Shown piece after piece: positions 1 through 64,000 of a DNA stretch of 64,000 nucleotides. This DNA is from a virus. The notes under the pieces are model-generated. The model had not been told where the DNA came from and did not search any database. It saw nothing but the letters and a program-made list of their open reading frames with translations. The first letter of the stretch is position 1. Every line of letters starts with the position of its first letter. Both the position numbers and the translations under genes were made by a program. Location of the stretch: positions 186,001 through 250,000 of IMG/VR virus record IMGVR_UViG_3300025133_009608; one strand, written 5' to 3'.

Positions 1-11
1 ATCTTATTTAT
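1..11 (-). promoter_or_regulatory. Edge-truncated copy of the early promoter-like box
   Basis: The first 11 bases match the ATCTTATTTAT half of the repeated box found eleven more times up to 5800. The rest of the copy lies outside the window, so the array of promoter-driven genes continues to the left. Confidence 0.6.
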
Positions 12-72
12 AAAGTTTTTGCCCAAGTCACTCACTCCCCAGCAAAGAGGCCGAAGGCAGTTCGTGTAATCC

Positions 73-98
73 ATGATAAATCGATCTTACTTATCGAA
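73..98 (-). promoter_or_regulatory. Early promoter-like box, divergent copy
   Basis: Minus-strand read contains AAGATCGATTTATCAT. It keeps the invariant AAGATCGATT core but has changes in the flanks (GTAAG for AAAAG-type side, TTTATCAT for TTCATTAT). It would drive leftward transcription out of the window. No convincing gene with a ribosome site follows it before position 1. Confidence 0.6.
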
Positions 99-116
99 AA
101 GTGATAAGATGAAAGC

Positions 117-150
117 GCGGAGCAGGGAGAACCACAAACCCCTGCTCCGC
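117..150 (-). terminator. Hairpin after the 172-378 gene
   Basis: Ten-base-pair stem (GCGGAGCAGG with its complement) around a 14-base loop, just past the stop codon at 172. There is no clear U-run, so it could be a factor-dependent terminator or an RNA-stabilising 3-prime hairpin. The minus-strand loop GGTTTGTGGTTCTC is almost the same as the loop of the hairpin at 1405-1439 although the stems differ. Confidence 0.6.
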
Positions 151-171
151 TGGAGTCGCACCACTGGCGCA

Positions 172-378
172 TTACCAAGACTTGCGGTGCTTCGCGTAAC
201 GCTGAGCCTTGCCCTTTCCTCGTCGCCCGTCGCCCCTTGAGGCCTTTGATTGATGCTTTCCAGCACCCGCCCCTGCCCGAAGAATAAGGCCAATCGCCCC
301 CTCGTCGCGGCGGCGAGGTGCCGAAACAACAATCCGCTTTTTTTTCCTCTCGTTTACGATTTGGGGCTTTTTGGCCAT
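172..378 (-). CDS. Small basic hypothetical protein
   Basis: Predicted 68-residue, Arg/Lys-rich protein (two basic stretches, around residues 9-26 and 50-65) that could bind nucleic acid; I do not recognise a family. The ATG at 378 is chosen because GGAGG sits five bases upstream; a GTG three bases further up is possible. An early promoter-like box lies just upstream (400-426) and a strong hairpin follows the stop, so it looks like a single-gene transcription unit. The overlapping reading frame at 87-332 has no ribosome site and is treated as a shadow. Confidence 0.6.
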   Translation of the reverse strand: MAKKPQIVNERKKKRIVVSAPRRRDEGAIGLILRAGAGAGKHQSKASRGDGRRGKGKAQRYAKHRKSW

Positions 379-399
379 CACATCCTCCCTATACTTCGC

Positions 400-426
400 T
401 ATAATGAATCGATCTTATTTACGGGA
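400..426 (-). promoter_or_regulatory. Early promoter-like box for the 172-378 gene
   Basis: Minus strand reads CGTAAATAAGATCGATTC then ATTATA. The box overlaps the end of the upstream gene: its AAATAA supplies that gene's TAA stop codon. Confidence 0.75.
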
Positions 427-615
427 AACGAGGCCGCCCATTGGAGCGTATTCAAAGATATTCGGATTTGTTAGAATGTCCCTTGTTTTTTCTCGGATAT
501 ACTCAAGCGTACACGCCGAGAAGGTACGGAGGCAATACCCCTCTGTTCCGTTATGATAAATGGCATGAGCATAGCAAAGCTCGCCCTCGCGCGCTTCAAT
601 GTATATTCCTTCCAT
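415..615 (-). CDS. Hypothetical 66-residue protein
   Basis: Small acidic/neutral protein with no family I recognise. The start ATG at 615 is preceded by GGAGG at a usable distance. Its last two codons and TAA stop lie inside the promoter-like box of the next gene (400-426), so coding sequence and control element are fused. Its own box is at 662-689. Confidence 0.6.
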   Translation of the reverse strand: MEGIYIEAREGELCYAHAIYHNGTEGYCLRTFSACTLEYIREKTRDILTNPNIFEYAPMGGLVSRK

Positions 616-661
616 TTCCTCATCCCTCCGAGAAAGGTGGTTTGTCCTCTCTACACTTACC

Positions 662-689
662 TATAATGAATCGATCTTATTTATGGAAG
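662..689 (-). promoter_or_regulatory. Early promoter-like box for the 415-615 gene
   Basis: Consensus copy, minus strand AAATAAGATCGATTCATTAT followed by AGG. The downstream leader (637-661) carries the GTGTAGAGAGGACAAACC segment also found in the leaders at 1290-1350 and 2732-2790. Confidence 0.8.
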
Positions 690-716
690 TTATTGCTTAT
701 AAGTATAGCCCGAAGC

Positions 717-738
717 GGGGCGCGGATATCCGCGCCCC
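717..738 (-). terminator. Perfect GC hairpin after the 747-1289 gene
   Basis: An 11-bp perfect inverted repeat (GGGGCGCGGAT with its complement) with essentially no loop, located 9 bases past the stop at 747. There is no U-run on either side. It is a terminator-like or 3-prime-protecting structure. Confidence 0.6.
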
Positions 739-746
739 TATGGGAG

Positions 747-1289
747 TTATCCGACCCTCTCGCCTCCGATGGATACGTACTCATAAGAGCCGGCGGTAAG
801 CTTGAACCTGCGGAACTTGCTCGCTGGAGCCTGACGCTGGATCCAGCGTTTTACCAGCGTCTTGTCAGCGGAGGTTACCGCCTTGTAAACTCCGCGCTGT
901 ACGGTGTCTTTGGAGACAATCAAGCCCCAGAGGTAAAGATCCCCTTGAGGGTCTGACGCAAGTCGGGCCAACCCGTCTTGTACATAGTTGTAGTCGGTAG
1001 AGCCGCCACCAGCGGCGATCCGAGAAATACTTTTCTCGTAACTTGCGGACTGCTCCGCAAGAGCCTTGCGGCAAGTTTCAAGGTCAACACCTTGAACTCC
1101 GCAGTTCGCGAACACCGTCTCGGCAGTCATCTCGGCCAGCACGATCGCCGATCGCTCCAACAGGGACAGGTAACTAACCTTTCCGTTTACCGTGTAATGG
1201 GCGATCTCGCCAGAAGTCTTGCTCTCATAAGAACGAAGATGAAGGAAGCCGCCAGCTACGGCCGCCGAGTTTGCAGTTTGAATATCCAT
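747..1289 (-). CDS. Conserved-looking phage hypothetical protein
   Basis: About 180 residues, no membrane segment or recognisable catalytic motif. The ATG at 1289 is chosen because TTGGAG lies eight bases upstream, and the same TTGGAG/TTATC-ATG arrangement precedes the ArdC-like gene. It has the longest form of the repeated promoter/leader cassette (1290-1376) and a perfect GC hairpin after the stop. The FLHLRSYESKTSGEIAHYTV region near the N-terminus looks like a structured beta segment. The function is unknown; its placement suggests an early accessory role. Confidence 0.65.
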   Translation of the reverse strand: MDIQTANSAAVAGGFLHLRSYESKTSGEIAHYTVNGKVSYLSLLERSAIVLAEMTAETVFANCGVQGVDLETCRKALAEQSASYEKSISRIAAGGGSTDYNYVQDGLARLASDPQGDLYLWGLIVSKDTVQRGVYKAVTSADKTLVKRWIQRQAPASKFRRFKLTAGSYEYVSIGGERVG

Positions 1290-1376
1290 GATAAACTCCA
1301 ACGCAAAGAGGGGAAAAGTAAAAGTGGTTTGTCCTCTCTACACTTACCTATAATGAATCGATCTTATTTATGGAAG
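1290..1376 (-). promoter_or_regulatory. Promoter box plus conserved leader, type A
   Basis: The box is at 1349-1376. Between box and start codon lies a roughly 55-base leader that is nearly identical to the leader of the ArdC-like gene at 2732-2790, including GTAGAGAGGACAAACCAC and TTTTCCCCTCTTT. The two cassettes together are about 85 bases of near-identity in front of unrelated genes, so the leader itself was probably duplicated with the promoter. Confidence 0.8.
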
Positions 1377-1404
1377 TTATATAGAAACATTTGAGACATG
1401 AGTT

Positions 1405-1439
1405 GGGCGGCCGAAGAAAACCACAAACCTCGGCCGCCC
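1405..1439 (-). terminator. Hairpin after the 1480-1770 gene
   Basis: A ten-base-pair GC stem (GGGCGGCCGA with its complement) around a 15-base loop. The minus-strand loop GGTTTGTGGTTTTC repeats the loop of the hairpin at 117-150. Both loops are complementary over seven bases to the ACAAACC in the type A leaders. Confidence 0.6.
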
Positions 1440-1479
1440 TGCGAGAATCACCGCCAGACTCGATCGCAACTCAAAAGTT

Positions 1480-1770
1480 TTAGTATGCCACCTGAACCCA
1501 TTTTGTGGACTCAGGTGTGCTAACGCTCTCCAGACCGTCATACTCAGATATTACATACCTGCACCCCTCATGGCATTCCACCTCAAGCGAGGCGTTCGGC
1601 CCAGAGGCCGCCTCCTCTCCGAGCGCGAGCACACACTCTACGAGAAGGGGATCGTGCCTATTATTGTAATAAAAAGACTCAGGATCAGCCCCACGAGCAG
1701 TCAGCCATTCTTCTGCCGCAGATGACAACCCGAAGCCGCCATAACAACTATTCACTACTACTTTAAACAT
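1480..1770 (-). CDS. Conserved phage hypothetical (NSCYGGFGLS protein)
   Basis: A 96-residue soluble protein beginning with the pattern NSCYGGFGLS (residues 7-16) and ending in an acidic EYDGLE segment. I recognise this arrangement from small hypothetical proteins of many tailed phages, but know no assigned function. It has its own type B promoter/leader (1771-1820) and a hairpin after the stop. Confidence 0.75.
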   Translation of the reverse strand: MFKVVVNSCYGGFGLSSAAEEWLTARGADPESFYYNNRHDPLLVECVLALGEEAASGPNASLEVECHEGCRYVISEYDGLESVSTPESTKWVQVAY

Positions 1771-1820
1771 TTTCTATTCTCCCTTCATATCACTATAATG
1801 AATCGATCTTATTTATGGAA
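1771..1820 (-). promoter_or_regulatory. Promoter box plus leader, type B
   Basis: The box is at 1794-1820. The short leader (GATATGAAGGGAGAATAGAA) is virtually the same as the leader of the CCA-adding enzyme gene at 5381-5428, again in front of an unrelated gene. GGGAG inside it is the ribosome site. Confidence 0.8.
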
Positions 1821-1842
1821 CAAGTGCGTTCGTGCCTACGGG

Positions 1843-1870
1843 GGAATGGGGCCGTATACGGCCCCATTCC
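1843..1870 (-). terminator. Perfect 28-base palindrome after the ArdC-like gene
   Basis: GGAATGGGGCCGTA followed by its exact complement; the centre is GTATAC. It lies 7 bases past the stop at 1877 and just before the next box. There is no U-run on the minus strand side. Confidence 0.6.
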
Positions 1871-1876
1871 ATTTGT

Positions 1877-2731
1877 CTAAAGCTCCCTTAGAAACTTGAT
1901 GGCACGGTTCGCTTGCCCTGCGGCCTCCGAGATTTTTCTCGGATCTTTTTTGAGACAGCGAATCCAAGACCCGATGTAGGCTTCGTGATTTTTAAAGATC
2001 TCAGGTCGTGAGATCCCAAGCTCGTGACAAAGGAATGCCGAACCCATCTCAGCTACAAGCTCTTCAAACGCATAGCTCTCACGGGTACGCAGGGTTTGGC
2101 CCACACCTTCTCGATTCATACGCTCAGAGTGACCCGTCCAGTGGACAAGCTCGTGCATGGCGGTCGCCCAATAGTGAGCAACCGATGTAAACGCGCCCGC
2201 TGGTGGCAGGGTGATCTCATCACTACTTGGGCTATAGCAGGCCCGATTCCCGCCGTGACCGACTACAGCCTTTGACTTGGCCAATACAGCGGCCGCCTTT
2301 TCAAATCCGATCGATGGGTCGATCTCGTCAATCACCTCGATCTCTGGGGTGCCATCCATCTGCTCTGCATTGAAGGCGGCGAAAACCGCAAACCCGATGC
2401 AGACCATTACTGGTTTTCCGTTTTTCGTGAGGCCTTCAGGGTGGCGGATCATTCTGGGGCGTAGGCCATAGAAGGCCTTTTCTCCCTTGCGAACCGTCGC
2501 CCCCATTTTCTTCGCCTGCTTATACCCCGCCCAGCGGGTGTCGGAGCGACCCGACATGAGCATCAACAGAAAGTTGAGGCCGTTATACTCTTTGCCAGTG
2601 GCAAAGTTATGTGGAACCATTGAGGTTCCGTCCCAAGGCTTGTGCCAAGGGATCTCTCCCTTTTCGAGGCTGGCCACAATTTTGGCGACGATGTCGCTGA
2701 GGTGTGCCTCGACTTTCGCGGATGATGCCAT
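1877..2731 (-). CDS. ArdC-like anti-restriction protein with zincin domain
   Basis: A 284-residue protein. The N-terminal half (residues 1-125) matches the ArdC/DUF1738 ssDNA-binding domain, with the GEIPWHKPW start and the GYKQAKKMGATVRKGEKA segment. The C-terminal half is a zinc metallopeptidase-like domain with HELVH at 193-197 and a downstream EELVAEMG helix that can give the third ligand. ArdC proteins protect incoming DNA from host restriction. It has its own type A cassette plus a second tandem box (2858-2884), suggesting strong early expression, which suits a protein needed at DNA entry. The family call is firm; its anti-restriction activity in this phage is inferred. Confidence 0.9.
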   Translation of the reverse strand: MASSAKVEAHLSDIVAKIVASLEKGEIPWHKPWDGTSMVPHNFATGKEYNGLNFLLMLMSGRSDTRWAGYKQAKKMGATVRKGEKAFYGLRPRMIRHPEGLTKNGKPVMVCIGFAVFAAFNAEQMDGTPEIEVIDEIDPSIGFEKAAAVLAKSKAVVGHGGNRACYSPSSDEITLPPAGAFTSVAHYWATAMHELVHWTGHSERMNREGVGQTLRTRESYAFEELVAEMGSAFLCHELGISRPEIFKNHEAYIGSWIRCLKKDPRKISEAAGQANRAIKFLREL

Positions 2732-2817
2732 GATAAGCTCCAGTGTAAAGAGGGGAAAAGTAAAAGTGGTTTGTCCTCTCTACACTTACCTATAATGAAT
2801 CGATCTTATTTATGGAA
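2732..2817 (-). promoter_or_regulatory. Promoter box plus conserved leader, type A (ardC)
   Basis: The box is at 2791-2817. The leader is nearly identical to 1290-1350, including the GAGAGGACAAACCAC stretch and the ribosome site in CTGGAGCTTATC just before ATG. Confidence 0.8.
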
Positions 2818-2857
2818 GAAATAAAAAGCAGTTGCTGCAAGTTACAATCGACTAAAC

Positions 2858-2884
2858 TATAATGAATCGATCTTATTTATGGAA
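2858..2884 (-). promoter_or_regulatory. Second tandem promoter box upstream of ardC
   Basis: A full consensus copy (minus strand AAATAAGATCGATTCATTAT) 41 bases upstream of the proximal box. This is the only tandem pair in the region. The interval 2885-2940 holds no gene. Confidence 0.75.
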
Positions 2885-2940
2885 GAAGCTGCTACCTCAT
2901 TTTGGGGCGAAACATCGCCTCCACAGTATCTGCTACCGAA

Positions 2941-2971
2941 GATGAGGGTGGAACGCCTGCCCACCCTCATC
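2941..2971 (-). terminator. Hairpin after the 2986-3582 gene
   Basis: An 11-bp stem (GATGAGGGTGG with its complement) around a nine-base loop, 14 bases past the stop. No U-run follows. Confidence 0.6.
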
Positions 2972-2985
2972 TATCTCCATGCAGA

Positions 2986-3582
2986 CTAAGCCACGGATAC
3001 CTTGACCTGAATCCCCGCCAGCGTGGATACCATCTCCTCGGTCGGAGCGGCAGTAGGTGACCCAGGATGCCATGTCCAGACCATCTGGCCGCTATCGCCA
3101 GGGCCGATGATCACAAAGGCATGATCGGTTTCGGGCAGATCGGATTCAACGCCGTCAAGCACGATCTCCATTGTCGGAATCTCCTCCCCGTTTAGCTTAT
3201 GACTATGCAGTGATCGTCTAACGGAAAGCTGCGAGGAGGTAGATCCAGGGAGAATCTTGGAGAGAAGGCTTTGCAACGATACCACTCCAAGACGAGCCGT
3301 GTACTCCGCTGGAATATCCACCCTAACGTATGTACATGGGGAATATGTACTGCCAGGAAAGGAGGCCTCCATATCCTCATGGGATACGACAACGGCACTC
3401 GGCGCGGCAGCCGCAAAGAACTCGAACAGAGTGGCCTTATCGGTGACTCCCGCGACATAAGAGCCTCGACCCTTGCGCTGTTCGAGACCTTTGATGTGAT
3501 CATCTAAGGCTCCATCGGCCGCCGCAGTCGCGGCGGCGTAGGTGTTTTCCATGGCGGTTAGCATGATTTCAGAAGCGGTCAT
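2986..3582 (-). CDS. Hypothetical 198-residue protein
   Basis: A soluble protein, alpha-helical at the N-terminus and mixed after residue 60; the DHAFVIIGPGDSGQ segment lies around 147-160. No family recognised. The start ATG at 3582 is preceded by GAGGAACAAA. It is flanked by its own box (3624-3647) and hairpin, like the other early units. Confidence 0.6.
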   Translation of the reverse strand: MTASEIMLTAMENTYAAATAAADGALDDHIKGLEQRKGRGSYVAGVTDKATLFEFFAAAAPSAVVVSHEDMEASFPGSTYSPCTYVRVDIPAEYTARLGVVSLQSLLSKILPGSTSSQLSVRRSLHSHKLNGEEIPTMEIVLDGVESDLPETDHAFVIIGPGDSGQMVWTWHPGSPTAAPTEEMVSTLAGIQVKVSVA

Positions 3583-3623
3583 TTTGTTCCTCGTTTGTTT
3601 TTTTGTTTCTCTCTACACCTAAG

Positions 3624-3647
3624 CGTAATGAATCGATCTTATTTATT
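3624..3647 (-). promoter_or_regulatory. Early promoter-like box, variant 3-prime end
   Basis: The minus strand keeps AAATAAGATCGATTCATTA but ends in CGC instead of TAG, weakening the presumed melting element. The TAA of AAATAA is the stop codon of the gene at 3639-3902. Confidence 0.7.
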
Positions 3648-3902
3648 AGACAACAGTACTCTCATAAGCCGCCGATAAGCCGCTGCCGCATTATTCTTGG
3701 CAAATGCGACGGCATCCTCGCCTCTACTGTCCTCAAGGCTCTGGGCCTCGCGCCCTGTCTCGCATTTTAGCTCTGCGAGGCTCATGCCGAGAAAAGGCTC
3801 GACATCGTTCAGCTCTCGTTCGAGCTGATCATATAGAGCGATAAGGTAGCCAAGTTGCCACTTCTTTTCGCGTAGCGGTGCTACCTTTGTCTTGGTGTTC
3901 AT
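3639..3902 (-). CDS. Hypothetical 87-residue helical protein
   Basis: Lys/Glu-rich at the N-terminus and predicted mostly helical; no known motif. The ribosome site AAGGAG lies upstream of ATG 3902. The final AAA-TAA lies inside the next gene's promoter-like box, as for the 415-615 gene. Confidence 0.6.
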   Translation of the reverse strand: MNTKTKVAPLREKKWQLGYLIALYDQLERELNDVEPFLGMSLAELKCETGREAQSLEDSRGEDAVAFAKNNAAAAYRRLMRVLLSNK

Positions 3903-3924
3903 TTTTCTATCTCCTTATGCTTTA

Positions 3925-3951
3925 CTATAATAAATCGATCTTATTTATCGA
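3925..3951 (-). promoter_or_regulatory. Early promoter-like box for the 3639-3902 gene
   Basis: Minus strand AAATAAGATCGATTTATTAT then AG; one C-to-T change from consensus. It lies directly past the stop of the CCA-adding enzyme gene. Confidence 0.75.
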
Positions 3952-3967
3952 ACTTTTATCCCCCTTC

Positions 3968-5380
3968 TCATTTTAGAGAAGTAAGGGCTACTTCCAGCAA
4001 GTCACTTTGACTTAGAGTTTCGTCTTCCATTTGGGCATCAAAGGATGCCTTCAGCATATCGCCAAAGTGTCTTCCCGCTGGAACTCCAGCCTCTATAAGG
4101 TGCCTTCCCATAAGAACGGGTTCTATTGGCTCTGCTCCAAACTCAGAAAAATGATCCCAGCACATTTCACTCGTCTTGTGTTCAAAATCGGCATCTCCAA
4201 TGTGAACGGACGGGCCGCCGCAAGAATCACACTTGCACATCCACCCAAGAACGTCGAGCCTGATTCGATTATGCAACCGCTTCCAACCGCCCACCTTAGC
4301 CTTCCCCTGAAACAGGTTCCACGGTTGCATGTGTTCGCCAACGATAGCCGCGGTCTTTTCGATAATACCTTTATTATTCATCATGCGTCGCAAAAATGAT
4401 TCCACAATCGGCATACCTGCGCGATCATGTCCCCATGCCGTCCACAAACGCTCCTTGGAGGCCTCATCGTTCGCGACCATCGCTGGAGTAATCGTGGTTA
4501 CTGGCTTCCCAACATCATGACACATTGTACCAAACATAAATGCCTCAATCCAATCGCTCGGAATATCGGCGTTATCGCGAACCCATGCGGCACTATCAAC
4601 CGTGTGCAAGCTATGTATCCACACATCCCCTTCTGGATGCCATTCTGGGTGTTGCTCACATCCAATCAAGGCGGAAAGCTCAGGAAAGTTAGAGATCCAG
4701 CCAGACTCCCTCAAGAACTCAAGACCCACAGATGGAGCGGGAGCCTTCAAGAGCAACTTGCGAAACTCCTCATGCACACGTTCTTTTGCAAGGTGTGGAA
4801 ATGAATCGGCCATGCCACGAATAATGTTCATCGTAGCAGGATCAACAACCTTTGCTTTTCGAGCAAGAAGTTGCATCGCCCGAAGCCCCCTTAGCGGGTC
4901 TTGGCCAAAAAGCTCAGGATCGGTAGCTCGAAGAACTCCGTTAGACAGATCCTCCATTCCTCCAAAGGGATCAACGATCTTCCCCGTACTGAGATCAAGT
5001 GCCATAGCATTGATCGTGAAATCACGCCGACGACAGGCTTCCTCAAACGTCATGTTTGGATCGAGGTCTACCATCAGATCGTTATGACCCAGCCCAACAT
5101 GATTGTCGAGCCTCGGAACATTTATATCAATATCAAGACCATCACATTCAGCGGCGGACAGCTTGAGAACCCCAAACGAAGCCCCGACTACTTTCGGGGA
5201 AAGATCCGAAAAAATCTCGGTGAGCCTTTCAAAGGAGAGGCCGAAAACCTCAATATCCCAATCTTTGGGAAGCCTTCCCTCAAGGGAGTCAATCACCGCT
5301 CCGCCAACAAGTAGAGCGGAGCCTCCTGCCGACTCCACTCGGCTTACGATAGAGGCAATCATTTCTGGTGCTTGAATCAT
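3968..5380 (-). CDS. CCA-adding tRNA nucleotidyltransferase with HD domain
   Basis: A 470-residue class II nucleotidyltransferase. The head domain shows VGGAVID at 25-31 (VGGxVRD in most family members), the metal-binding D40-W-D42 pair, RRDFTINAMALD near 118-129 and the RATDPELFGQDPLRGLRA helix at 151-168. The C-terminal part has an HD phosphohydrolase-type domain with H256, H259 and H288-D289, and a CxxC knuckle near 388. It would add or repair CCA ends of phage and host tRNAs during infection; tRNA genes are expected elsewhere on the genome since none are seen here. It is driven by a type B cassette. The family call is firm. Confidence 0.93.
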   Translation of the reverse strand: MIQAPEMIASIVSRVESAGGSALLVGGAVIDSLEGRLPKDWDIEVFGLSFERLTEIFSDLSPKVVGASFGVLKLSAAECDGLDIDINVPRLDNHVGLGHNDLMVDLDPNMTFEEACRRRDFTINAMALDLSTGKIVDPFGGMEDLSNGVLRATDPELFGQDPLRGLRAMQLLARKAKVVDPATMNIIRGMADSFPHLAKERVHEEFRKLLLKAPAPSVGLEFLRESGWISNFPELSALIGCEQHPEWHPEGDVWIHSLHTVDSAAWVRDNADIPSDWIEAFMFGTMCHDVGKPVTTITPAMVANDEASKERLWTAWGHDRAGMPIVESFLRRMMNNKGIIEKTAAIVGEHMQPWNLFQGKAKVGGWKRLHNRIRLDVLGWMCKCDSCGGPSVHIGDADFEHKTSEMCWDHFSEFGAEPIEPVLMGRHLIEAGVPAGRHFGDMLKASFDAQMEDETLSQSDLLEVALTSLK

Positions 5381-5428
5381 TTCTATTCTCCCTTCATATC
5401 ACTATAATGAATCGATCTTATTTATCGA
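5381..5428 (-). promoter_or_regulatory. Promoter box plus leader, type B (cca)
   Basis: The box is at 5403-5428 and the leader is nearly identical to 1771-1793. GGGAGAATAGAA supplies the ribosome site for ATG 5380. Confidence 0.8.
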
Positions 5429-5435
5429 GGTAGCC

Positions 5436-5753
5436 TTATTGGCTTGTCACCCTCCAAACGCCATATGCCCAAACAGCTACGCCAAGAAACCCGCCGCCTC
5501 CGATGTGTGGACAGCTTATCCTCTCAAGCTCTCTCGTCTCATCTGGGTGTTCTGGAGGCAGCGAAGCAAGGTGCCATCTGGAATATGACTTTTGCTCGGC
5601 GCGCGAACCATTATAGCTATTCCACTTGGCCCCTGGGAGCTTGCGACCAGCAATCCCGACCGCATCATAGCAGCCCCCACAAACCTGAACCTCAACGGTT
5701 TCAACGATTATATTTTTATCTCCAACGATTTCTTCACCTTGCTTGTCGCCCAT
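5436..5753 (-). CDS. Hypothetical protein with CxxC and C-terminal hydrophobic segment
   Basis: A 105-residue protein with CGGC at about 28-31 and a hydrophobic GGGGFLGVAVWAYGVW segment near the C-terminus that could be a membrane anchor. No family recognised. The ribosome site AGAGAGG is six bases from ATG 5753, and the promoter-like box is only about 20 bases upstream, giving the shortest leader of the set. Confidence 0.6.
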   Translation of the reverse strand: MGDKQGEEIVGDKNIIVETVEVQVCGGCYDAVGIAGRKLPGAKWNSYNGSRAEQKSYSRWHLASLPPEHPDETRELERISCPHIGGGGFLGVAVWAYGVWRVTSQ

Positions 5754-5773
5754 GTTACCTCTCTTTACTTACC

Positions 5774-5800
5774 TATAATGAATCGATCTTATTTGCGGAA
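5774..5800 (-). promoter_or_regulatory. Early promoter-like box, rightmost copy
   Basis: Minus strand GCAAATAAGATCGATTC then ATTATAGG. This is the last copy; none is seen in intergenic DNA to the right of 5800, so the box is confined to this left region. Confidence 0.75.
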
Positions 5801-5825
5801 GTTATACCGTCATAGTCCAATGTCA

Positions 5826-5857
5826 GTCGCCCCGCCCTCTCGGCCCATCGGGGCGAC
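5826..5857 (-). terminator. GC hairpin at the edge of the early region
   Basis: A nine-base-pair stem (GTCGCCCCG with its complement) around a 14-base loop. It sits upstream of the rightmost box, so on the minus strand it would stop or insulate transcription arriving from the AT-rich region. There is no U-run. Confidence 0.5.
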
Positions 5858-6855
5858 CCCAAAACCCCCCATACTTTTGTTCCAAAGCCCAAACATCAAA
5901 TAAAAGTTTCCAACCCCTATAAGAAAAACGAAATAACAGCCCTCACGGTTCAACAGGGCACTCCACCAGCCCAACCAAATCATTTATTCCCACAGATAAA
6001 TAGAAGTATCGATAAGAATATCCCAATAACAATACATTTATCCAACACATCAATACATAAACGAACACCAAATAAACATAAGCCGTACACTAATAAACGT
6101 ATAGCGCACAGTAAATGTATTAGCGCACAACAAATAAACAAACGTGCAACGCAATACATAAAAGAATAAAAGAAATAAATACATATATGTATTGCAACTA
6201 TATGGTTATATGGCTTGACGGCCCACCAGCGGCGTGTTACGCGCGGCGCGCACCACATCTGCTTCAATTGCTCAGAATCAATGATTTTAAATAATGCTGC
6301 AGGGGAATGCTGCATCTGCTTCAATTGCTCAGAATCAATGATTTTAAATTCAGCACTCCCCATTGTTTAGAATCAATAATTTAAAAAATAACCTTATCCC
6401 CTTAGGGCCGAAGTGGGGGATTTGGACTTATAGCTCTTTATGGTTACTTACTTATAATTTAAAAAATCCTGTATAGCCCTATAGGTTATTCTTTTACTTA
6501 TCTCTTAGTATTTAATTTTATTCTATCTCTTACTGGGGATAATCAATCCCTATTCTATTGGGAATACTTATTTTAAATTCCTATTCAACAACTCTGGATT
6601 ATTTTTTATTTAAACTGGGGCTTTATTCTGTCCCACTTAATCCCATTTAATTCCATTCTGCTCCATTCTGGCCCACAATTAAAAATAAATGGATGTTTGG
6701 ACTGAATTAAATGTTGATTTTCATTGGTATTCGTTCGTGGAAACTTGGGTGTGGTTCGGTTTTTCCATTTTTATATAAAAACCAGGGGACTTTGGGGTGG
6801 TGGGCTTTTTTGTTGAAATTCATTTATTTATTAAATAAATTGGGGATTGTTTGTA
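5858..6855. other. AT-rich gene-free region, candidate origin or control region
   Basis: About 1 kb with very low GC and no credible gene. It holds repeated AATAAAC words (near 6069, 6091, 6131), two TAGCGCACA copies 19 bases apart (6102 and 6121), a pair of 37-base direct repeats (6256-6349), and long runs of short T-rich words from 6380 to 6700. A 127-codon frame at 5980-6363 reads through the direct repeats and then gives an odd Cys/Ile-rich hydrophobic tail; I consider it fortuitous. The position between the promoter-dense region and the virion genes fits an origin or regulatory locus. Confidence 0.5.
6256..6349. repeat. Two 37-base direct repeats, 57-base period
   Basis: Exact copies at 6256-6292 and 6313-6349 (starting CATCTGCTTCAATTGCTCAG), separated by 20 bases. 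A degenerate third copy of the distal half follows at about 6361-6388. Each unit contains the inverted repeat AATCA-A-TGATT, a plausible protein-binding half-site pair. Two or three units with unlike spacing do not make a CRISPR array. Confidence 0.75.
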
Positions 6856-6884
6856 TAAAAAAATAAGGCCCCGCTGGGGGCCTT
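6856..6884 (-). terminator. Rho-independent terminator
   Basis: Stem AAGGCCCC/GGGGCCTT with a GCTG loop; on the minus strand it is followed by ATTTTTTTA. It is the clearest intrinsic terminator in the window and ends leftward transcription coming from the 6983-7555 gene. Confidence 0.85.
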
Positions 6885-6982
6885 TGTTCTTTGCCTTGCG
6901 GCTTTCATTAATTATATATATAAACCGGGGCTTTTTTTGCTTTATTAAATCTCCGGGATTATTTGTGGTGGTCCCCGCGAGA

Positions 6983-7555
6983 TTAAAAAATATTTGTGAG
7001 GGACAACATTAATAATCCCTCATGTGTTTCTTTTATTTCCCTGGCCTTTCCTTCTCCCATTTCGACGGCGAGTTGCTTTTGCATGGTGCCGAGATGTTCA
7101 TATCGCCCCGACCAATTTGATGGATTATAATACATAATAGCATTTCCGTGGTCGGTTCCGATCAGGCTCGGAGGAGATGGGTCCGCATAAATTATTTTAT
7201 TAAAAGAATGGGCGGCCTTTGCCCTTGCTATTCCCCGGGCTCCCGCGCTCCATCCGACGAGCCGGATCGAGGATGCCTTGTCCCCATTCAGCGCCGCCTC
7301 TCCGGCTGCCATCATTCTGGCCCAACTGGCATCGGGTCCCGCGGCCACCACAACAATGGAGTTATCGGGACGAGACATTCCTTCCACCACTCCCCCCACA
7401 TATGATTGGCCTCCGCCATGGACTCCTGGATATACATATACAAGTAGCGGCCTTTCCGAAACATTTGATTTAAATACTAAACTTCCGTCTATTCTTTCTG
7501 ATCCTATTTTTAAAATAGTTTTATGTATCTGACTTATTTTTTCTAATCTATTCAC
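6983..7555 (-). CDS. Alpha/beta hydrolase-like protein
   Basis: A 190-residue protein with a serine-hydrolase nucleophile elbow, GWSAG at 101-105 (S103), an early hydrophobic strand followed by an oxyanion-type PGVHGGG loop at 43-49, a candidate acid D125 in IIYADPS, and a candidate histidine H178 in ETHEG. This order fits a small esterase/cutinase-type fold. The start is GTG 7555, with GGAGCAGAAA upstream. It is the last gene before the strong terminator. A role in degrading host envelope lipid or a tail-associated esterase is inferred from its place beside tail-fibre genes; a family below the fold level is not assigned. Confidence 0.7.
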   Translation of the reverse strand: MNRLEKISQIHKTILKIGSERIDGSLVFKSNVSERPLLVYVYPGVHGGGQSYVGGVVEGMSRPDNSIVVVAAGPDASWARMMAAGEAALNGDKASSIRLVGWSAGARGIARAKAAHSFNKIIYADPSPPSLIGTDHGNAIMYYNPSNWSGRYEHLGTMQKQLAVEMGEGKAREIKETHEGLLMLSLTNIF

Positions 7556-7594
7556 TTTCTGCTCCGTGGTAATTTTAATTATCTTTTAAAGATA

Positions 7595-8386
7595 TTATCC
7601 TGTTATCATCCAACCATTTATTCCATCGCATATTATTGTTATGCTTGCGTGATTTATATTCAAATCAAAGCTTGCCGCGCCATCTATTGTATCCGGAGAT
7701 GATGGATTTATTCTTATTCTATTTGTTCCGGCATTTCCGGTTGCATCTTTTATTATTAACTTCATTCCCGCGGATGTCCCCCTGGCCGGAAGGGCAATAT
7801 CTATCGTACTTATCGGGTTGCATCTTAATAAATAATCACTTTCCGTCGCGGAATAATTTGAAGAAATGTCCGTGATTGAAACCTTGACCCCTCCATCTAT
7901 CTTCATATTTCCCCCCAGATGGACGGGAGCCGTCGGGGTGCCTGTTCCTATGCCTATGTTGCCGGAAGTCCCCTCGAGGCGAATGTAGGTCGTATAATTG
8001 GCCTTTAGGTCCAGGGTCTCGGACGCCGCATCCCCCTTTATCTGCACGGAGGAGTCTCCCCAGAACAATCCCCTGTTATTATCACAATAAAAGTTGTTCC
8101 CCTGAACCCTAACCCCTCCGCCCTTGAAGGTGTAATAACTCCAAGACCCGGCAGCCCCGGGGACTGAGCCGGTGCCGAATCCAATTCCGCCATCAGTCTC
8201 AATTAAGAGCCTTTCCGTTCCGGCGGTTGAAAATCTTATTTTATCTTCATCTGGTGATTTCTCTACTTCTATTTTGGTGTCTGCATCCGCATCTTTTAGT
8301 TCAGATATACTTAAAGAGCTTTCATTTACATCATCTCCAGTTATTGAATCATCTAAAATTTGCCTTCCAGTAACTCTTGTTCCCAT
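7595..8386 (-). CDS. Tail-fibre-type structural protein
   Basis: A 263-residue protein. The N-terminal GRQILDDSITGDDV is like the attachment region of many phage fibre/appendage proteins. The middle carries low-complexity beta repeats with NIGIGTGTPTAPVHL (about 147-161), the GIGT-P motif of trimeric fibres. The last 85 residues look like a distal knob with alternating strands ending in IICDGINGWMITG. It probably forms a trimeric appendage on the virion. It is immediately downstream of the 8452-9054 gene. The fibre assignment is by pattern; receptor specificity cannot be read. Confidence 0.75.
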   Translation of the reverse strand: MGTRVTGRQILDDSITGDDVNESSLSISELKDADADTKIEVEKSPDEDKIRFSTAGTERLLIETDGGIGFGTGSVPGAAGSWSYYTFKGGGVRVQGNNFYCDNNRGLFWGDSSVQIKGDAASETLDLKANYTTYIRLEGTSGNIGIGTGTPTAPVHLGGNMKIDGGVKVSITDISSNYSATESDYLLRCNPISTIDIALPARGTSAGMKLIIKDATGNAGTNRIRINPSSPDTIDGAASFDLNINHASITIICDGINGWMITG

Positions 8387-8451
8387 TATATTGTTCCTAT
8401 TATTTTAATAATGATATTCATTGCTAAAGTCCACCATCCGTGGAGTTAGTA

Positions 8452-9054
8452 TCAGCTTCTTTTGGCAATAAGATTGAGGTTCCTTACTCCCTTCTGGCTC
8501 CATATACACCCGGAGGCCGCGTCCCATGGATAATACCAGTTGTACTCCATCCTCATGCTCGGCAAATATGGGCAAATTTCTATTCCAGAATATTCCGTGG
8601 CAACTTCTTTCCAGTCTATTGGGTTGTGGTGATCCCCTCTTTTTATAGGGACAGAGAAGTGCCAGTAAAAGGTTTTCAGGTCATCTTCATTCGCAATGCG
8701 CAATACAGATTCTGATAACTCTAGTTCGTAAATATAATTTATCTTTTCTCTATACTTAGAAAGCCCCGACTCTGCGAACTCCAGCCACTCTGTTCCGCAT
8801 CCGTACCAAAGGCCGTTTGGCTTCGCAAAGACCACTGGAGAGGAGGGCTGATCAGACTCTGAAATTCTGACTATCTCACTTCTAGATAAAATTATTTTAG
8901 AATACGAGGACAGGTCAACTCCGAACATCGAAGCTTCGCCCTCTTCCGAGGTGGATCCGGACTTGCGGATCGATATGAGTGGAGCCGCGGCCTGTATGGG
9001 TCCGGCTTCGATGACCGCCCTGTGCAGATTGGCTATTTTATTAAAACGACTCAT
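8452..9054 (-). CDS. Hypothetical protein, possible ADP-ribosyltransferase fold
   Basis: A 200-residue protein with two sharp motifs: KPNGLWYGCGTEWLEF (about 78-93) and, near the C-terminus, SGIEICPY followed by WDAASGCIW. I recall this pattern from uncharacterised phage and bacterial proteins; the GLW-type segment and a late Glu are reminiscent of ADP-ribosyltransferase-fold proteins, but I cannot assign catalytic residues with confidence. It has a short N-terminal helix (KIANLHRAVIEAG) of the kind seen at the start of several neighbouring genes. The ribosome site is poor. Confidence 0.55.
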   Translation of the reverse strand: MSRFNKIANLHRAVIEAGPIQAAAPLISIRKSGSTSEEGEASMFGVDLSSYSKIILSRSEIVRISESDQPSSPVVFAKPNGLWYGCGTEWLEFAESGLSKYREKINYIYELELSESVLRIANEDDLKTFYWHFSVPIKRGDHHNPIDWKEVATEYSGIEICPYLPSMRMEYNWYYPWDAASGCIWSQKGVRNLNLIAKRS

Positions 9055-9119
9055 AATATGTGTACCACTCCCCTTATTTTTATATTTGGGCCTCTTGGTC
9101 CATTTTATCCAATTATTCG

Positions 9120-9764
9120 TTATGAGTCAATCAGGTCATGCGGTCCCGGTTGTCTTCCGTAGGGTCCATCAAGCCATCGCCTGTCGCTCCGCGCAGGCAC
9201 TCTTTCCATTGCTTTAAGTTCTGCGTGCCAGTCTTCAACAACTGGCTGCGCAGGCACTCTTTCCATTGCTATATCAACCGGCTCGATACGTTCCTCGAAG
9301 CTGACCGGCTCAGAATGGAGTCTTTCGTATTCTCTTCTCCCATTGGCAAGTCCCCTATTCCATATGCTTAATAGCTCTGAGTCCCTCCTTAGTCTCGGCG
9401 AGGCTTTGGGTCGAACACCACCGGCAGCAGCCCTGAACGCATAAAGATAATGCCCAAGCTGGCGGCCCTCTAGTCCTATATGTGGATCGTATGGAAGCGC
9501 CGCCAGGGCTTGGGCCGAGTACATATGCCTCCCGCCCCTGGGACTGGGAGTTATGTTTGTCATATCGACTCGGTCCCAACCCTCCTCGTAAAGTTCTTGC
9601 TCCTCCCCGTATTCATCGTCCCGACGAGAGTCCTCATCCCACAGCCCATCACTCGAACCGAAATCTTTAGTTGCTTTCTTTATAACCGCGTCCAAGTAAT
9701 CCGCTTCTTTCACAAGCCCCCTCTCGTCTAAATGGGTAGCTAATTTTATTAGTTCTATGATCAT
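9120..9764 (-). CDS. Hypothetical protein with LA..LD..G...EA N-terminal helix motif
   Basis: About 214 residues from the ATG at 9764, chosen over an upstream start because GGAGAAGG precedes it. Residues 3-28 carry LIKLATHLDERGLVKEAD, a helix pair also present, with variation, at the starts of both modular lysins and inside the large 60679-63999 protein. The rest is acidic then Arg/Pro-rich with two near-repeats of AMERVPA(Q/R). No catalytic domain is recognised. It may be a virion-packaged protein if the shared helix is a targeting signal (inference). Confidence 0.55.
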   Translation of the reverse strand: MIIELIKLATHLDERGLVKEADYLDAVIKKATKDFGSSDGLWDEDSRRDDEYGEEQELYEEGWDRVDMTNITPSPRGGRHMYSAQALAALPYDPHIGLEGRQLGHYLYAFRAAAGGVRPKASPRLRRDSELLSIWNRGLANGRREYERLHSEPVSFEERIEPVDIAMERVPAQPVVEDWHAELKAMERVPARSDRRWLDGPYGRQPGPHDLIDS

Positions 9765-9828
9765 CTCGCCTTCTCCGCTTAATTGTGCTATCTGGTGACT
9801 TATATTTAATAATATATATTGCAATATA

Positions 9829-10545
9829 TTATTGAATATTAGCAGTATTCACTCGAGCTCTCGACTCTGCTCTGATCTTGGCAATGTTAAAGTCATGTTT
9901 CGCCTGAATATCTGCCCTTTTGGTAAGAGATGAGCCGTCTTCCCTGATCCAGGAGTAGTGGTAAAGAACCTCATGAATATAGTGAATGGGATATTTTTCG
10001 GAAATTCTCGTCCACATATCATAATCTTCGCTGATCCAATATTCTTCATTAAACCCACCGAGCTCTTCCATCACATCTCTTCTTATTGTAGTAGAGCAAG
10101 AGGCAACAAAATTTTGTCTCATCATCTTGTGCCAGTCGATCTTGATCGGACCTTTATAAAATGGCTTCATAAGTCTCTTTCGATCAACAAGAATCTGGTA
10201 GTTGCCACAGGTCATTCCTATCTCTGGATGCTTTTTAAATTCGTCCAGAGAGAGACGCAACTTGTCTGACCTCCAGAGATCATCAGCATCAAGCAGGGAG
10301 ATGTATGGAGCGTCCGAAGCTTTTATCGCTATGTTCCTCGAAGCCGCAGGCCCAAGGTTTTTATCATTTCTAATATAAGTGATGTTATTATATTTCTTAG
10401 TTATCTTTTCAACGTCTTCTTGGGAATGGTCATCAACCACAATGATATTTATCTTATTGTGGGATTGGCCCAAGGCGCTTTGGATCGCCTCATCTAAAAA
10501 TGTCCCGGGGTTGTAGGCCGGGATTATAACATCTACGTAATCCAT
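9829..10545 (-). CDS. Family 2 glycosyltransferase
   Basis: A 238-residue GT-A glycosyltransferase. It opens with DVIIPAYNPGTFLDEAI, has IIVVDDHS at 34-41, the metal/nucleotide-sugar-binding D86-A-D88-D motif in LLDADDLW, and the acceptor-side ISEDYDMW at 171-178, which supplies the likely catalytic base. No membrane segments, so it is cytosolic. It would transfer a sugar from an NDP-sugar to a phage component, host glycan or modified nucleotide; the acceptor is not evident. It sits between virion-type genes, so decoration of a structural protein is one option. Confidence 0.9.
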   Translation of the reverse strand: MDYVDVIIPAYNPGTFLDEAIQSALGQSHNKINIIVVDDHSQEDVEKITKKYNNITYIRNDKNLGPAASRNIAIKASDAPYISLLDADDLWRSDKLRLSLDEFKKHPEIGMTCGNYQILVDRKRLMKPFYKGPIKIDWHKMMRQNFVASCSTTIRRDVMEELGGFNEEYWISEDYDMWTRISEKYPIHYIHEVLYHYSWIREDGSSLTKRADIQAKHDFNIAKIRAESRARVNTANIQ

Positions 10546-10625
10546 TTGGATATTCTACTGTGCCGCACGAAGCTTTATGCGACTAATCTGTTTCCACCCT
10601 GGAAAAGCGAACATTGTGCCCGGCA

Positions 10626-11846
10626 CTACGCTAACGCCTCCCGCTCTGATGAGTTCAATACCCTGTGGCCAGAGGGAACGGAATTCATCAGAGCTGGCGC
10701 TCTGGATAGTTCCTGATCCGCATACGCGGCCCAGCCCGGCTCCTTTTGGGCGCGGCCTCCCCAGTGCTTTCTTGCGTACAATTCATTGAACGCCTCAGCC
10801 CCATTAGCTCTCGCCCTACGCGCGCCATTGACTGCGCCCATACCGCCATACCACCTCAGAGCAACTTCCCACCAGTTCCCTAGCTGCCCATAGTACTGGC
10901 AGAGCTTGTATCTAGCGACATGGTCTTGATTATGAGGAGTATTCTCGGCTCCCGCCTCAAGTCCGGACTGAGCAGCCCAAGTCGCCCAGTTGGATTCAAG
11001 GATTTGATACCGCCCCCTTGCCATTGTACCGCGGTTGAGAGCATTATAGTCGCCGCTACTCTCCTGTCCTGCAACTGCTTCCATAAACAATTCGAGCTCG
11101 CCCGACGGGCAACTGTGTGATGCCGGGTTTTCGAGCGGGGCCGCGGGCTGAGCCGCTTGCTGGTGTCTGTCTGCCGCAAGTGCAGCGCCCTCCAGCAGGC
11201 CGAGTAGATACACTTTTCTAGTTACTCCGAATCTAGGAACGTTTCCGAAATACTCATTATCATTTAGCTCCGCAATAAGACCATTGACCAAGCTCAGCAC
11301 ATCGGCATCAACGCCTCCAAAGGTAATGCCGTCCTCCAATCTTTGAATTATCTCTTTGACCTCTCTCCTTGCAGGCTCCCAGGGCTTTTGACTTCCGTCG
11401 GAATTCCACAAGATATCTCCCGCAGCGGTAAGAGGGCCGGCCATTCTCCCGGGAGCTTCAGGTGCTGGTTCAGGTGCTGGTTCAGGTGCTGGTTCAGGTG
11501 CTGGCTCAGGTGCTGGCTCAGGGGCTGGCAGAGTATCATTGCCGGAAAGGGGGAAGTTATCCCACAGGTCCTGAACACTTTTTAATCTTTTATAAGCACG
11601 CGTTCCCTCTCCGTATGTTCTTCCGATCCCATTTCCGCTCTTTGTTCGAAGAACCTCAAATGTATCCGATTCATAGTAGTACCTGAAGGCATAAGGCTTA
11701 TGCCCGTTTCCATTAGATCTTGGCTGCCAGAAGTCTATGTAATCAGCACTTGCCATTCGGATAATTAAATCCGCCTCTAGCGTGTTACCACTTCTTCTTA
11801 AATGTTTTGCTAAAATATTAATTTTTCTTTTAATAATATAATTCAT
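10626..11846 (-). CDS. Modular lysin with SLT/lysozyme-like domain
   Basis: About 406 residues from ATG 11846. Residue numbers here count from a possible start 18 bases upstream: an N-terminal domain (7-100) with the helix motif INILAKHLRRSGNTLEAD, a Pro-Ala-Pro-Glu linker (112-136), a middle domain (150-230), then a transglycosylase-like domain with catalytic-type E268 in AGQESSG and GRYQILE at 284-290. The first and third domains are clearly paralogous to the lysin at 19169-20404, whose C-terminal catalytic domain is different. It probably cleaves peptidoglycan glycan strands as a virion-associated lysin. A promoter-like site lies at 11892-11912. Confidence 0.8.
   Translation of the reverse strand: MNYIIKRKINILAKHLRRSGNTLEADLIIRMASADYIDFWQPRSNGNGHKPYAFRYYYESDTFEVLRTKSGNGIGRTYGEGTRAYKRLKSVQDLWDNFPLSGNDTLPAPEPAPEPAPEPAPEPAPEPAPEAPGRMAGPLTAAGDILWNSDGSQKPWEPARREVKEIIQRLEDGITFGGVDADVLSLVNGLIAELNDNEYFGNVPRFGVTRKVYLLGLLEGAALAADRHQQAAQPAAPLENPASHSCPSGELELFMEAVAGQESSGDYNALNRGTMARGRYQILESNWATWAAQSGLEAGAENTPHNQDHVARYKLCQYYGQLGNWWEVALRWYGGMGAVNGARRARANGAEAFNELYARKHWGGRAQKEPGWAAYADQELSRAPALMNSVPSGHRVLNSSEREALA
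11459..11530. repeat. Six 12-base tandem repeats coding PAPE linker
   Basis: Units of CAGGTGCTGGTT (later units CAGGTGCTGGCT, then CAGGGGCTGGCA) encode the PAPE repeats between lysin domains. Such near-identical units are prone to slippage, so linker length may vary among relatives. Confidence 0.85.
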
Positions 11847-11891
11847 GATACTAATTCTGCCCATTCTGCGCCCGCATGGATGATATGTTGC

Positions 11892-11912
11892 TATTATACT
11901 AGAATAATTAGC
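11892..11912 (-). promoter_or_regulatory. Promoter-like TGCTAATTA-N6-TATAAT
   Basis: Minus strand TGCTAATTA (11904-11912), six bases, then TATAAT (11892-11897), about 45 bases upstream of ATG 11846. Similar pairs precede the second lysin (20444-20464) and the rightward protease gene (30739-30758). Confidence 0.6.
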
Positions 11913-11957
11913 AGGGATTTTATTCTAAAATATAAATGAGCATAACCCTGATAATCA

Positions 11958-12689
11958 TTAATCTTCGATATCAAAAAATACGAACCCCCCAGGCCCCTCG
12001 CGGAGCCCAAGGTTGTGATAAGAAATATCACTTGCAAGGTCTAGATCTAAAAGAAGAAGATAGTCCTCTACGAGGCGATGCACCCAGTCTTTCGTCAGGC
12101 TGCCAGATAAATGTTCGTTTATCACTCCAACGCTAGAGGCGGCAATGTCGTCATTTAAAATAAAATTCACAACTTCGTTAGTAATCAGCAGGTCATCTAT
12201 ATACATTAATTGCGATATTTTCTCTGGAATTAATCCAAAATTACTATCTATCAAAAAATCTATTGATGAAAAAAGCTTACTAGACTCATCCTGGCTCAGT
12301 CCAATGGAGTATGTGGTTTCATTTTTTAACAATTCCATAAATCTATATTTGAACATGTATCCGGGAAAAGTCGAGCCACTTAGAGACCCCTCGGAATACA
12401 CTCTAAGCCCATTTCCTGCAATTCTTGGGAGTGCGATATTGTCGCCTGAGCGACAGACTCCCGGGGTCTTATGGGCACTTATTTTGAGGGCAATAGACCC
12501 AACTCTATATACGATCCCAGAGGTTCCCGAGCCAATCTCGGCCGGAGCCTCTGAGAATGAAGATAAGAATGAAATATTATCTATAATAAAACTTTTTGTA
12601 TTCCACCATACATTTCCAATCCACTCATGGCATTCGACCTCAGAGAGTGGCCTGAAAGACTGATTGATGCAAACGTTTTTTTCAAGCAT
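11958..12689 (-). CDS. Divergent protein-kinase-like protein
   Basis: About 243 residues from ATG 12689 (AAGGGCAG upstream); a TTG at 12710 abutting the upstream stop is an alternative. It has a glycine-rich loop GSGTSGIVY (about 53-61) followed by ALKIS with the presumed ATP-binding Lys, and near the C-terminus DLASDISYHNLGL, matching a catalytic-loop D-x4-N pattern, then FFDIED in the place of DFG. The C-lobe ends right after that, so the activation segment and later helices are missing or reduced. It may be a minimal kinase or pseudokinase. A second kinase-like gene lies at 17432-18640. Confidence 0.65.
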   Translation of the reverse strand: MLEKNVCINQSFRPLSEVECHEWIGNVWWNTKSFIIDNISFLSSFSEAPAEIGSGTSGIVYRVGSIALKISAHKTPGVCRSGDNIALPRIAGNGLRVYSEGSLSGSTFPGYMFKYRFMELLKNETTYSIGLSQDESSKLFSSIDFLIDSNFGLIPEKISQLMYIDDLLITNEVVNFILNDDIAASSVGVINEHLSGSLTKDWVHRLVEDYLLLLDLDLASDISYHNLGLREGPGGFVFFDIED

Positions 12690-12710
12690 TAGGCTGCCCT
12701 TGGGCTTCAA

Positions 12711-13145
12711 TTAAATATTATCGAGAAGCGCTGCGACTAGTCTTTTTCGTGCTCGCGGCCTAATCTTGCTTTTTTGCGCAATAGAACTAAGCTTTTTTAA
12801 AGAATTTTTTCTTGATTCTCTGGCCTCTGCAATCGGCTGAAATATAGGGAGAGGCAAGTCGCCTGGAGGCCCCATTTTTACAAGCTCCTTCTCATGCCCA
12901 AGCGCCGGCTTGGTAACTGGGTTGCCACCCTCATCTAGCAGCCCTTCCGTGTATCGGTCGAGAAATTGTTCTTTATCCCACTCTACCGTTTCTTCTTCGT
13001 GGTTTATGGTTAAGAGCCCAACTATAGAGTTGAGCTTGACCCTTGGCTCTTCAGGCCCGTCAATTATATCTTTAATGACCTCAATCACAATATCTTCCTG
13101 ACCCCTATCGACAGTCAGTTCTGACCATAAATTCTCTTTGCCCAT
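12711..13145 (-). CDS. Hypothetical 144-residue protein
   Basis: Acidic N-terminal two thirds, strongly basic helical C-terminus (RKNSLKKLSSIAQKSKIRPRARKR, about 111-134 as separate basic runs). No family recognised. The next gene's possible TTG start touches its stop, so the two are probably cotranscribed. A TATAAT-like element lies about 25 bases upstream of ATG 13145. Confidence 0.6.
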   Translation of the reverse strand: MGKENLWSELTVDRGQEDIVIEVIKDIIDGPEEPRVKLNSIVGLLTINHEEETVEWDKEQFLDRYTEGLLDEGGNPVTKPALGHEKELVKMGPPGDLPLPIFQPIAEARESRKNSLKKLSSIAQKSKIRPRARKRLVAALLDNI

Positions 13146-13189
13146 CCGAAAGCCTCCGCGCTTACGTTATTATAATATATTACTATTTT

Positions 13190-13918
13190 TTAGAGAGAAT
13201 CTAGGATTTCAGATACATTATCTATATCGTCCTTAAGAACAAAGGTTACCCAAACTATATCTTCTGTAAGCTGGGGAACTATAAACTCATTTACATCAAC
13301 GGCCATTACCAGCCCTACCAGCCTACCCCTGCGATCAAATACCCCAGAGCCGCTTGAGCCGGGCCACGCATACGAATTCATTATCGCCACCGTATTGCCC
13401 TGCTCAAAGCCGGTGATGACTCCGTATACAAAAAGCCTGTCGTGAAATGCGGGATATCCAGTATAAAAAACTCGCTCTCCCAGCAGATCGTCCAAATCAA
13501 GCCGAGTCCTGCGGAGGGTTACTGGAGATGTTCCTTCCATTTCTGGTATCAAAATTGCTGCAAAATCGCTTTCAGCATTTCTATATATAACAGAACCAAC
13601 TGTGGAGTCGCTCCCTCTGCCGTTTATAAGAAAAATATCAGAACCAGCAACAACGTGAGCTGCAGTTATAACAATATGATGATCACCTATAGCAAAATAC
13701 GTCCCAGACCCATGCCCCCGGTTCTCCATATCAATAACTTTTACTGCAGCATCTCTGCTTTTTGACTCTGCTCTAGACAGAGACGCCTGTTCCGCAGAGG
13801 CCGAGCCCACATTTTCTGCCGTCACGCTCTCTGCGAGTACTGCCTCTGCTCCGCAAATATGGAGGTAAGAGGCTATCGCTATAATTACCCCTATCGCTAT
13901 ATATATAAAATTTTTCAC
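13190..13918 (-). CDS. Membrane-anchored trypsin-like serine protease
   Basis: About 242 residues from GTG 13918, which overlaps the preceding stop and puts a Lys plus a 20-residue hydrophobic segment at the N-terminus (signal or anchor). Catalytic triad by motif: His in ITAAHVV (about 88), Asp in SDFAAILIP (about 118) and Ser in PGSSGSG (about 189), as in V8/Deg-type proteases. It likely acts in the periplasm or outside the cell. A second, unrelated-looking trypsin-fold protease is at 30804-31601. The substrate is unknown; processing of the surface or of the neighbouring secreted lipoproteins is possible. Confidence 0.85.
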   Translation of the reverse strand: MKNFIYIAIGVIIAIASYLHICGAEAVLAESVTAENVGSASAEQASLSRAESKSRDAAVKVIDMENRGHGSGTYFAIGDHHIVITAAHVVAGSDIFLINGRGSDSTVGSVIYRNAESDFAAILIPEMEGTSPVTLRRTRLDLDDLLGERVFYTGYPAFHDRLFVYGVITGFEQGNTVAIMNSYAWPGSSGSGVFDRRGRLVGLVMAVDVNEFIVPQLTEDIVWVTFVLKDDIDNVSEILDSL

Positions 13919-14244
13919 TATCCCACTACCTTCGTGTACCAAATCATCGCTGCCATCAGAAATTGTACTACCGCGAAGATCGTAACCGCCTTTGTCTTAA
14001 ATAGGTTAAGGTCAGAAACATGCTCGCTAAGCTCCTTTAGTTGAGTTGGAGATAAAACTTCGTCAATTTTTGATTTCCATATCCTTAGCTCATCGACCCT
14101 GTCTTCTTTCGCCTTTAGCTCTACAATTTCTTCTTTTAATTCTTGAATCTGCTTGTTCAGCGCTGCCATTCCATCAGACAGGCTACTGAGCTCATTAAGA
14201 ACAAGCCTCGAGTATTCTCCCCAGCCATTTTTATCCTCTGGCAT
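13918..14244 (-). CDS. Coiled-coil protein with C-terminal membrane helix
   Basis: A 108-residue protein: coiled coil around residues 15-50, a short linker, then one transmembrane helix (AVTIFAVVQFLMAAMIWY) ending four residues before the C-terminus. The ribosome site GGAGGAG is strong. Its stop overlaps the GTG start of the protease gene by one base. The topology resembles small phage holin- or spanin-associated proteins, so a lysis or envelope role is possible but not shown. Confidence 0.6.
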   Translation of the reverse strand: MPEDKNGWGEYSRLVLNELSSLSDGMAALNKQIQELKEEIVELKAKEDRVDELRIWKSKIDEVLSPTQLKELSEHVSDLNLFKTKAVTIFAVVQFLMAAMIWYTKVVG

Positions 14245-14315
14245 AGCTCCTCCTTTAAATATTAGACTGCCTTTGTGTATTATGTAGTTATCAATAATAG
14301 TTATTAAAAATTGTG

Positions 14316-14882
14316 TTATTGATTTCTAGTGTCTTCTATGAGCATTCTTATATATTCTGAGCCAAACCCTTTCAGGGAAGCGTTTAGTGTCATATCTTTT
14401 GTTATAAAAAAGAATGTCGGCCAGGACGTAAGCGGCCATGCTTCAGTTCCTATTAGGTCGCGACTTCCCGCAAGAACCGGGGCAGATGTTATTCCAAATC
14501 TATCCGCCCATTCTTTGCAGTCCTCTTCCGACGGGGGAAGCCCCTCGTCTGTTTCGATCAATATCGTTACATATACCAGATCACTATTTGCATCTTGGGT
14601 GCTCTGAACCTCTGCCGCTGCAGATTGGCATGGCGGACACCACTCTGCGCTAAAATCTAGTATTATAATCTTCCCAAAGTTGTCATAAAGGGAGAACAAA
14701 TCGCCATTTTGGTCTGCAAGCTCAACATTACAGGGGTGGTCCCCAATCTCCTGCGAGCAGCTGTCCCAAGTTATCGGAGAGGGGGGAGACGAGTCGCCAT
14801 TGTCCGATACAACTACGTTGCTCGGGCCGCAAGCCGTCATAAAAAAAATAAATGAAATAATAAATCTAAACATTAGTCGCAC
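14316..14882 (-). CDS. Thioredoxin-fold lipoprotein (TlpA-like)
   Basis: A 188-residue protein with a signal peptide and lipobox MTAC (Cys18), then a thioredoxin-like domain with WCPPC (Cys82, Cys85), a TlpA/ResA-type active site, and a late cis-Pro candidate in TSWPTFFF. It should be anchored in the envelope and could reduce or isomerise disulfides in the periplasm. The start overlaps the stop of the VWA lipoprotein gene by ten bases. A disulfide-active lipoprotein is unusual phage cargo; two secreted Cys-containing partners are encoded just upstream. Confidence 0.85.
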   Translation of the reverse strand: MRLMFRFIISFIFFMTACGPSNVVVSDNGDSSPPSPITWDSCSQEIGDHPCNVELADQNGDLFSLYDNFGKIIILDFSAEWCPPCQSAAAEVQSTQDANSDLVYVTILIETDEGLPPSEEDCKEWADRFGITSAPVLAGSRDLIGTEAWPLTSWPTFFFITKDMTLNASLKGFGSEYIRMLIEDTRNQ

Positions 14883-16471
14883 TCTCCTATTACTGCGTAG
14901 TTAATATCTATAGAGCTGCCGTCCGGCGGTGCGGAGCCGAATATAATACTGTTAATCGAGGAATCAAATATCCAGTCGGTAGAGGCAATTCCATCGACGG
15001 TAACCTCTATCGTTTCCTCTATTGGGGTCTTGGATAGGGCGAATATAATTCCGGCCAGAGAGTCCCTAGCCAGGCCCTCCATCGTTACGCTCCAATCATT
15101 TGCGCAAATTGACATTGATGTTCCGCCGAGATCCATCGTTACATCGTAGTATCCAGAGCCAAATTGTGCGCCGCCATTAGAGGTGCAGCCAGATGGATAG
15201 TCTCCGATTATAGAGTGTGCAACGATCATGCTTGATGATGTCTTCGTAGACAAAAGATGAGCGGAGTAATCCGATGAGGACATTGAAGAGCTAGACGCTG
15301 AGTGATCCGGCTCGTCCGATACATAAACTATAACCATTTTTGCGTCGGCCCTAAAAAATCCGGTCGAACTCCCCGTTGCGGCATCGCCCCCTGGAGACGT
15401 TGCAAGAAAAGACTCAAAAAGCCCCTTCTCCGTTGGGCTTCCTGAGTATCCAATTGTATCTACTTGGTCTTCAAAGTCAGATATGGGATCCGTTGATGCA
15501 GAGGTTATAATCGGCCCAACAAAGTCGGGGGAGTCCGTTGTTATAAGGGCCAGATGATAGTCCACCCCCGCCGCCGAGAATACGCTTATAAAGTTAGAAA
15601 AGTTATTCTTCAAGTTCGTCTGATTCGAACTCATTGAGCCGGAGTTATCCACAACAAATAATATGTCCACATTGACCAGGCCTTCTTGGGTAAAGCTATC
15701 AGTTATCCAATCTTTATACTCTCCAATGGCCTCATGTGCCGACTCCACTACCGGCGTTGCCGGATCATTGGAATCCACCTGGACATACGCCGAGTCACTG
15801 AGTCCATCTATTGGAATATAATCTATATCCAGAAAGATGTAATCTCCAGGAATAATAGTTATAGGAAGTGGGCCATATTCTCCGGTATAGTTTCCTAGAA
15901 AGAAATCATTCGGAATTGTTGCATAATATTGTAAATCGTAAATTATTAAATTAGAATTTCCAAGATTTCCTACTATAATTTCCAGCTGCTCTTCGCAGCC
16001 AAGATATACGCTTCCCATGTCATAATTTTCTGGGTCTATATATATCACCGGGGCATCGCCGGTTCCATCCAGAGTTATTTCGACTATTGGCTCGTCCATA
16101 TCGTTAGACGCAACGCTCAGGGTGTCAAGATTGGTCTCAAACGTCTGCGGAGAATATGTAATGATAACATCAAAAGAGCCTCCCGGCTCAATCTCGGCGG
16201 GCCCCAAGTAAGAAAAAGAAAACGTTGAAAAACTATTGCTTAGATACATATCATTAATGTCTAAGTTATCGTTTCCTATGTTTTTTATTGAGACTATGGC
16301 GTCTAAGGATTCGCTCCCCGCGCTCAAGGACCCGAAAGAATGCTCGGTCGGAGTGACTTCTATTTCTGGGGCAAGAATTCCCGGCTCAAGCTCTTCTACA
16401 ATTGGAGATATTTTATAATCACTACATCCGGCTATAGATGCGAGTAATAATATTTTATATAAAAACATCAT
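14873..16471 (-). CDS. Lipoprotein with two ASH-type beta domains and a VWA domain
   Basis: About 532 residues from ATG 16471 (AGAGG upstream); lipobox IAGC near residue 16-18. Two immunoglobulin-like choice-of-anchor/ASH-type domains (about 38-140 and 143-250) precede a von Willebrand A domain with an intact MIDAS start DNSGSMS (about 275-281) and TTDS later. A C-terminal beta domain of about 50 residues is shared with the next gene upstream. It probably sits on the cell surface or periplasmic face and binds a protein ligand through Mg2+. The architecture is typical of bacterial, not viral, surface proteins, so acquisition from a host is likely. Confidence 0.85.
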   Translation of the reverse strand: MMFLYKILLLASIAGCSDYKISPIVEELEPGILAPEIEVTPTEHSFGSLSAGSESLDAIVSIKNIGNDNLDINDMYLSNSFSTFSFSYLGPAEIEPGGSFDVIITYSPQTFETNLDTLSVASNDMDEPIVEITLDGTGDAPVIYIDPENYDMGSVYLGCEEQLEIIVGNLGNSNLIIYDLQYYATIPNDFFLGNYTGEYGPLPITIIPGDYIFLDIDYIPIDGLSDSAYVQVDSNDPATPVVESAHEAIGEYKDWITDSFTQEGLVNVDILFVVDNSGSMSSNQTNLKNNFSNFISVFSAAGVDYHLALITTDSPDFVGPIITSASTDPISDFEDQVDTIGYSGSPTEKGLFESFLATSPGGDAATGSSTGFFRADAKMVIVYVSDEPDHSASSSSMSSSDYSAHLLSTKTSSSMIVAHSIIGDYPSGCTSNGGAQFGSGYYDVTMDLGGTSMSICANDWSVTMEGLARDSLAGIIFALSKTPIEETIEVTVDGIASTDWIFDSSINSIIFGSAPPDGSSIDINYAVIGECD

Positions 16472-17336
16472 AACCAACCTCTATGTAGGATCCGTAATCT
16501 GGTGTAAAGTTAAAAATAACAGAATTAGATCCTTCTGAATACTCCCATCTATCCGTCTTTTCTCCATCTATATAGGCGACAATAGAGCTAATAACTGGGG
16601 CCGGATCAGACAGGGCTATGGAGTCGATTCGCTGCGTTAGGAACGACGACTCAGACAACCATACAGACCAGGCCTCTCCACATATATCTATTGCCGATTT
16701 TCCATATATATTTGCAATTTCTATATATTTATATCCGACATCATTTGAGAATGATGAAAAGCACAGGCTATTTTCAATTTGCGTGATGGAAACCACATCA
16801 TGTCGCGTCGACGGAGTTATGCTATACAGCCATTCGGAAAAAATACTTGCAGAGATTCCACTTTGCTCATCTTCATCCGATATTAAAAATAGTAACAAAT
16901 CAGACTCTTCCCTGATAAAGCCCGCTCCATCTTCAGATGTCAGAAAAGAATATGTAGCCATAAACCCGGCCTCTCCGTTCGCCGGAGGCAGCGTGCTCGG
17001 TGCTACTAACATGTCAATGGCGGATGAGCTGCTATCGTAAATTCCAGAAAATCCAAGATTCTGACCGTCTGCCGTTATAAAGCCAAAGTGGTACTCCGAG
17101 GTTAGCCCCTCTATATCGACTCGCAACTCTTCCATTCCAGTTCCGATACTATCAAAGTTGTCGGACATAGAGCCGGAAGTGTCAATGACCACAAGAATAT
17201 CTATTTTTCCAATCCTATCAATCTGCCTCACCGAGTCTACTACGACTCTGGTCTCTTTTCTGTCGGTCATGGCTATATCACTGCTGCATCCAGTCATAAG
17301 GATGAATAACGACAGTAATTTATTTACCAAGCTCAT
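16455..17336 (-). CDS. VWA-domain lipoprotein
   Basis: A 293-residue paralogue of the gene at 14873-16471: lipobox MTGC (Cys17), VWA domain with MIDAS DTSGSMS (D52, S54, S56), and the same C-terminal beta domain, but no ASH-type domains. Strong ribosome site GGAGGCGGAG before ATG 17336. Its 3-prime end overlaps the next gene by about 17 bases, so the three lipoprotein genes form one translationally coupled set. The paired receptors could bind each other or one envelope target; superinfection exclusion is one guess. Confidence 0.85.
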   Translation of the reverse strand: MSLVNKLLSLFILMTGCSSDIAMTDRKETRVVVDSVRQIDRIGKIDILVVIDTSGSMSDNFDSIGTGMEELRVDIEGLTSEYHFGFITADGQNLGFSGIYDSSSSAIDMLVAPSTLPPANGEAGFMATYSFLTSEDGAGFIREESDLLLFLISDEDEQSGISASIFSEWLYSITPSTRHDVVSITQIENSLCFSSFSNDVGYKYIEIANIYGKSAIDICGEAWSVWLSESSFLTQRIDSIALSDPAPVISSIVAYIDGEKTDRWEYSEGSNSVIFNFTPDYGSYIEVGYDVFI

Positions 17337-17431
17337 TCTCCGCCTCCAAGCTGGGCTATCACAATCAGGATTACCAGTATATATAAAAATATTAACTGTT
17401 TTAAGCTGTGCGAAGAATTAGATGGCTGAAT

Positions 17432-18640
17432 TTATTCTATTTCATATTGCCCAACATCTATCACCACAAGGTCGCCTATATCTCCATGACTATTTTTTTC
17501 AATTCTTTGCATAATGTTATTTGCATGCAAGTCATTCCATAAGATTCCAGCGCTTTTTAGCTCCATTATCGCAGAAAACAAAGATCGAGTTTCTGGTGCA
17601 TATTCTTCAAAATATAAAAACCCCTCCTCTTGGCCATCGTATGACTCCCTTGGAGGGAAGACTCCGTCACGCGGCTTATTGTACTTTGGAAGAGGTCTTT
17701 TTGGAGATGAAAAATATTTATTTAATGATATTATGTAATGCTTTATAAAAATTTCCACCAAATCTTTGGACCCATAAAAATCTGAAAATGATGCCCGAAT
17801 ATTATTAGATATAAGTTCGGATTCAGAATGGACATCTTCTATAGATATCACTCCCTTGAATATATCAGACTCTAAATTCGTTGTCACAAATGATACCTTT
17901 GTTGCAAATTTCAAGAATGAAGCAATGCCATCCTGCTCTTCTTCTGTTTCGCTTGCGGACTTAACGACAGAAACCAGCGCATCGCCCATGGCTCTTATGA
18001 GGGCTTTGTGGATAAATTCTTCATCTTTCTTCTTATCGCTGGTCTTATCACTCCTTCCTCTTAAGAGGTTATTTATTTCCGCAGAATAGGGGCCTAGCTT
18101 TTCCATTATAATTACCGTTCCAAGGAGAGAGTGTGACCTTCCGGCTCTACTTTCAGAGCTGACCTTATTCATATCTATAATAGCTTTTATCTCTGGGAGG
18201 TGCCTTTTTGCATTTGCACTTATATTGGAGTTTTTTATCTTCCGCCAAACAGCGGGCTCCGGATCTGTTGTATCAACAATTTTTGCGATCGATGGGCCGT
18301 TTTGATATAACACTTCAAATATATCTCCATATTTTGACTTTATATGATGACCCTCTGTTGCGTTTACTCCGCCAATATATTTAATCGGAATTATGCCGTG
18401 CCCCCTTAGGCCTTCTTCCTTTGCTCTGATCGCCTCTTGGCGCCGCAATTGGGCCTGATAAATATCAGCTTCTCGCCTCGCCTCAGCTCGATCTCTTTGC
18501 TCTTGGGTTGGCTCTCTATAGGGAATTACACGAGTGGCGTCGATGCCAGCAGTCGCGATTAGCCAATATTTGTGAATTAACCCCGGGGTGAGAGCTTGCT
18601 TTAATAATTCTGATATTTTATTTATTCTAATTTTATTCAT
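17432..18640 (-). CDS. Divergent kinase-like protein with long N-terminal extension
   Basis: A 402-residue protein. Residues 1-110 hold a short helix then a highly charged Arg/Glu/Gln-rich coiled region. The kinase-like part has an IAKIVD candidate Lys strand, VIIMEKLGP as a hinge-like strand (about 179-187), and at the C-terminus AGILWNDLHANNIM, a catalytic-loop D-x4-N match (D370, N375), then LVVIDVGQY with D395 as DFG-equivalent. It stops seven residues later. ABC1/aminoglycoside-phosphotransferase-type families also use such loops. With 11958-12689 this makes two C-terminally short kinase-like proteins. Confidence 0.65.
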   Translation of the reverse strand: MNKIRINKISELLKQALTPGLIHKYWLIATAGIDATRVIPYREPTQEQRDRAEARREADIYQAQLRRQEAIRAKEEGLRGHGIIPIKYIGGVNATEGHHIKSKYGDIFEVLYQNGPSIAKIVDTTDPEPAVWRKIKNSNISANAKRHLPEIKAIIDMNKVSSESRAGRSHSLLGTVIIMEKLGPYSAEINNLLRGRSDKTSDKKKDEEFIHKALIRAMGDALVSVVKSASETEEEQDGIASFLKFATKVSFVTTNLESDIFKGVISIEDVHSESELISNNIRASFSDFYGSKDLVEIFIKHYIISLNKYFSSPKRPLPKYNKPRDGVFPPRESYDGQEEGFLYFEEYAPETRSLFSAIMELKSAGILWNDLHANNIMQRIEKNSHGDIGDLVVIDVGQYEIE

Positions 18641-18738
18641 GATTTTGTAGATTATTTTACTAAAGGCCGCAACTATGTTCTCAACTATTAATAGTTAATA
18701 ATAAACTATAATAACCCATTAAATCCTGGAGAAAGAAA
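18641..18738 (+). promoter_or_regulatory. Divergent promoter region with TATAAT and strong ribosome site
   Basis: The interval separates a leftward and a rightward gene. On the plus strand TATAAT lies at 18707-18712, and GGAGAAAG precedes the ATG at 18739. The dyad CTATTAATAG (near 18685-18694) could be an operator. Confidence 0.6.
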
Positions 18739-19152
18739 ATGGCAGTAACAATTCAAACGCTTAGAGATGCAGAACTTGACGCTACAATAAAAATAGTCTG
18801 TGATGGCGATGGAGATGGCGGAACGACGATAAATATATCTGACCTAAGTGGCGCAGAGGATGACGGAACTGACAGGGTCAGCATATCAAGAATGATGCTA
18901 ACGGCAAACGGCTCCGTATCGATAGAGTGGGATGCCGATAGTGGCGTGCTCGCGGCCCAGCTAACCTCGGGGCAGACCGATTGGACAATGACCCTGCCGA
19001 ATAATGCTGGGGCGGGAGTTACCGGAGATCTTATTGTTACCTCTGGAGATGCAATCACTCACTTTACGATGATCTTGTTCCTAAAGAAGGTTGCCGGGTT
19101 CGAGGGGTCTGCGCTATCATACAGAAAAGTTATGCCACCACGTCGGGCATAG
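18739..19152 (+). CDS. Probable virion structural protein
   Basis: A 137-residue, beta-rich, Asp/Gly/Thr-rich protein beginning MAVTIQTLRDAELDATIKIV and with a Trp-containing core near residues 55-75. The pattern resembles small capsid-decoration or neck-type proteins of marine T4-like phages. One of few rightward genes; it has its own promoter and an excellent ribosome site, suggesting high expression. The assignment is by resemblance of composition and opening sequence only. Confidence 0.6.
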   Translation: MAVTIQTLRDAELDATIKIVCDGDGDGGTTINISDLSGAEDDGTDRVSISRMMLTANGSVSIEWDADSGVLAAQLTSGQTDWTMTLPNNAGAGVTGDLIVTSGDAITHFTMILFLKKVAGFEGSALSYRKVMPPRRA

Positions 19153-19168
19153 TGCTTGCCTTCGCGCG

Positions 19169-20404
19169 CTATACGGTCTCTGATCCTCCGCCACCTCTGG
19201 GGCCTTGCAGGAACGCAAGGCCGTCTTGGCTTACAGAGTTGATCTTTACGTGAACGTGTGGGTCGGGGCGCCGAGTTTCGTCCCCAATGCGTGCGTCGAC
19301 AAGCCCGCGCGAAACCGCCTCTCTTGCAACCTCAAGTGCTCCTGGGGTATTTCTAAGATCAAATGCAATACCGAGGGCGTGATTTGATATTGGATTGCTC
19401 TCTAAGTATATCGCAGCACAACTTACTGCTTCAGATCTGTCTTTTCCTTCGAAGCAATCCGCTATAGCGGCAGCGCCGACGTCATCCCTATAGAGGTCAA
19501 TGAGATAGGCCCGTCCTGCGCCATTCTCATCTCCTCCGTTATTTATATAATTGTGATACATTACGCCCGCCTGGTGGGCCGATCCCCGAAAGGCGGATGT
19601 CATAACCAGCGCTGGCATGCCCATTGTTCTTGCGAGGTTTGCCATTATATCCGCCGCATTTTTTGCATCCTCACTCAGTCCGCTATAGTTGATTCCGGCT
19701 TTTTGCTCAATTGGCTCGATTACCGCTGAGCTTTCCGTCTTCAGTATGGCACCCTCCAGGTGGCTCAATAGGTAGTCGCGCCTCGTCATATTTAGCCTGC
19801 GAACGTTCCCGTAATACCCGCGCCGTCCGAGAGCATCAACCAGCCCTCTCGCAAGGCTGAGGTCTTCGTGGGCGGCTCCTCTTTCTCTCCCGAACAATGT
19901 CCCATCATCAAGTCTCTGAATTAGTTCCATGACCTCTCTTCGGACCCCTGGCCACGGCCTCTGTGTCCCGTCACTTTCCCATAGAACTTGCTCAGCAGCT
20001 GTTATCGCTGGAGCTGCAACGGCACCCACTGGGGATGTCTCCTGCGGGACATCCGACGTGACAGTGGGTGCCGTTGCGCTGCCTCTTGGGGTCTCTTGGG
20101 ATTGCTCCCCCACCGGGTATAGAGCCCACTTGTCTTCGAGGCCTTTTAATATTCTATATACGGAAGTTCGAGGCCCAAATATCTTCCCGATGCCATTCCC
20201 CTCTTTGGTTTGCAAGACTTCGAATTCATCTCTGGAGTAGTGATACCTAAAGGCATAAGGCTTATACCTGGTGCCGTCTTCCGATGGCTCCCAGAAGTCA
20301 ATATAAGTGACGCTCGCCAGGCGGATGACAAGGCCCGACTCTTCAACGGCCCCTGCGGCCTCTAGGTATTCTGCCAAAGCATTTATTTTTTCTTTATAAT
20401 TCAT
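19169..20404 (-). CDS. Modular lysin with M15 (VanY-type) peptidase domain
   Basis: A 411-residue protein. The N-terminal domain (1-95, including the INALAEYLEAAGAVEES helix motif) and middle domain (140-222) are paralogous to the lysin at 10626-11846, joined here by a Thr/Ser/Pro/Ala linker instead of PAPE repeats. The C-terminal domain has the M15 zinc peptidase signature SNHALGIAFD at 340-349 (His342, Asp349) and HVHV at 383-386 with the third zinc ligand. It should cleave peptide stems or cross-bridges in peptidoglycan. Upstream lies the TGCTAATTT-N6-TATAGA element. Confidence 0.85.
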   Translation of the reverse strand: MNYKEKINALAEYLEAAGAVEESGLVIRLASVTYIDFWEPSEDGTRYKPYAFRYHYSRDEFEVLQTKEGNGIGKIFGPRTSVYRILKGLEDKWALYPVGEQSQETPRGSATAPTVTSDVPQETSPVGAVAAPAITAAEQVLWESDGTQRPWPGVRREVMELIQRLDDGTLFGRERGAAHEDLSLARGLVDALGRRGYYGNVRRLNMTRRDYLLSHLEGAILKTESSAVIEPIEQKAGINYSGLSEDAKNAADIMANLARTMGMPALVMTSAFRGSAHQAGVMYHNYINNGGDENGAGRAYLIDLYRDDVGAAAIADCFEGKDRSEAVSCAAIYLESNPISNHALGIAFDLRNTPGALEVAREAVSRGLVDARIGDETRRPDPHVHVKINSVSQDGLAFLQGPRGGGGSETV

Positions 20405-20443
20405 AATTAAAAATACAACTCCATCATAGCCCGATACTATCTT

Positions 20444-20464
20444 TCTATATTTAGAAAATTAGCA
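20444..20464 (-). promoter_or_regulatory. Promoter-like TGCTAATTT-N6-TATAGA
   Basis: Minus strand TGCTAATTT at 20456-20464 and TATAGA at 20444-20449, 40 bases upstream of ATG 20404. Same layout as the element in front of the other modular lysin. Confidence 0.5.
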
Positions 20465-20524
20465 GAAACACCCTGTGAGTAGATATTACGATTCCAAAGA
20501 TAATCATCTAGTAATTATTAAAAA

Positions 20525-20695
20525 TTAATCTCCACCATAAACGGCATAGAGATCTTCTTCATCTTCCTGTATTTTAATGGATTTTTTAAGATGTTTTATT
20601 TTTTCTTTTAGGCTAGAATTTTCTGCCTCTAGATCTAAAATATATTTCTTTAAACTATATATGGTGTCTTTATCGCTTTCCAATCTAGTTAGCAT
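20525..20695 (-). CDS. Small coiled-coil protein
   Basis: A 56-residue protein from ATG 20695, chosen for the strong AGGAGGCGGC upstream and a 12-base gap to the preceding stop. Residues 10-40 form a Leu/Ile-spaced coiled coil; the tail is acidic. No family recognised. Cotranscribed with the pyrophosphatase-like gene. Confidence 0.6.
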   Translation of the reverse strand: MLTRLESDKDTIYSLKKYILDLEAENSSLKEKIKHLKKSIKIQEDEEDLYAVYGGD

Positions 20696-20706
20696 GCCGC
20701 CTCCTA

Positions 20707-21276
20707 TCATATCCATATAACATTAGCAAATTGCCATAATGTGTCAAAGAAGTTTTCAATTATTTCAATATCTTCGCTGATATTGGTCGAACCCTTCGGG
20801 GCCAGAATAATCTTATCATTTCCTATTGGCGGCGATTTTTGCTTCCCCTCAATTTTTGTTTTTTCTTTCCATATTTTTTCATCTGGATTTACGGGAACAT
20901 ATCCTATCGGCACAAGATCATGGCCAAAGCCAACTTCATCGATACCCTCTTTTGAGGCCGATGGTATAATTATTATATCCCACCCCATATCATCGGCGGG
21001 ATTATTCATCGTAACAACCTCTCCGTAATGAAAGGGGACTTCTAAATAAAAATCTTTTCCGAACCTCTTTTTTGTTCCAATCGGATTGTCCAGATATAAG
21101 GCCTGCCCGGGATTTTCGTTCAAATGAGTAATGGCGTTATCAATACCATCAATATCTATCTCCTCAACTGGGACGTTGATATTCGAAAATTTTATAAGGC
21201 AGGCTATTTTTTTTTGAGATGGCCGATTGTTTTTATCAAGCTCCCGGTATAATTTTAGCAAGATATTTTTTGGCAT
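20707..21276 (-). CDS. Inorganic pyrophosphatase-like protein
   Basis: About 190 residues from ATG 21276 (AAGGA six bases upstream; an upstream start inside the preceding gene is less likely). The core order resembles family I pyrophosphatase: EVPFHYGEV, then DDMGWDIIIIPS with the Asp-rich metal region, then IGYVPV and NDKIILAPKG. If active it would hydrolyse the PPi released by phage DNA synthesis. The spacing and some acidic residues differ from cellular enzymes, so the call is tentative. The upstream gene's stop overlaps an ATG just before the chosen start. Confidence 0.55.
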   Translation of the reverse strand: MPKNILLKLYRELDKNNRPSQKKIACLIKFSNINVPVEEIDIDGIDNAITHLNENPGQALYLDNPIGTKKRFGKDFYLEVPFHYGEVVTMNNPADDMGWDIIIIPSASKEGIDEVGFGHDLVPIGYVPVNPDEKIWKEKTKIEGKQKSPPIGNDKIILAPKGSTNISEDIEIIENFFDTLWQFANVIWI

Positions 21277-21278
21277 GA

Positions 21279-21524
21279 TCATTCCTTGTGGATTCTTAGC
21301 CAACAGCTTAGGACTCTTTCTATTTCTTTTTTTACTTCGCATTTACCTTCGGAGCTGCAGTCAAATAATAGGTGTCTTATTTCTCTCTTTAATCGAAGAG
21401 CTTCGCGTCCCTTCTTTCTTTTGTCTTTTATTTTTGATATATCTTCCCATAAGATTTCGATCTTATCTAGTAATTGTGCAAGATCACGCCTTGTTTTTAT
21501 TTCTGTTCTAATAAAAAATTGCAT
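21279..21524 (-). CDS. Hypothetical 81-residue helical protein
   Basis: A charged, largely helical protein (residues 10-50 heptad-like) with two Cys at about 55 and 61. No family recognised. First gene of a three-gene leftward unit with the pyrophosphatase-like and coiled-coil genes. Confidence 0.55.
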   Translation of the reverse strand: MQFFIRTEIKTRRDLAQLLDKIEILWEDISKIKDKRKKGREALRLKREIRHLLFDCSSEGKCEVKKEIERVLSCWLRIHKE

Positions 21525-21647
21525 AAGATTAACCCATCATTATCATAATGATATAATAGTAAAACATCAACCAGGATGGTGCTCAAGAGTATTATCTGAC
21601 TAATATTTTTGTATATTTATGAAAATATAACATGGAATGTTAAATTA

Positions 21648-22121
21648 ATGCTAGAAGAAAAAACAATCAGAGGAATGAACGGAGAGGAATTTTCATATGA
21701 TGAATTCCTAAAAATAGTAAAAGACCTCGATGAAAATGGCTATTCGACTTATGTTGGAACCGATTCTCAAAAGTTTAAAGACAAAGTGTCAATGGTTAGT
21801 TGTGTCTGCCTGTACAGGCAAAGCGTTGGCTCTAAGATATTTTATATTAAAGAAAATATGAAAAAAGAAATAATTCCAACCTTGCGCTCAAGAATATTAT
21901 ATGAAGCTTATCGCAGCATAGAGATTGCGTTAGAGATGGATAGAATAATATATGGAGAACTAATTGTCCACCTGGATGTGGGCGCTGATGCTATAAAAAA
22001 TAAAACCGCCCGGTTTGAAAAAGAACTACAAATACTGGTTAGGTCTCAAGGGTTCGGCTGCGAGATAAAGCCAAATAGCTGGGCGAGTAGCAGCATAGCG
22101 GATAGATTTACAAAGAGCTAA
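21648..22121 (+). CDS. YkuK/DUF458-type RNase H-like protein
   Basis: About 157 residues from ATG 21648; a start 39 bases upstream is possible but lacks a ribosome site. Motifs in order: YVGTDSQ (an RNase H-like first-strand Asp), TLRSRILYEAYRSIEIA helix, IVHLDVG (second Asp), and a C-terminal EIKPNSWASSSIADRFTK. This order matches the DUF458/YkuK family of predicted RNase H-fold proteins. Substrate unknown. One of few rightward genes, convergent with the fibre gene at 22129. Confidence 0.7.
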   Translation: MLEEKTIRGMNGEEFSYDEFLKIVKDLDENGYSTYVGTDSQKFKDKVSMVSCVCLYRQSVGSKIFYIKENMKKEIIPTLRSRILYEAYRSIEIALEMDRIIYGELIVHLDVGADAIKNKTARFEKELQILVRSQGFGCEIKPNSWASSSIADRFTKS

Positions 22122-22128
22122 GTTGGGA

Positions 22129-23769
22129 TTATTTCTTGCCGATTGCGCACATAACTCTATGTAATGTGTTTTCTCCGGGATCTTCTCTATCTTCCCACAC
22201 GGTGCCTATTGCTGACATATATTCTTGAAATGTTATTTCATCTTTGCTTATGCATCTGCAGAAGTTTTCATTAGCCACCGGGACGATTAAGTCTCCGTTT
22301 TTAGATGGGCCGGCTATGAATACTGGAAGCTGTCCGATGAAGGAAAGTATTTCTCCTATGGCATCTACTCCCGAATCTTTTATCGCCGGCAGCCCATTGC
22401 CGACAACAATTGCCCTGTCAGTTACGATCATCGGCGTGCTGGTGCCTTTGCTTTCTTTATAAAACTTATTGTTATCAACCCAAACGACGCAGCCCTCGGG
22501 TATACCGAGCTTCCATGTTTTTTGATTTGTCTCTGGCCATTCATCTATGTCTCCGACCTCGATGAACTCTCCAAAGTCTGCCGATCCGGACACAAACATA
22601 ACATAGCCCTCTTCTCCGAGCACCTCAGAGTCCTCGCGCTCGTGGCCTGGACTGTGGGCAGAAGCGTCCCCCTCGACATACTTGGCTCGGAACATATTAA
22701 GAACTCTCATGTCATATGTGCCATCGCTGTAGTCGCTCGCGGCTGAGTATCCATAAGATCCCTGGATGGCTCCGCGCGAGTCCCCATCTGCTGTAAATTG
22801 GACCCAATTATTTGTAGGGTTGGGATTTGTTTTTCCAAGATTTATTTGCAATCCATCTGCTTGATCACTGTCGCTATTATTGCGGACATATGCGACATAC
22901 CCAGACTCCTTAACTCCCATCAGGTATACCCCGTCGTCTGAGTTAATCCATACCTCTCCTTCGGTGGAGCTTATCGTTACATCATCATCGGCGGAAAGCC
23001 TGAGGGTATCCCCAGCGTGTACGCTTATATCGTCATCCGCACTTACCAAAATGTCTCGCGGTGCACTTATAGTAATATTTCTATTTGAGTCACCACCAGT
23101 CGAAACATAAGCCTCCCCGGCGGCAGGGTCGCCAAGAATAACATCCGCCCAGGCCCAGAATGCGCTTCCGCCTGTATCACTTGCTCTTAATAACATCCCA
23201 GGCTCCGGGCTTCCATCTTCAATTTTTAAAGATTTGCATTGAACCTGACCTTCGTCGGTTATTCTTGTCTTCCAGACATTACCAGCCCCGGTTTGAAATT
23301 TTGCAATATAGCCGGACTGACCCTCTTTATTTCTAACTACAAGGCCAGTATAATTCCCCGTATCGTCCGGGGTGGATGAATTTTCGACTATGAGCCCCAT
23401 AGAAATAGCTTCGATTCCACCACCAGCATTTACATTTATATCGCTGTCAGCATATAAATGTAATTTGTTTGTAGCCTCAACGGCAATATCTCCAGAAAGA
23501 ACGGATACAGTATTGCTGGGGGCCACTCCGTCTATTCTGGTTCTAAGTCTTAACTTCTTGGATCTAGAGCTAATCCACTCATCGGCCCAAACTATAACAT
23601 TGGTTTCGGCATTTAAATATACATTAGAGTCAAGAGTTTCGTTTTGAAAAACTGCATCTCCGGCCTTAAGAATCAACCGGGAGGTGCTGCCGCTAGCATG
23701 GATTGTTAGCTCTTTTTCGCCTTGAAACACATCTATAGTATGACTGTCCGAATATCTATCTTTTGACAT
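22129..23769 (-). CDS. Large tail-fibre/appendage protein, possible autocleaving C-terminus
   Basis: About 546 residues from ATG 23769 (GGGGAAATAG upstream). Long stretches of alternating short beta repeats (ISAPRDILVSADDDISVHAG, then DTLRLSADDDVTISST) are typical of triple beta-helix shafts. A C-terminal module from about residue 395 (GYVMFVSGSADFGEFIE and DRAIVVGNG) resembles the peptidase G2/intramolecular chaperone region of some fibres. It therefore may release its own C-terminus during trimer maturation; the active-site residues are not clear. Its start overlaps the deformylase stop. Confidence 0.75.
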   Translation of the reverse strand: MSKDRYSDSHTIDVFQGEKELTIHASGSTSRLILKAGDAVFQNETLDSNVYLNAETNVIVWADEWISSRSKKLRLRTRIDGVAPSNTVSVLSGDIAVEATNKLHLYADSDINVNAGGGIEAISMGLIVENSSTPDDTGNYTGLVVRNKEGQSGYIAKFQTGAGNVWKTRITDEGQVQCKSLKIEDGSPEPGMLLRASDTGGSAFWAWADVILGDPAAGEAYVSTGGDSNRNITISAPRDILVSADDDISVHAGDTLRLSADDDVTISSTEGEVWINSDDGVYLMGVKESGYVAYVRNNSDSDQADGLQINLGKTNPNPTNNWVQFTADGDSRGAIQGSYGYSAASDYSDGTYDMRVLNMFRAKYVEGDASAHSPGHEREDSEVLGEEGYVMFVSGSADFGEFIEVGDIDEWPETNQKTWKLGIPEGCVVWVDNNKFYKESKGTSTPMIVTDRAIVVGNGLPAIKDSGVDAIGEILSFIGQLPVFIAGPSKNGDLIVPVANENFCRCISKDEITFQEYMSAIGTVWEDREDPGENTLHRVMCAIGKK

Positions 23770-23770
23770 T

Positions 23771-24310
23771 CTATTTCCCCAAAGCAATTGCTGCTTTCTT
23801 CGCCTTCCTCATTTGTTTTTTAACCTTCTTTAGATACATGGTTCGACTTACCCTGCCGGCGTGATCTAACATGGTTTTCCCGTTTAAATGATCGACTTCA
23901 TGTTGGATAATAACGGCGGATAGCCCTTTGAACTCTTCGGTATGAGCCTTTCCGTCCGGACCTTGAAAGGATAATGTAATTGAATAATGCCGAGATATGT
24001 CAATTCTAAATTCCGGCAAAGATAAACATCCCTCTTCCGCCGGGATCATATCATCAGAGGCGGTTATTATTTCTGGGTTAACTATCTTCACGATGGTTCC
24101 ATTATCTCCATCTATAGACATAATGAATAACCGGCGAGGGTCCTCCACCTGCGGCCCAGCAAGTCCCACTCCTCCAAAATAATTCATAACCTGACCCATT
24201 TTATCCATATGGGAGTCTAATTCTATGCCAAACTCGGAATCCTCCACTCTTCTGGCTGTCTTTCTGAGCTCTGCGTTTGGCATGAATAATAAGTTATTGA
24301 GTTCTGGCAT
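23771..24310 (-). CDS. Peptide deformylase
   Basis: A 179-residue iron/zinc deformylase that removes formyl groups from nascent proteins. All three motifs are present: GVGLAGPQV (47-55), EGCLSLP (93-99, metal ligand Cys95) and QHEVDHLNG (136-144, ligands His137 and His141, catalytic Glu138). The basic C-terminal helix is like that of bacterial full-length enzymes, whereas many phage deformylases are shorter. It would keep up formyl removal during burst protein synthesis. Its stop overlaps the start region of the fibre gene. Confidence 0.95.
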   Translation of the reverse strand: MPELNNLLFMPNAELRKTARRVEDSEFGIELDSHMDKMGQVMNYFGGVGLAGPQVEDPRRLFIMSIDGDNGTIVKIVNPEIITASDDMIPAEEGCLSLPEFRIDISRHYSITLSFQGPDGKAHTEEFKGLSAVIIQHEVDHLNGKTMLDHAGRVSRTMYLKKVKKQMRKAKKAAIALGK

Positions 24311-24376
24311 TTTATGTTCCTGGTTTGTTTATACGTATCCATCAATTTGATTGAAAATTAATAGATGATTTTAGTA

Positions 24377-26623
24377 TCATTTTGAAGGCAGCGTCTTTAA
24401 TATGTTTTTGCACTTAGGATATCCACTACATGCAAAAAACTTTCCGTTAGATGATGTTCTTTCTACAACTTCATTCTTTTTACACTTTGGACAAGTAACT
24501 CCTGTTCCCTTCGCGACTGCTTTCTTTTTGCTTTTTTCTATAATATTCCCATCGGCATCTATATTGACAATGGTCTTGCACTTTGGATATTGATTGCAAG
24601 AATTAAATTTCCCATACCTGCCGGTCTTCTCTATCAAGTCTCCATTTTTGCACTTGGGACACTTCATTCCAATAGACTTGGGCGCTTCACGCAGAATCAT
24701 TTCGTCATTTTCGCCAACACTCGCCGTGAACTTGCATACTGGATAGCTCTTACAGCCGAAGAACGGCCCTCGCTTTGACTCTCTTTTTATAACTATATTG
24801 GAGCACTCGGGACACTTATGACCCGTCTCTACTGTCTCTGGTGCGTTTTCCTTCAACCCAAGCTTTGCTGTCCCATCGCATTCGGGCCACGCAGTACACG
24901 CCAAAAACGGTCCAAATTTAGATAACTTCTTCCTCATCTTCTCGGAGCATTTTGGACACTCAACGTCCGATACAAACGTGCTGGGAAGCTCTGCCTCCAT
25001 GGCGGAGTCGACCTGATCGCTTAGGCCGGAATTAAAAAACTCCAAAACGTCTGGCAGCCTTTTGCTTCCATCTGCAATTTTATCTAAATTAGATTCCATG
25101 TCTGATGTAAACTTAGCATCAACGATCGATGGAAAGCTGTCAGTCAAATAGTCAGAGACCATGATTCCGGTTTCTGTTGCTGCCAAAGACTTCTTTTTTC
25201 TTTCCACATACTTTCTATTAAGAAGAGTATCCAGAATAGAAGCATAGGTGCTCGGCCTTCCAACTCCCTCCTTTTCCAGGAGCTTAATCAATGATGCGTC
25301 AGAAAACCTAGACGGAGGTTTGGTAAAATGCTGGGAAGAAGTAAGTTTATTCCAAGATATCTTTTGGCCAACACTTACCTTTGGAAGGATGACATCATCT
25401 TTTATCTCTCCGTACTCCCTTAGGAAGCCATCGAACAGTAGCGTGCTTCCGTTTTTCTTAAAATTGAATATAGTTTTTCCATGCTCATATTCCAGCCTCA
25501 AAGAGACCTGTCCAAATTCGGCGTCTGCCATTTGGGAGGCGGAAAATCTACTCGCAATCAATCGTAATAGCTTCTTCTCGTCCGAGGTTACGGGAGATGA
25601 GGACGGATCATACGTGGGGATTACCGCCTCGTGCGCATCTTGGGAGCCAGATTTTGGGCCATAAGCGATCACGGTCTTCGAGAGATATTTTTTTCCGTGG
25701 CTTTTCTCGAGCCTTGCTCTTAGGTCTAAAATCTTTTGAGGATCCACCCGAATAGAGTCTGAGCGGTGATACGTGATATTACCCTGACTAAAAAGACTTT
25801 GAGCTACATTCATGGTTTTTTTTGCACTCCACCCAAATGCATTGCTTGCAGACTGCTGCATAGTTGAGGTTATAAATGGGGGTGCGGGCTTTCTCGCCCT
25901 CTTCTTCGTTGTAAAATCAGAAACAATCAAATCGTCTTTCTTCTTGTCCATAGCGGAAGTAATCTTATCTGCATCTGCTTGGCTCTTTAATTTCGTCGCT
26001 TTTCCGTTTATTCCATAAAAGTCAGCATCAAAACTTAACTTTGTGGAAACAGAGATCTCCCAATATTCATCTGGAACAAATGATTGAATAATCTTTTCTT
26101 TATCTGCTATAAACTTGAGAGCTACAGACTGAACTCTACCCGCACTGGTTCCACGCAAGCCCTTATTCCACATCACAGGGCTCACACGGAATCCCACCAG
26201 TCTATCCGTCATTCGACGAGCCTGCTGGGCATCATAAAGATCCTCATTAAAAGGAATTGGATTCTTAATCCCGCCCAGCACATCTTTTTTCGTTATTGTT
26301 TTAAAAATTGAACGATAAATCTTCTTTCCGCGCTTCGGCAGGTGGCCCTTGATGTGAAAGGCTATTCCGCTACCTTCCCTGTCTGCATCAGTCGCGATAT
26401 AAATTTCATCGTGCTGCTTCGCCTGCAGCTTGATGTTTTTTACAACATCCTTTTTGTCCTGACTGACAAGATAGTTCGCGGTCCAAGTATCAGTATCAAT
26501 GCCCATATTCTTTTTGGACAAGTCCATAATATGACCAACAGATGCTATGACCGTGTAGCCGGGCCCCAGAATCTTTTTTATTTTTGCGCACTTATTCGGT
26601 GATTCGACAATTACTAACGGCAT
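24377..26623 (-). CDS. DNA topoisomerase I (type IA) with four zinc ribbons
   Basis: A 748-residue type IA enzyme. The Toprim domain opens with MPLVIVESPNKCAKI and has the DADREGSGIAFH metal motif (cellular enzymes have DREGE). The active-site Tyr is in ITYHRSDS (usually YMRTDS), then a standard central toroid (GRPSTYASIL). Four C-terminal CxxC...C zinc ribbons follow (about residues 560-745), each ending in a YPxCK or WPEC pattern. It relaxes negatively supercoiled DNA. Full-length TopA with four ribbons is an uncommon phage gene; many phages carry type II enzymes instead. Strong ribosome site GGGGG. Confidence 0.95.
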   Translation of the reverse strand: MPLVIVESPNKCAKIKKILGPGYTVIASVGHIMDLSKKNMGIDTDTWTANYLVSQDKKDVVKNIKLQAKQHDEIYIATDADREGSGIAFHIKGHLPKRGKKIYRSIFKTITKKDVLGGIKNPIPFNEDLYDAQQARRMTDRLVGFRVSPVMWNKGLRGTSAGRVQSVALKFIADKEKIIQSFVPDEYWEISVSTKLSFDADFYGINGKATKLKSQADADKITSAMDKKKDDLIVSDFTTKKRARKPAPPFITSTMQQSASNAFGWSAKKTMNVAQSLFSQGNITYHRSDSIRVDPQKILDLRARLEKSHGKKYLSKTVIAYGPKSGSQDAHEAVIPTYDPSSSPVTSDEKKLLRLIASRFSASQMADAEFGQVSLRLEYEHGKTIFNFKKNGSTLLFDGFLREYGEIKDDVILPKVSVGQKISWNKLTSSQHFTKPPSRFSDASLIKLLEKEGVGRPSTYASILDTLLNRKYVERKKKSLAATETGIMVSDYLTDSFPSIVDAKFTSDMESNLDKIADGSKRLPDVLEFFNSGLSDQVDSAMEAELPSTFVSDVECPKCSEKMRKKLSKFGPFLACTAWPECDGTAKLGLKENAPETVETGHKCPECSNIVIKRESKRGPFFGCKSYPVCKFTASVGENDEMILREAPKSIGMKCPKCKNGDLIEKTGRYGKFNSCNQYPKCKTIVNIDADGNIIEKSKKKAVAKGTGVTCPKCKKNEVVERTSSNGKFFACSGYPKCKNILKTLPSK

Positions 26624-26673
26624 TTCGGCCCCCTATTGTTTGGCAGAACGAGTACTAAGTTAATTTTAATTTT

Positions 26674-27213
26674 CTATTTGGCAACAGATTCCGTTTCTGC
26701 CGTATTATCTGTGCTTCCAAATCCCCCATCTCCTCGCTCCGTTTCTTCAATCTTGGTAATTTCAAAGCTGGCAGTAAGGCGCTTCCTCAGGATGGCCTGG
26801 AACATGCAGGGCTTTTTCGCCAAAATTAACTCACCCAAAGCATGCATGCTTTGGGGCCGAGCTCCAAATATCTTCACGACGCCCCCGGGGCACGAAACTC
26901 CCCTGCCGGTAGCGCCAGGCTGGTGATTATTAACTCGAACCGGAATCAGAACCTCTCCAGTATAGGTTTCGTCTATAACTCCTATGGAGTTCGCCATCGA
27001 AAGAGGGGTCTTCGATATGCTACTCCGGGGAACAACCTCAAAGTAATGCCCACGACTCGGCTGAAGGCTAATATCTGTGCCAAAGAATATTACATCGCCA
27101 TCAATTTTGTGCACTCGAGTGAATGTAATATCATATCCTGTATCTGTATTGTGCGCCCTAGTGGGCATCACAGCTCTTTCGCTAAGCAAATCTACCTTGA
27201 CTTTAACTGCCAT
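26674..27213 (-). CDS. dUTPase
   Basis: A 179-residue trimeric dUTP pyrophosphatase, dUTP to dUMP plus PPi, lowering uracil misincorporation and feeding dTTP synthesis. Motifs: NTDTGYDI (motif I, 22-29), PRSSISKTPLSMANSIGVID (II/III, uridine pocket with the DETYTGEV continuation) and the C-terminal P-loop-like ERGDGGFGSTD (V). There is an insertion around residues 100-130 and a disordered Glu/Ser tail. Part of the nucleotide-metabolism set with the B12 reductase. Confidence 0.95.
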   Translation of the reverse strand: MAVKVKVDLLSERAVMPTRAHNTDTGYDITFTRVHKIDGDVIFFGTDISLQPSRGHYFEVVPRSSISKTPLSMANSIGVIDETYTGEVLIPVRVNNHQPGATGRGVSCPGGVVKIFGARPQSMHALGELILAKKPCMFQAILRKRLTASFEITKIEETERGDGGFGSTDNTAETESVAK

Positions 27214-27262
27214 TTTTTCTCCATATATTTTTTAGGTTGGCACTAACAATATACGCAGGAAA

Positions 27263-27562
27263 TTGGATATTGCCATTAAATTAAAATATGATTTTTTAAA
27301 CAAGAAAACAAGTACAATAATTAACACAAATGAGAGAGAGATGATAAACAAAAAAGAAGATAAATGCTATATCGAATTAAATCTAGAATATGTTCTACAT
27401 TCTAGCATAAAAGATAAAGATTTATTGATCGAAGACATTAATATTATTATATCAGAACTTCTCGGGAAAGAAGATGCTATTCATATTTCTGCCAACATAA
27501 ATGTTATATCAGAAGACAAAATGGTATTTCCGGTCTATGGCGGCACTCAGTATGAGAACTAA
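27263..27562 (+). CDS. Hypothetical 99-residue protein
   Basis: Rightward, TTG start at 27263 with CAGGAAA upstream; an internal start is possible. Charged alpha/beta protein with no recognised family. Its end overlaps by four bases with the convergent metallopeptidase gene. AT-rich codon use like the other rightward genes. Confidence 0.45.
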   Translation: MDIAIKLKYDFLNKKTSTIINTNEREMINKKEDKCYIELNLEYVLHSSIKDKDLLIEDINIIISELLGKEDAIHISANINVISEDKMVFPVYGGTQYEN

Positions 27563-27975
27563 CTGGTCGCCCAATCCATATAAGACCAAATCGCCCTAGA
27601 GACGTCTCTGTTCCATTTATCTTTATTTATTGGAATATTTAGTCTTTCTGCCAACTTAAGCCCGCGACTCCAGGCTTCTATTTCCTCTATGACGGTAAAG
27701 ACCTTATAAATCTTTGAGCGCTTAGTGTACTCCCCATATATCTGTCTGCAATTCATTTTGTCGCCATTCTTATGAATAAGAATGTGCCCGCACTCATGGA
27801 GTAAAATGTGGAGCTGCATTTCCTCAGATCGGGAAGAGTTTATTGATACAATCTTAGACTCTACATCAACGGCGTCGCCCCCATCGCGGCCTAATAGTAA
27901 ATAAAATCCACGATCTTCCAGCCAGCAATGTACCTTGAAGATGTCTAGCCCGAAGGTGTCTTGCTCGTGCGACAT
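27559..27975 (-). CDS. HExxH metallopeptidase-like protein (IrrE/ImmA type)
   Basis: A 138-residue protein with the zinc motif HECGH at about 61-65 within LLHECGHILIH, and a downstream EEIEAW helix that can supply the third ligand, as in ImmA/IrrE-type peptidases. It lacks a separate helix-turn-helix domain. ImmA-type proteins cleave repressors, so a role in de-repressing host or competing-phage genes is possible; this is inference. The start overlaps the upstream stop (TAAATG), with AAGG close by. Confidence 0.7.
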   Translation of the reverse strand: MSHEQDTFGLDIFKVHCWLEDRGFYLLLGRDGGDAVDVESKIVSINSSRSEEMQLHILLHECGHILIHKNGDKMNCRQIYGEYTKRSKIYKVFTVIEEIEAWSRGLKLAERLNIPINKDKWNRDVSRAIWSYMDWATS

Positions 27976-29859
27976 TTACCTTTCCCACCTGGGTCTTTTA
28001 AAATAATTTCTTATTTCAGTATAAGCATCTGAGACGTCTGTATCTACTGTGTTATTGCCAAATGTGAAATCATCATTTGCCAACCAACCCGATCCTGGAT
28101 TCATTCCAAATTCAACTCTTAAATATACATTACCTACACTTTCAACTAACGAAGTTTCAAATATTATATTTACAGGCGCGGCTCCCACATCAAATGTAAA
28201 GGATTCGGCTGTATATGGGCCTGGACCTTCCTCTTCGTAGGTGCCGTCATCATACAAGACAATACCATCGCTTGTATATATTTTTTTATTGAATAACTCA
28301 GTGGTATTCGCAGGAGGAGCAGGAACGGGAGTATTAATATTATCTTTTAATTTAAAATCTATACTCCCAGTGTATTTTTCATTAGACACCCATCTCTGGC
28401 TCCACCCCGGAATGCCGGAGTGTCTTTCTGGCCAAATGCATAGTATAGCGAAATCCCCCAAGCCAGTAGGTACTTTTTCTTTAAATACCCCACCAGATGG
28501 ATCGAATATATCTATGGGCCAATTCCAGGCAAGTGTGGAGCTAACAATATCAGATACCGATTCAAATTTATCAACGGTGTGGTCGGGCACTATTCCTTCG
28601 CCATATAAATAGGCCTGTTCGACGTAGTGCAGTTCCTTTTTTCCTATTGCTGTTTTATATTTTTTACATAAAAATCTAGCATTATTAACATATTTTGACT
28701 TATTTGCATATACAGCAAAAAATCCATCAACTTTTGATGCAAACTTTTTGTGCAACTCTGGCGGCCTAGTAATTATCAATCCTGTTTTGTCGGGAAAGGC
28801 AACTGAATCTATTTGCTGGTATGACTCCATTACATCAAAAGTTTGAATATATGATACCAGCTTTCCATCAATTTCGATACGTGGGTTTTCTATATATAGT
28901 AATTTGTTAGCCCATTCGTTTATATACTTTGTTGCGACAACTTCTATTCTTAATACATTTGTGCCAGAAACAACCCACTCAGTAATATTGCTATTAAAAT
29001 ATTCTATAAAGCTGTGGCCAAGCCAATCCTCAGAATATATTTCGGTCCCATTAATAAAAAACTTTTTGTATAATCCACTAAATTCTTCTTCATTGTTGGC
29101 GTCATTAAAAAGAAAACTAACAACGGCTGTGTCTGGGGAGAAAGAGATGTCAAAAGAATATTCTGTTGCTACATATTCGTCCTTAATCATATTACTTTCG
29201 ATAGTCATGCCAATTACTGTACTTGGTATTATTTGCTTTAACATATGATTAAAATATTGTGTTGGCCAAAATTTAAAGCTAGAATTACTACTTTTGGCTG
29301 CGATAGTTATGTTTTCTATTTCTACTTCGGTGTATCCTCCAAATACAGGATCCATTACCGGGCCGAAGTCATCGACAGAGAATCCGACAAAGTGTGGGTA
29401 GGTCAGAGATAGTGCGGAAAATTCTGTCGCTGCTGCAGCCCATGAAACAGCGGAATCACGATCATTACTCGTAGGAACACCAATTCCCGCTATTCCTCCT
29501 CGATTGCCACCTGTGATTCCCCATCTATTTGTAATGCCTTTAATGAGGTGGCGCTCCCTTACGGTGGCAAATATTTTTATACCCGTTCCCACGGTTTCAT
29601 TTAGAAGAGATATAAAATCAACCCAGTATTCACCAGCGGAGTTGTCACCCGCAATCCCATCGTCTGCAGTGAATCCGAAAAAAGTCTGACCGGAGTCAAT
29701 CATGGCTTCGACCGTTTTCTTCATATCTTTTTTTCTAAATTCTGAATATGGAACTGTATTGCCCGCGCCTGGTCCATGCGAATTAGGCACGGCTCTTCCA
29801 TATGATCCAATCAGCTCAGGTTTTGACGCATTTCTCGTAAAGGTTGCTGGAAATAACAT
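27976..29859 (-). CDS. Large probable tail protein, possible glycosidase-like barrel
   Basis: A 627-residue protein. The first 200 residues resemble a TIM-barrel: FFGFTADDGIAG (59-70), GIKIFATVRERH and FVGFSVDDFGPV, strands each ending in acidic residues as in glycoside hydrolases. The middle (220-340) looks like a carbohydrate-binding beta sandwich, and the C-terminal third is mixed with another beta domain. It lies in a block with fibre-type genes (29872-30486), so a receptor-binding or glycan-degrading spike is plausible. No catalytic pair is proven. Confidence 0.55.
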   Translation of the reverse strand: MLFPATFTRNASKPELIGSYGRAVPNSHGPGAGNTVPYSEFRKKDMKKTVEAMIDSGQTFFGFTADDGIAGDNSAGEYWVDFISLLNETVGTGIKIFATVRERHLIKGITNRWGITGGNRGGIAGIGVPTSNDRDSAVSWAAAATEFSALSLTYPHFVGFSVDDFGPVMDPVFGGYTEVEIENITIAAKSSNSSFKFWPTQYFNHMLKQIIPSTVIGMTIESNMIKDEYVATEYSFDISFSPDTAVVSFLFNDANNEEEFSGLYKKFFINGTEIYSEDWLGHSFIEYFNSNITEWVVSGTNVLRIEVVATKYINEWANKLLYIENPRIEIDGKLVSYIQTFDVMESYQQIDSVAFPDKTGLIITRPPELHKKFASKVDGFFAVYANKSKYVNNARFLCKKYKTAIGKKELHYVEQAYLYGEGIVPDHTVDKFESVSDIVSSTLAWNWPIDIFDPSGGVFKEKVPTGLGDFAILCIWPERHSGIPGWSQRWVSNEKYTGSIDFKLKDNINTPVPAPPANTTELFNKKIYTSDGIVLYDDGTYEEEGPGPYTAESFTFDVGAAPVNIIFETSLVESVGNVYLRVEFGMNPGSGWLANDDFTFGNNTVDTDVSDAYTEIRNYFKRPRWER

Positions 29860-29871
29860 TAAACTACCTAA

Positions 29872-30486
29872 TTAGAAATTATCCTGAGCAATACTGTATA
29901 GTTTCGCTCCATCATATGATATGAATGAAATTATAGTGGTAGTCCCACCGGCCACGCTGGATGGAGATACTCCGTTTGGAAAACTAAAGATAGAGTGCCA
30001 TATGGTATTGACAGTAACGCTCTGCTCTATGATTAAAATATATGTAGTGCCAGGCGATATATTGCTAGGGGCATCAAATGCAGAGTCACTCGACAGAGAT
30101 ACTCTTGCCATCTGGCCAGAGCCCATATCCCAACCAACGGTTCCGTCGGCCTCTTGTAAGTCTATAGTTCCAATTGATATTCCGCCTGCCGTAATCCTGC
30201 CCCCAGTGGTTCTACCAGAAGATACTACATCATCGAGCGATGGAGTCGGTGGAATTGTAATATTTAGAATCTTCTCGTCGATGGCCTCCAGTCGCTCCCC
30301 TACTGTGGAGTATTCGCCGAACGAATCGGATGCTTGCGGATCGACGCCAAGAGTTGTTTCTATATTTATTATTCCAGATCGATACCTATTTAGATCTTCC
30401 GCTCTTACTGGGCTTACTCCATCTATAACTAGTGGCAGCTGCTGGTATCCGTCAATTGCGGATGGATATATGCTAAAGTCAGACAT
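29872..30486 (-). CDS. Tail-fibre-type attachment protein
   Basis: A 204-residue protein starting YPSAIDGYQQLPLVIDG followed by an AEDLNRYRSGIINIETTLGV helix (about 29-48) and TVGERLEAID, a layout common to N-terminal attachment domains of phage fibre proteins. The rest is beta-rich with a C-terminal strand domain. Strong ribosome site AGGTTAATAG. It precedes the large tail protein gene with 12 bases between, so the two probably assemble together. Confidence 0.65.
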   Translation of the reverse strand: MSDFSIYPSAIDGYQQLPLVIDGVSPVRAEDLNRYRSGIINIETTLGVDPQASDSFGEYSTVGERLEAIDEKILNITIPPTPSLDDVVSSGRTTGGRITAGGISIGTIDLQEADGTVGWDMGSGQMARVSLSSDSAFDAPSNISPGTTYILIIEQSVTVNTIWHSIFSFPNGVSPSSVAGGTTTIISFISYDGAKLYSIAQDNF

Positions 30487-30494
30487 CTATTAAC

Positions 30495-30668
30495 CTACTT
30501 GTACTTTCTTGGGGATGAAACTATTTTTGAAACTCTCTTTTTTCGAATCGATGTGCCGCGACTTGCAAGCTTCGAACTAGCCGAGCTGCTCGACGTTAGT
30601 TTTTTAGAAACTTTTTTTGATAATGACTTCTTTGTTCTTTTTATTCGCTTTCCACAACCACAGCCCAT
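30495..30668 (-). CDS. Small basic MGCGCGKR protein
   Basis: A 57-residue gene too short for many callers. ATG 30668 with GAGGAAATT just upstream; stop TAG at 30495, ten bases before the next start at 30486. The protein begins MGCGCGKRIKRTKKS, is Lys/Arg/Ser-rich throughout and has two Cys at positions 3 and 5. Similar Cys-Gly-Cys small basic proteins occur in T4-like phages, where their function is not known to me. Probably cotranscribed with the fibre gene. Confidence 0.65.
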   Translation of the reverse strand: MGCGCGKRIKRTKKSLSKKVSKKLTSSSSASSKLASRGTSIRKKRVSKIVSSPRKYK

Positions 30669-30738
30669 AATTTCCTCGCTTATTGTCTATTTTAAATTAA
30701 AAATATTAGTATCTCTTATAGTTGCCGATATTATATAT

Positions 30739-30758
30739 TGCTAATTAATAACCATAAT
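30739..30758 (+). promoter_or_regulatory. Promoter-like TGCTAATTA-N5-CATAAT
   Basis: TGCTAATTA at 30739-30747 and CATAAT at 30753-30758, 46 bases upstream of the GTG at 30804. It matches the elements before the two lysin genes in sequence and distance to start, which argues against a TTG start at 30738. Confidence 0.55.
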
Positions 30759-30803
30759 ACGGCAGAGTCTCTTTTCGGAACAGAAGATAATACAGGTTTG
30801 AAC

Positions 30804-31601
30804 GTGAATAATATTCTAAAATACATTTTGGTATTAACAACCGCAATATCATCTACATATATTACGAAAAGCATTTTAACCTTTAAAAAAGAACATGCTA
30901 ATTTTGAATCATTTCAAATATCAGCAAGAAGCCAAGAGCAAAAAATGCTCAATCCAGTGGTTAAGCTGTCCTACTTGACGCCAAGTCACTTGGATGAGTC
31001 CGGCGAGCCGCAGGGGGTTTCGCTATCCACAGCGACTGGATTTGGCATCGAATACGATGCGGTTAGAAATATATCATATGCAATAACAAATGCTCACTTT
31101 TGCAATGCTGGATTTGAAAATGAAAATTCAAACCTTCTTGCTGAAACATCAGATTACTTTAGACATAATTACCCACGCACAGATGCGATGCCGGGCGAGG
31201 CGCTATATATGGACCGCGGACTTGACCTATGCATAGTCGCTATCTATGGATATATAGCTCCGGCTATAATCGCGAATATAGGATATGAGGTTCAGCAATT
31301 TGAAAACATCTATATAGTCGGAGCCCCGTCTGGAGTCCTTCCTGTGATTATAGATACATATATGTCCGCCGAAGCACACAGGCCATCCATAAGGCTGGGA
31401 GCAATGAATCTCAGCGGAAACAACTACCTTCTAGTATCAGAGCAAGTTTTTCCAGGCCACTCCGGCAGTCCAATTTTTAATGAATCCGGAGAAGTGATCG
31501 GGGTTATTTTTGCATCGCTATCAAGATATGGAGGAATAGGTATACCCCTGGGGGACCTATATGCGTTTCTTCAGGATTTTCATAAACTTGCATCTAACTA
31601 G
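30804..31601 (+). CDS. Trypsin-like serine protease, membrane-anchored
   Basis: About 265 residues from GTG 30804 (ACAGG upstream and a promoter-like element ahead). The N-terminus holds one hydrophobic segment (about 4-22) as signal or anchor. Triad by motif: His in ITNAHFC (about 98), Asp in LDLCIVAI (about 141), Ser in PGHSGSPIF (about 220). Secreted or periplasmic. Rightward, convergent with the Cys-rich gene at 31598. With 13190-13918 the phage encodes two envelope proteases; their substrates are unknown. Confidence 0.8.
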   Translation: MNNILKYILVLTTAISSTYITKSILTFKKEHANFESFQISARSQEQKMLNPVVKLSYLTPSHLDESGEPQGVSLSTATGFGIEYDAVRNISYAITNAHFCNAGFENENSNLLAETSDYFRHNYPRTDAMPGEALYMDRGLDLCIVAIYGYIAPAIIANIGYEVQQFENIYIVGAPSGVLPVIIDTYMSAEAHRPSIRLGAMNLSGNNYLLVSEQVFPGHSGSPIFNESGEVIGVIFASLSRYGGIGIPLGDLYAFLQDFHKLASN

Positions 31602-32164
31602 GGCTTTTTCTTCTTGTTCTTCTTTTTGTCAATAAGCTTTTTTAATCGACCCTGTGAATATTTCGAGTAAGCTCCGACAAATGAGGGGTTTACCATTTTT
31701 CCGTCCATCGCCATTCGCAATAACTTATTTGCGTTATTGGCGATCCTAATCCCCTCTGCCCCAATCTCGTCGACCTCTCCGTCTGAGCCTTTTTTCGTAT
31801 ATACCTCGCTGATCTTCTCCACCTGATTCGCGGAAACGCCATAAAGCATCATGTTTGGCCTAAGATCATCAATAAGGACTCTTAGCTCCCTTTTTTGCTC
31901 CGCTATTCTCTTGAAGTTTTTATTCGCATTATTCTTACAGGGCAGCTTACAAGTGTCACAGCTATCCTTAAGGCCCATGTCCCATAATTTGCAGCCAAAG
32001 AATAATTTTTCAGATTCCGGCTCTGACTTTATTGCCTCCGAGCAGCCATAAAAAATATCTCCGTCAACAATCCTTGCCTCTCCGTTGCAATACTTGCTAT
32101 TGCGCATTTCAGATGTCATTTTGCAAAATTTTTTACAATCAATAATTTTTACATCATTAGGCAT
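31598..32164 (-). CDS. Cys-rich hypothetical protein
   Basis: A 188-residue protein with about ten Cys in the first 76 residues (including CKKFCK and CDTCKLPC) that could bind zinc or an iron-sulfur cluster, a helical middle, and a Lys-rich tail. No family recognised. If it holds a cluster, the Fe-S assembly genes at 57010-57996 could serve it. Its stop overlaps the convergent protease gene by four bases and its start overlaps the upstream gene. Confidence 0.6.
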   Translation of the reverse strand: MPNDVKIIDCKKFCKMTSEMRNSKYCNGEARIVDGDIFYGCSEAIKSEPESEKLFFGCKLWDMGLKDSCDTCKLPCKNNANKNFKRIAEQKRELRVLIDDLRPNMMLYGVSANQVEKISEVYTKKGSDGEVDEIGAEGIRIANNANKLLRMAMDGKMVNPSFVGAYSKYSQGRLKKLIDKKKNKKKKP

Positions 32165-32348
32165 TTTTCAACTTAGAGCGAATAGATACAAGCTCAGAAA
32201 TAAGACTGTCTATAGCTTCCGAGTCAAGCTCGGCGGTGACAAGCACTATGGAGTCTTCGTTTTTTCGCGCCTTTATCGAAAGAGAGGCGGACAAATCACC
32301 AGATGACTCGATCTTTAAATAGTTATTATTTTCTAATTTTATTTTCAT
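32157..32348 (-). CDS. Hypothetical 63-residue protein
   Basis: From ATG 32348, with AGGTAATA upstream. An alternating strand pattern followed by one helix; no family recognised. Overlaps the next gene by eight bases. Confidence 0.55.
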   Translation of the reverse strand: MKIKLENNNYLKIESSGDLSASLSIKARKNEDSIVLVTAELDSEAIDSLISELVSIRSKLKNA

Positions 32349-32378
32349 TATTACCTGACTCAATCAGCGCGGGAAAGC

Positions 32379-33002
32379 TTAGCTCGGGAGGCACGAATCC
32401 CACGGCCTTCCCCCTTTTCCAAATACGTGCCCAGAATCCCTGCCGAGCTCTACCCAGCAATTATTTTCTTGCCGAGCCCAGTAGGGCGGAGAAGAAAGCC
32501 TTATACTGTAATAATAAGATGCATTTCCAATTTCGCCACCACTTTTTTCTCCGGAGCTTACAATCTGCCTTGCGGCCGCCCATTTCTCAGTATTTTTGTA
32601 TCTCATGATAAATTCAGAATACGTTGATGCAGAATAGCTATTAAGACATGAAAACTCATACGGAGAAGTAACTACTTCGTACATTGACTTCCCTGAATAT
32701 TCAGACCTGTTTTTTATAACTGTAAATACATTCTTCATAGCAACCACTCCTTGTGCTTGCGCCTCCGCCATTACTACTGATATAATTAAATCAATTGAAT
32801 TAGATGGCTCCGGGACGACAATAAGCTGCCCAGCCCATATCCTGCCCGGGGTTACCCCCGGGTTGGCAAGGCGCAGCTCTTCTTGTGACACTCCCATTCT
32901 TTCTGCTATCTGCCCAAATGTATCACCAGGTACAACAACATATGTTGACTCAGAGGCCATAATTATCTTTATGTAACTCTCTATTTTGTTTTTTCTTTTC
33001 AC
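32379..33002 (-). CDS. LysM-SleB-type cell wall hydrolase (endolysin candidate)
   Basis: A 207-residue protein (or 193 from an ATG at 32960). A LysM peptidoglycan-binding domain (about 20-65: YVVVPGDTFGQIAERMG then GQLIVVP) precedes a SleB/CwlJ-type hydrolase domain with VVMAEAQAQG containing the catalytic-type Glu, and a C-terminal GHVFGKGG segment. No signal peptide, so release would need a holin. The GTG at 33002 overlaps the PhoH stop (GTGA), supporting translational coupling. A good candidate for the true endolysin. Confidence 0.85.
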   Translation of the reverse strand: MKRKNKIESYIKIIMASESTYVVVPGDTFGQIAERMGVSQEELRLANPGVTPGRIWAGQLIVVPEPSNSIDLIISVVMAEAQAQGVVAMKNVFTVIKNRSEYSGKSMYEVVTSPYEFSCLNSYSASTYSEFIMRYKNTEKWAAARQIVSSGEKSGGEIGNASYYYSIRLSSPPYWARQENNCWVELGRDSGHVFGKGGRPWDSCLPS

Positions 33003-34297
33003 AGAATTTCCGCCGCATGCGTTGCTAGTGGGCTGCGAACTCCCTTTAGGAGAGTTATGTGTCCGGCGAGCTCAAAGTCTTTAAACTTCTCTACAATAGC
33101 TCCGAGGCCGCAGGTGCTTGAGTCAAGGTGCGGCGCATCGATCTGCTCCAAGTCACCAAGCATAATTAGCTTCGAGCCCTCACCCATCCTAGTAATAACG
33201 GCTTTTGCTTCATGCAGCGTGATGTTCTGTGACTCATCTAGAATAAATAAAGTTCTTGGCAGGCTTCGTCCCCGAATGTGTGACAGTGCTTGAATTTCAA
33301 TAATTCCCTTATCAATCATTAAGTCCAAATAATCTCTTCCGTTTTTGAATATTATTTCAAGATTATCAAATATCGGCTGTAGCCATGGGGCCATCTTCTC
33401 TTCTAGCAGTCCGGGAAGGAATCCTATATCGGCGCTCATGCTTTCAGTTGGCCGAGAGATGATGATCTTGTCGTACGTCCCTATGTTTAGTTGGTGAATT
33501 GCCGCCACGGCAGCAAGCAAAGTCTTTCCACAACCGCTTTTTCCTGTTATAGTTGCGAGATGAACGTTGCTATCAAGAAGCATGTCCATCGCGAATGCTT
33601 GCTCTTTGTTTCTTGGAGATATTCCCTCTATGCCAAACCCCTTTGCGGAGGCAAATATTAGGGGCTTTATCTCTCCTCCTCGAAACGATGCGAGCGCACT
33701 CTGCTGCCCACCCTTTACTACTACAAATTCATTTGGCTCCAAAGAGAGATCATCAGCCTCAACGTAGCCCTCGCTGTAAAACGAATTTATCTGCTCGGGA
33801 GTCATATTCAATACAGAGACTCCAGTAAAAGCGCCTCTTCGCTCTACTCTTGCCTTTTCTTTTATATAATTTTCAGCTTTTAACCCAAGGCTATCACACT
33901 TTACTCTTACATTTATATCTCTAGAGACTAGGAAAACATTATCATTATTTTTCGAAAGCTTTACTGCGACAGATATAATTTTATTATCATTAGAGTCGGA
34001 CATTCCGGATGGAAGAATCGAGGTATCAGAGTCGGTTGATACAATGATCGTCTGGCCGTTATCAAGTGAGATTCCGTCTTGCAATGATCCTTTTTCTCGC
34101 AATTTGTCCAAAAAACGATTGATATACCGAGCAGAGTTTCCGGCCGAATCATTTCTAGTTTTTATATTATCTATTTCTTCTAACACTACCATTGGCAAAA
34201 CCACATCGGTATCTGGGAATCCGTGTATCGAGTCTTCATGATAAATTAAAACTGAAGTATCTAATACAAATGTTTTTCTTTTACTCTTCTCTGTCAT
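32999..34297 (-). CDS. PIN-PhoH ATPase/RNase
   Basis: A 432-residue protein. N-terminal PIN nuclease domain (FVLDTSVLIY at 10-19, Glu40, Asp-rich sites near 104 and 127), linker, then a PhoH P-loop ATPase domain with Walker A GKSGCGKT (252-259), Walker B LFILDESQ and a GDLEQID switch. PhoH2-type proteins couple RNA unwinding to PIN cleavage; phage PhoH proteins are widespread. It likely acts on RNA turnover during infection. Its 5-prime end overlaps the gene at 34281-34631 by 17 bases. Confidence 0.93.
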   Translation of the reverse strand: MTEKSKRKTFVLDTSVLIYHEDSIHGFPDTDVVLPMVVLEEIDNIKTRNDSAGNSARYINRFLDKLREKGSLQDGISLDNGQTIIVSTDSDTSILPSGMSDSNDNKIISVAVKLSKNNDNVFLVSRDINVRVKCDSLGLKAENYIKEKARVERRGAFTGVSVLNMTPEQINSFYSEGYVEADDLSLEPNEFVVVKGGQQSALASFRGGEIKPLIFASAKGFGIEGISPRNKEQAFAMDMLLDSNVHLATITGKSGCGKTLLAAVAAIHQLNIGTYDKIIISRPTESMSADIGFLPGLLEEKMAPWLQPIFDNLEIIFKNGRDYLDLMIDKGIIEIQALSHIRGRSLPRTLFILDESQNITLHEAKAVITRMGEGSKLIMLGDLEQIDAPHLDSSTCGLGAIVEKFKDFELAGHITLLKGVRSPLATHAAEIL

Positions 34298-34631
34298 TGT
34301 CTAAAATCTCCTCTTCTGCAATTGACCAGTGCTCAAGAGTTATCTCATAATAAAGATCTCCACTGGGTTCTTCCTTCATCTTCATTTCTGGGCCAGCCCA
34401 CTCTCCAATTACCTCTCCTTCGTGAGAAACGCTAAGGGCTCCAATTCCTGGGTAATCTATAATTTCTAGATCATTGCTTATAAAATATTCAACCATGATA
34501 TCCCGGGGCATATTAAGTATATCTGTCTCATCTATACCAATATAAATTAATAAGTTTGAAAGCCACTGAGATCTAACCTCGCTTATTGTGTCATCAAAGC
34601 CAGTTCTATCTGTTAAAATTATTGTTTTCAT
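34281..34631 (-). CDS. Hypothetical acidic protein
   Basis: A 116-residue, Glu/Asp-rich protein with no recognised motif. It lies between the ribonucleotide reductase and PhoH genes with overlaps or short gaps, so it belongs to the same transcript. Confidence 0.6.
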   Translation of the reverse strand: MKTIILTDRTGFDDTISEVRSQWLSNLLIYIGIDETDILNMPRDIMVEYFISNDLEIIDYPGIGALSVSHEGEVIGEWAGPEMKMKEEPSGDLYYEITLEHWSIAEEEILDNDREE

Positions 34632-34643
34632 TCGAAGGTCGCA

Positions 34644-37169
34644 CTATCCACAGCGACTAGCCCCACAGCCAAGGCAGGTTGCACAGCCCTCCTGATAGAT
34701 AAGAGACCCTTCAGAGCCGCAACTCTGACAGGCCCGCTCAGATACCGCTGTTCCATCGCTTATATATTTCTTCAATACTCTGGCAACAACTTTGGAAAAC
34801 GATGAAAAATCTGCATCTTTATCCTTCTGAAGCTGCTCTACCATGTAATTAACTGGCGCTCCATGCCTGAGCCCGAGAGATATGGTTCTTGTGAATGCTG
34901 AATAATTTGGATTATCAAATATTTCAACTATATTTTTAACAACAAACTCATCGTCCTTCTCTCCGAATGATAAATCATATATTGAATTCATCGTCTTTCT
35001 GGACCTTTTCGTTATGGTCCCTTTCGCAAATGATCTCGGAATCTCCACATACCGGCTGAGCCCTCCGAATACCTCGTAGGGTCGCCCGCTCATTATGCCC
35101 ACCAGAATCGTCCACGCCTCGCCCTTGATGGATGCCCGATGGATTTCGCAAGAAAGGCTATCGGGGCGCCTGGGGGCCGAGTGCTGGTCAAAGATGCTAT
35201 CGCTATCATCGCTCGCATCACTCTTTGATATTAGAACCCCGTCTCTGCTTCCTTCGACATATACTGTCATGCCCTTTAGTCCCATTTCCCATCCTTTTCG
35301 GTAGATATTATCGACATCTTTTGCAGTGGCACTGCTCGGTAAGTTTGTGGTTCTGCTTATTGCATGGCAAATCCATTTTTGAGCCGCAGCCTGAAGCCTA
35401 ACTCCAGACTCCCAATCTATTTCTGCCGATGTCGCCCCGTGATAGGGGGACTCTGCCGGATCCGACTTCCCGGATATCTCCATCCATTTTTTAAAATTAT
35501 GATGATAAACAGAAAAGTGCTGCCACTTATCTCCCATCTCATCTATAAAGTCAATCGCAGAATCATCATAAGATGATATATTCATAGGGATCTTCTTTCT
35601 CCTAATATATTCAAGCCTAAAGGAGGGCTCGATTCCCGAAGTGGTTTGAGTAAGGCAGGATACGCTCCCGCAAGGCGCGATTGTTGAAATAGATATATTT
35701 CTCCGTCCATGCTTAAGATGCAGTTCCCTGAGCATATCGCTCTCAGCGAATAGGCGCTCTATAAATGGATGGCCTTCTTCTTTTTCAAAAGAGTAAATCT
35801 CAAAAGCCCCCCGCTCCGATGCCAGCATACATGACTCTGTATACGATGATATTGCAAGTTCTTTTGTTATCTTTTCAATCATCGCGATAGATTCGTCCGA
35901 TCCATACCTGAGTCCGAGCATCGCAACGGTATCTCCAAGGCCGGTCATTCCAAGGCCCGTTCTTCTCCCTGCCTCTGCAGACTTCCTGATTTTCAGCCAC
36001 AGACTCAATTCTACTGCCTTCGTGTCCTCCGGTTCTGGATCGGATTTTATTTTTCTTATAATATTATCGATATGGTCGATTTCTATATCTACCATATCAT
36101 CCATCAGTCTCTGGGCCTTTCTGGTTAGTTTTGAAAATAGTTTAAAATCAAATTTTGAATTATTTTTAAATGGGTTTTCCACGAAAGAGGTGGTATTTAA
36201 TAGCAATAGTCTACAGCTGTCGTTTGGAGATAAGACCAACTCTGAGCATGGATTGGTGCTTGTTATCCCAAATCCCTCCGACTCATAAGCATTGGCAGGA
36301 GTATTGTTTAGTATGTTATCCCAGAATAATATGCCAGGCTCGGCAGAAACATGTGCTGCCGAAACAATTTCTCCCCAGAGAGCTTTCGCTGATACCATTT
36401 TTGATATCTTAATCTCTGAGTCCTTTGCGTCTACCGGCCACCGAAGCTGAGCATCAGAATCAGACTCTACCGCACTCATAAATTCGTCGGAAAGCCTTAT
36501 AGATATATTTGCTCCAGTAACCTTTGTCTTGTCTTTCTTTATTTCTATAAATGTTTTTATATCAGGATGATGGACAGATATCGTGATCATCAGCGCCCCT
36601 CTTCGATTGCCTTGTGCTACCTCTCTGCACGAATTAGAGAACCTCTCCATGAAGATCCCGATTCCATCTGTGGTCTTCGCCGCATTGGACGTTGGCATGC
36701 CCTGCGGCCTTATATTTGAAATATCAAACCCAACGCCGCCTCGGCGCTTCATGATCTGCACCTGTTCCTGGTCTGTTTTTAGGATTCCTCCATAGGAATC
36801 TATAGGAGAGTCGATCACGAAGCAGTTCGATACAGATTGGATTTGAAACTTATTCCCTATGGCCGACATCGGAGATCCCTGCGGGACAATATACTTAAAT
36901 CCATCGAGTAGACCGAAGATCTCTTTTTCGCTCATTGGGTTATCGTATCTTTTTTCAATTCTGGAGAACTCTCTCGCTAATCGCTGGTGCATTTGTCTCG
37001 GCGATGTCTCAAGAAAGTCTCCATCTAAATTTTGCAGCGCATACTTCGAAGTCCAGACTCCCGCAGCAAGCTCGTCTCCGTCAAAGTACTCTAGGGCGCC
37101 GCTATATGCGTCATTGTATGTGCTCATCTTGTCATCTCTGAGCTTGATTTTTTCTAATTCATTTTCCAT
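34644..37169 (-). CDS. Adenosylcobalamin-dependent (class II) ribonucleotide reductase
   Basis: An 841-residue enzyme that makes deoxynucleotides using B12. Catalytic residues by motif: Cys116 in SNCF and Cys319 as the redox pair, NPCSE at 306-310 with thiyl Cys308 and Glu310, Asn306, and the substrate-phosphate loop STIAPCGSVSCL near 500. The GIEP motif follows. The C-terminal tail carries a CxxC...CxxC zinc ribbon (CQSCG, CATCLGC) like other NrdJ proteins. It works aerobically or anaerobically but needs host cobalamin, a clue to the host. It follows the sigma gene by two bases. Confidence 0.95.
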   Translation of the reverse strand: MENELEKIKLRDDKMSTYNDAYSGALEYFDGDELAAGVWTSKYALQNLDGDFLETSPRQMHQRLAREFSRIEKRYDNPMSEKEIFGLLDGFKYIVPQGSPMSAIGNKFQIQSVSNCFVIDSPIDSYGGILKTDQEQVQIMKRRGGVGFDISNIRPQGMPTSNAAKTTDGIGIFMERFSNSCREVAQGNRRGALMITISVHHPDIKTFIEIKKDKTKVTGANISIRLSDEFMSAVESDSDAQLRWPVDAKDSEIKISKMVSAKALWGEIVSAAHVSAEPGILFWDNILNNTPANAYESEGFGITSTNPCSELVLSPNDSCRLLLLNTTSFVENPFKNNSKFDFKLFSKLTRKAQRLMDDMVDIEIDHIDNIIRKIKSDPEPEDTKAVELSLWLKIRKSAEAGRRTGLGMTGLGDTVAMLGLRYGSDESIAMIEKITKELAISSYTESCMLASERGAFEIYSFEKEEGHPFIERLFAESDMLRELHLKHGRRNISISTIAPCGSVSCLTQTTSGIEPSFRLEYIRRKKIPMNISSYDDSAIDFIDEMGDKWQHFSVYHHNFKKWMEISGKSDPAESPYHGATSAEIDWESGVRLQAAAQKWICHAISRTTNLPSSATAKDVDNIYRKGWEMGLKGMTVYVEGSRDGVLISKSDASDDSDSIFDQHSAPRRPDSLSCEIHRASIKGEAWTILVGIMSGRPYEVFGGLSRYVEIPRSFAKGTITKRSRKTMNSIYDLSFGEKDDEFVVKNIVEIFDNPNYSAFTRTISLGLRHGAPVNYMVEQLQKDKDADFSSFSKVVARVLKKYISDGTAVSERACQSCGSEGSLIYQEGCATCLGCGASRCG

Positions 37170-37170
37170 A

Positions 37171-37710
37171 TTATCGGCTCTCTACTTTTAGGTTTTTGAT
37201 CGCTTCATTTTTTATCTGACGAACCCTTTCTGGGGAAACTCCGATATCTTTTCCGATTTCGGCCAAAGTATGTCCGAATAGAATATTTTTAATTAATACG
37301 CCACTCGCCCTTCTATCCGAGTAGTTTTTTACATCAATAATAGTGGTGGCCCCATCTTCGTAACAACTACAGGTGCTTGCAAGCATATCTCTGCATATCT
37401 TTTTCGCAGCGCTATTTTTTTGATTTTTTGAAAACGAGTCCCTTAAGCCGTTTGCCACATTCCAATGCATCCATCTAAAGAAATCAAATTCCTTTTTATA
37501 ATCATAAGAAGAGATGGCGCGCCACATACCCAGCTTTATAATTTGGAGAACATCATCCTTTTCCGAAAAGAATCTAGACTTATTGAACTTACTCTCGGCC
37601 AGATGCTGAACTTTTCCGAATAATTCGTGCCTCCATTTCAATGAATCATTATTTTCATTAATTATATAAAGTATTTTTATATCCAAATTGGTTATGCTAT
37701 AAAACGTCAC
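37171..37710 (-). CDS. Phage sigma factor (sigma-70 family, two-domain)
   Basis: A 179-residue protein with a region 2-like part (about 49-95: DDVLQIIKLGMWRAISSYDY, then FRWMHWNVANGLRDSF) and a region 4-type helix-turn-helix (about 145-176: HTLAEIGKDIGVSPERVRQIK). No region 1 or 3. It should redirect host RNA polymerase to phage promoters, like T4 gp55 but with a clear region 4. The GTG start at 37710 overlaps the stop of the DAC gene (GTGA), with GAGG upstream, so the two are translationally coupled. Its promoter targets are not known; the boxes at 1-5800 are one candidate set. Confidence 0.85.
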   Translation of the reverse strand: MTFYSITNLDIKILYIINENNDSLKWRHELFGKVQHLAESKFNKSRFFSEKDDVLQIIKLGMWRAISSYDYKKEFDFFRWMHWNVANGLRDSFSKNQKNSAAKKICRDMLASTCSCYEDGATTIIDVKNYSDRRASGVLIKNILFGHTLAEIGKDIGVSPERVRQIKNEAIKNLKVESR

Positions 37711-38288
37711 TTACCATCCTCTTCATCGTCATCTCTTGGGTGATATTGGTCAACAAAAACTCCTTCTTTCCAGGTTCTAACAACGGATGTTTCCTCAGAC
37801 AAGGTAAACACGGCCATAACGTCTTCTCTTGTAGAAAATGATGCCGCACTAATATGCCTAGTCCCGCATCCCTCTGGAACTTCAAGAGCCGGATTTTCTA
37901 CAATTAGATAAATTCTATTTCCAATTATTTGTCCATTTCTATTTACAATAACGGCGCCATCATGGCCTTCTTCTAGCAAGAGCTTTATATCATCTTTAAA
38001 AGAAAGAGAGGAAACGTCCATATATTTTTGGATTGGATTTACTCCAATCTGTCTCATTCCGCCTATTATGTGCCCCTTCGCAGTGTCAAATACCCCAAGC
38101 ACAACCAGGATCCCTATGGTCTTCTTCTTTTCGAGAAAGTCTTTTGAGATTTCACATAAAAAGCTAAAAATTCTCTTTTCTACTTTCTGGTGCTCTCTTG
38201 CTGCGCTAAATTGAAACGAAAAATCTGCCGATGCAGATTTGTTATGGGCCACAGGCCCCAGCTGTTCGGTTGGTTGATCGTCGTTCAT
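37707..38288 (-). CDS. DAC-domain protein, probable diadenylate cyclase
   Basis: A 193-residue protein. After an N-terminal helical part (1-55), a DisA_N/DAC-type domain carries HDGAVIV (109-115, with the substrate-binding DGA), GTRHISAA (142-149, aligned with the GTRHRAA motif of DisA/CdaA) and SEETSVV (164-170). These enzymes join two ATP to c-di-AMP. The second Arg of the RHR motif is Ile here, so activity may be changed. There is no DisA DNA-binding C-terminus and no membrane segment. The gene overlaps the phage sigma gene and lies next to the SpoVR-YeaH-PrkA triad. Alternatively it binds or decoys a nucleotide signal. Confidence 0.8.
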   Translation of the reverse strand: MNDDQPTEQLGPVAHNKSASADFSFQFSAAREHQKVEKRIFSFLCEISKDFLEKKKTIGILVVLGVFDTAKGHIIGGMRQIGVNPIQKYMDVSSLSFKDDIKLLLEEGHDGAVIVNRNGQIIGNRIYLIVENPALEVPEGCGTRHISAASFSTREDVMAVFTLSEETSVVRTWKEGVFVDQYHPRDDDEEDGK

Positions 38289-38365
38289 TCTAAACCTCGG
38301 ATTGTTTTGTGTGGCTAGATTATACTAATCCGAAGGCAAGGTTTTTCGATAAAAACTTATTTTAT

Positions 38366-39757
38366 TTATCCACTAAACCCAAGCTCGTCACGAGTATAGT
38401 GCAGCTCCTCTCCGTCGTCGTCTATTGTCTGAACATTTACTGGGGCTCCCCATACTTCAAACAAGTATCCCATTACCTTTTCTAGGTGCTTGGGATCGAG
38501 AGTCCCAATGTCTCCACTTGTATGTTCGAGCTCCAAGCCCTCATGACTTGCCTTTACAATGCACAGCTCCGGGGCGCGATACCCATAGCAATCAGAAATC
38601 AAATTCTCAACCACATCGTCTAAATCTGTTGATATAATCTTAATAATTTTTCCGGCCTTTTGGTCTTTTATATACTTATAGCAAAACAGCTTGAGGCCCT
38701 CCGCGATCTCCTTGGTCAAATAGGTTCGCACGAAAGATACGTCATCTTCATTTGCAACAACTTCATAAATTTTTTCTAGGCCATTTATTTCAGACTCTCC
38801 GTCTTCAAACTTTTTGTCCCAACGCTTCTTAATGTCGTTTAAAAGAGTGAAGCCCAAAAAGTATGGATTAATTTTTAACTTATTTCCGCCAGGCTGAACA
38901 ACTCTTTCGTGAATCTTTACGAACTCTAGGTATTCGGCCTCTGTGATAGACTTCATTCTGTACATTATCTCCGCGTGAATCCAAGATGCAATCCCTTCGT
39001 TTAGTCGCTGAGTAACGTACTGTGGATAAAAATAATATGACTCCTCTCTGATGATCTCAAAAATATCTCGCTCCCAATCTTCCAAGTTTGCGTGCTGAAT
39101 TAAAAACCACAAAAGATCATATTCAGGATGCGGAGGAAACGTGGGGGGCTTTCTCTCTTTTTTCTTTTTCGGGGTACCAAGAATGTCTACGAACTCATCT
39201 TTGTGCCCTGCTCGCGCTTTATAGGACTTCTTAGGGAGCCCTTTACCATAGGGCTTTCTCAAAACGCCCCTGTGCCAGTCTATATTTTTATCCATAGAAA
39301 AGGCTACATCCATAATATGCTCAACGGCCTTTAGTCCGTGTTTCTCAATGTAGTCATCTATCCTTCTTGCCCTCTCTGCTGCGTGATAAACCATTTTGTT
39401 ATCTGTCTGTTTGAATAAATAATTATGCTTAAAACAGGCAGAGTGACCGAGCACATGTGCCATTACCATTATGTTTGCAATATCTGAATTTGTATCCAAT
39501 AAAAAAGCGTATGACGGATCATTATTTAGCACAAGCTCATAAACCTTTGAGTGTCCCATCTCTCCTTGCATCTTCTGATACTCATAAGACTGCCCATACG
39601 ACCAGTGCCTTGATCTTGACGGAAGACCATAAGACATAACCTCCAAAAGAACCTCCTGTCCAACAACTTCCCATTGGACTGGATAATAATCGAGATTCAA
39701 CTCTTCTTTTGCAATCTTTTCAATTTCTTTAAGTTTTTCTTTTAAATTTTTATTCAT
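38366..39757 (-). CDS. SpoVR family protein
   Basis: A 463-residue SpoVR/YcgB homologue: the N-terminal WSYGQSYEYQKMQGEMG segment (52-68), YELVLNNDPSYAFLLDTN, and a His-containing AHVLGHSACFKHNYLF helix (about 98-113), then the WDKKFEDGE region. It is near full length. In Bacillus SpoVR acts in spore cortex formation; in enterobacteria YcgB belongs to the YeaG-YeaH stress set; biochemical role unclear. Here it directly follows YeaH and PrkA homologues, so the whole triad is present. Confidence 0.93.
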   Translation of the reverse strand: MNKNLKEKLKEIEKIAKEELNLDYYPVQWEVVGQEVLLEVMSYGLPSRSRHWSYGQSYEYQKMQGEMGHSKVYELVLNNDPSYAFLLDTNSDIANIMVMAHVLGHSACFKHNYLFKQTDNKMVYHAAERARRIDDYIEKHGLKAVEHIMDVAFSMDKNIDWHRGVLRKPYGKGLPKKSYKARAGHKDEFVDILGTPKKKKERKPPTFPPHPEYDLLWFLIQHANLEDWERDIFEIIREESYYFYPQYVTQRLNEGIASWIHAEIMYRMKSITEAEYLEFVKIHERVVQPGGNKLKINPYFLGFTLLNDIKKRWDKKFEDGESEINGLEKIYEVVANEDDVSFVRTYLTKEIAEGLKLFCYKYIKDQKAGKIIKIISTDLDDVVENLISDCYGYRAPELCIVKASHEGLELEHTSGDIGTLDPKHLEKVMGYLFEVWGAPVNVQTIDDDGEELHYTRDELGFSG

Positions 39758-39787
39758 GATATAAGCTGCTCCATGGCACCGGATAGA

Positions 39788-40981
39788 TTATTGACCCTTC
39801 TTTTTCTTCTTGGAAATATTATCTATGTTAAAGAACACTTTTAATGCGTCGAACACCTGGCTTCTCTCCGTTACTCTCATGGATACAAATCTAGTTCTAT
39901 TGATCTCTCGGGCAAGCAGGCTTGATAGCAGATCTCCCTCTCGAATCCACGCCCTATGCTCTGTGCTTGGAATAATCTCCCCGTATCCAATGGCCGTAGT
40001 CAGCGGAAGCAGTTTTTTTATATAGTCAACGCACAGAAGGTTATCTTCGCCCCAGTTGTCTCCATCAGACCACTCCATTATATAATTGTTGTATTCCTCG
40101 GGCGGGTGGTTTGACATAATGTGTTCATATGCCATCTTAAATGCAGAACTACACTTTGTTCCTCCGCCGCTATTTACGCTGAAAAATTGCTCTTCATCGA
40201 CTATGAAGGCTTCGGTGTCATGGGCAATAAATACTAGCTTTATATTATCGTACCTTCTCTTTAAAAACTGCACCATCCAGAAATAAAAGCTCTTCGCTAT
40301 ATATCTCTTCTCCTCAGTCATCGAACCGCTGCGGTCCATCATTGCATATATAACAGCGTTTGAATGATACTCTCTTACCGTATCCCAGGACCGATAGCGA
40401 AAATCTGACTCATTTATGCCATCAATTTTCGCCTCACCCTTAGCTGCATTTCTTTTTATGTTTTGAAGAATTGTTTTCTTCAAATCTAAATCTGGATTTA
40501 TTCCCTTCTTCTCAATTGAATCTACCTCTTCGTACTCTACGGCGATTGAGCTTCCAAGGTTTGGTTCCATCCACGGCAAATCCAGCTCCTTAAGAAGCAC
40601 ATCTACTAACTCGTCTATGGATACTTCCGCATCAAAGGTTCGGGGACCCGTTTCATCTCCAGGCTTTCCATCTCCGGGCTTACCCCTTTGGGGTTTTCCG
40701 TTCCCGATTCTAAATTTATCGCCCGGCTTCGTGCTAACCCCCTGGCCGACACCGCCGTTCTTATTTAGTTTCCCATATTTAAATTTGTACTGATCCAAGA
40801 ACTTTATCGGAACTTTTATCTTCTTATTGCCGTCGGTTGTTATAACATTGTATTCTGTAATAAGATCTTTTCCGTGTTTTCTTATGGCGTCTTTTACCAA
40901 CTCCTTATGCCTGTCAGAATCTCTCTTTCCACGGCGTTTAAGATTCCAAATGTCAGAGAGGCTTTTGCCATTTTTCGACAT
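39788..40981 (-). CDS. YeaH/DUF444 (UPF0229) family protein
   Basis: A 397-residue homologue of E. coli YeaH. A basic N-terminus with DRHKELVKDAIRKHGKDLI, a Gly/Lys-rich linker around residues 78-110, then a VWA-like fold with DRSGSMTEEKR (metal-site DxSxS, about 212-222) and a second acidic WSDGDNWGEDN. In bacteria yeaH follows yeaG and is expressed under nutrient stress. Strong AGGATAAGCA ribosome site. It may scaffold or regulate the PrkA kinase. Confidence 0.93.
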   Translation of the reverse strand: MSKNGKSLSDIWNLKRRGKRDSDRHKELVKDAIRKHGKDLITEYNVITTDGNKKIKVPIKFLDQYKFKYGKLNKNGGVGQGVSTKPGDKFRIGNGKPQRGKPGDGKPGDETGPRTFDAEVSIDELVDVLLKELDLPWMEPNLGSSIAVEYEEVDSIEKKGINPDLDLKKTILQNIKRNAAKGEAKIDGINESDFRYRSWDTVREYHSNAVIYAMMDRSGSMTEEKRYIAKSFYFWMVQFLKRRYDNIKLVFIAHDTEAFIVDEEQFFSVNSGGGTKCSSAFKMAYEHIMSNHPPEEYNNYIMEWSDGDNWGEDNLLCVDYIKKLLPLTTAIGYGEIIPSTEHRAWIREGDLLSSLLAREINRTRFVSMRVTERSQVFDALKVFFNIDNISKKKKKGQ

Positions 40982-40989
40982 TGCTTATC

Positions 40990-42915
40990 CTAGTTTCTGG
41001 CCATCAGTGAGCTGACGTACTTGAGCAGGTTGTTTGCGCTTTCCGGAGTATACCCATGATGATCACAAAGCGCCTCGATTACTACATTTAACTTTTTAAG
41101 TGCATTTTCATCTGGATTTCTTGTACTGACCGTCAACCTGATGACGTCCTGCCGCTCATCAAATAGCTGCTTCTCGAGACCCTCTCTTAGTCTGGGGTGC
41201 TCTTTGTAATTATAGGTTCCATTATCATTTGCAGAGCGGAGCATCTTTCTAAAGATTTCTTGTCTGAATGATTTCTTTCCGGACTCTGTAATTTTCACCT
41301 TCTCTTCTATTGAGCGCATAAGTCTTTCGTCTGGCTCTCGAAGATTCCCCCACTCATCCTCTATTTTTGAGCCATCCAAAAATGCCTCTACTTGATCCAT
41401 ATAGTTTTGAAGTAAGTTTGAAACCTCTTCTTCGAAGTTTAGGAAGAAAGCTTTTTGAACCTCGTTCTTAGCCAACTTGCTATACTCCTCTATCACAAAG
41501 GTTAAGATATTCTCTAGTCGCTCAATTTCCTTTTCGTCAAGTTTCGGATTGGAGATGAACCCTGATCTAATAGATCGAATTATATCGACTGGAGAAATAC
41601 TAGAAACGCCATCTTCGGCAAGGGTTGCTGAAATTCTATTTATAATATATCGAGGAGACACCCCGTCCATGCCTTCTGATGAAAACTCTTTTCTAAGAGC
41701 CTGAACTTCCATCTTTGTAAAGCCCTCAACGTCATCTCCATTATATAGGCGCATTTTATTCATTATGGATAAGCCCTCATTTTTAGAAGTCTTAAGCCTT
41801 GAGAGCACTGCAAACATAGCGGCACAATGAAGCGTATACGGGGCTATATGAACGCCATCGAATCTAGACTGAGAGATCAGCTTTTCGTATATCTTCATCT
41901 CTTCGCTGACCCGAGTATTGTAAGGAACTTTTACCACAATTATGCGGTCGTGCAGAGCCTCCATCTCATCTTTCGCCAAAAAACGATCGTATTCTGTCTG
42001 GTTTGTGTGGGCTAATAAAAATTCATCTGCATAAATTAATGGAAATCTTCCAGTTTTAATATTCTTTTCTTGTGCCAATGTTAGCAGAACATAGAGGAAT
42101 TTCTGATCGACCTTGAGCATTTCGACGAACTCCATCATCCCGCGATTTGCTATATTTAACTCCCCATCAAATCTGTACGCTCTAGGATCAGATTCTGCTC
42201 CATATTCCCCAATCTTGCTAAGATCCATGGAGCCAACTAATTCTGAAATATCTTGGCTCTTTTTATCTGACGGCACGAAGGTTCCAATTCCAGTTCTAGA
42301 CTGCTCTGATAGTATCACTCTCTTTACTGGGAGGTCTAGAAAGTTCCCATCGTATTTATCTCGAAGGATAAGACCCATAAGAGGGCTTAGCTGCCCACGG
42401 ATTAGGATGCCGTGCTCCTCCTTGAACTGGCCCCTTAGGCTTTCGGGAATTGCGCATAACGGGTCCTCCTGCATTGGGGAGTCTGAGAGTCCGTATAGGG
42501 CGCCCTCGTCTATTCTGGAAAATGCCTCCATTCCTCTTTTTAGCGAAATGGCCAACTGAGACTTACCACTAGAAGTTGGTCCAAACATTAAAAGTATTCT
42601 TCGAGAAACTTCACTGCCAGTAGCTGCGGCCCGAAGGTAGGACATGATTTCTTCTATTGATTCGTCAATACCAAATAAATCATTTTCAAAGAATTTATAA
42701 TTTGTTATATTGCCATCCTCGTCTCTGTCAATTCCGGCGTGTTCGATCATCTTTAGGGCCCGCTCGTGAGCACCCATATGAATCGAGGGATTCGTGATTA
42801 CCATCTCGATATAATCTTTGAGAGTGCCCTTCCACAAGGACTCTTCGCCGGCCTCAATGTGCTCGCCTAGCGCGTCTAAAATTGAAAGATTTTTCTTTGA
42901 AGTCTTTTTTGGCAT
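40990..42915 (-). CDS. PrkA/YeaG-type AAA serine kinase
   Basis: About 641 residues from ATG 42915 (AGGAG upstream, after the preceding stop), close to the 644 of E. coli YeaG. The AAA part has Walker A FGPTSSGKSQLA (about 110-121), LIYADEFLLAHTNQTEYDRF (sensor region) and the PrkA C-terminal helical domain. PrkA/YeaG is a stress-induced serine kinase or AAA protease-like regulator in bacteria. It heads the YeaG-YeaH-SpoVR gene triad, in the same order as in enterobacteria, inside a phage gene array. Confidence 0.93.
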   Translation of the reverse strand: MPKKTSKKNLSILDALGEHIEAGEESLWKGTLKDYIEMVITNPSIHMGAHERALKMIEHAGIDRDEDGNITNYKFFENDLFGIDESIEEIMSYLRAAATGSEVSRRILLMFGPTSSGKSQLAISLKRGMEAFSRIDEGALYGLSDSPMQEDPLCAIPESLRGQFKEEHGILIRGQLSPLMGLILRDKYDGNFLDLPVKRVILSEQSRTGIGTFVPSDKKSQDISELVGSMDLSKIGEYGAESDPRAYRFDGELNIANRGMMEFVEMLKVDQKFLYVLLTLAQEKNIKTGRFPLIYADEFLLAHTNQTEYDRFLAKDEMEALHDRIIVVKVPYNTRVSEEMKIYEKLISQSRFDGVHIAPYTLHCAAMFAVLSRLKTSKNEGLSIMNKMRLYNGDDVEGFTKMEVQALRKEFSSEGMDGVSPRYIINRISATLAEDGVSSISPVDIIRSIRSGFISNPKLDEKEIERLENILTFVIEEYSKLAKNEVQKAFFLNFEEEVSNLLQNYMDQVEAFLDGSKIEDEWGNLREPDERLMRSIEEKVKITESGKKSFRQEIFRKMLRSANDNGTYNYKEHPRLREGLEKQLFDERQDVIRLTVSTRNPDENALKKLNVVIEALCDHHGYTPESANNLLKYVSSLMARN

Positions 42916-42931
42916 TCTACTTTTCTCCTGC

Positions 42932-43219
42932 TTATTTTTCTTCACCAAAGATGTCACGAATAGCTCTCTGGTCACCTTCTCTTATTTTATTAGTAATAAC
43001 CCTGGCCTCTTCTTTTGCTTTTTCAACTATTTCTTCTTTTCTTCTTTCTATCTTACCGAAGGGGGCCGAGACTTTTCTGATCAAAGTTTTATTTTGACAT
43101 TCATCGCATAAAAGATCTTCAAAATGATTATTACAAATTAGTTGTTTATATTTTAAAATTCCATAATTAAAATTATGCTGAGTCAAGCATTTGGTACATT
43201 CAAATGTATATTTTGGCAT
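42932..43219 (-). CDS. FmdB-like zinc ribbon protein
   Basis: A 95-residue protein with an N-terminal zinc ribbon (MPKYTFECTKC, Cys8 and Cys11, then CDEC at 38-41) like FmdB-type regulators, followed by a charged helix and a C-terminal RAIRDIFGEE. Small FmdB-like proteins are found in many phages; the role is unknown, perhaps transcription. Start and stop overlap its neighbours. Confidence 0.75.
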   Translation of the reverse strand: MPKYTFECTKCLTQHNFNYGILKYKQLICNNHFEDLLCDECQNKTLIRKVSAPFGKIERRKEEIVEKAKEEARVITNKIREGDQRAIRDIFGEEK

Positions 43220-43404
43220 TATGCCTCCGAGGTTTCTTTATAAAAGAGCAAATCATTTTTAAATTCTATATTTCCAGATAGAGACAGATCTCTTAGTAAT
43301 TTTTTTTTGAACTTTTCATCAGTTATTACTACGCTTATTTCCAAATCATTAGTTTTTGTGTCATATTTAATATTTTTAATCTTTCCAACCTTTTTTTCTT
43401 TCAT
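43219..43404 (-). CDS. Hypothetical 61-residue protein
   Basis: A Lys-rich alpha/beta protein with no recognised family, overlapping the genes on both sides by one to four bases, hence part of the helicase transcript. Confidence 0.55.
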   Translation of the reverse strand: MKEKKVGKIKNIKYDTKTNDLEISVVITDEKFKKKLLRDLSLSGNIEFKNDLLFYKETSEA

Positions 43405-43706
43405 TCCATCCCCAGTGCGGCGAGCGCCTCTAGTATATGTGGATTAGACTGATTCGCCATAAACAGCAATAGGCTCTTATCTAATTTTTCATATTCACAA
43501 ATCATATATGACGGTATGTCAATTGCCGGAATCGCCTCGGGCCGGTCCGGACTGCCCATATATTTGTCAAGAGGAATGGCTCTAATATACTTATCGCTTC
43601 GGCCAACTTTTACGATCAAATATGTTCGATCTTTTTCGAAGATAGTGCTGATCTTGACTATATCTTTTGAGCGGAGATTATTTATATCTGATGGCTTAAA
43701 TTGCAT
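43401..43706 (-). CDS. Hypothetical 101-residue protein
   Basis: From ATG 43706, chosen because GGGAG lies six bases upstream; it overlaps the end of the helicase gene. SH3-like strands in the N-terminal half (DIVKISTIFEKDRTYLIVKV) and a helical C-terminus. No family recognised. Confidence 0.6.
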   Translation of the reverse strand: MQFKPSDINNLRSKDIVKISTIFEKDRTYLIVKVGRSDKYIRAIPLDKYMGSPDRPEAIPAIDIPSYMICEYEKLDKSLLLFMANQSNPHILEALAALGME

Positions 43707-45063
43707 TTTCATCTCCCGGATCCTCAACCCAGTCATCCGGGAAATCTTCAATTCTAGACTTTGCGAAAACTTTTCTTAGCGAGACGGTCCCCTTTGGGCC
43801 GTCTCTATTTTTTACAATATGTATTTGCATATCTTCTCGTAACTGCTCGTCTTCTCTGTTCCCAATTATGAACGCAATGGCTGCATTATCTCCAATCATT
43901 TTGCTTCGGCCAAAATCCTCAAGGCTAACATTGTCTTCTTGTTTTCCGTTCTTTTTTCTTCCCGCGGCCTTTCTTTGCGCTGCGGTTATAACCGGAATGT
44001 CTTTTTTTCTGCAAAACTCATGCATCTCTTCGGACACCTTTCCGACGTCGAGCCAGTCGGATCCAGCGGTTCCAAGGACTGGCTTCATTAGTTGCAGGTA
44101 ATCGATAAAGATTGCATCCGGCCTAAATATTCCCATAATACTTTCAAACTTTGCTTCGATCTCTCCCATGGTAGAGCCGCGTGGCAAATCGAGTATATAA
44201 AATATTTTATCATAGTTTTTTTGAAACTTAAGACCCTTTTTCCATCGTTTCTTTTCGCCATCTTTTAGCCGCCCGCGCATAACTCCGCGGTGGGATACTT
44301 GCGCTATATTCGCATCAAGCCTCTGCTCTAGCTGCTTTTTGCTCATCTCGAGTGATACATATAAAATATTTTTTCCATCATTAGATGTAATATCGCCAGT
44401 TTCCGGAGAATTTGTTCCCCTCCATGCATTTATGGCCATATTCATCATCAATAATGACTTGCCCGATGAGCTTGCTCCGCCGATCACCAACATCTCTGAG
44501 TTCTTAATCCCCCAGGTATATTCATCTAGCGCAGGATATCCTGATAAAAAGCCGCGTATTTCTTCTGGGTTTTCCGCCGTATATTCATAATCTCTAATTC
44601 GGTCCTCAACCGACATTGAAACCATTCCCTCTGAAAATACATCGTTTTTGTACAGCTTCTCAGTCTGCGAAAGTACTTTTTTCAAGCCCTCATTGAAATC
44701 CTCAACCGACTCCTCCCCCCTCTCTACATCCTCTGCGACCCCTCCTACTTTGCTAATTAGAAATTTATTATAGCGCTCTTTTATTTTATCTAAAAAATAT
44801 CCGACTTCATTTGCGGCACATGACTCTTCTTCTATAAATCTTGCGATCTCTGAGTCCTCTCCCTCTTCCTCGAGCAAGGAATATAGGACATCAAAAGATG
44901 GCGGAATCTTGTGCCGAGAATAATATTTATACATTGCAGCCTCTGCCGGCTTCATGGTCGGAAGAACAACTTTGTTTAAAAGATCATGCTCTATCTCTCT
45001 ATAGATCCCATTTAGCTCGATTGAGCCTTTTAGCATCCAGTTTATAATCTTAGCATCTATCAT
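43696..45063 (-). CDS. DnaB-type replicative helicase (gp41-like)
   Basis: A 455-residue RecA-fold hexameric helicase. N-terminal helical domain (1-150), then Walker A GGASSSGKSLL (about 192-202), the YVSLEMSKKQLEQRL arginine-rich segment, Walker B AIFIDYLQLM and ITAAQRKAAG (H3-like). Length and layout match T4 gp41 and bacterial DnaB. It unwinds the lagging-strand template ahead of the fork. The ATG overlaps the loader stop (ATGA), so loader and helicase are translationally coupled. No primase gene is visible in the window. Confidence 0.92.
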   Translation of the reverse strand: MIDAKIINWMLKGSIELNGIYREIEHDLLNKVVLPTMKPAEAAMYKYYSRHKIPPSFDVLYSLLEEEGEDSEIARFIEEESCAANEVGYFLDKIKERYNKFLISKVGGVAEDVERGEESVEDFNEGLKKVLSQTEKLYKNDVFSEGMVSMSVEDRIRDYEYTAENPEEIRGFLSGYPALDEYTWGIKNSEMLVIGGASSSGKSLLMMNMAINAWRGTNSPETGDITSNDGKNILYVSLEMSKKQLEQRLDANIAQVSHRGVMRGRLKDGEKKRWKKGLKFQKNYDKIFYILDLPRGSTMGEIEAKFESIMGIFRPDAIFIDYLQLMKPVLGTAGSDWLDVGKVSEEMHEFCRKKDIPVITAAQRKAAGRKKNGKQEDNVSLEDFGRSKMIGDNAAIAFIIGNREDEQLREDMQIHIVKNRDGPKGTVSLRKVFAKSRIEDFPDDWVEDPGDENAI

Positions 45064-45728
45064 TTAGCTCTCTTTCTGAAGTCCGATCCGGAAACTACAT
45101 ATTCTTTTAAAAATTTTGAAAACAAAGACTCGGTAGACCTGGAAAAGCTACCGGCCAATACGTCCTTGAGTGACGGGGTATTTGAGCAAATTATCGTCGG
45201 CATCTTATTTTGGAACCTATGCCGAAGAACCCTCTCCATAGTTTGTCCGAACAGGAGTTCGGCCTTTTCGGACGGATAGACCCATCGGGAATCATACTCG
45301 TCGATTACTATAAAATCCGTCGATGTTATCTTGGAAAAAAAATTTCGGTCTTCGATTGAGTCTTGGATCATATCGCTCATATTATAGTACCCAGCCGAGT
45401 AGCCTTTTGTGATTGCTATTTTCAAAAAACACGCTGCCATATACGTCTTGCCGGTACCTAGCGGGCCAATAAACCCAAAGGACTCTCCGTCATCGTACAT
45501 TTTATCTATATTCGTTATCTTCGGCTCCATTGCCGACTTGAACCTCCTATCTCCGGCGAAGTCTTTGAATGAATGCTTCCAATATTCGAGTGGAATTTCG
45601 GCGCTGGTGTATCTATCAACCCTAGAGAATTTCTTTGAGCACTGGTTGCAGGTATTTTCTCCGCACTTATCACATTCATTTTTTATCAACAATTTTTCTC
45701 TATCTAATTTACTCTTTGGGATCATCAT
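45060..45728 (-). CDS. DnaC/DnaI-like AAA+ helicase loader
   Basis: A 222-residue protein: zinc-binding CxxC-x2-CxxC (CDKCGENTCNQC, about 19-30), then an AAA+ ATPase with Walker A GPLGTGKTYMA (about 88-98), Walker B FIVIDEYD and sensor SNTPS. It is directly upstream of the helicase and overlaps it, as expected for a loader. It would place the helicase on ssDNA or at an origin. Confidence 0.88.
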   Translation of the reverse strand: MMIPKSKLDREKLLIKNECDKCGENTCNQCSKKFSRVDRYTSAEIPLEYWKHSFKDFAGDRRFKSAMEPKITNIDKMYDDGESFGFIGPLGTGKTYMAACFLKIAITKGYSAGYYNMSDMIQDSIEDRNFFSKITSTDFIVIDEYDSRWVYPSEKAELLFGQTMERVLRHRFQNKMPTIICSNTPSLKDVLAGSFSRSTESLFSKFLKEYVVSGSDFRKRAK

Positions 45729-46128
45729 CGCCCTCTATGACAAAGTTCATGCCACTAAGGCCTCCTTTTGCGTCCGGCTCTCCCCCGAAAAATGCAGAAA
45801 AATTATTATCTTCACCATCATCAATGTGGTTAAGCATCGATTTTGGAATCGACATTGCGCTTTCATCATAATGCAATCTATTTTCTGGAAAAGAAGTATC
45901 AGCTGCCTTTGCTGGCTCTCCCTCTTCGGGTCCAAGGTGCTGAATTGGAGCCGATGCCCCCTTTTCGAGTATGCTCATCGCTGAGACCTTGCTTTTAAAT
46001 ATCAAGTATAATTGTCCATCGGACCTCACCACTAGGTTTTCATCGCTTGTCGACTCAACGATCCCCGTTAGGGTCCATCCTCCGTCTAAAAACAGCGCGG
46101 CTGTTAGTCCTTCTAATTTGTGCTTCAT
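45709..46128 (-). CDS. Sm/Hfq-like barrel protein
   Basis: A 139-residue protein. Residues 8-52 (LTAALFLDGGWTLTGIVEST, then ENLVVRSDGQLYLIF) form a Sm-fold pattern of bent strands, as in Hfq. The rest is acidic and disordered (FFGGEPDAKGG, DDDPKE). It might bind RNA or an ssDNA end; in the helicase transcript it could act in replication or mRNA control. It overlaps the loader gene by 20 bases. Confidence 0.6.
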   Translation of the reverse strand: MKHKLEGLTAALFLDGGWTLTGIVESTSDENLVVRSDGQLYLIFKSKVSAMSILEKGASAPIQHLGPEEGEPAKAADTSFPENRLHYDESAMSIPKSMLNHIDDGEDNNFSAFFGGEPDAKGGLSGMNFVIEGDDDPKE

Positions 46129-46727
46129 TGTATTAACCCAAGTTGTTTCGCTCTACCTATAAGGGCAGCTTCTGGCTCATGGGGCGAAAGCGAATATGTT
46201 TCTATATATCTTTTTATAATCTCTAAGTCATCAGTGGTTTCAATTTGGTGCTCGGATGCTAGGCTGGGATGAGTTTCCTTGCACCATTCGGCTAATATTT
46301 TGAATTTATTCTTTTCATTATGCTTTTTTAGCATTGAATCATACATCCTTTCAAATTCATTGATCATTGATGGCATTAAAAACAATCCAGTACCAGTAAC
46401 GGATTTTTCACCACTTCTAAACTTATAATTAAACATCCATGATATATAATTTGAAATTTTTACCGTCAAATCGAGCTTTGTCTTTTTTCTTTCCTCATCG
46501 CCCAATTCATCATAATTTTCTGGGGCCAAAGTTTTAAATAATTTTGCGAAGTCACGGCTCTCCTTTCCAAGGCCTGGGCTCCCATTCCACCTGACCAGCC
46601 TAAAGTTTACGCCATTTTTATTTCGATACTCATGGCAAAATAGTGCCATAAGAGTGATGTGATTCCATGATTTTTTTGGCTTTGATATCCACTTTGGTAT
46701 ATTCTCATAAAATTCTTCTTGAGTCAT
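46125..46727 (-). CDS. Hypothetical protein in the replication block
   Basis: A 200-residue helical protein; possible helix-turn-helix-like segment near the C-terminus (about 180-195). No family recognised. Its overlap with both neighbours places it in the helicase-loader unit, where a primosome accessory role is plausible but unshown. Confidence 0.6.
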   Translation of the reverse strand: MTQEEFYENIPKWISKPKKSWNHITLMALFCHEYRNKNGVNFRLVRWNGSPGLGKESRDFAKLFKTLAPENYDELGDEERKKTKLDLTVKISNYISWMFNYKFRSGEKSVTGTGLFLMPSMINEFERMYDSMLKKHNEKNKFKILAEWCKETHPSLASEHQIETTDDLEIIKRYIETYSLSPHEPEAALIGRAKQLGLIQ

Positions 46728-47263
46728 TTGGAGTCCTCGTCTGGATTGAATACTGAAAAACTAACCCTGCCGTCGTCGACCGCTCGTCGGATCGCCCGCT
46801 GCACCTTGCTTAGCGAGCTTCCTCCGGTCTTTACGTCAAGGAATATAATCTGCTCTATATCTTGCGCAACACCTTCTCGAACTCGGGCCAGTCCGTCAAA
46901 AACTACAAAATCGATGGGCGCGGCAAAGAATCTAAAATCCTTTGGGTCCAGGCCGGTCTCCATTGCGAATGGAGCGAAATGTTCTGCCGTCTGCCCGCGA
47001 GTTATCGATTTAGATTTTTCTACTGCATCTTTTCTGATGTGCCGCTCTCTGATTTGCATCCAGTTTTCATACTCTGACTTAATTCTCTCCTCCAGCCTTC
47101 TCATCTCCAACTTGTGGCGATCAGAGATAACGCCAAGCTCTGTCTTTAGGGCCATATTTTGCATCTCTACGCCATTAGGCAGAGGCTTCGGCCTTGACAA
47201 GTAGAGAGACCCCAAGAGTGCTCCTATAAATATTATCAGGGCAAAAATCATAACATATTCCAT
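46724..47263 (-). CDS. Holliday-junction-resolvase-related nuclease, membrane-anchored
   Basis: About 179 residues from ATG 47263 (GGAGATTTTT upstream). One N-terminal transmembrane segment (about 1-22), a coiled coil, then a nuclease-like domain with SRGQTAEHFAPF-type sequence (here SITRGQTAEHFAPF), APIDFVVFDG and IIFLDVKTGGSSLSKVQ (core D..D-x-K of the PD-(D/E)xK fold). This order matches predicted endonucleases related to archaeal Holliday junction resolvases. Membrane anchoring of a recombination nuclease is notable. Confidence 0.8.
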   Translation of the reverse strand: MEYVMIFALIIFIGALLGSLYLSRPKPLPNGVEMQNMALKTELGVISDRHKLEMRRLEERIKSEYENWMQIRERHIRKDAVEKSKSITRGQTAEHFAPFAMETGLDPKDFRFFAAPIDFVVFDGLARVREGVAQDIEQIIFLDVKTGGSSLSKVQRAIRRAVDDGRVSFSVFNPDEDSK

Positions 47264-47332
47264 AAAAATCTCCGGATGCATATATGGTACCAATGCGGAC
47301 AGAACATGTCTAAAAAAACTAATTAAAACTTT

Positions 47333-48871
47333 TCAGGTCCACTCGATTATCTTCCTATCTGGGTACTTCTTTAGTGGGATGTTTCTAGACATTATTATTT
47401 TGAATCCCGGTTCGCTCTGATAAACTTTTATTCGAGCCTCAGAGTGATCTCTTAGATACTTGCAGTTATCAAAAAACTCTACGACAATGGCCTTCTTTTT
47501 CCCCTTGTTTTTTCTGATAACCCTGCCAATTCTCTGAAGTGCTCTTCCGCTGGACTTGCCCGAGCCGGCAAGAATTAACGCATCAAGACTGGGGATGTCG
47601 ACGCCCTGATCAAAAATCTTTGAGGCGATTAGCAAGTCCAGGTTTCCATCTTTCATCTTCTGAATGGCCTCCATTCTATTCTTCGTGCTTCGAGCGCCGT
47701 CCAAAAACTCAACCCTATACTCATCTTGCAGCCTTTCCATAAGAAGCTTGCCATGGGCAACTCTAACTACAAGAATTAGAACTTTTCTTCCGCCATCTAT
47801 TAGCCTTCTCGCGGCCTTTATGATGAGATCGTTTCGCTCCTCGTTCTCTACGATATAATTTTTATACACTTCGTGATATGTCTTGCCAACCTTTCGCATG
47901 GTTGGGACGTTTAAAAAATGTATATCCGGAGGAACCAAGTACTCCTCCCTGATTAGCTTTGTGGCACTGATGTCAACAATTTTTGGGCCAGCCACAGCCT
48001 CGATTAGAAGATCATCCCCGCCATCCCGCCATGGCGTTCCAGAGAGCAAGAACCTGTGTCGAGCAGATGTCGAGGCTTTGTGCAAGAACTGCAAAGTCTC
48101 AGATGCCGCATATTGGCACTCGTCAAAAATAAACAATTGAGCATTCTCAACCGCCGCCCTAACGCTTTCCTTGTTAAGGGCTTTGATATGTTTTTTTGAA
48201 TCTTGAGTTGTATCATTATCTATCGTCTTAACTTTTTTGTTAAATGCAGCAGCAGCAGACCAGATTGTCATTATCGTGATGTCTTTTGACACATCACATT
48301 CTCCGCCTCCGACGATTCCGCAGTCTATCCCATAGGCGTCTTTCATTGTATCTTTCATTTGATATAATAATTCAATCCCAATAACATAGATTACAGTTGG
48401 TATATTGTAATGCGCAGCGATAGAGCAGAGCATAAATGCCTTCCCCGAGCCTGTAGCTGACTTTATTATTCCGCCTCCGGACTTTATGGATGATCTTAGC
48501 GCCTTCTGCTGATAGTCTCTCGGCTCAAATGCCTCCGGGAGCATCTGGATTGGCTCGCCATACTTTGGAACTGGGCGATTATCGATTATTTCATACGTCA
48601 ATTTGTTTTCATCTAAAATTTTTGTCACTATCTTTAGTAGGCCTATATGGCATTTCCCATATTTTGTCATGAGTCGGACTTGCCCATCCCAGCCGCCCTG
48701 GCTCCCTCTCGCTCCGAACCCTCCGCGACCGCCCTGCATATATTTGTACCCAGGATGCTCGTAGCTAGTCGCCTCATCTATGATCTTCGTAACCTCCTGT
48801 GGAATGAATCCGCTTATTTTGCAGTTAACATTATCCAGAGAAATAGAAATTATATCGTCTTCACTGCTCAC
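47333..48871 (-). CDS. UvsW-like SF2 helicase
   Basis: A 512-residue DEAD/DEAH-type helicase/annealing enzyme. An N-terminal DNA-binding part (1-115), then motif I ATGSGKAF (Ala instead of the usual Thr/Ser after GK), motif II DECQ, motif III SGTPW, and motif VI QRIGRVIR. The order and length match T4 UvsW, which acts in fork regression and the switch from R-loop to recombination-dependent replication. The Ala in motif I is unusual and may lower ATP turnover. Confidence 0.9.
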   Translation of the reverse strand: MSSEDDIISISLDNVNCKISGFIPQEVTKIIDEATSYEHPGYKYMQGGRGGFGARGSQGGWDGQVRLMTKYGKCHIGLLKIVTKILDENKLTYEIIDNRPVPKYGEPIQMLPEAFEPRDYQQKALRSSIKSGGGIIKSATGSGKAFMLCSIAAHYNIPTVIYVIGIELLYQMKDTMKDAYGIDCGIVGGGECDVSKDITIMTIWSAAAAFNKKVKTIDNDTTQDSKKHIKALNKESVRAAVENAQLFIFDECQYAASETLQFLHKASTSARHRFLLSGTPWRDGGDDLLIEAVAGPKIVDISATKLIREEYLVPPDIHFLNVPTMRKVGKTYHEVYKNYIVENEERNDLIIKAARRLIDGGRKVLILVVRVAHGKLLMERLQDEYRVEFLDGARSTKNRMEAIQKMKDGNLDLLIASKIFDQGVDIPSLDALILAGSGKSSGRALQRIGRVIRKNKGKKKAIVVEFFDNCKYLRDHSEARIKVYQSEPGFKIIMSRNIPLKKYPDRKIIEWT

Positions 48872-49275
48872 TGCTCACTTTTCCTTTCCCTCTTATTCCA
48901 TCGGCCTCGTTCTGAAAATTTTTCAATTCCATGTGGTACCGGTTCGCCGAACTCATCTAGCGCTACAAAAATAATTTTATCAATCGTAATGAGAGACTTC
49001 TTGTCCCTCTTGTTCCTAACCAACACCTTGAGTGTTATCGATGTCGTCCCGAATTCTACAATTTCTGTTCCAAACTCAATAACATCACCAGATTTTGCAG
49101 AATTTAAAAAATTAATTTCAGACATATGAACGGTAACTACATTTCTTGTGCCTAGTTGACAAAATACAAAAATGCTTGCTTCTTCGTCAATTAGCGATAA
49201 AAGCCTTCCGCCAAAGAGGGTGCCCCTTGGGTTTAAATCTTGTGGCTTTACAAGATAACGGCTTCTAAATTTCAC
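48868..49275 (-). CDS. Hotdog-fold acyl-CoA thioesterase
   Basis: About 135 residues from GTG 49275, which overlaps the amidase stop (GTGA) with GGAAAG upstream; a longer reading from TTG 49326 lacks a ribosome site. Hotdog motif DLNPRGTLFGGRLLSLIDE with the catalytic-type Asp/Glu helix, then strands, as in the YciA/BACH type. It would hydrolyse acyl-CoA. A thioesterase is unusual phage cargo and may alter host lipid metabolism. Confidence 0.85.
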   Translation of the reverse strand: MKFRSRYLVKPQDLNPRGTLFGGRLLSLIDEEASIFVFCQLGTRNVVTVHMSEINFLNSAKSGDVIEFGTEIVEFGTTSITLKVLVRNKRDKKSLITIDKIIFVALDEFGEPVPHGIEKFSERGRWNKRERKSEQ

Positions 49276-50207
49276 TTTATCTTTCCAGCCTCTTTGCATA
49301 AGGTTGCAATATCTAGGCCGGCGCAATCGATTTTCTTTTTAGTTAAGTGATAATGACTCACAAACCCACTAAAACTACAGGCTACGGCACTGGGAGAGAC
49401 TCCGGAGACGCCCAGTCCGCCATCATCAGTTGGCGACACAAGGGGGATTTCAATTCCGTTACTAATGGCCGCCCACAAAGCCTTTAGAGCTCTTATCTGC
49501 ACGTCATAAAAGCCCAAGTGAGAAGACAGCTTCTTTCCTCTTACTATTGCGTTCGTAACTACGGGCCTTTTGCCAAATCCATTATCAACGTACCAATCTT
49601 GATATTTTTCATAATAAGCATTTGAAATCTCAACGCCAATGGAGCTGTGATTCCATTTCGCGCCGCCGGCGTGCCACGCTCCATGCTGAGTATCTAGCAA
49701 CTGATATATTGTTCCATCATTATCTATACAAAAATGTACTGATATTCCTCTGTTATTAAGAACGCTGGCACAAGACGCCGAAGACAAGCAAACATCCCAA
49801 TGATTTACAAACATAGTTGGCTTCCGGTCTTCCTTTCCTGAATAATCATAATAATTTCCAGAGCCCGCCTTAAGTCCACCGGACTCATCCCACAAGACCA
49901 CCTTATGCCATCTTATGGGCAGTGGCTTGCCGTTGTGAATTATATATTTTTCGTCACTACAGGCCTCGAGACCACTGGGCGCCGAGGTATCAGCGCTCGG
50001 CAAGTGGCTTGAGATATTCGCTTGGCGCTCAGTCCATATTCTTCTATATGTGGACGGACCCACTAATCCATCTGATTTTATCTTATTCTTTTTTTGCCAC
50101 TTCTTTACTGCATCAACCAGATCGTCGTCAAAATTGACAACTCCAAACCAGGTTGGATCCCATGATAATTTTTCGGCACTTGCAGAGTTATAAAAGTTTT
50201 TATCCAT
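49272..50207 (-). CDS. N-acetylmuramoyl-L-alanine amidase (Amidase_2) with binding domain
   Basis: A 311-residue protein. An N-terminal peptidoglycan-binding repeat (LVDAVKKWQKKNKIKSDGLV, about 27-46, then STYRRIW) and an Amidase_2-type zinc amidase domain: zinc His in VNHWD, GISVHFCIDNDGTIYQL, GAWHAGG with the second His, and GVEISN. A C-terminal module of about 60 residues follows. It cleaves the muramoyl-L-Ala bond. With the lysins at 10626, 19169 and 32379 this gives four cell-wall enzymes. Confidence 0.9.
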   Translation of the reverse strand: MDKNFYNSASAEKLSWDPTWFGVVNFDDDLVDAVKKWQKKNKIKSDGLVGPSTYRRIWTERQANISSHLPSADTSAPSGLEACSDEKYIIHNGKPLPIRWHKVVLWDESGGLKAGSGNYYDYSGKEDRKPTMFVNHWDVCLSSASCASVLNNRGISVHFCIDNDGTIYQLLDTQHGAWHAGGAKWNHSSIGVEISNAYYEKYQDWYVDNGFGKRPVVTNAIVRGKKLSSHLGFYDVQIRALKALWAAISNGIEIPLVSPTDDGGLGVSGVSPSAVACSFSGFVSHYHLTKKKIDCAGLDIATLCKEAGKIK

Positions 50208-50211
50208 AACA

Positions 50212-52635
50212 TTACCGTCTGCGTCTCTTGTCTATGATAGAGCCGCGCTGAAGCTTGTTAAAGCCCGACTTCTTCTTCTTGATTTTTCTGTGAACCTGGT
50301 CGGCAACGGTGTTAACGTTATCCTCTTCAAGATCGAGGGTCATTGCTGCCACTCTTCCTTTTTCTTTTTGGCCGGCGACCTCTGCCTGCATTCTGCTCTC
50401 TTGTTTGAGGCTTTCAATTCGGTCCCTGGGAAGCCCGAGTCCGGCGAACCAAGAGTAAATCTTTATGGAATCGGAGTCACTCTCTATGTCGTATACTCCC
50501 TGGAATACGGAGGCTCCGTTTGTTTGCTCTGAAATCATATGAAAACAATAATTTATATTTATTGCCGGAAGCTTGTTAAGAACGCCCTCTGGGGCTGAAA
50601 TTATAACTCCACCGACCCTAGTCTGAGAGATGTCAAAGCCAGATGCCAACATATTCCCACTAAGACTCTCTATTACCGCCTCTGCTAGCGCCGTCTCCTC
50701 CATATAATCTTCAACTTCAATCATCCCATAAACAGAGCAGTCTCCGCATGAGATTATCTTTCCAAAGTCACTTGGATCCATTGAAGTATATCGAGACGGA
50801 CGAGACGTAAGTGTATTAAATACATGAAGCGGTTCAACAATTGCATTGTTAGATACGCTCCAAAAGTTATTCTGACTGAGGTTAGAATAAATTTGCTCGA
50901 TTCTCGCATTATCAGCCACAATAAGACTCGAAACCATATTGTCAGAAGTCATTCTTGCAAGTCTAGAAAGGGTTTCTATCGAGTTTCGCTTAGACCGGGC
51001 GTCCTCGGTTGCCTTCGGAAGAATGTAAATCACCCCCACTGGCATGCCGGTCTCAAATAACATCCCCACCATAGTGTCAACGCTTGAAGAGCCCGTTCCG
51101 CCGCCGCCCGATATTGCCAAATAAACCATGTGGTTTCCCGCAGCAACGTCTCCTACGAACTTATGTATATCGGACTCGTTTTCTTCAAAAATCTCTCGAC
51201 CAAGATCCAGATCCTTTCCCGTCCCACCAAGACTGCCCTCAAGAAGCAGCTTCTGAGTGGGAAGAACATCTATAAACTCCAGGTCTTGCGCGGAAGTATT
51301 AATTACTCCAACGTCATATCCTTTTTTATGCATTGTTTCTGCAATTCTCGACCCGGCCTGACCGACACCTATTACTGCTATCTCAATGCTGACAGACTGC
51401 TGAGTTATTATGCTTGGCACATCGTCCTCCATAGTTTTGCTTACCTTGGCCCTTAGAGCCTCAAGGACGTTTTCATCCAAAGAGCTTCCAGAATCTTCGG
51501 GCTGCTCTGTCGAATCATCAAAGGCGTCCATGAGTGCCTCATTTTCAGCCTCAATTTGCTTTGTTTTTTTCGTCTTCTTCTTTATCTTTACATCTTTGAC
51601 GCTAGTTTTCTTCGCTGTCATAAAATCCTCATAATAGCTCTTGAGCTGTGTTAAAATTTGATATTCGCTGGTTATCGCAAATTTTACCGGAGTTTCGTTT
51701 GCATTATACGAAATAACATCACAAAGATACTTGGAATGTTTATTCATAGGATCGGCATTCGTAGTTATTATATCACACCCCATCGCAGAGGCCTCATAGA
51801 GACTCATGCCCAGACCCTCTCGGGTTGACGGCATTAGCACACAATGAGAATTGTCATAAATACTAACCAGGTCTTTCGACACTAATATAGAATTTATTAG
51901 TATGATATTCTTACATTTTTCAGCCAGGGCCCGATCCCTATCAGAAAGAAGCCCGCTTATTGTCAGGGTTGTGCTCGCTCCAGAGTTAGTTGAGAATTTC
52001 GTATATGCCTTAATTACTTCTGTTGTATTTTTCTGACTAAACGATGGGTTTGTAGACCCGGGATGAAAAAATCTTATGCCAGAAAGGTCTTTTTTGTCTA
52101 CCTTTCGAGAAAAGGTGTCTTGATTTACGTAATTCCAGGACATTTTTTTTGCGTTTTCATATTTCCCAAAGATCTCTTTTGATGTATCTGTCAGGCACCA
52201 TATTTCATCAAACGTTCTGTATGAATTGTTATCTATATACCTCTTTATCGACCACTCCGGCATTGGTATGTCTATAATTTTCAAATTTGGGTTGCCCGTC
52301 CTGGCCCTTGTTGTCCATTGAGCCTTCGGCATGAAGGTTTCGAATGATATTATAAGATCTATATTATTTTTGGCAACAATATGTTCGATCCGAGTAGTTT
52401 GCGCGACAATTGTCAACCCGGCATGCAGATTGGCGTCGTTTGGCCGGGGGTACACCGGAGAGAATCCCGCCCGGCCATGAAGTCTTTTGAACTTTGGCTT
52501 TGCAGTATAAATAACTTTATTGTTTTTCGACAGCATGTCTCCAAGAGATTTCGCCAAATAATAAAGACCCGACTCGAATAGATACGTCTTTATTAGAATG
52601 CTCTTGTTTTTAATGTTATCTACTTCGCTATCCAT
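50212..52635 (-). CDS. Glycosyltransferase-FtsZ/tubulin fusion protein
   Basis: An 807-residue single frame. Residues 1-338 are a GT-B (family 4-type) glycosyltransferase with the C-terminal donor motif STREGLGMSLYEASAMGC (E-x7-E). Residues 340-415 are a Lys-rich then acidic linker. The rest is a tubulin/FtsZ-type GTPase: IAVIGVGQAGSR, the tubulin signature SGGGGTGSS (about 509-517) and a T7-loop candidate MDPSDF with Asp620 and Asp623. A strong internal start (GAGG plus ATG at 51621, residue 339) could give a 469-residue GTPase alone. Jumbo-phage tubulins centre the replicating genome; a linked glycosyltransferase is new to me. Confidence 0.85.
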   Translation of the reverse strand: MDSEVDNIKNKSILIKTYLFESGLYYLAKSLGDMLSKNNKVIYTAKPKFKRLHGRAGFSPVYPRPNDANLHAGLTIVAQTTRIEHIVAKNNIDLIISFETFMPKAQWTTRARTGNPNLKIIDIPMPEWSIKRYIDNNSYRTFDEIWCLTDTSKEIFGKYENAKKMSWNYVNQDTFSRKVDKKDLSGIRFFHPGSTNPSFSQKNTTEVIKAYTKFSTNSGASTTLTISGLLSDRDRALAEKCKNIILINSILVSKDLVSIYDNSHCVLMPSTREGLGMSLYEASAMGCDIITTNADPMNKHSKYLCDVISYNANETPVKFAITSEYQILTQLKSYYEDFMTAKKTSVKDVKIKKKTKKTKQIEAENEALMDAFDDSTEQPEDSGSSLDENVLEALRAKVSKTMEDDVPSIITQQSVSIEIAVIGVGQAGSRIAETMHKKGYDVGVINTSAQDLEFIDVLPTQKLLLEGSLGGTGKDLDLGREIFEENESDIHKFVGDVAAGNHMVYLAISGGGGTGSSSVDTMVGMLFETGMPVGVIYILPKATEDARSKRNSIETLSRLARMTSDNMVSSLIVADNARIEQIYSNLSQNNFWSVSNNAIVEPLHVFNTLTSRPSRYTSMDPSDFGKIISCGDCSVYGMIEVEDYMEETALAEAVIESLSGNMLASGFDISQTRVGGVIISAPEGVLNKLPAININYCFHMISEQTNGASVFQGVYDIESDSDSIKIYSWFAGLGLPRDRIESLKQESRMQAEVAGQKEKGRVAAMTLDLEEDNVNTVADQVHRKIKKKKSGFNKLQRGSIIDKRRRR
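51614..51635 (-). promoter_or_regulatory. Internal ribosome binding site and ATG for the tubulin half
   Basis: Minus strand TGAGGATTTTATG: GAGG five bases from an in-frame ATG (51621), exactly where the glycosyltransferase domain ends. It supports separate translation of the GTPase module as well as the fusion. Confidence 0.6.
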
Positions 52636-52705
52636 TTAAATATCTTACCATAGTGCATTATTTTAGACCAACTTATCTCATTCTACTCTTGAATATTAAT
52701 AGCGA

Positions 52706-53650
52706 TTAAAGAGAGCCGAGAATTTCGCAATACTTAGAAAACAAAGCCTCGGATGAGAAGTTTTCAACGGCATACTCATAAGCTCCAGCCTTCAAATTTC
52801 CACGAAGCCTTTCATCTTCCATTATTTCAATTATTGCCTCAGAATAGTCCTCAATCGTCTTATTAACGATGATTCCGGTCTCATAGTTTTTGCCATGCAA
52901 ATATATTTTAGGATGAGTTACGGAGCAGACGCCAGACGCCCAACTCTCCATAAGGGTTTGGGATTTTGTTTCAGATATTGACGTACCAACGTATAAGCTG
53001 GCGCTTTTAGCTAAGTCAATATGATCAGAATATGAATATGGAGAAGGGTGCCCTATAAATTTAAAATCATATTGTGGCAAAGCCTTTTCCAACTTCAGGC
53101 CAAAGCCTATATCTTTCGCAAAATGCTTAGAGTTTCCCTTCCACATAATAAACCCAGCATCATTATCGCTAGGCTTCCACAGCTCCATCTCTGGCCCAAC
53201 AATGAGAGTCGACATTTTCCTCAAATCAAATTTATGTTCTTTCGCTATTTTATATTTCAACCTATCATTTACAGATAACACATAGTTCGGAGCAGCCATC
53301 CCAAGTAGTGTCGATTCTCTCTTTAGATCTACACAGTCCAAGACGTTTGGGCCCATTATCAACGGAGTCCCAGTATTATTTGAAATCTTTCCGGCGACTC
53401 GATAATGCCCCCCGCTGCCGCTCCAATGATGAGCATAGTCAGACCCCTCAATGCTTCTTTTTAGTCTTGCGATATCTACAATTGAGTAATAATTAATTCC
53501 ATCAAGTTTTTGCTCTACTTTTAGTGTGGTAAATATATCTATTTGAAATCGTTTATCCATTGCCTTTATAAAATTATACAGGGACATTCCGGGGCCATTT
53601 GTAAACCGCCTTGTAGCCCCTACATTGAATGCAAAAATTGTTATTTTCAT
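52706..53650 (-). CDS. Glycosyltransferase (GT-B, family 4-like)
   Basis: A 314-residue protein. GT-B fold opening with MKITIFAFNVGATRRF and a GPGMSLYNFIKAM glycine loop, and a C-terminal donor-binding region SASLYVGTSISETKSQTLMES (split E-x7-E: ETKSQTLMESWASG). Transfers a sugar from a nucleotide donor. Its end overlaps the start of nothing; its ATG overlaps the sulfotransferase stop by four bases, so the two are cotranscribed. Confidence 0.85.
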   Translation of the reverse strand: MKITIFAFNVGATRRFTNGPGMSLYNFIKAMDKRFQIDIFTTLKVEQKLDGINYYSIVDIARLKRSIEGSDYAHHWSGSGGHYRVAGKISNNTGTPLIMGPNVLDCVDLKRESTLLGMAAPNYVLSVNDRLKYKIAKEHKFDLRKMSTLIVGPEMELWKPSDNDAGFIMWKGNSKHFAKDIGFGLKLEKALPQYDFKFIGHPSPYSYSDHIDLAKSASLYVGTSISETKSQTLMESWASGVCSVTHPKIYLHGKNYETGIIVNKTIEDYSEAIIEIMEDERLRGNLKAGAYEYAVENFSSEALFSKYCEILGSL

Positions 53651-54504
53651 TTTAAGATTTTACCAACTTCACCTGTAAGCTTGGGATATATTTTATAAGA
53701 CAATTCGAAGAGCTCGTCGTCAAAAAGCCCCAGGAATCTATCGTCTTTTAAATATCTCTTCCAGCGACTCAAAACTTTCATTTCCTGAGCCGCCCCATTC
53801 TTCGTTGTTAGGTCAAAGCTGCTTCCAAACCCATTAGATGGTACCTTGGAGATTCCCTTGTCCGAAAAGTCCAAATCCAATTTTTTGGATATTTGCTTTC
53901 GATACTTTTCTGACAAAAACCATTCGTTATAAGATATAGAAATCGAATCCCCAAGAAAAGATGTCTCTCCTAGAAGCTCTCTTGCATGCTCTTTCCATCT
54001 TTCCGCCATTCTATTGTCTGCCCATCCGATTTCGCTGGTTTGATCTATATTCTTTTTGATAGAGATTAGGCTCTTTCCTTCCTCTTTTCGAATGGTGTTA
54101 TTTCTATCAAACAATCTTATTCTACTCGCAAATAAGTTAAACGGATCCCGCAAGATTAAGATCTTATATAGCCTCTTCGGCCTTCTCAGTTTCATCAGAC
54201 TTTTTGGGTCCTTTTTGTACTTTATCATTCTTGCAAGAGATGAGTCTTCACAGTTAAATGCGAAGTATGGGAGGTTCGCCGGGAATGGAGACCCACTTCC
54301 GATTATTCGTCCACGATCCACATACATATTCGGCGGCTTGTGGCATATGATGTCATTATGAAAATAAATTGGCTCTTTAGTTTGAGAAAAAATCCAATGC
54401 ATTACCGCATGATGTCCCGATCTTCTCATCGCATAAAACTCGAGTTGATTTTTTACCGACCGAAACTTACGACGACACCCCTTAAGCTTCGCGGCCATAA
54501 TCAT
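53647..54504 (-). CDS. Sulfotransferase-like protein
   Basis: A 285-residue protein. MRRSGHHAVMHWIF (26-39) matches the 5-prime phosphosulfate-binding loop, and LILRDPFNLFASRI (about 116-129) the 3-prime phosphate-binding segment of PAPS sulfotransferases. It would place sulfate on a sugar or protein. Combined with the neighbouring glycosyltransferase, cupin sugar isomerase and GMD, it suggests a sulfated, GDP-mannose-derived decoration. A host or virion acceptor is unknown. Confidence 0.8.
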   Translation of the reverse strand: MIMAAKLKGCRRKFRSVKNQLEFYAMRRSGHHAVMHWIFSQTKEPIYFHNDIICHKPPNMYVDRGRIIGSGSPFPANLPYFAFNCEDSSLARMIKYKKDPKSLMKLRRPKRLYKILILRDPFNLFASRIRLFDRNNTIRKEEGKSLISIKKNIDQTSEIGWADNRMAERWKEHARELLGETSFLGDSISISYNEWFLSEKYRKQISKKLDLDFSDKGISKVPSNGFGSSFDLTTKNGAAQEMKVLSRWKRYLKDDRFLGLFDDELFELSYKIYPKLTGEVGKILK

Positions 54505-54850
54505 CTTCTATGCGAACAACGTCGTCCAACTGATGCGTTGATACCTCAATCAATTCCACGTTTACTTCATTTGCGGCAAACCGATGAGTCAGGCCGACCG
54601 GAACATGAAACGTCTGCCCTGGAAATAATTTTATTATCTTTAAATCCGTCATATCGTTGAACGCTCCCCTGGTGTGCAGATAAAGGATTCCAGACTTAAC
54701 CATTATGGTTTCTTCCTTTTCCTCATGATACTGAAACGACAGTTGGTGCCCAGCTTTAATGAACAATATTTTCCCCACATATCCCGATTCGGAGCAAGAC
54801 TTCGCCCAGATCTCTTCGTGTCCCCAAGGTTTTTCGACTTTACTTAGCAT
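54482..54850 (-). CDS. Cupin of the mannose-6-phosphate isomerase type II family
   Basis: A 122-residue single cupin: EKPWGHEEIW opening, GHQLSFQYHEEKEETIMV (metal His/Glu set) and PVGLTHRF with the third His. It matches the isomerase half of bifunctional mannose-1-phosphate guanylyltransferase/isomerase enzymes. It could turn fructose-6-phosphate to mannose-6-phosphate, feeding GDP-mannose to GMD at 58020. No guanylyltransferase is seen here. Overlaps the sulfotransferase by 23 bases. Confidence 0.8.
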   Translation of the reverse strand: MLSKVEKPWGHEEIWAKSCSESGYVGKILFIKAGHQLSFQYHEEKEETIMVKSGILYLHTRGAFNDMTDLKIIKLFPGQTFHVPVGLTHRFAANEVNVELIEVSTHQLDDVVRIEDDYGREA

Positions 54851-54851
54851 T

Positions 54852-56969
54852 TTAAGCCAAATCAGATAGCATGGGCTCCGTGACGTCCCACTTCTCTAAA
54901 ATTTTATATAAATTAGCTATAGTTAAGCCTAAATGCTCTGCTGCTTTATTTTTATTACCATCAAACATCGACACGGCATCTTTTATATCCCTTACCGTTT
55001 TGTCCTGAAACTCTCTCCTGTATACGCTCAGTAGCTTCATTTCGAGATCCATCATATATCGATTTAAAGTTGACGAACTAATCCCAAGCTCCCTGGCCGT
55101 AGTGGTTGCAATTCCGCCATTATTAATAAGAGCTATATCAATTTTATTTCTAATCTCATCTGGAGTTAGCGATTTTGGCATATATCCTAAAATATCCACC
55201 CCGTAATATTCCAGCCGGGCGCTCAAGCCTCTATCATTTGTGCTTAGTGCCCGGGCCATTGCACTTTTATTGCCAAAATTTTCCTCCAGTATTCTTATGA
55301 ACTCCTCCCTACTGCTATCAAAATCTAAATCACGGTAGCTAATTCTACGCGCCTTTCCGCTTATTTCATATAGATCTATATTATTTCTTCTGACAACGGC
55401 TCTAATTCCACTCTCTGTTCTGTTTAGCTTTTTGGCAACAGCGTTTACGTCTCCATTTAGCTCATAAAGAGCAGCAACGACATCCTCCGCCGACACTGGC
55501 TGCTCATTATATAGAAGATCACTTTTATCAAATTTATATTTTTTCATCTTAGTGGCAAATGTGGCCGAGTGCATGTTGATCATCCGGGCCGCCTCGGCAA
55601 TTGAGTGGCTGGATTTTAGTGCATTTAAAATGCTACTCGATTCAGCGTCTTCTACTCTCTTTTTTATTTCATCAATATTTATCCCGAGCGTCCTCATCTC
55701 AATTCTAAGCGTTATTCCGGGCCTTTTTATTTTTCTTGATGTCTCTTTTACATTCCCATTGTTAGCAATCAGCGTGTCAATAATAATCTTCTTTCTCTCT
55801 TCGTCTTTTTTTGTATCCCTGTAATCTTCCGGGTTTAGCCCAAACTTATCCGCATAATGCGCTAAGCTCTGGTACTTCACTCCCATCAACTTGGCGGCAA
55901 GAACTCGGTCTCCATTTGCCTCTACTAAAAACTTTTCTATCTCTGTTATCTTTCTCCTCTCTTCTGCCGCTCGCTCTTTTTCTCTTTCCTCTTTGATGAT
56001 GTTTTTTGCATCAGAGATTTTACTACCAAAATCTGGATGTGCCTCTTCAAATATGTCGATGACTTTTCCCTTTAGCCACCAGGCCGCATCTATAACTTCC
56101 AAATCGGCAGCCTCCATGGAGTCCATATAATTTATGATTTCAAATTCTGGTTTAGACTTTATTTTGTCAGAATAGTAACTATTACTCGCACCAGAGGGAT
56201 ACGGAGAATGGGGATCGCTCTTCAGTATGTTGCACCTATTTCCGCCGCGAGCATGGTCTTTTCCATATTTTTCTTCAACATCTTTATATATCGAAACCTC
56301 AACTCCCAAGAATCGCCTTCTAAAGGACTCCTTGGACTCGCCATCGCTCCTCTCTATGGGCTCTAGGTGGACCATTTCTATCGGCTTATGGAGCGTAGTC
56401 CAGGCTGCGCCACATCGAATATGAGAATTGCCCTCGGTATAATCCGCTGACATCTGATTTGGACCGCCGCCCGCCGCGGGACCATCAGAATTGGGGGAAA
56501 AAATATCACTTAAGCGCATCTTTCTGCTCATAAATTTTTCTACCGCGCCCTTGTCGAATGGCTCGGTATATAATTTTTTTATGGTATCAAGCCCGGCGGA
56601 CGTTACATATAGACGGCCGATTTTGTGCTGTAAGAGCCGCGTGATGGGATTCTTTGCCTCTCCGACATACCAGTTGTATATCGGCAGGCCCGTTAGTGCG
56701 TCGACCACTTGTTTTCCGTCAACTTTGTTTTCTAATTTTAATACATATATGTAGTGAACGCCATCTTGCAGCGGCCCCATTGCTGAAACCTCCTGCCCCG
56801 GCCCTATCCCTAGGTGTGGGATCGGAACTCTGCCGCGCGCGCTCTTTGATATTAGATGACTATAGTCGCAGTTATATGGCATGAGCTCGCCGACGGCGGC
56901 AGCGGCGTCTTTCAGCCCCATGTCCTCCAATATGCCTCGTAATAGTGGGATTTTATTAAATCCTTTCAT
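54852..56969 (-). CDS. GIY-YIG nuclease with seven-repeat HTH array
   Basis: About 705 residues from ATG 56969; a TTG 15 bases upstream is possible. The N-terminal third has a GIY-YIG nuclease core: HYIYVLKLE (about 93-101), YNWYVGEAKNPITRLLQH (about 119-136) and later GAAWTTLHKPIEMVHLE typical of this class. From about residue 340 to the end come seven repeats of roughly 45 residues, each of the form I...L..NGN...AA..L.....TL....K.G, like Fis-type helix-turn-helix units. The array could read a long or repeated DNA site and direct cutting; a homing or host-DNA role is possible. Confidence 0.8.
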   Translation of the reverse strand: MKGFNKIPLLRGILEDMGLKDAAAAVGELMPYNCDYSHLISKSARGRVPIPHLGIGPGQEVSAMGPLQDGVHYIYVLKLENKVDGKQVVDALTGLPIYNWYVGEAKNPITRLLQHKIGRLYVTSAGLDTIKKLYTEPFDKGAVEKFMSRKMRLSDIFSPNSDGPAAGGGPNQMSADYTEGNSHIRCGAAWTTLHKPIEMVHLEPIERSDGESKESFRRRFLGVEVSIYKDVEEKYGKDHARGGNRCNILKSDPHSPYPSGASNSYYSDKIKSKPEFEIINYMDSMEAADLEVIDAAWWLKGKVIDIFEEAHPDFGSKISDAKNIIKEEREKERAAEERRKITEIEKFLVEANGDRVLAAKLMGVKYQSLAHYADKFGLNPEDYRDTKKDEERKKIIIDTLIANNGNVKETSRKIKRPGITLRIEMRTLGINIDEIKKRVEDAESSSILNALKSSHSIAEAARMINMHSATFATKMKKYKFDKSDLLYNEQPVSAEDVVAALYELNGDVNAVAKKLNRTESGIRAVVRRNNIDLYEISGKARRISYRDLDFDSSREEFIRILEENFGNKSAMARALSTNDRGLSARLEYYGVDILGYMPKSLTPDEIRNKIDIALINNGGIATTTARELGISSSTLNRYMMDLEMKLLSVYRREFQDKTVRDIKDAVSMFDGNKNKAAEHLGLTIANLYKILEKWDVTEPMLSDLA

Positions 56970-57009
56970 AGTAATAGGTCTCAAATTATTAGTAAGGATT
57001 TAGAATTCA

Positions 57010-57336
57010 TTAAAATGATACACTCTCGCCGCAACCGCAAGTTCTATCTGCCTTTGGGTTGTTGAATACCAGGCCAGATTTCAAAAGGTCTTCTTCGTAG
57101 TCAATTTCCACTCCATTTAAGAATAAATAAGACTTCATATCAATACAAACTTTGACACCGTTGAACTCAAACACCTTATCCCTCTCTTCGGGCTGGTCTA
57201 TGAATTCATATTTGTACATATAGCCAGAGCAGCCGCCGCCCTGAAGTTTTATTCTAAGATAGTTATCTGGTGTTTGCCGCTTCATTAGAAGCGATCTTAC
57301 CTTGTCCTGCGCAGGTTGTGTCATTGTAATTGCCAT
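57010..57336 (-). CDS. IscA/HesB-type Fe-S carrier
   Basis: A 108-residue A-type carrier with the three ligand Cys: GGGCSGYMYKYEF (Cys36) and CGCGES (Cys100, Cys102). Accepts a cluster from the scaffold and passes it to targets. Encoded in the same block as Nfu and IscU. Confidence 0.93.
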   Translation of the reverse strand: MAITMTQPAQDKVRSLLMKRQTPDNYLRIKLQGGGCSGYMYKYEFIDQPEERDKVFEFNGVKVCIDMKSYLFLNGVEIDYEEDLLKSGLVFNNPKADRTCGCGESVSF

Positions 57337-57347
57337 TTTGTGCCAAC

Positions 57348-57611
57348 CTAGTAGTATGGGTTTGTGCCAGAAAGGTGATCGGTAACATCCTCAATCTCGC
57401 CGATATCTGGAAACACTTCTCTAAAATGTCTTTGGACTCCAAGCATCATAGTTATTTTTGATGATGCGCACCCATGACACCCTCCACCCATTATTATTTT
57501 AAGTGAATTGTCACTTTCATTGAATTCATGAATGGAAATGTTTCCTCCGTGCATTTCTAAGCCAGAATTTATATCTTCATCTATGATTTTCTGTATCTCT
57601 TCTTTATTCAT
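57348..57611 (-). CDS. Nfu-type Fe-S scaffold/carrier
   Basis: An 87-residue NifU-C-terminal-like protein with the CxxC cluster site MGGGCHGCASS (Cys45, Cys48). The start overlaps the IscU stop by eight bases, so IscU and Nfu are cotranslated. Confidence 0.92.
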   Translation of the reverse strand: MNKEEIQKIIDEDINSGLEMHGGNISIHEFNESDNSLKIIMGGGCHGCASSKITMMLGVQRHFREVFPDIGEIEDVTDHLSGTNPYY

Positions 57612-57996
57612 TCTCTATCCCACGTTTTTTCTTCCAATCACTGATTGCAGCCTTGATGGCATCTTCTGCAAGGACAGAGCAGTGAATTTTGACCGGCGGC
57701 AATGAGAGCTCTCTCGCAATATGGGAATTGGAAATAGCCTCCGCCTCATCGGTGGTCCTTCCGATGACCATGGTGGTCGCCAGTGAGCTAGAGGCCACGG
57801 CTGAGCCACACCCAAATGTCTTGAATTTTGCGTCCTCGATGATACCGTTGTCATTAATCTTGAGTTGCAGTTTCATCAAATCGCCGCAGGCTGGCGCGCC
57901 TACCATGCCAGTACCAACATTCGGATCAGACTTATCTAAGCTGCCCATGTTTCTTGGACTGTCAAAGTGATCCATTACCTTGTCTGAATATGCCAT
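57604..57996 (-). CDS. IscU Fe-S scaffold
   Basis: A 130-residue scaffold with all key residues: GAPACGDLMKLQL (Cys37, Asp39), FKTFGCGSAVASSS (Cys63) and LPPVKIHCSVLAEDA (His105, Cys106). LPPVK at 99-103 is the HscA chaperone recognition motif, at the same position as in bacterial IscU. Cluster assembly needs sulfur from a cysteine desulfurase, which is not encoded in this window, so host IscS is implied. Confidence 0.95.
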   Translation of the reverse strand: MAYSDKVMDHFDSPRNMGSLDKSDPNVGTGMVGAPACGDLMKLQLKINDNGIIEDAKFKTFGCGSAVASSSLATTMVIGRTTDEAEAISNSHIARELSLPPVKIHCSVLAEDAIKAAISDWKKKRGIENE

Positions 57997-58019
57997 TATA
58001 TCTCCAGATATATATCTAA

Positions 58020-59003
58020 TTATTGGCCAATTGCGCTCAGCATTTCCAGGTCGTTCTCATACATCTCTTTTAATAGCGCCTTCCAGTCATATTCTGGGTC
58101 CCAGCCGAGCTTCTCTCGAGCCTTGCTCGCGTCTCCTAGTAGGTATGGGACATCTGACGGTCTCAGAAATCTTTTATCCAACTCATATACTTCTTCAAAC
58201 TCCAGGCCGGCGAGATAACAAACGTACCTGAGCATTTCTCCTATTGTTGCTCCCGATCCTGTGGCTATGACGTAATTTTCCGGAGCTTCTTGCTGTAGCA
58301 TCAGCCACATCGCTTTTACATAGTCCTTGCTGCAGCCTTCATCTCTAAATGCGGACAGGTCGCCCATTTTCAACGTATCTTGAAGCCCCAACTTAACGGA
58401 AGCAACTCCGTGAGTTATCTTTCGAGCTGCAAAGCTCACGCCTCGGCGCAGAGAAGAGTGATTGAACAAAATTCCAGAAACGGCGAACAACCCATAAGCT
58501 TCTCGGTAATTATTTACGGACAGGTGAGCCGCACACTTAGAAATAGCGTAGGGAGAGCGGGGATTGAGGGGAGAGTTCTCGTTATACCCCTCCCTTGGGC
58601 AGTCAACTCCCCCTAGCATTTCGCTCGTGGAGGCTTGATAATAGCGAGTGGCCGGAGAGTAGTCTTTCAGCAAAGAAAGATGCATTATCACGGCTTCTGC
58701 GTTTACCTGAAATACCTTTACCGGATTCACAAAGCTGTAACCAACATGACTGGCGGCCCCTAGGTTGTAAAACTCATGAGGCTGTACGTCATGGATCAAC
58801 CGGCCGATAAAAATGGGATCAGAAAGGTCTCCCTCGGTGTAGTGGAAGTTTTCATCATCCATTAGATGAGCTATGTTCTCCGTTCCAGAATTAACGCTCT
58901 TGCGAATACTAACTCCAAATACCTCATACCCCTTACTTAGCAGAAATTCTGCCAAATATGAACCATCCTGTCCCGCCGTGCCTGTTATTATTGCCCTAAG
59001 CAT
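58020..59003 (-). CDS. GDP-mannose 4,6-dehydratase
   Basis: A 327-residue SDR enzyme: nucleotide loop TGTAGQDGSYL (7-17), catalytic STSE at 125-128 and YAISK (Tyr152, Lys156). Makes GDP-4-keto-6-deoxymannose, the precursor of fucose, rhamnose and perosamine. It fits the adjacent glycosyltransferases, cupin and sulfotransferase as a sugar-decoration module. Confidence 0.93.
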   Translation of the reverse strand: MLRAIITGTAGQDGSYLAEFLLSKGYEVFGVSIRKSVNSGTENIAHLMDDENFHYTEGDLSDPIFIGRLIHDVQPHEFYNLGAASHVGYSFVNPVKVFQVNAEAVIMHLSLLKDYSPATRYYQASTSEMLGGVDCPREGYNENSPLNPRSPYAISKCAAHLSVNNYREAYGLFAVSGILFNHSSLRRGVSFAARKITHGVASVKLGLQDTLKMGDLSAFRDEGCSKDYVKAMWLMLQQEAPENYVIATGSGATIGEMLRYVCYLAGLEFEEVYELDKRFLRPSDVPYLLGDASKAREKLGWDPEYDWKALLKEMYENDLEMLSAIGQ

Positions 59004-59086
59004 TAAAGCTCCTTAATTATAGAATTATAATACTTCATATAAGGCATTTACTTTGTCTATTTTTTATCGAACAATAATTTTTAAAA

Positions 59087-59638
59087 CTATTTTTCCAAAA
59101 TAACACTACCCGCCGAAGGTAGGTCATACAGCCTAACCTCTCCGCCTTTTGCTCCAAGGCTCCCGAACCCCCCGCCGCCGGGCTCAAGGCCTCCATCCTC
59201 CTCCGGGCCCATAGCTCCGGTAACCGGTCTCCCCGATTTTATTATTTCTTGTATTTCCATAATTGTTTCGTGCATATCTTCGGAATAAAACGGCAACCTA
59301 TAAGATCTTGGATCTGATAACTGCCGGCGTCGAAAAAACTCATAAGAATCATCCAACTCTCCATCGGCTTCGCTTATCCATAAAAATATTGCCCCCGGCT
59401 CTCCAGACGCCTTATTTGGACTTCTTGCCAGGGCCCAGTGTATTAAAAATTTATCTGGCAACCCGACCTCGGCGGGCCATCCGGCCAAGTTCTCTAAAGA
59501 TCGGGCGATATTGAGCGAAAACAAGACCGTAGCCGTTATCGCAACAAGCTTAGCCCACCACCTACCGCTTGATCCGATAACAAACCATAACAATATTGAC
59601 GCAAGGACTATAAATATCAAAGAAACCTCTATCACCAT
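59087..59638 (-). CDS. Hypothetical membrane protein
   Basis: A 183-residue protein with two N-terminal transmembrane helices (about 5-20 and 28-48) and a soluble C-terminal domain ending in a Gly-rich, Asp/Glu-containing tail. It overlaps the ExbD-like gene by seven bases, so it is probably a third member of that membrane complex. No family recognised. Confidence 0.65.
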   Translation of the reverse strand: MVIEVSLIFIVLASILLWFVIGSSGRWWAKLVAITATVLFSLNIARSLENLAGWPAEVGLPDKFLIHWALARSPNKASGEPGAIFLWISEADGELDDSYEFFRRRQLSDPRSYRLPFYSEDMHETIMEIQEIIKSGRPVTGAMGPEEDGGLEPGGGGFGSLGAKGGEVRLYDLPSAGSVILEK

Positions 59639-60219
59639 CCGATCCCTGTAAAATACTTTGGAATACTATTCGTCCCAATTACCCGTCCTTCTCGATCCAA
59701 TATAAACCTACAGGCAGTCTCTTCTTGCCCGCTGTACCTCATTAACAGGGTTCTTGAAGAAACTGTTCCAAATGGATTTATTTTATCTATTGTAACCAGG
59801 ACTGGAGTTTCTCCTTCGGTTCTTTTGATGTAAGCATGGATATTTACAACATATTCTCCCGGCATCATTCCCCTGATCATAACGATCTCCCTGTTATCGC
59901 TATTATCTATTGATTCTGATATCGAGGAGGAGTAGGGATCAACTCCAAGGTCATCTCGATCTAAATGCATCATTCCCGCCTCCTGGTTTCTAAAGAACAC
60001 AACATTGCCCTCTGGGTCTTCGACATAAATGTCTATATCATCGTTTCTGTCACCCGGCCATGATGCTGTGATTATAAACTCGGCCCTCACGTCTATTTCG
60101 CTTGACTCTTTTTCTGGACTTACAATTAACAGCGCAATTGCGAATAGAGCAACAAAGCACAGAAGCGTATTAAATAAAATATCAAGAAATGCCAAGTTTG
60201 AATGGTATGACCTTCCCAC
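59632..60219 (-). CDS. ExbD/TolR-like protein with extracytoplasmic domain
   Basis: A 195-residue protein with a short cytoplasmic start, one transmembrane helix (about 10-32: FLDILFNTLLCFVALFAIAL, with the Asp of the motor-type helix), and a 160-residue beta-rich periplasmic domain containing IYVEDPEGNVVFF. The layout matches ExbD/TolR/MotB-type partners. It follows the ExbB-like gene with no gap. Confidence 0.7.
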   Translation of the reverse strand: MGRSYHSNLAFLDILFNTLLCFVALFAIALLIVSPEKESSEIDVRAEFIITASWPGDRNDDIDIYVEDPEGNVVFFRNQEAGMMHLDRDDLGVDPYSSSISESIDNSDNREIVMIRGMMPGEYVVNIHAYIKRTEGETPVLVTIDKINPFGTVSSRTLLMRYSGQEETACRFILDREGRVIGTNSIPKYFTGIGW

Positions 60220-60678
60220 TTATTTCGCCTCAGAGTCGTCGATATTAAAGCATTGAACTTTTAACAGGGCACTGCTTATGAGGCCAGTAAGAGTTGTATA
60301 TAGCGCCGTTGACATTCCAACTCCTAGTTCTGTAATCAAATCCTGAATTGTACTTATATCTTCTATATTTATGCCAGCAAACCCACTAAGCATTTCTATA
60401 AAACCTATAACAGTTCCAATCATTCCTATTGTGAGAACCAGATCGCTCATAAACCATCCAAATTCTATATTCGGGGTCAGACCTCGATCGATCTGCCATG
60501 ATTTATGCCCACACCACACGGACGTAACAATTAAAACGAGTAAGTTTACAAAGCTCAGCTTGGTAAAGTCACTATCCCAAAGAGCCTCTCCCAGGCCCAT
60601 ATAGAGTCCCTGGGTTATCGCCCCGAGCATGAGCGAAAAAAACAACCACCAGGTTAAAAATGTTTTATATTTATTCAC
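60220..60678 (-). CDS. ExbB/MotA/TolQ-like proton channel subunit
   Basis: A 152-residue, four-helix membrane protein. The conserved core GMIGTVIGFIEMLSGF (about 95-110) then GVGMSTALYTTLTGLISSAL (about 126-145) fits the two pore helices of the MotA/TolQ/ExbB family. With the ExbD-like neighbour it could form an ion-driven motor. Related pairs occur in Zorya anti-phage defence (ZorAB), but ZorC/D-type genes are absent here. Confidence 0.8.
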   Translation of the reverse strand: MNKYKTFLTWWLFFSLMLGAITQGLYMGLGEALWDSDFTKLSFVNLLVLIVTSVWCGHKSWQIDRGLTPNIEFGWFMSDLVLTIGMIGTVIGFIEMLSGFAGINIEDISTIQDLITELGVGMSTALYTTLTGLISSALLKVQCFNIDDSEAK

Positions 60679-63600
60679 TCAGCGCCCCTGCTTGGTAACG
60701 CTCGAAAGCCACCGGGCGCGAGCTGTCCGCCCATTAGGAGCAAGCCCACTATAGTCATCGATCTTATCCAGACCGAGCTCAAAAAAGTAGTAACCACCTT
60801 TTGCCTCTGCTAATCGACTGGCTGCAGAAATTGCGAAATCTGCATCACCGTATATTTCGTGTATTTTGCTATCAAAAAATTCATAAGGAGAGGCCTTCGC
60901 CAGAGACTCCGCAGCCTCCATTGTCAAGTGTCCGTATTCATCCGATTCGTGAAATTTTAGATCAAAAAAGATTCGAGGGCCTAATTCTATCATCCCCTTC
61001 ATGGCAATCGGTATTCTGTCTTTGTACTTATCTATTTTGTAAAGATCACTTCCAAAGAATACCCACGGAAAGCTCTCTATTATCCTGTCTATTGCGACTT
61101 CCGCAAGAACCTCGTACCTTTCATCGGCTGCCGTATCGGGGCCCTCCTCGAAAAAGGCCCATGGGTATTTCCCTGTAGCCAAGGCCTCCGCTGCGGCGAG
61201 CCCAAATTCCGAATATTCCGCCATCATGTGAAGGTTGAGCTTAAAAAATTCATCTGGATTTTTTTCGGATAAAGCTTTCGCGGCGGGCAGGGCTGCTGCC
61301 GCGTATATATCACTTGGGCCCTGCTTATGTATTTCTAATTGAAAATAAGAATATGGACGTGACTCTACCATGCATTTTACAAATTTCTTATTTAATACTT
61401 CAAATCTTGGGTCATTAAATCGGCCATTTAATAACTTTAAGTATTTTTCATAATCACTACATACATATCTCTTGGCCATCCTGATGGCTATCGTGATAAA
61501 CTCCTCGACGGTGTGTAGTCCGTTATCTGTAAAGTCAGAGAAGCTATCCGAGTTATTTTTCGCCAAGGTTGCATCAAGTGTGTGCATCGTGTTATTTGTC
61601 AGCAACTCTTTTAGATTAACATTGGTCGCGTACTCTCCTAAGGCCTTAATTGCTTGTCCTTTTTTGTAATAATCATTTTGATTCTCCATATTATATATCA
61701 CGTATCTATCCAAAAAGACTCTTGCAGACTCCTTTAGCCCTTCATCATCAAATACTTCATTAGGAAGGTTTTCCATCATATCTTGAATCATATACCCATC
61801 TGGGACGCCAAAGCCTTCGATTCTCGCATCCGAATTAAAGGCGTCAATCCATACCTTCATCCGTTCCCGAATAAATTCTATAGTTTTATATTTTTCAACC
61901 GGGAGAATCACCAACGCCCTCCATTCCAGATGGGATCCAAGAGATGTTTCTATTAGCATTTCTCGCAACTCCTCTGTTTCTAGCAAATCAAAGATCCCCA
62001 GAACCTCTTCTTCCGATATATGCTCGGAATGTAGGACGTATGAGCTCACAGCTTTCGAGATAAGCACATCTGGCAGGTGATTGTCCTTATTCGCCCTCAT
62101 AACCTTCTCAAATCCGTAACTTCGTTCGTCGATCATTATTGTTTCAATATTTTTAGCAAGAAACCTCAAAGCAATTGGGGATAGCGCAGACATCCCAAGT
62201 ACGGAAAAGAAAACACTACTGAGATTGTACTCTTTACCTTTCTCTTCCATATTGCTCAAAACACCGTCGACCAAGTTATGCTCCTCTCGACCGGCTAGGA
62301 CTGCTATAACTTCATCCGGAGACCATAGGGCTCCGGAGTAATAATTATCCATTATCTTTTCAGTCTCGGCAATCATCCAATAATCGTCTGAATCTTCATA
62401 ATCTATTGGAGCAAAATACTCATCCAGCCAATTACGAATATATGGTGCATACTTCTGTACCGGAGGGGCGTTTTCCTTTCCCTTTATTTGATGCACATTT
62501 CTGCCCGATGAGCCTCCCACCTCTATTGTCACGTGAGGCTCATTCTTGGCGTCTCTTAGAGAATAGATCTTAAGGCGCCCAATGATGATGTCATCGCAAT
62601 AGCCCCCAACGCAGTGCCCCATGTTGCGACCCTCGGTTTCGACATCCTCGGGCGGGACAAGAACCATCGTGTATCCGTCCCCAAAATCATGATGAACATT
62701 TTTTGTATTATATTCGCCAACTTCAATAGCCGGAACAAACTGCTCGTGCCACTTTTCGGCAGCCTGGATCATGGTCTGCGCGGAAATACTCTGCCATGGG
62801 CCCATTCCCGGCTCAGGGAACGCATCCAGAGAGTTCACATAATCCTTAATTTGAATTAAAACCAGCCGTGGCGATGCCGCTTCATTCATATTAATGTTCG
62901 CCAGCCACTTAATAAATGGCTTTCTATTCTTATGGGGCAACAGGTCATCACCGACGAGGGCAATGGCATTTAATGCCGATCTATTAAAAATTGGTCCATC
63001 CTCTGCCCTCTCGGAAAGGCTCTCAAAATAAGATCGAGGATCTTGCTCCGGGCTCTTTGCGATCTGCTTTTGCAATGACTTTATATTAATCTTTTTTAGA
63101 TACTCCTTATCTGCCTGTGCGGCAACCTTGTGCAGCTTTTCTATCTGGCCCATCCGGCCTCTTTCGCTTTCGCAAGCTCTAATTATTGATATATCTTTTG
63201 CCTCTTTCTTGAAGCCATTACTCCGAAGCCATTTCGACAGCCTATCTAGAGCATAATCAGGCTCATCTGGCCACTCATCCGGATCGAACTCAGACCACTG
63301 CTCATTTAGCGAAATATATTTAGATGGTATGTGACCATTGATAATTATTGTATCGTGATCAACTCCGTCATTAGCCGCCTCAGAATCAGAATACTCCACC
63401 CCCAGAGCCCAGGCTATGGAGTTTATCATTTTTTCTCTATAAATAGCCGGCTCCATCTCTATAACAGGGAGCTCTTCATTCTTTTGCTCATAATCTTTGC
63501 GCATCGCGCTTAAATCTATTTCAAATATATAGTCGCCATAAGAGTCAATTGCTTCTGGATTGAAGCTTGCGAAAATAGCACTTCCAACCCAGCGATTTGA

Positions 63601-63999
63601 AAGCCCCCTCGTCTTGCTCATTGGAGATAGCCCTTCTCGCATAATTGATTTAACATTCTCTCCTGGAGTTGCGTGATAGGCTATTCCGGCAAAGTAATCC
63701 TCCTGATAATTCTCCTCGTCAACGTAGTCTTCTGGGGAAATGTTATAAATCCAATGATTCGCGTCTTCGGAGCCGCTTATATTTTCACCGTCCATGTCAG
63801 CAACATGTTTGTCGCCCCGCCAGCCAAATGCATAAATTTTACTCAGGCCCTCTTTTTCGTTCGTAAGATCTATAACTTCCGTGGATCCACCGTCCTTATT
63901 TATAAGCTCAGAAAACCTACTCCAATTAAGCGCCTCATACCCCCCTATCACGTCCTCAAGGATCCCGAGCTCTTCCTCGGTCAAGCCTTCTGGTTTCAT
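60679..63999 (-). CDS. Large protein with ADP-ribosyltransferase-like and PcfJ-like domains
   Basis: 1106 residues; the ATG lies one base from the window edge, so the true start could be further upstream. Residues 100-165 (YHATPGENVKSIMREGL, then IFASFNPEAIDSYGDYIFEI) match an ADP-ribosyltransferase/2-prime-phosphotransferase fold with candidate His109. Around 247-275 comes the LDRLSKWLRSNGFKKEA helix motif shared with the lysins. Residues 440-525 are PcfJ-like (NMGHCVGGYCDD, IYSLRDAKNEPHVTIEV, QIKGKENAPP). The C-terminal half is a long helical-repeat array (FF...H...Y..LA..AA..L). Possibly a virion-injected effector. Confidence 0.7.
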   Translation of the reverse strand: MKPEGLTEEELGILEDVIGGYEALNWSRFSELINKDGGSTEVIDLTNEKEGLSKIYAFGWRGDKHVADMDGENISGSEDANHWIYNISPEDYVDEENYQEDYFAGIAYHATPGENVKSIMREGLSPMSKTRGLSNRWVGSAIFASFNPEAIDSYGDYIFEIDLSAMRKDYEQKNEELPVIEMEPAIYREKMINSIAWALGVEYSDSEAANDGVDHDTIIINGHIPSKYISLNEQWSEFDPDEWPDEPDYALDRLSKWLRSNGFKKEAKDISIIRACESERGRMGQIEKLHKVAAQADKEYLKKINIKSLQKQIAKSPEQDPRSYFESLSERAEDGPIFNRSALNAIALVGDDLLPHKNRKPFIKWLANINMNEAASPRLVLIQIKDYVNSLDAFPEPGMGPWQSISAQTMIQAAEKWHEQFVPAIEVGEYNTKNVHHDFGDGYTMVLVPPEDVETEGRNMGHCVGGYCDDIIIGRLKIYSLRDAKNEPHVTIEVGGSSGRNVHQIKGKENAPPVQKYAPYIRNWLDEYFAPIDYEDSDDYWMIAETEKIMDNYYSGALWSPDEVIAVLAGREEHNLVDGVLSNMEEKGKEYNLSSVFFSVLGMSALSPIALRFLAKNIETIMIDERSYGFEKVMRANKDNHLPDVLISKAVSSYVLHSEHISEEEVLGIFDLLETEELREMLIETSLGSHLEWRALVILPVEKYKTIEFIRERMKVWIDAFNSDARIEGFGVPDGYMIQDMMENLPNEVFDDEGLKESARVFLDRYVIYNMENQNDYYKKGQAIKALGEYATNVNLKELLTNNTMHTLDATLAKNNSDSFSDFTDNGLHTVEEFITIAIRMAKRYVCSDYEKYLKLLNGRFNDPRFEVLNKKFVKCMVESRPYSYFQLEIHKQGPSDIYAAAALPAAKALSEKNPDEFFKLNLHMMAEYSEFGLAAAEALATGKYPWAFFEEGPDTAADERYEVLAEVAIDRIIESFPWVFFGSDLYKIDKYKDRIPIAMKGMIELGPRIFFDLKFHESDEYGHLTMEAAESLAKASPYEFFDSKIHEIYGDADFAISAASRLAEAKGGYYFFELGLDKIDDYSGLAPNGRTARARWLSSVTKQGR

Positions 64000-64000
64000 G

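Follow-up and report, generated by a model that had tools for sequence, protein, structure and literature searches.

The locus lies in a 64,000-nucleotide stretch, here called the window, of a jumbo-phage virus contig of 316,664 bp. A frame of 807 codons runs on the minus strand from an ATG at its 52635 end to a stop codon at its 50212 end (Table 1). The frame is uninterrupted under translation table 11, so a recoded stop or a frameshift is not needed to explain it, and the plus strand of the same segment is riddled with stops. The encoded protein matches the Pfam family Glycos_transf_1 (E = 4e-12, residues 200-298) and the Tubulin/FtsZ GTPase family PF00091 (E = 2.7e-14, residues 418-583), and both matches pass the curated cut-offs. 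An earlier sequence-only reading, which gave no strand, had described this frame as a GT-B glycosyltransferase (GT) joined to a GTPase with an SGGGGTGSS signature and a T7 Asp pair; the open frame and both domains are confirmed, and the signature and the Asp pair are present and conserved among the fused relatives described below.

Table 1. Features of the fusion locus and its neighborhood (positions in the window)
Feature	Position	Strand	Basis or remark
UvsW-like helicase, conserved downstream neighbor	47333..48871	minus	phrog_16 6.9e-76
Fusion ORF, GT4 glycosyltransferase + TubZ-like GTPase	50212..52635	minus	807 aa, 7 distinct sequences fused
TubZ-like tubulin gene proper, 469 aa from internal ATG	50212..51621	minus	alignments, 4EI7 matches
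Basic C-terminal tail FNKLQRGSIIDKRRRR	50215..50262	minus	pattern shared by fused and unfused rows and the distant branch
T7 loop Asp pair D620/D623 (DPSD)	50767..50778	minus	invariant in fused rows; aligns with TubZ 4EI7 T7
T4 GTP-binding loop SGGGGTGSS, residues 509-517	51085..51111	minus	alignment of fused rows
Tubulin N-terminal arm, residues 339-417	51385..51621	minus	low-confidence/disordered; in unfused tubulins too
Internal ATG, codon 339, tubulin gene start	51619..51621	minus	aligns with separate tubulin gene starts
GT part, GT-B/GT4, residues 1-338	51622..52635	minus	PF00534 4e-12, PF13692 3.8e-9
Internal Shine-Dalgarno GAGG within last GT codons (YYEDF)	51627..51630	minus	kept in fused and overlapping relatives
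GT4 E-x7-E motif EGLGMSLYE, residues 273-281	51793..51819	minus	E273/E281 invariant
Second GT4-type glycosyltransferase, sugar cluster	52706..53650	minus	PF00534 2.3e-6
Cupin / mannose-6-phosphate isomerase C-terminal-like, sugar cluster	54482..54850	minus	PF01050 2.6e-7
GDP-mannose 4,6-dehydratase-like, sugar cluster	58020..59003	minus	TIGR01472 1.1e-97, below its 415-bit cut-off

The two glutamates of the GT4 motif do not vary across 10 relatives, fused and unfused. Among the fused relatives, residues S509-G513 and G515-S518 of the T4 loop are invariant, with a single T-to-S change in the loop (in L004), and the Asp pair within MDPSD is unchanged in all of them. In AlphaFold (AF2) models, a check that the sequence-only reading had proposed, the two parts form separate domains with a helix across the junction (residues 324-344) followed by a low-confidence arm, in which pLDDT is mostly below 50 as compared to approximately 85 in the GTPase core; because the alignments are shallow, overall pLDDT reaches only 56-57, and the models answer the question of domain separation at this low overall confidence. 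What might be taken for a linker is, from the alignments, the tubulin's own N-terminal arm: the arm, including its element IExEN..L..AF, is also found in unfused tubulins, so it did not arise as a linker for the fused protein. Similarly, the pattern of the C-terminal tail, SxxF...L...(I/L)DxR / ..S(I/L)IDxRRxR, recurs in unfused members and in a distant branch of the family.

The solved structure nearest to the GTPase is TubZ/RepX of Bacillus cereus (4EI7), which ranks ahead of FtsZ by sequence (E = 8.7e-19) and by profile (3.2e-23) and also ranks first by fold (2e-15), the low-confidence AF2 model being good in the GTPase core only. The FtsZ equivalog TIGR00065 scored 58.9 bits against a cut-off of 295.2, and PhuZ of phages phiKZ and 201phi2-1, likewise a jumbo-phage member of the tubulin superfamily, was matched more weakly than TubZ (phrog_4733, 1.4e-4). 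We therefore assign the GTPase to the vicinity of TubZ rather than FtsZ, PhuZ, or CetZ, taking the TubZ group as TubZ (RepX) of Bacillus plasmids and others including phage c-st TubZ; the suggestion of a phage tubulin of the PhuZ or TubZ kind thus held for TubZ and failed for PhuZ. Shared with TubZ are the T4 and T7 motifs and the basic, flexible C-terminal tail. TubZ tails bind partners and shape filaments (PMC5322520), and because the fusion leaves the C-terminal end free, the arrangement would fit a working filament protein. In contrast to TubZ of type III partition systems, which has a cognate TubR gene and an iteron centromere, neither was found next to the window's tubulin gene: no small TubR-like HTH gene adjoins the tubulin in the loci that were read and no iteron-like array of direct repeats lies within 46000-57000. 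An adjacent TubR/tubC partition cassette was rejected on these grounds. Also unlike TubZ, the tubulin here is flanked by sugar genes and by a UvsW-like helicase gene, carries an N-terminal arm of approximately 75 residues and, in one clade, has an in-frame GT upstream.

Stand-alone tubulins in other phages offer two further comparisons. Bacillus phage G gp138, annotated as FtsZ-like, is a stand-alone jumbo-phage tubulin in a different neighborhood without a GT neighbor, and it is the only tubulin relative that a search of annotated phage records turned up (25% across 41% of the query). The best viral fold match is A0A6J5RW92, an 'FtsZ cell division GTPase' of an uncultured Caudovirales phage with 452 aa and no GT part (37% identity over 464 columns); thus, the stand-alone form of the window's tubulin family is already in public databases. 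Searches for two marker families of nucleus-forming phages bear on the earlier suggestion that the GT might modify a nucleus-like shell. Chimallin (phrog_4795) was undetected in the window genome and three relatives, in which the record may be fragmentary and a shell protein divergent, and phrog_3015, the beta family of the phiKZ-type RNA polymerase and the single subunit family tried, was undetected in the same four genomes; both were found in the phiKZ control. These results do not indicate a phage nucleus, we rejected PhuZ and a nucleus as candidates, and the idea of a shell as target is unsupported.

The same in-frame fusion is present in seven distinct IMG/VR sequences: the window (with its copy L002), L003 (identical to L009), L004 (identical to L008), L005, L006, L007, and L018. 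Over their full length, the other six share 57-63% identity with the window, and this recurrence rules out a sequencing or assembly error. The sequence-only reading had named a stop between the domains, or separate genes in relatives, as evidence against a fusion. No stop was found in the seven fused sequences; however, seven relatives of the same GT clade (L010, L033, L020, L043, L044/L045, L048, and L049) do carry two separate genes. In six of the seven, these genes overlap out of frame by 8-23 nt (13 nt in L043, 8 in L044/L045, and 23 in L048 and L049), while L020 has a gap. L033 is a MAG contig labeled Actinomycetota, and L043, L044/L045, L048, and L049 are jumbo contigs, several of them 330-395 kb. 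In L010 and L033, the GT frame reads ...GAG GAT/C TTT TAT GGA... and ends 14 nt inside the separate tubulin gene, the ATG of which follows GAGG after six bases. One reading of these overlaps is that programmed frameshifting or read-through also operates in the overlapping relatives, the fusion product being the ancestral selected output. The overlap in L010 does combine the Shine-Dalgarno-like GAGG with a T-run (GAGGATTTTTATG), but the separate-gene rows share no conserved slippery sequence, and their overlaps vary in length and frame, with L020 lacking one; we consider this reading very improbable.

The sequence-only reading had also placed GAGG-N5-ATG exactly at the domain junction, and this spacing is exact. 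Within the window alone, the site is no more than moderately unusual: of the 24 other ATGs inside the frame, four are preceded by a Shine-Dalgarno match at least as strong, and RNA structure at the internal start is average. We regard the site as exceeding chance because it is conserved across relatives and not because of the strength of the motif in the window. (G/A)AGGA followed 5-8 nt on by ATG is kept in all seven distinct fused sequences while the flanking residues vary, and the separate tubulin genes of the unfused relatives begin at the corresponding ATG, each with a Shine-Dalgarno-like sequence. The internal start is low in RNA structure in five of the seven fused rows (2-9% of windows along the ORF being less structured) and moderately low in L005 (17%). 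The Shine-Dalgarno sequence needs a Glu or Lys codon ending in G, which all fused rows have; in a codon-usage test, this has p ~0.008 when all seven rows are counted and ~0.03 when they are taken as five lineages. The rows are related, and we treat the test as weak and suggestive only. In these alignments, what stays constant at the junction is the ribosome-binding site and ATG of the tubulin itself. Because this ATG is the native tubulin start in unfused relatives, the internal start is very likely used, and the proposal that the GTPase could also be made alone is very likely correct. As in the Cas8c/Cas11c system, where an internal ribosome-binding site yields the C-terminal part as a separate subunit (PMC7684278), one frame would give a long protein and an internally started C-terminal part, and the conserved internal Shine-Dalgarno sequence and start within a long frame that characterize that type are present here. 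The difference is that the internal product there, Cas11c, joins the long protein in one complex as a small subunit, whereas the internal product here would be a whole filament protein with a gene of its own in relatives.

To order these states, a tree was built from the tubulin, the UvsW-like helicase, and the GT and rooted on ten stand-alone rows, which fall outside (100/100) a GT clade that is itself well supported (100/100). Five separate-gene rows lie near the base of this clade, and a nine-row clade (100/100) unites the seven fused rows with L010 and L033. Based on the relatives with two genes and the rooted tree, separate genes came first and the fusion is derived within one well-supported clade. 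L010 and L033 group with six of the fused rows against L005 (99/99), and forcing the fused rows together, with the outgroup omitted, cost 22 log-likelihood units (p-AU 0.033); a single clade of fused rows is permitted by the tubulin alone and disfavored by the combined data. GAGG and ATG are separated by 5 or 8 nt in the fused rows as compared to 6 in L010 and L033, and a one-base change would therefore suffice to switch between the fused and the separate state. On this sequence evidence, L010/L033 probably lost the fusion in a single event, through a change of 1 nt. Two gains of the fusion would be equally parsimonious with one gain and one loss, because the position of L010/L033 among the fused rows is ambiguous and both histories need two changes.

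The wider family shows a conserved setting. In a broader search, 88 contigs encode the tubulin, of which 80 loci (L069-L148) were retrieved, counted as contigs that were not dereplicated; the tubulin stands alone in every retrieved contig outside the fused set. Among the 74 loci with sufficient upstream sequence, the upstream neighbor is a sugar-nucleotide epimerase or dehydratase in 61, mostly within ~100 nt of the tubulin, the GT in 12, and neither in one, and a UvsW-like helicase lies at most 4 kb downstream in 70 of 71 loci. The order sugar gene, tubulin, helicase is thus conserved family-wide and in the window spans 47333-59003. A second large branch of the tubulin (L050, on a 434-kb contig, and relatives) is ~41-46% identical and has no GT neighbor. 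In L004, L006, L007, and L043, and probably in L125 and L132, the helicase is split at its Walker A region by an insert of 280-340 residues, probably an intein, which the window copy (47333-48871) does not have. Two further proteins of the window lie on the minus strand: one of 285 aa (53647-54504), inside the sugar cluster and without a Pfam or NCBIfam match, has an LRDP..LFASR motif that looks sulfotransferase-like by eye, and one of 710 aa (54852-56984) has several tandem Fis-type HTH repeats (HTH_8, 1.8e-21) preceded by an N-terminal region that on visual inspection resembles GIY-YIG. Elsewhere on this strand, several unrelated proteins encoded within 6983-20404 (e.g. at 11864, 18640, and 20404) share a similar amphipathic N-terminal segment of 30-40 residues, perhaps a sorting signal or a cleaved leader, and two adjacent lipoprotein-like secreted proteins (14873-17336) have by eye von Willebrand A-like DILFVVDNSGSMS motifs, which are unusual in a phage.

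We suggest that the locus consists of nested genes with two products, a free TubZ-like tubulin and a read-through GT-tubulin fusion, and consider this arrangement likely on the basis of the sequence comparisons. Two neighboring genes overlap, a GT4 gene ending the sugar-modification cluster and a TubZ-like GTPase gene starting a replication cluster, with the ribosome-binding site of the tubulin buried in the last codons of the GT; because the overlap is in frame in one jumbo-phage clade, a nested gene with two products would result. Initiation at the internal GAGG-ATG would give the free tubulin of 469 aa, probably the main product, while ribosomes translating the GT would meet no stop and make the 807-aa protein. 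The tubulin would polymerize in a TubZ-like manner and the fusion would enter filaments as a subunit carrying the GT on a flexible arm of ~75 residues; the separate domains and the low-confidence arm in the AF2 models are consistent with a fused subunit that sits in the filament with the GT hanging off. We infer that both starts are used, probably mostly the internal one, that the tubulin polymerizes and the GT is active, and that the phages tolerate the fusion or profit mildly from it without depending on it.

How much the 807-aa form matters can be judged from how the two parts evolve. In the close fused pair L006/L018, NG86 dN/dS is ~0.13 for the GT and ~0.03 for the tubulin, values that are rough because dS is near saturation and that place both parts under purifying selection. 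Together with the retained GT motif, a frame kept in seven diverged sequences and sugar-nucleotide genes that adjoin the tubulin across the whole family, this selection could mean that the 807-aa protein is itself the working form, its GT tethered to glycosylate the filament, its cargo or nearby targets and the internal ATG a relic. However, half of the clade has separate genes and L010/L033 apparently reverted to them, every fused row retains the internal Shine-Dalgarno sequence, the tubulin is slower to diverge (65-70% identity to the window as compared to 37-54% for the GT), and a GT neighbor is missing in the great majority of family members; we judge an obligate bifunctional protein to be distinctly unlikely. 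Glycosylation of the filament by the tethered enzyme is possible. Because the GT gene belongs to a sugar cluster and half of the clade encodes the GT as a free protein, something other than the filament could serve as the acceptor.

A variant of the nested arrangement would give the fusion a defined role: filaments would consist mostly of free tubulin, with nested translation setting the fraction of subunits that carry a tethered GT, and the tethered GT, acting along the filament or where the genome replicates, would add sugar to phage DNA, to parts of the virion or to the filament itself. We think this role, taken jointly with these targets, unlikely. Conversely, the same two-product anatomy might hold while the fusion is a functionless by-product and only the free tubulin matters, with the GT perhaps cleaved or minor. 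The drifting position of the overlap among relatives (8, 13, 14, or 23 nt, or a gap) fits such an accident, as do the ease with which an indel alone makes the fusion, its loss in L010/L033, and the small number of single substitutions that would be expected to create a stop while sparing the Shine-Dalgarno sequence. Yet purifying selection acts on the GT of the fused rows, none of which makes a free GT, and the frame is kept in seven of the nine rows of the clade, the spacers there differing only by 3 nt. We therefore regard a wholly neutral fusion as a serious but somewhat doubtful possibility.

Huge phages with tubulin homologs were already known (PMC7162821; PMC7824862). By comparison, we found no description of a tubulin-glycosyltransferase fusion in the open-access literature and none in the annotated phage records searched; what is new is that a jumbo-phage tubulin of the TubZ-like kind is nested in frame downstream of a glycosyltransferase gene. 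The nested arrangement and its relatives provide a stepwise natural record of two overlapping phage genes becoming one nested gene, and apparently coming apart again, with the embedded ribosome-binding site persisting throughout. They also bring to light a family of TubZ-like tubulins, large and so far little described, from uncultured jumbo phages that lack the known nucleus-forming genes tested; its genes nearly always have sugar-nucleotide enzymes on one side and a UvsW-like helicase on the other. Should the fusion be incorporated into filaments, it would be the first case, to our knowledge and as judged from the open-access literature, of an enzyme physically anchored to the cytoskeleton of a phage.
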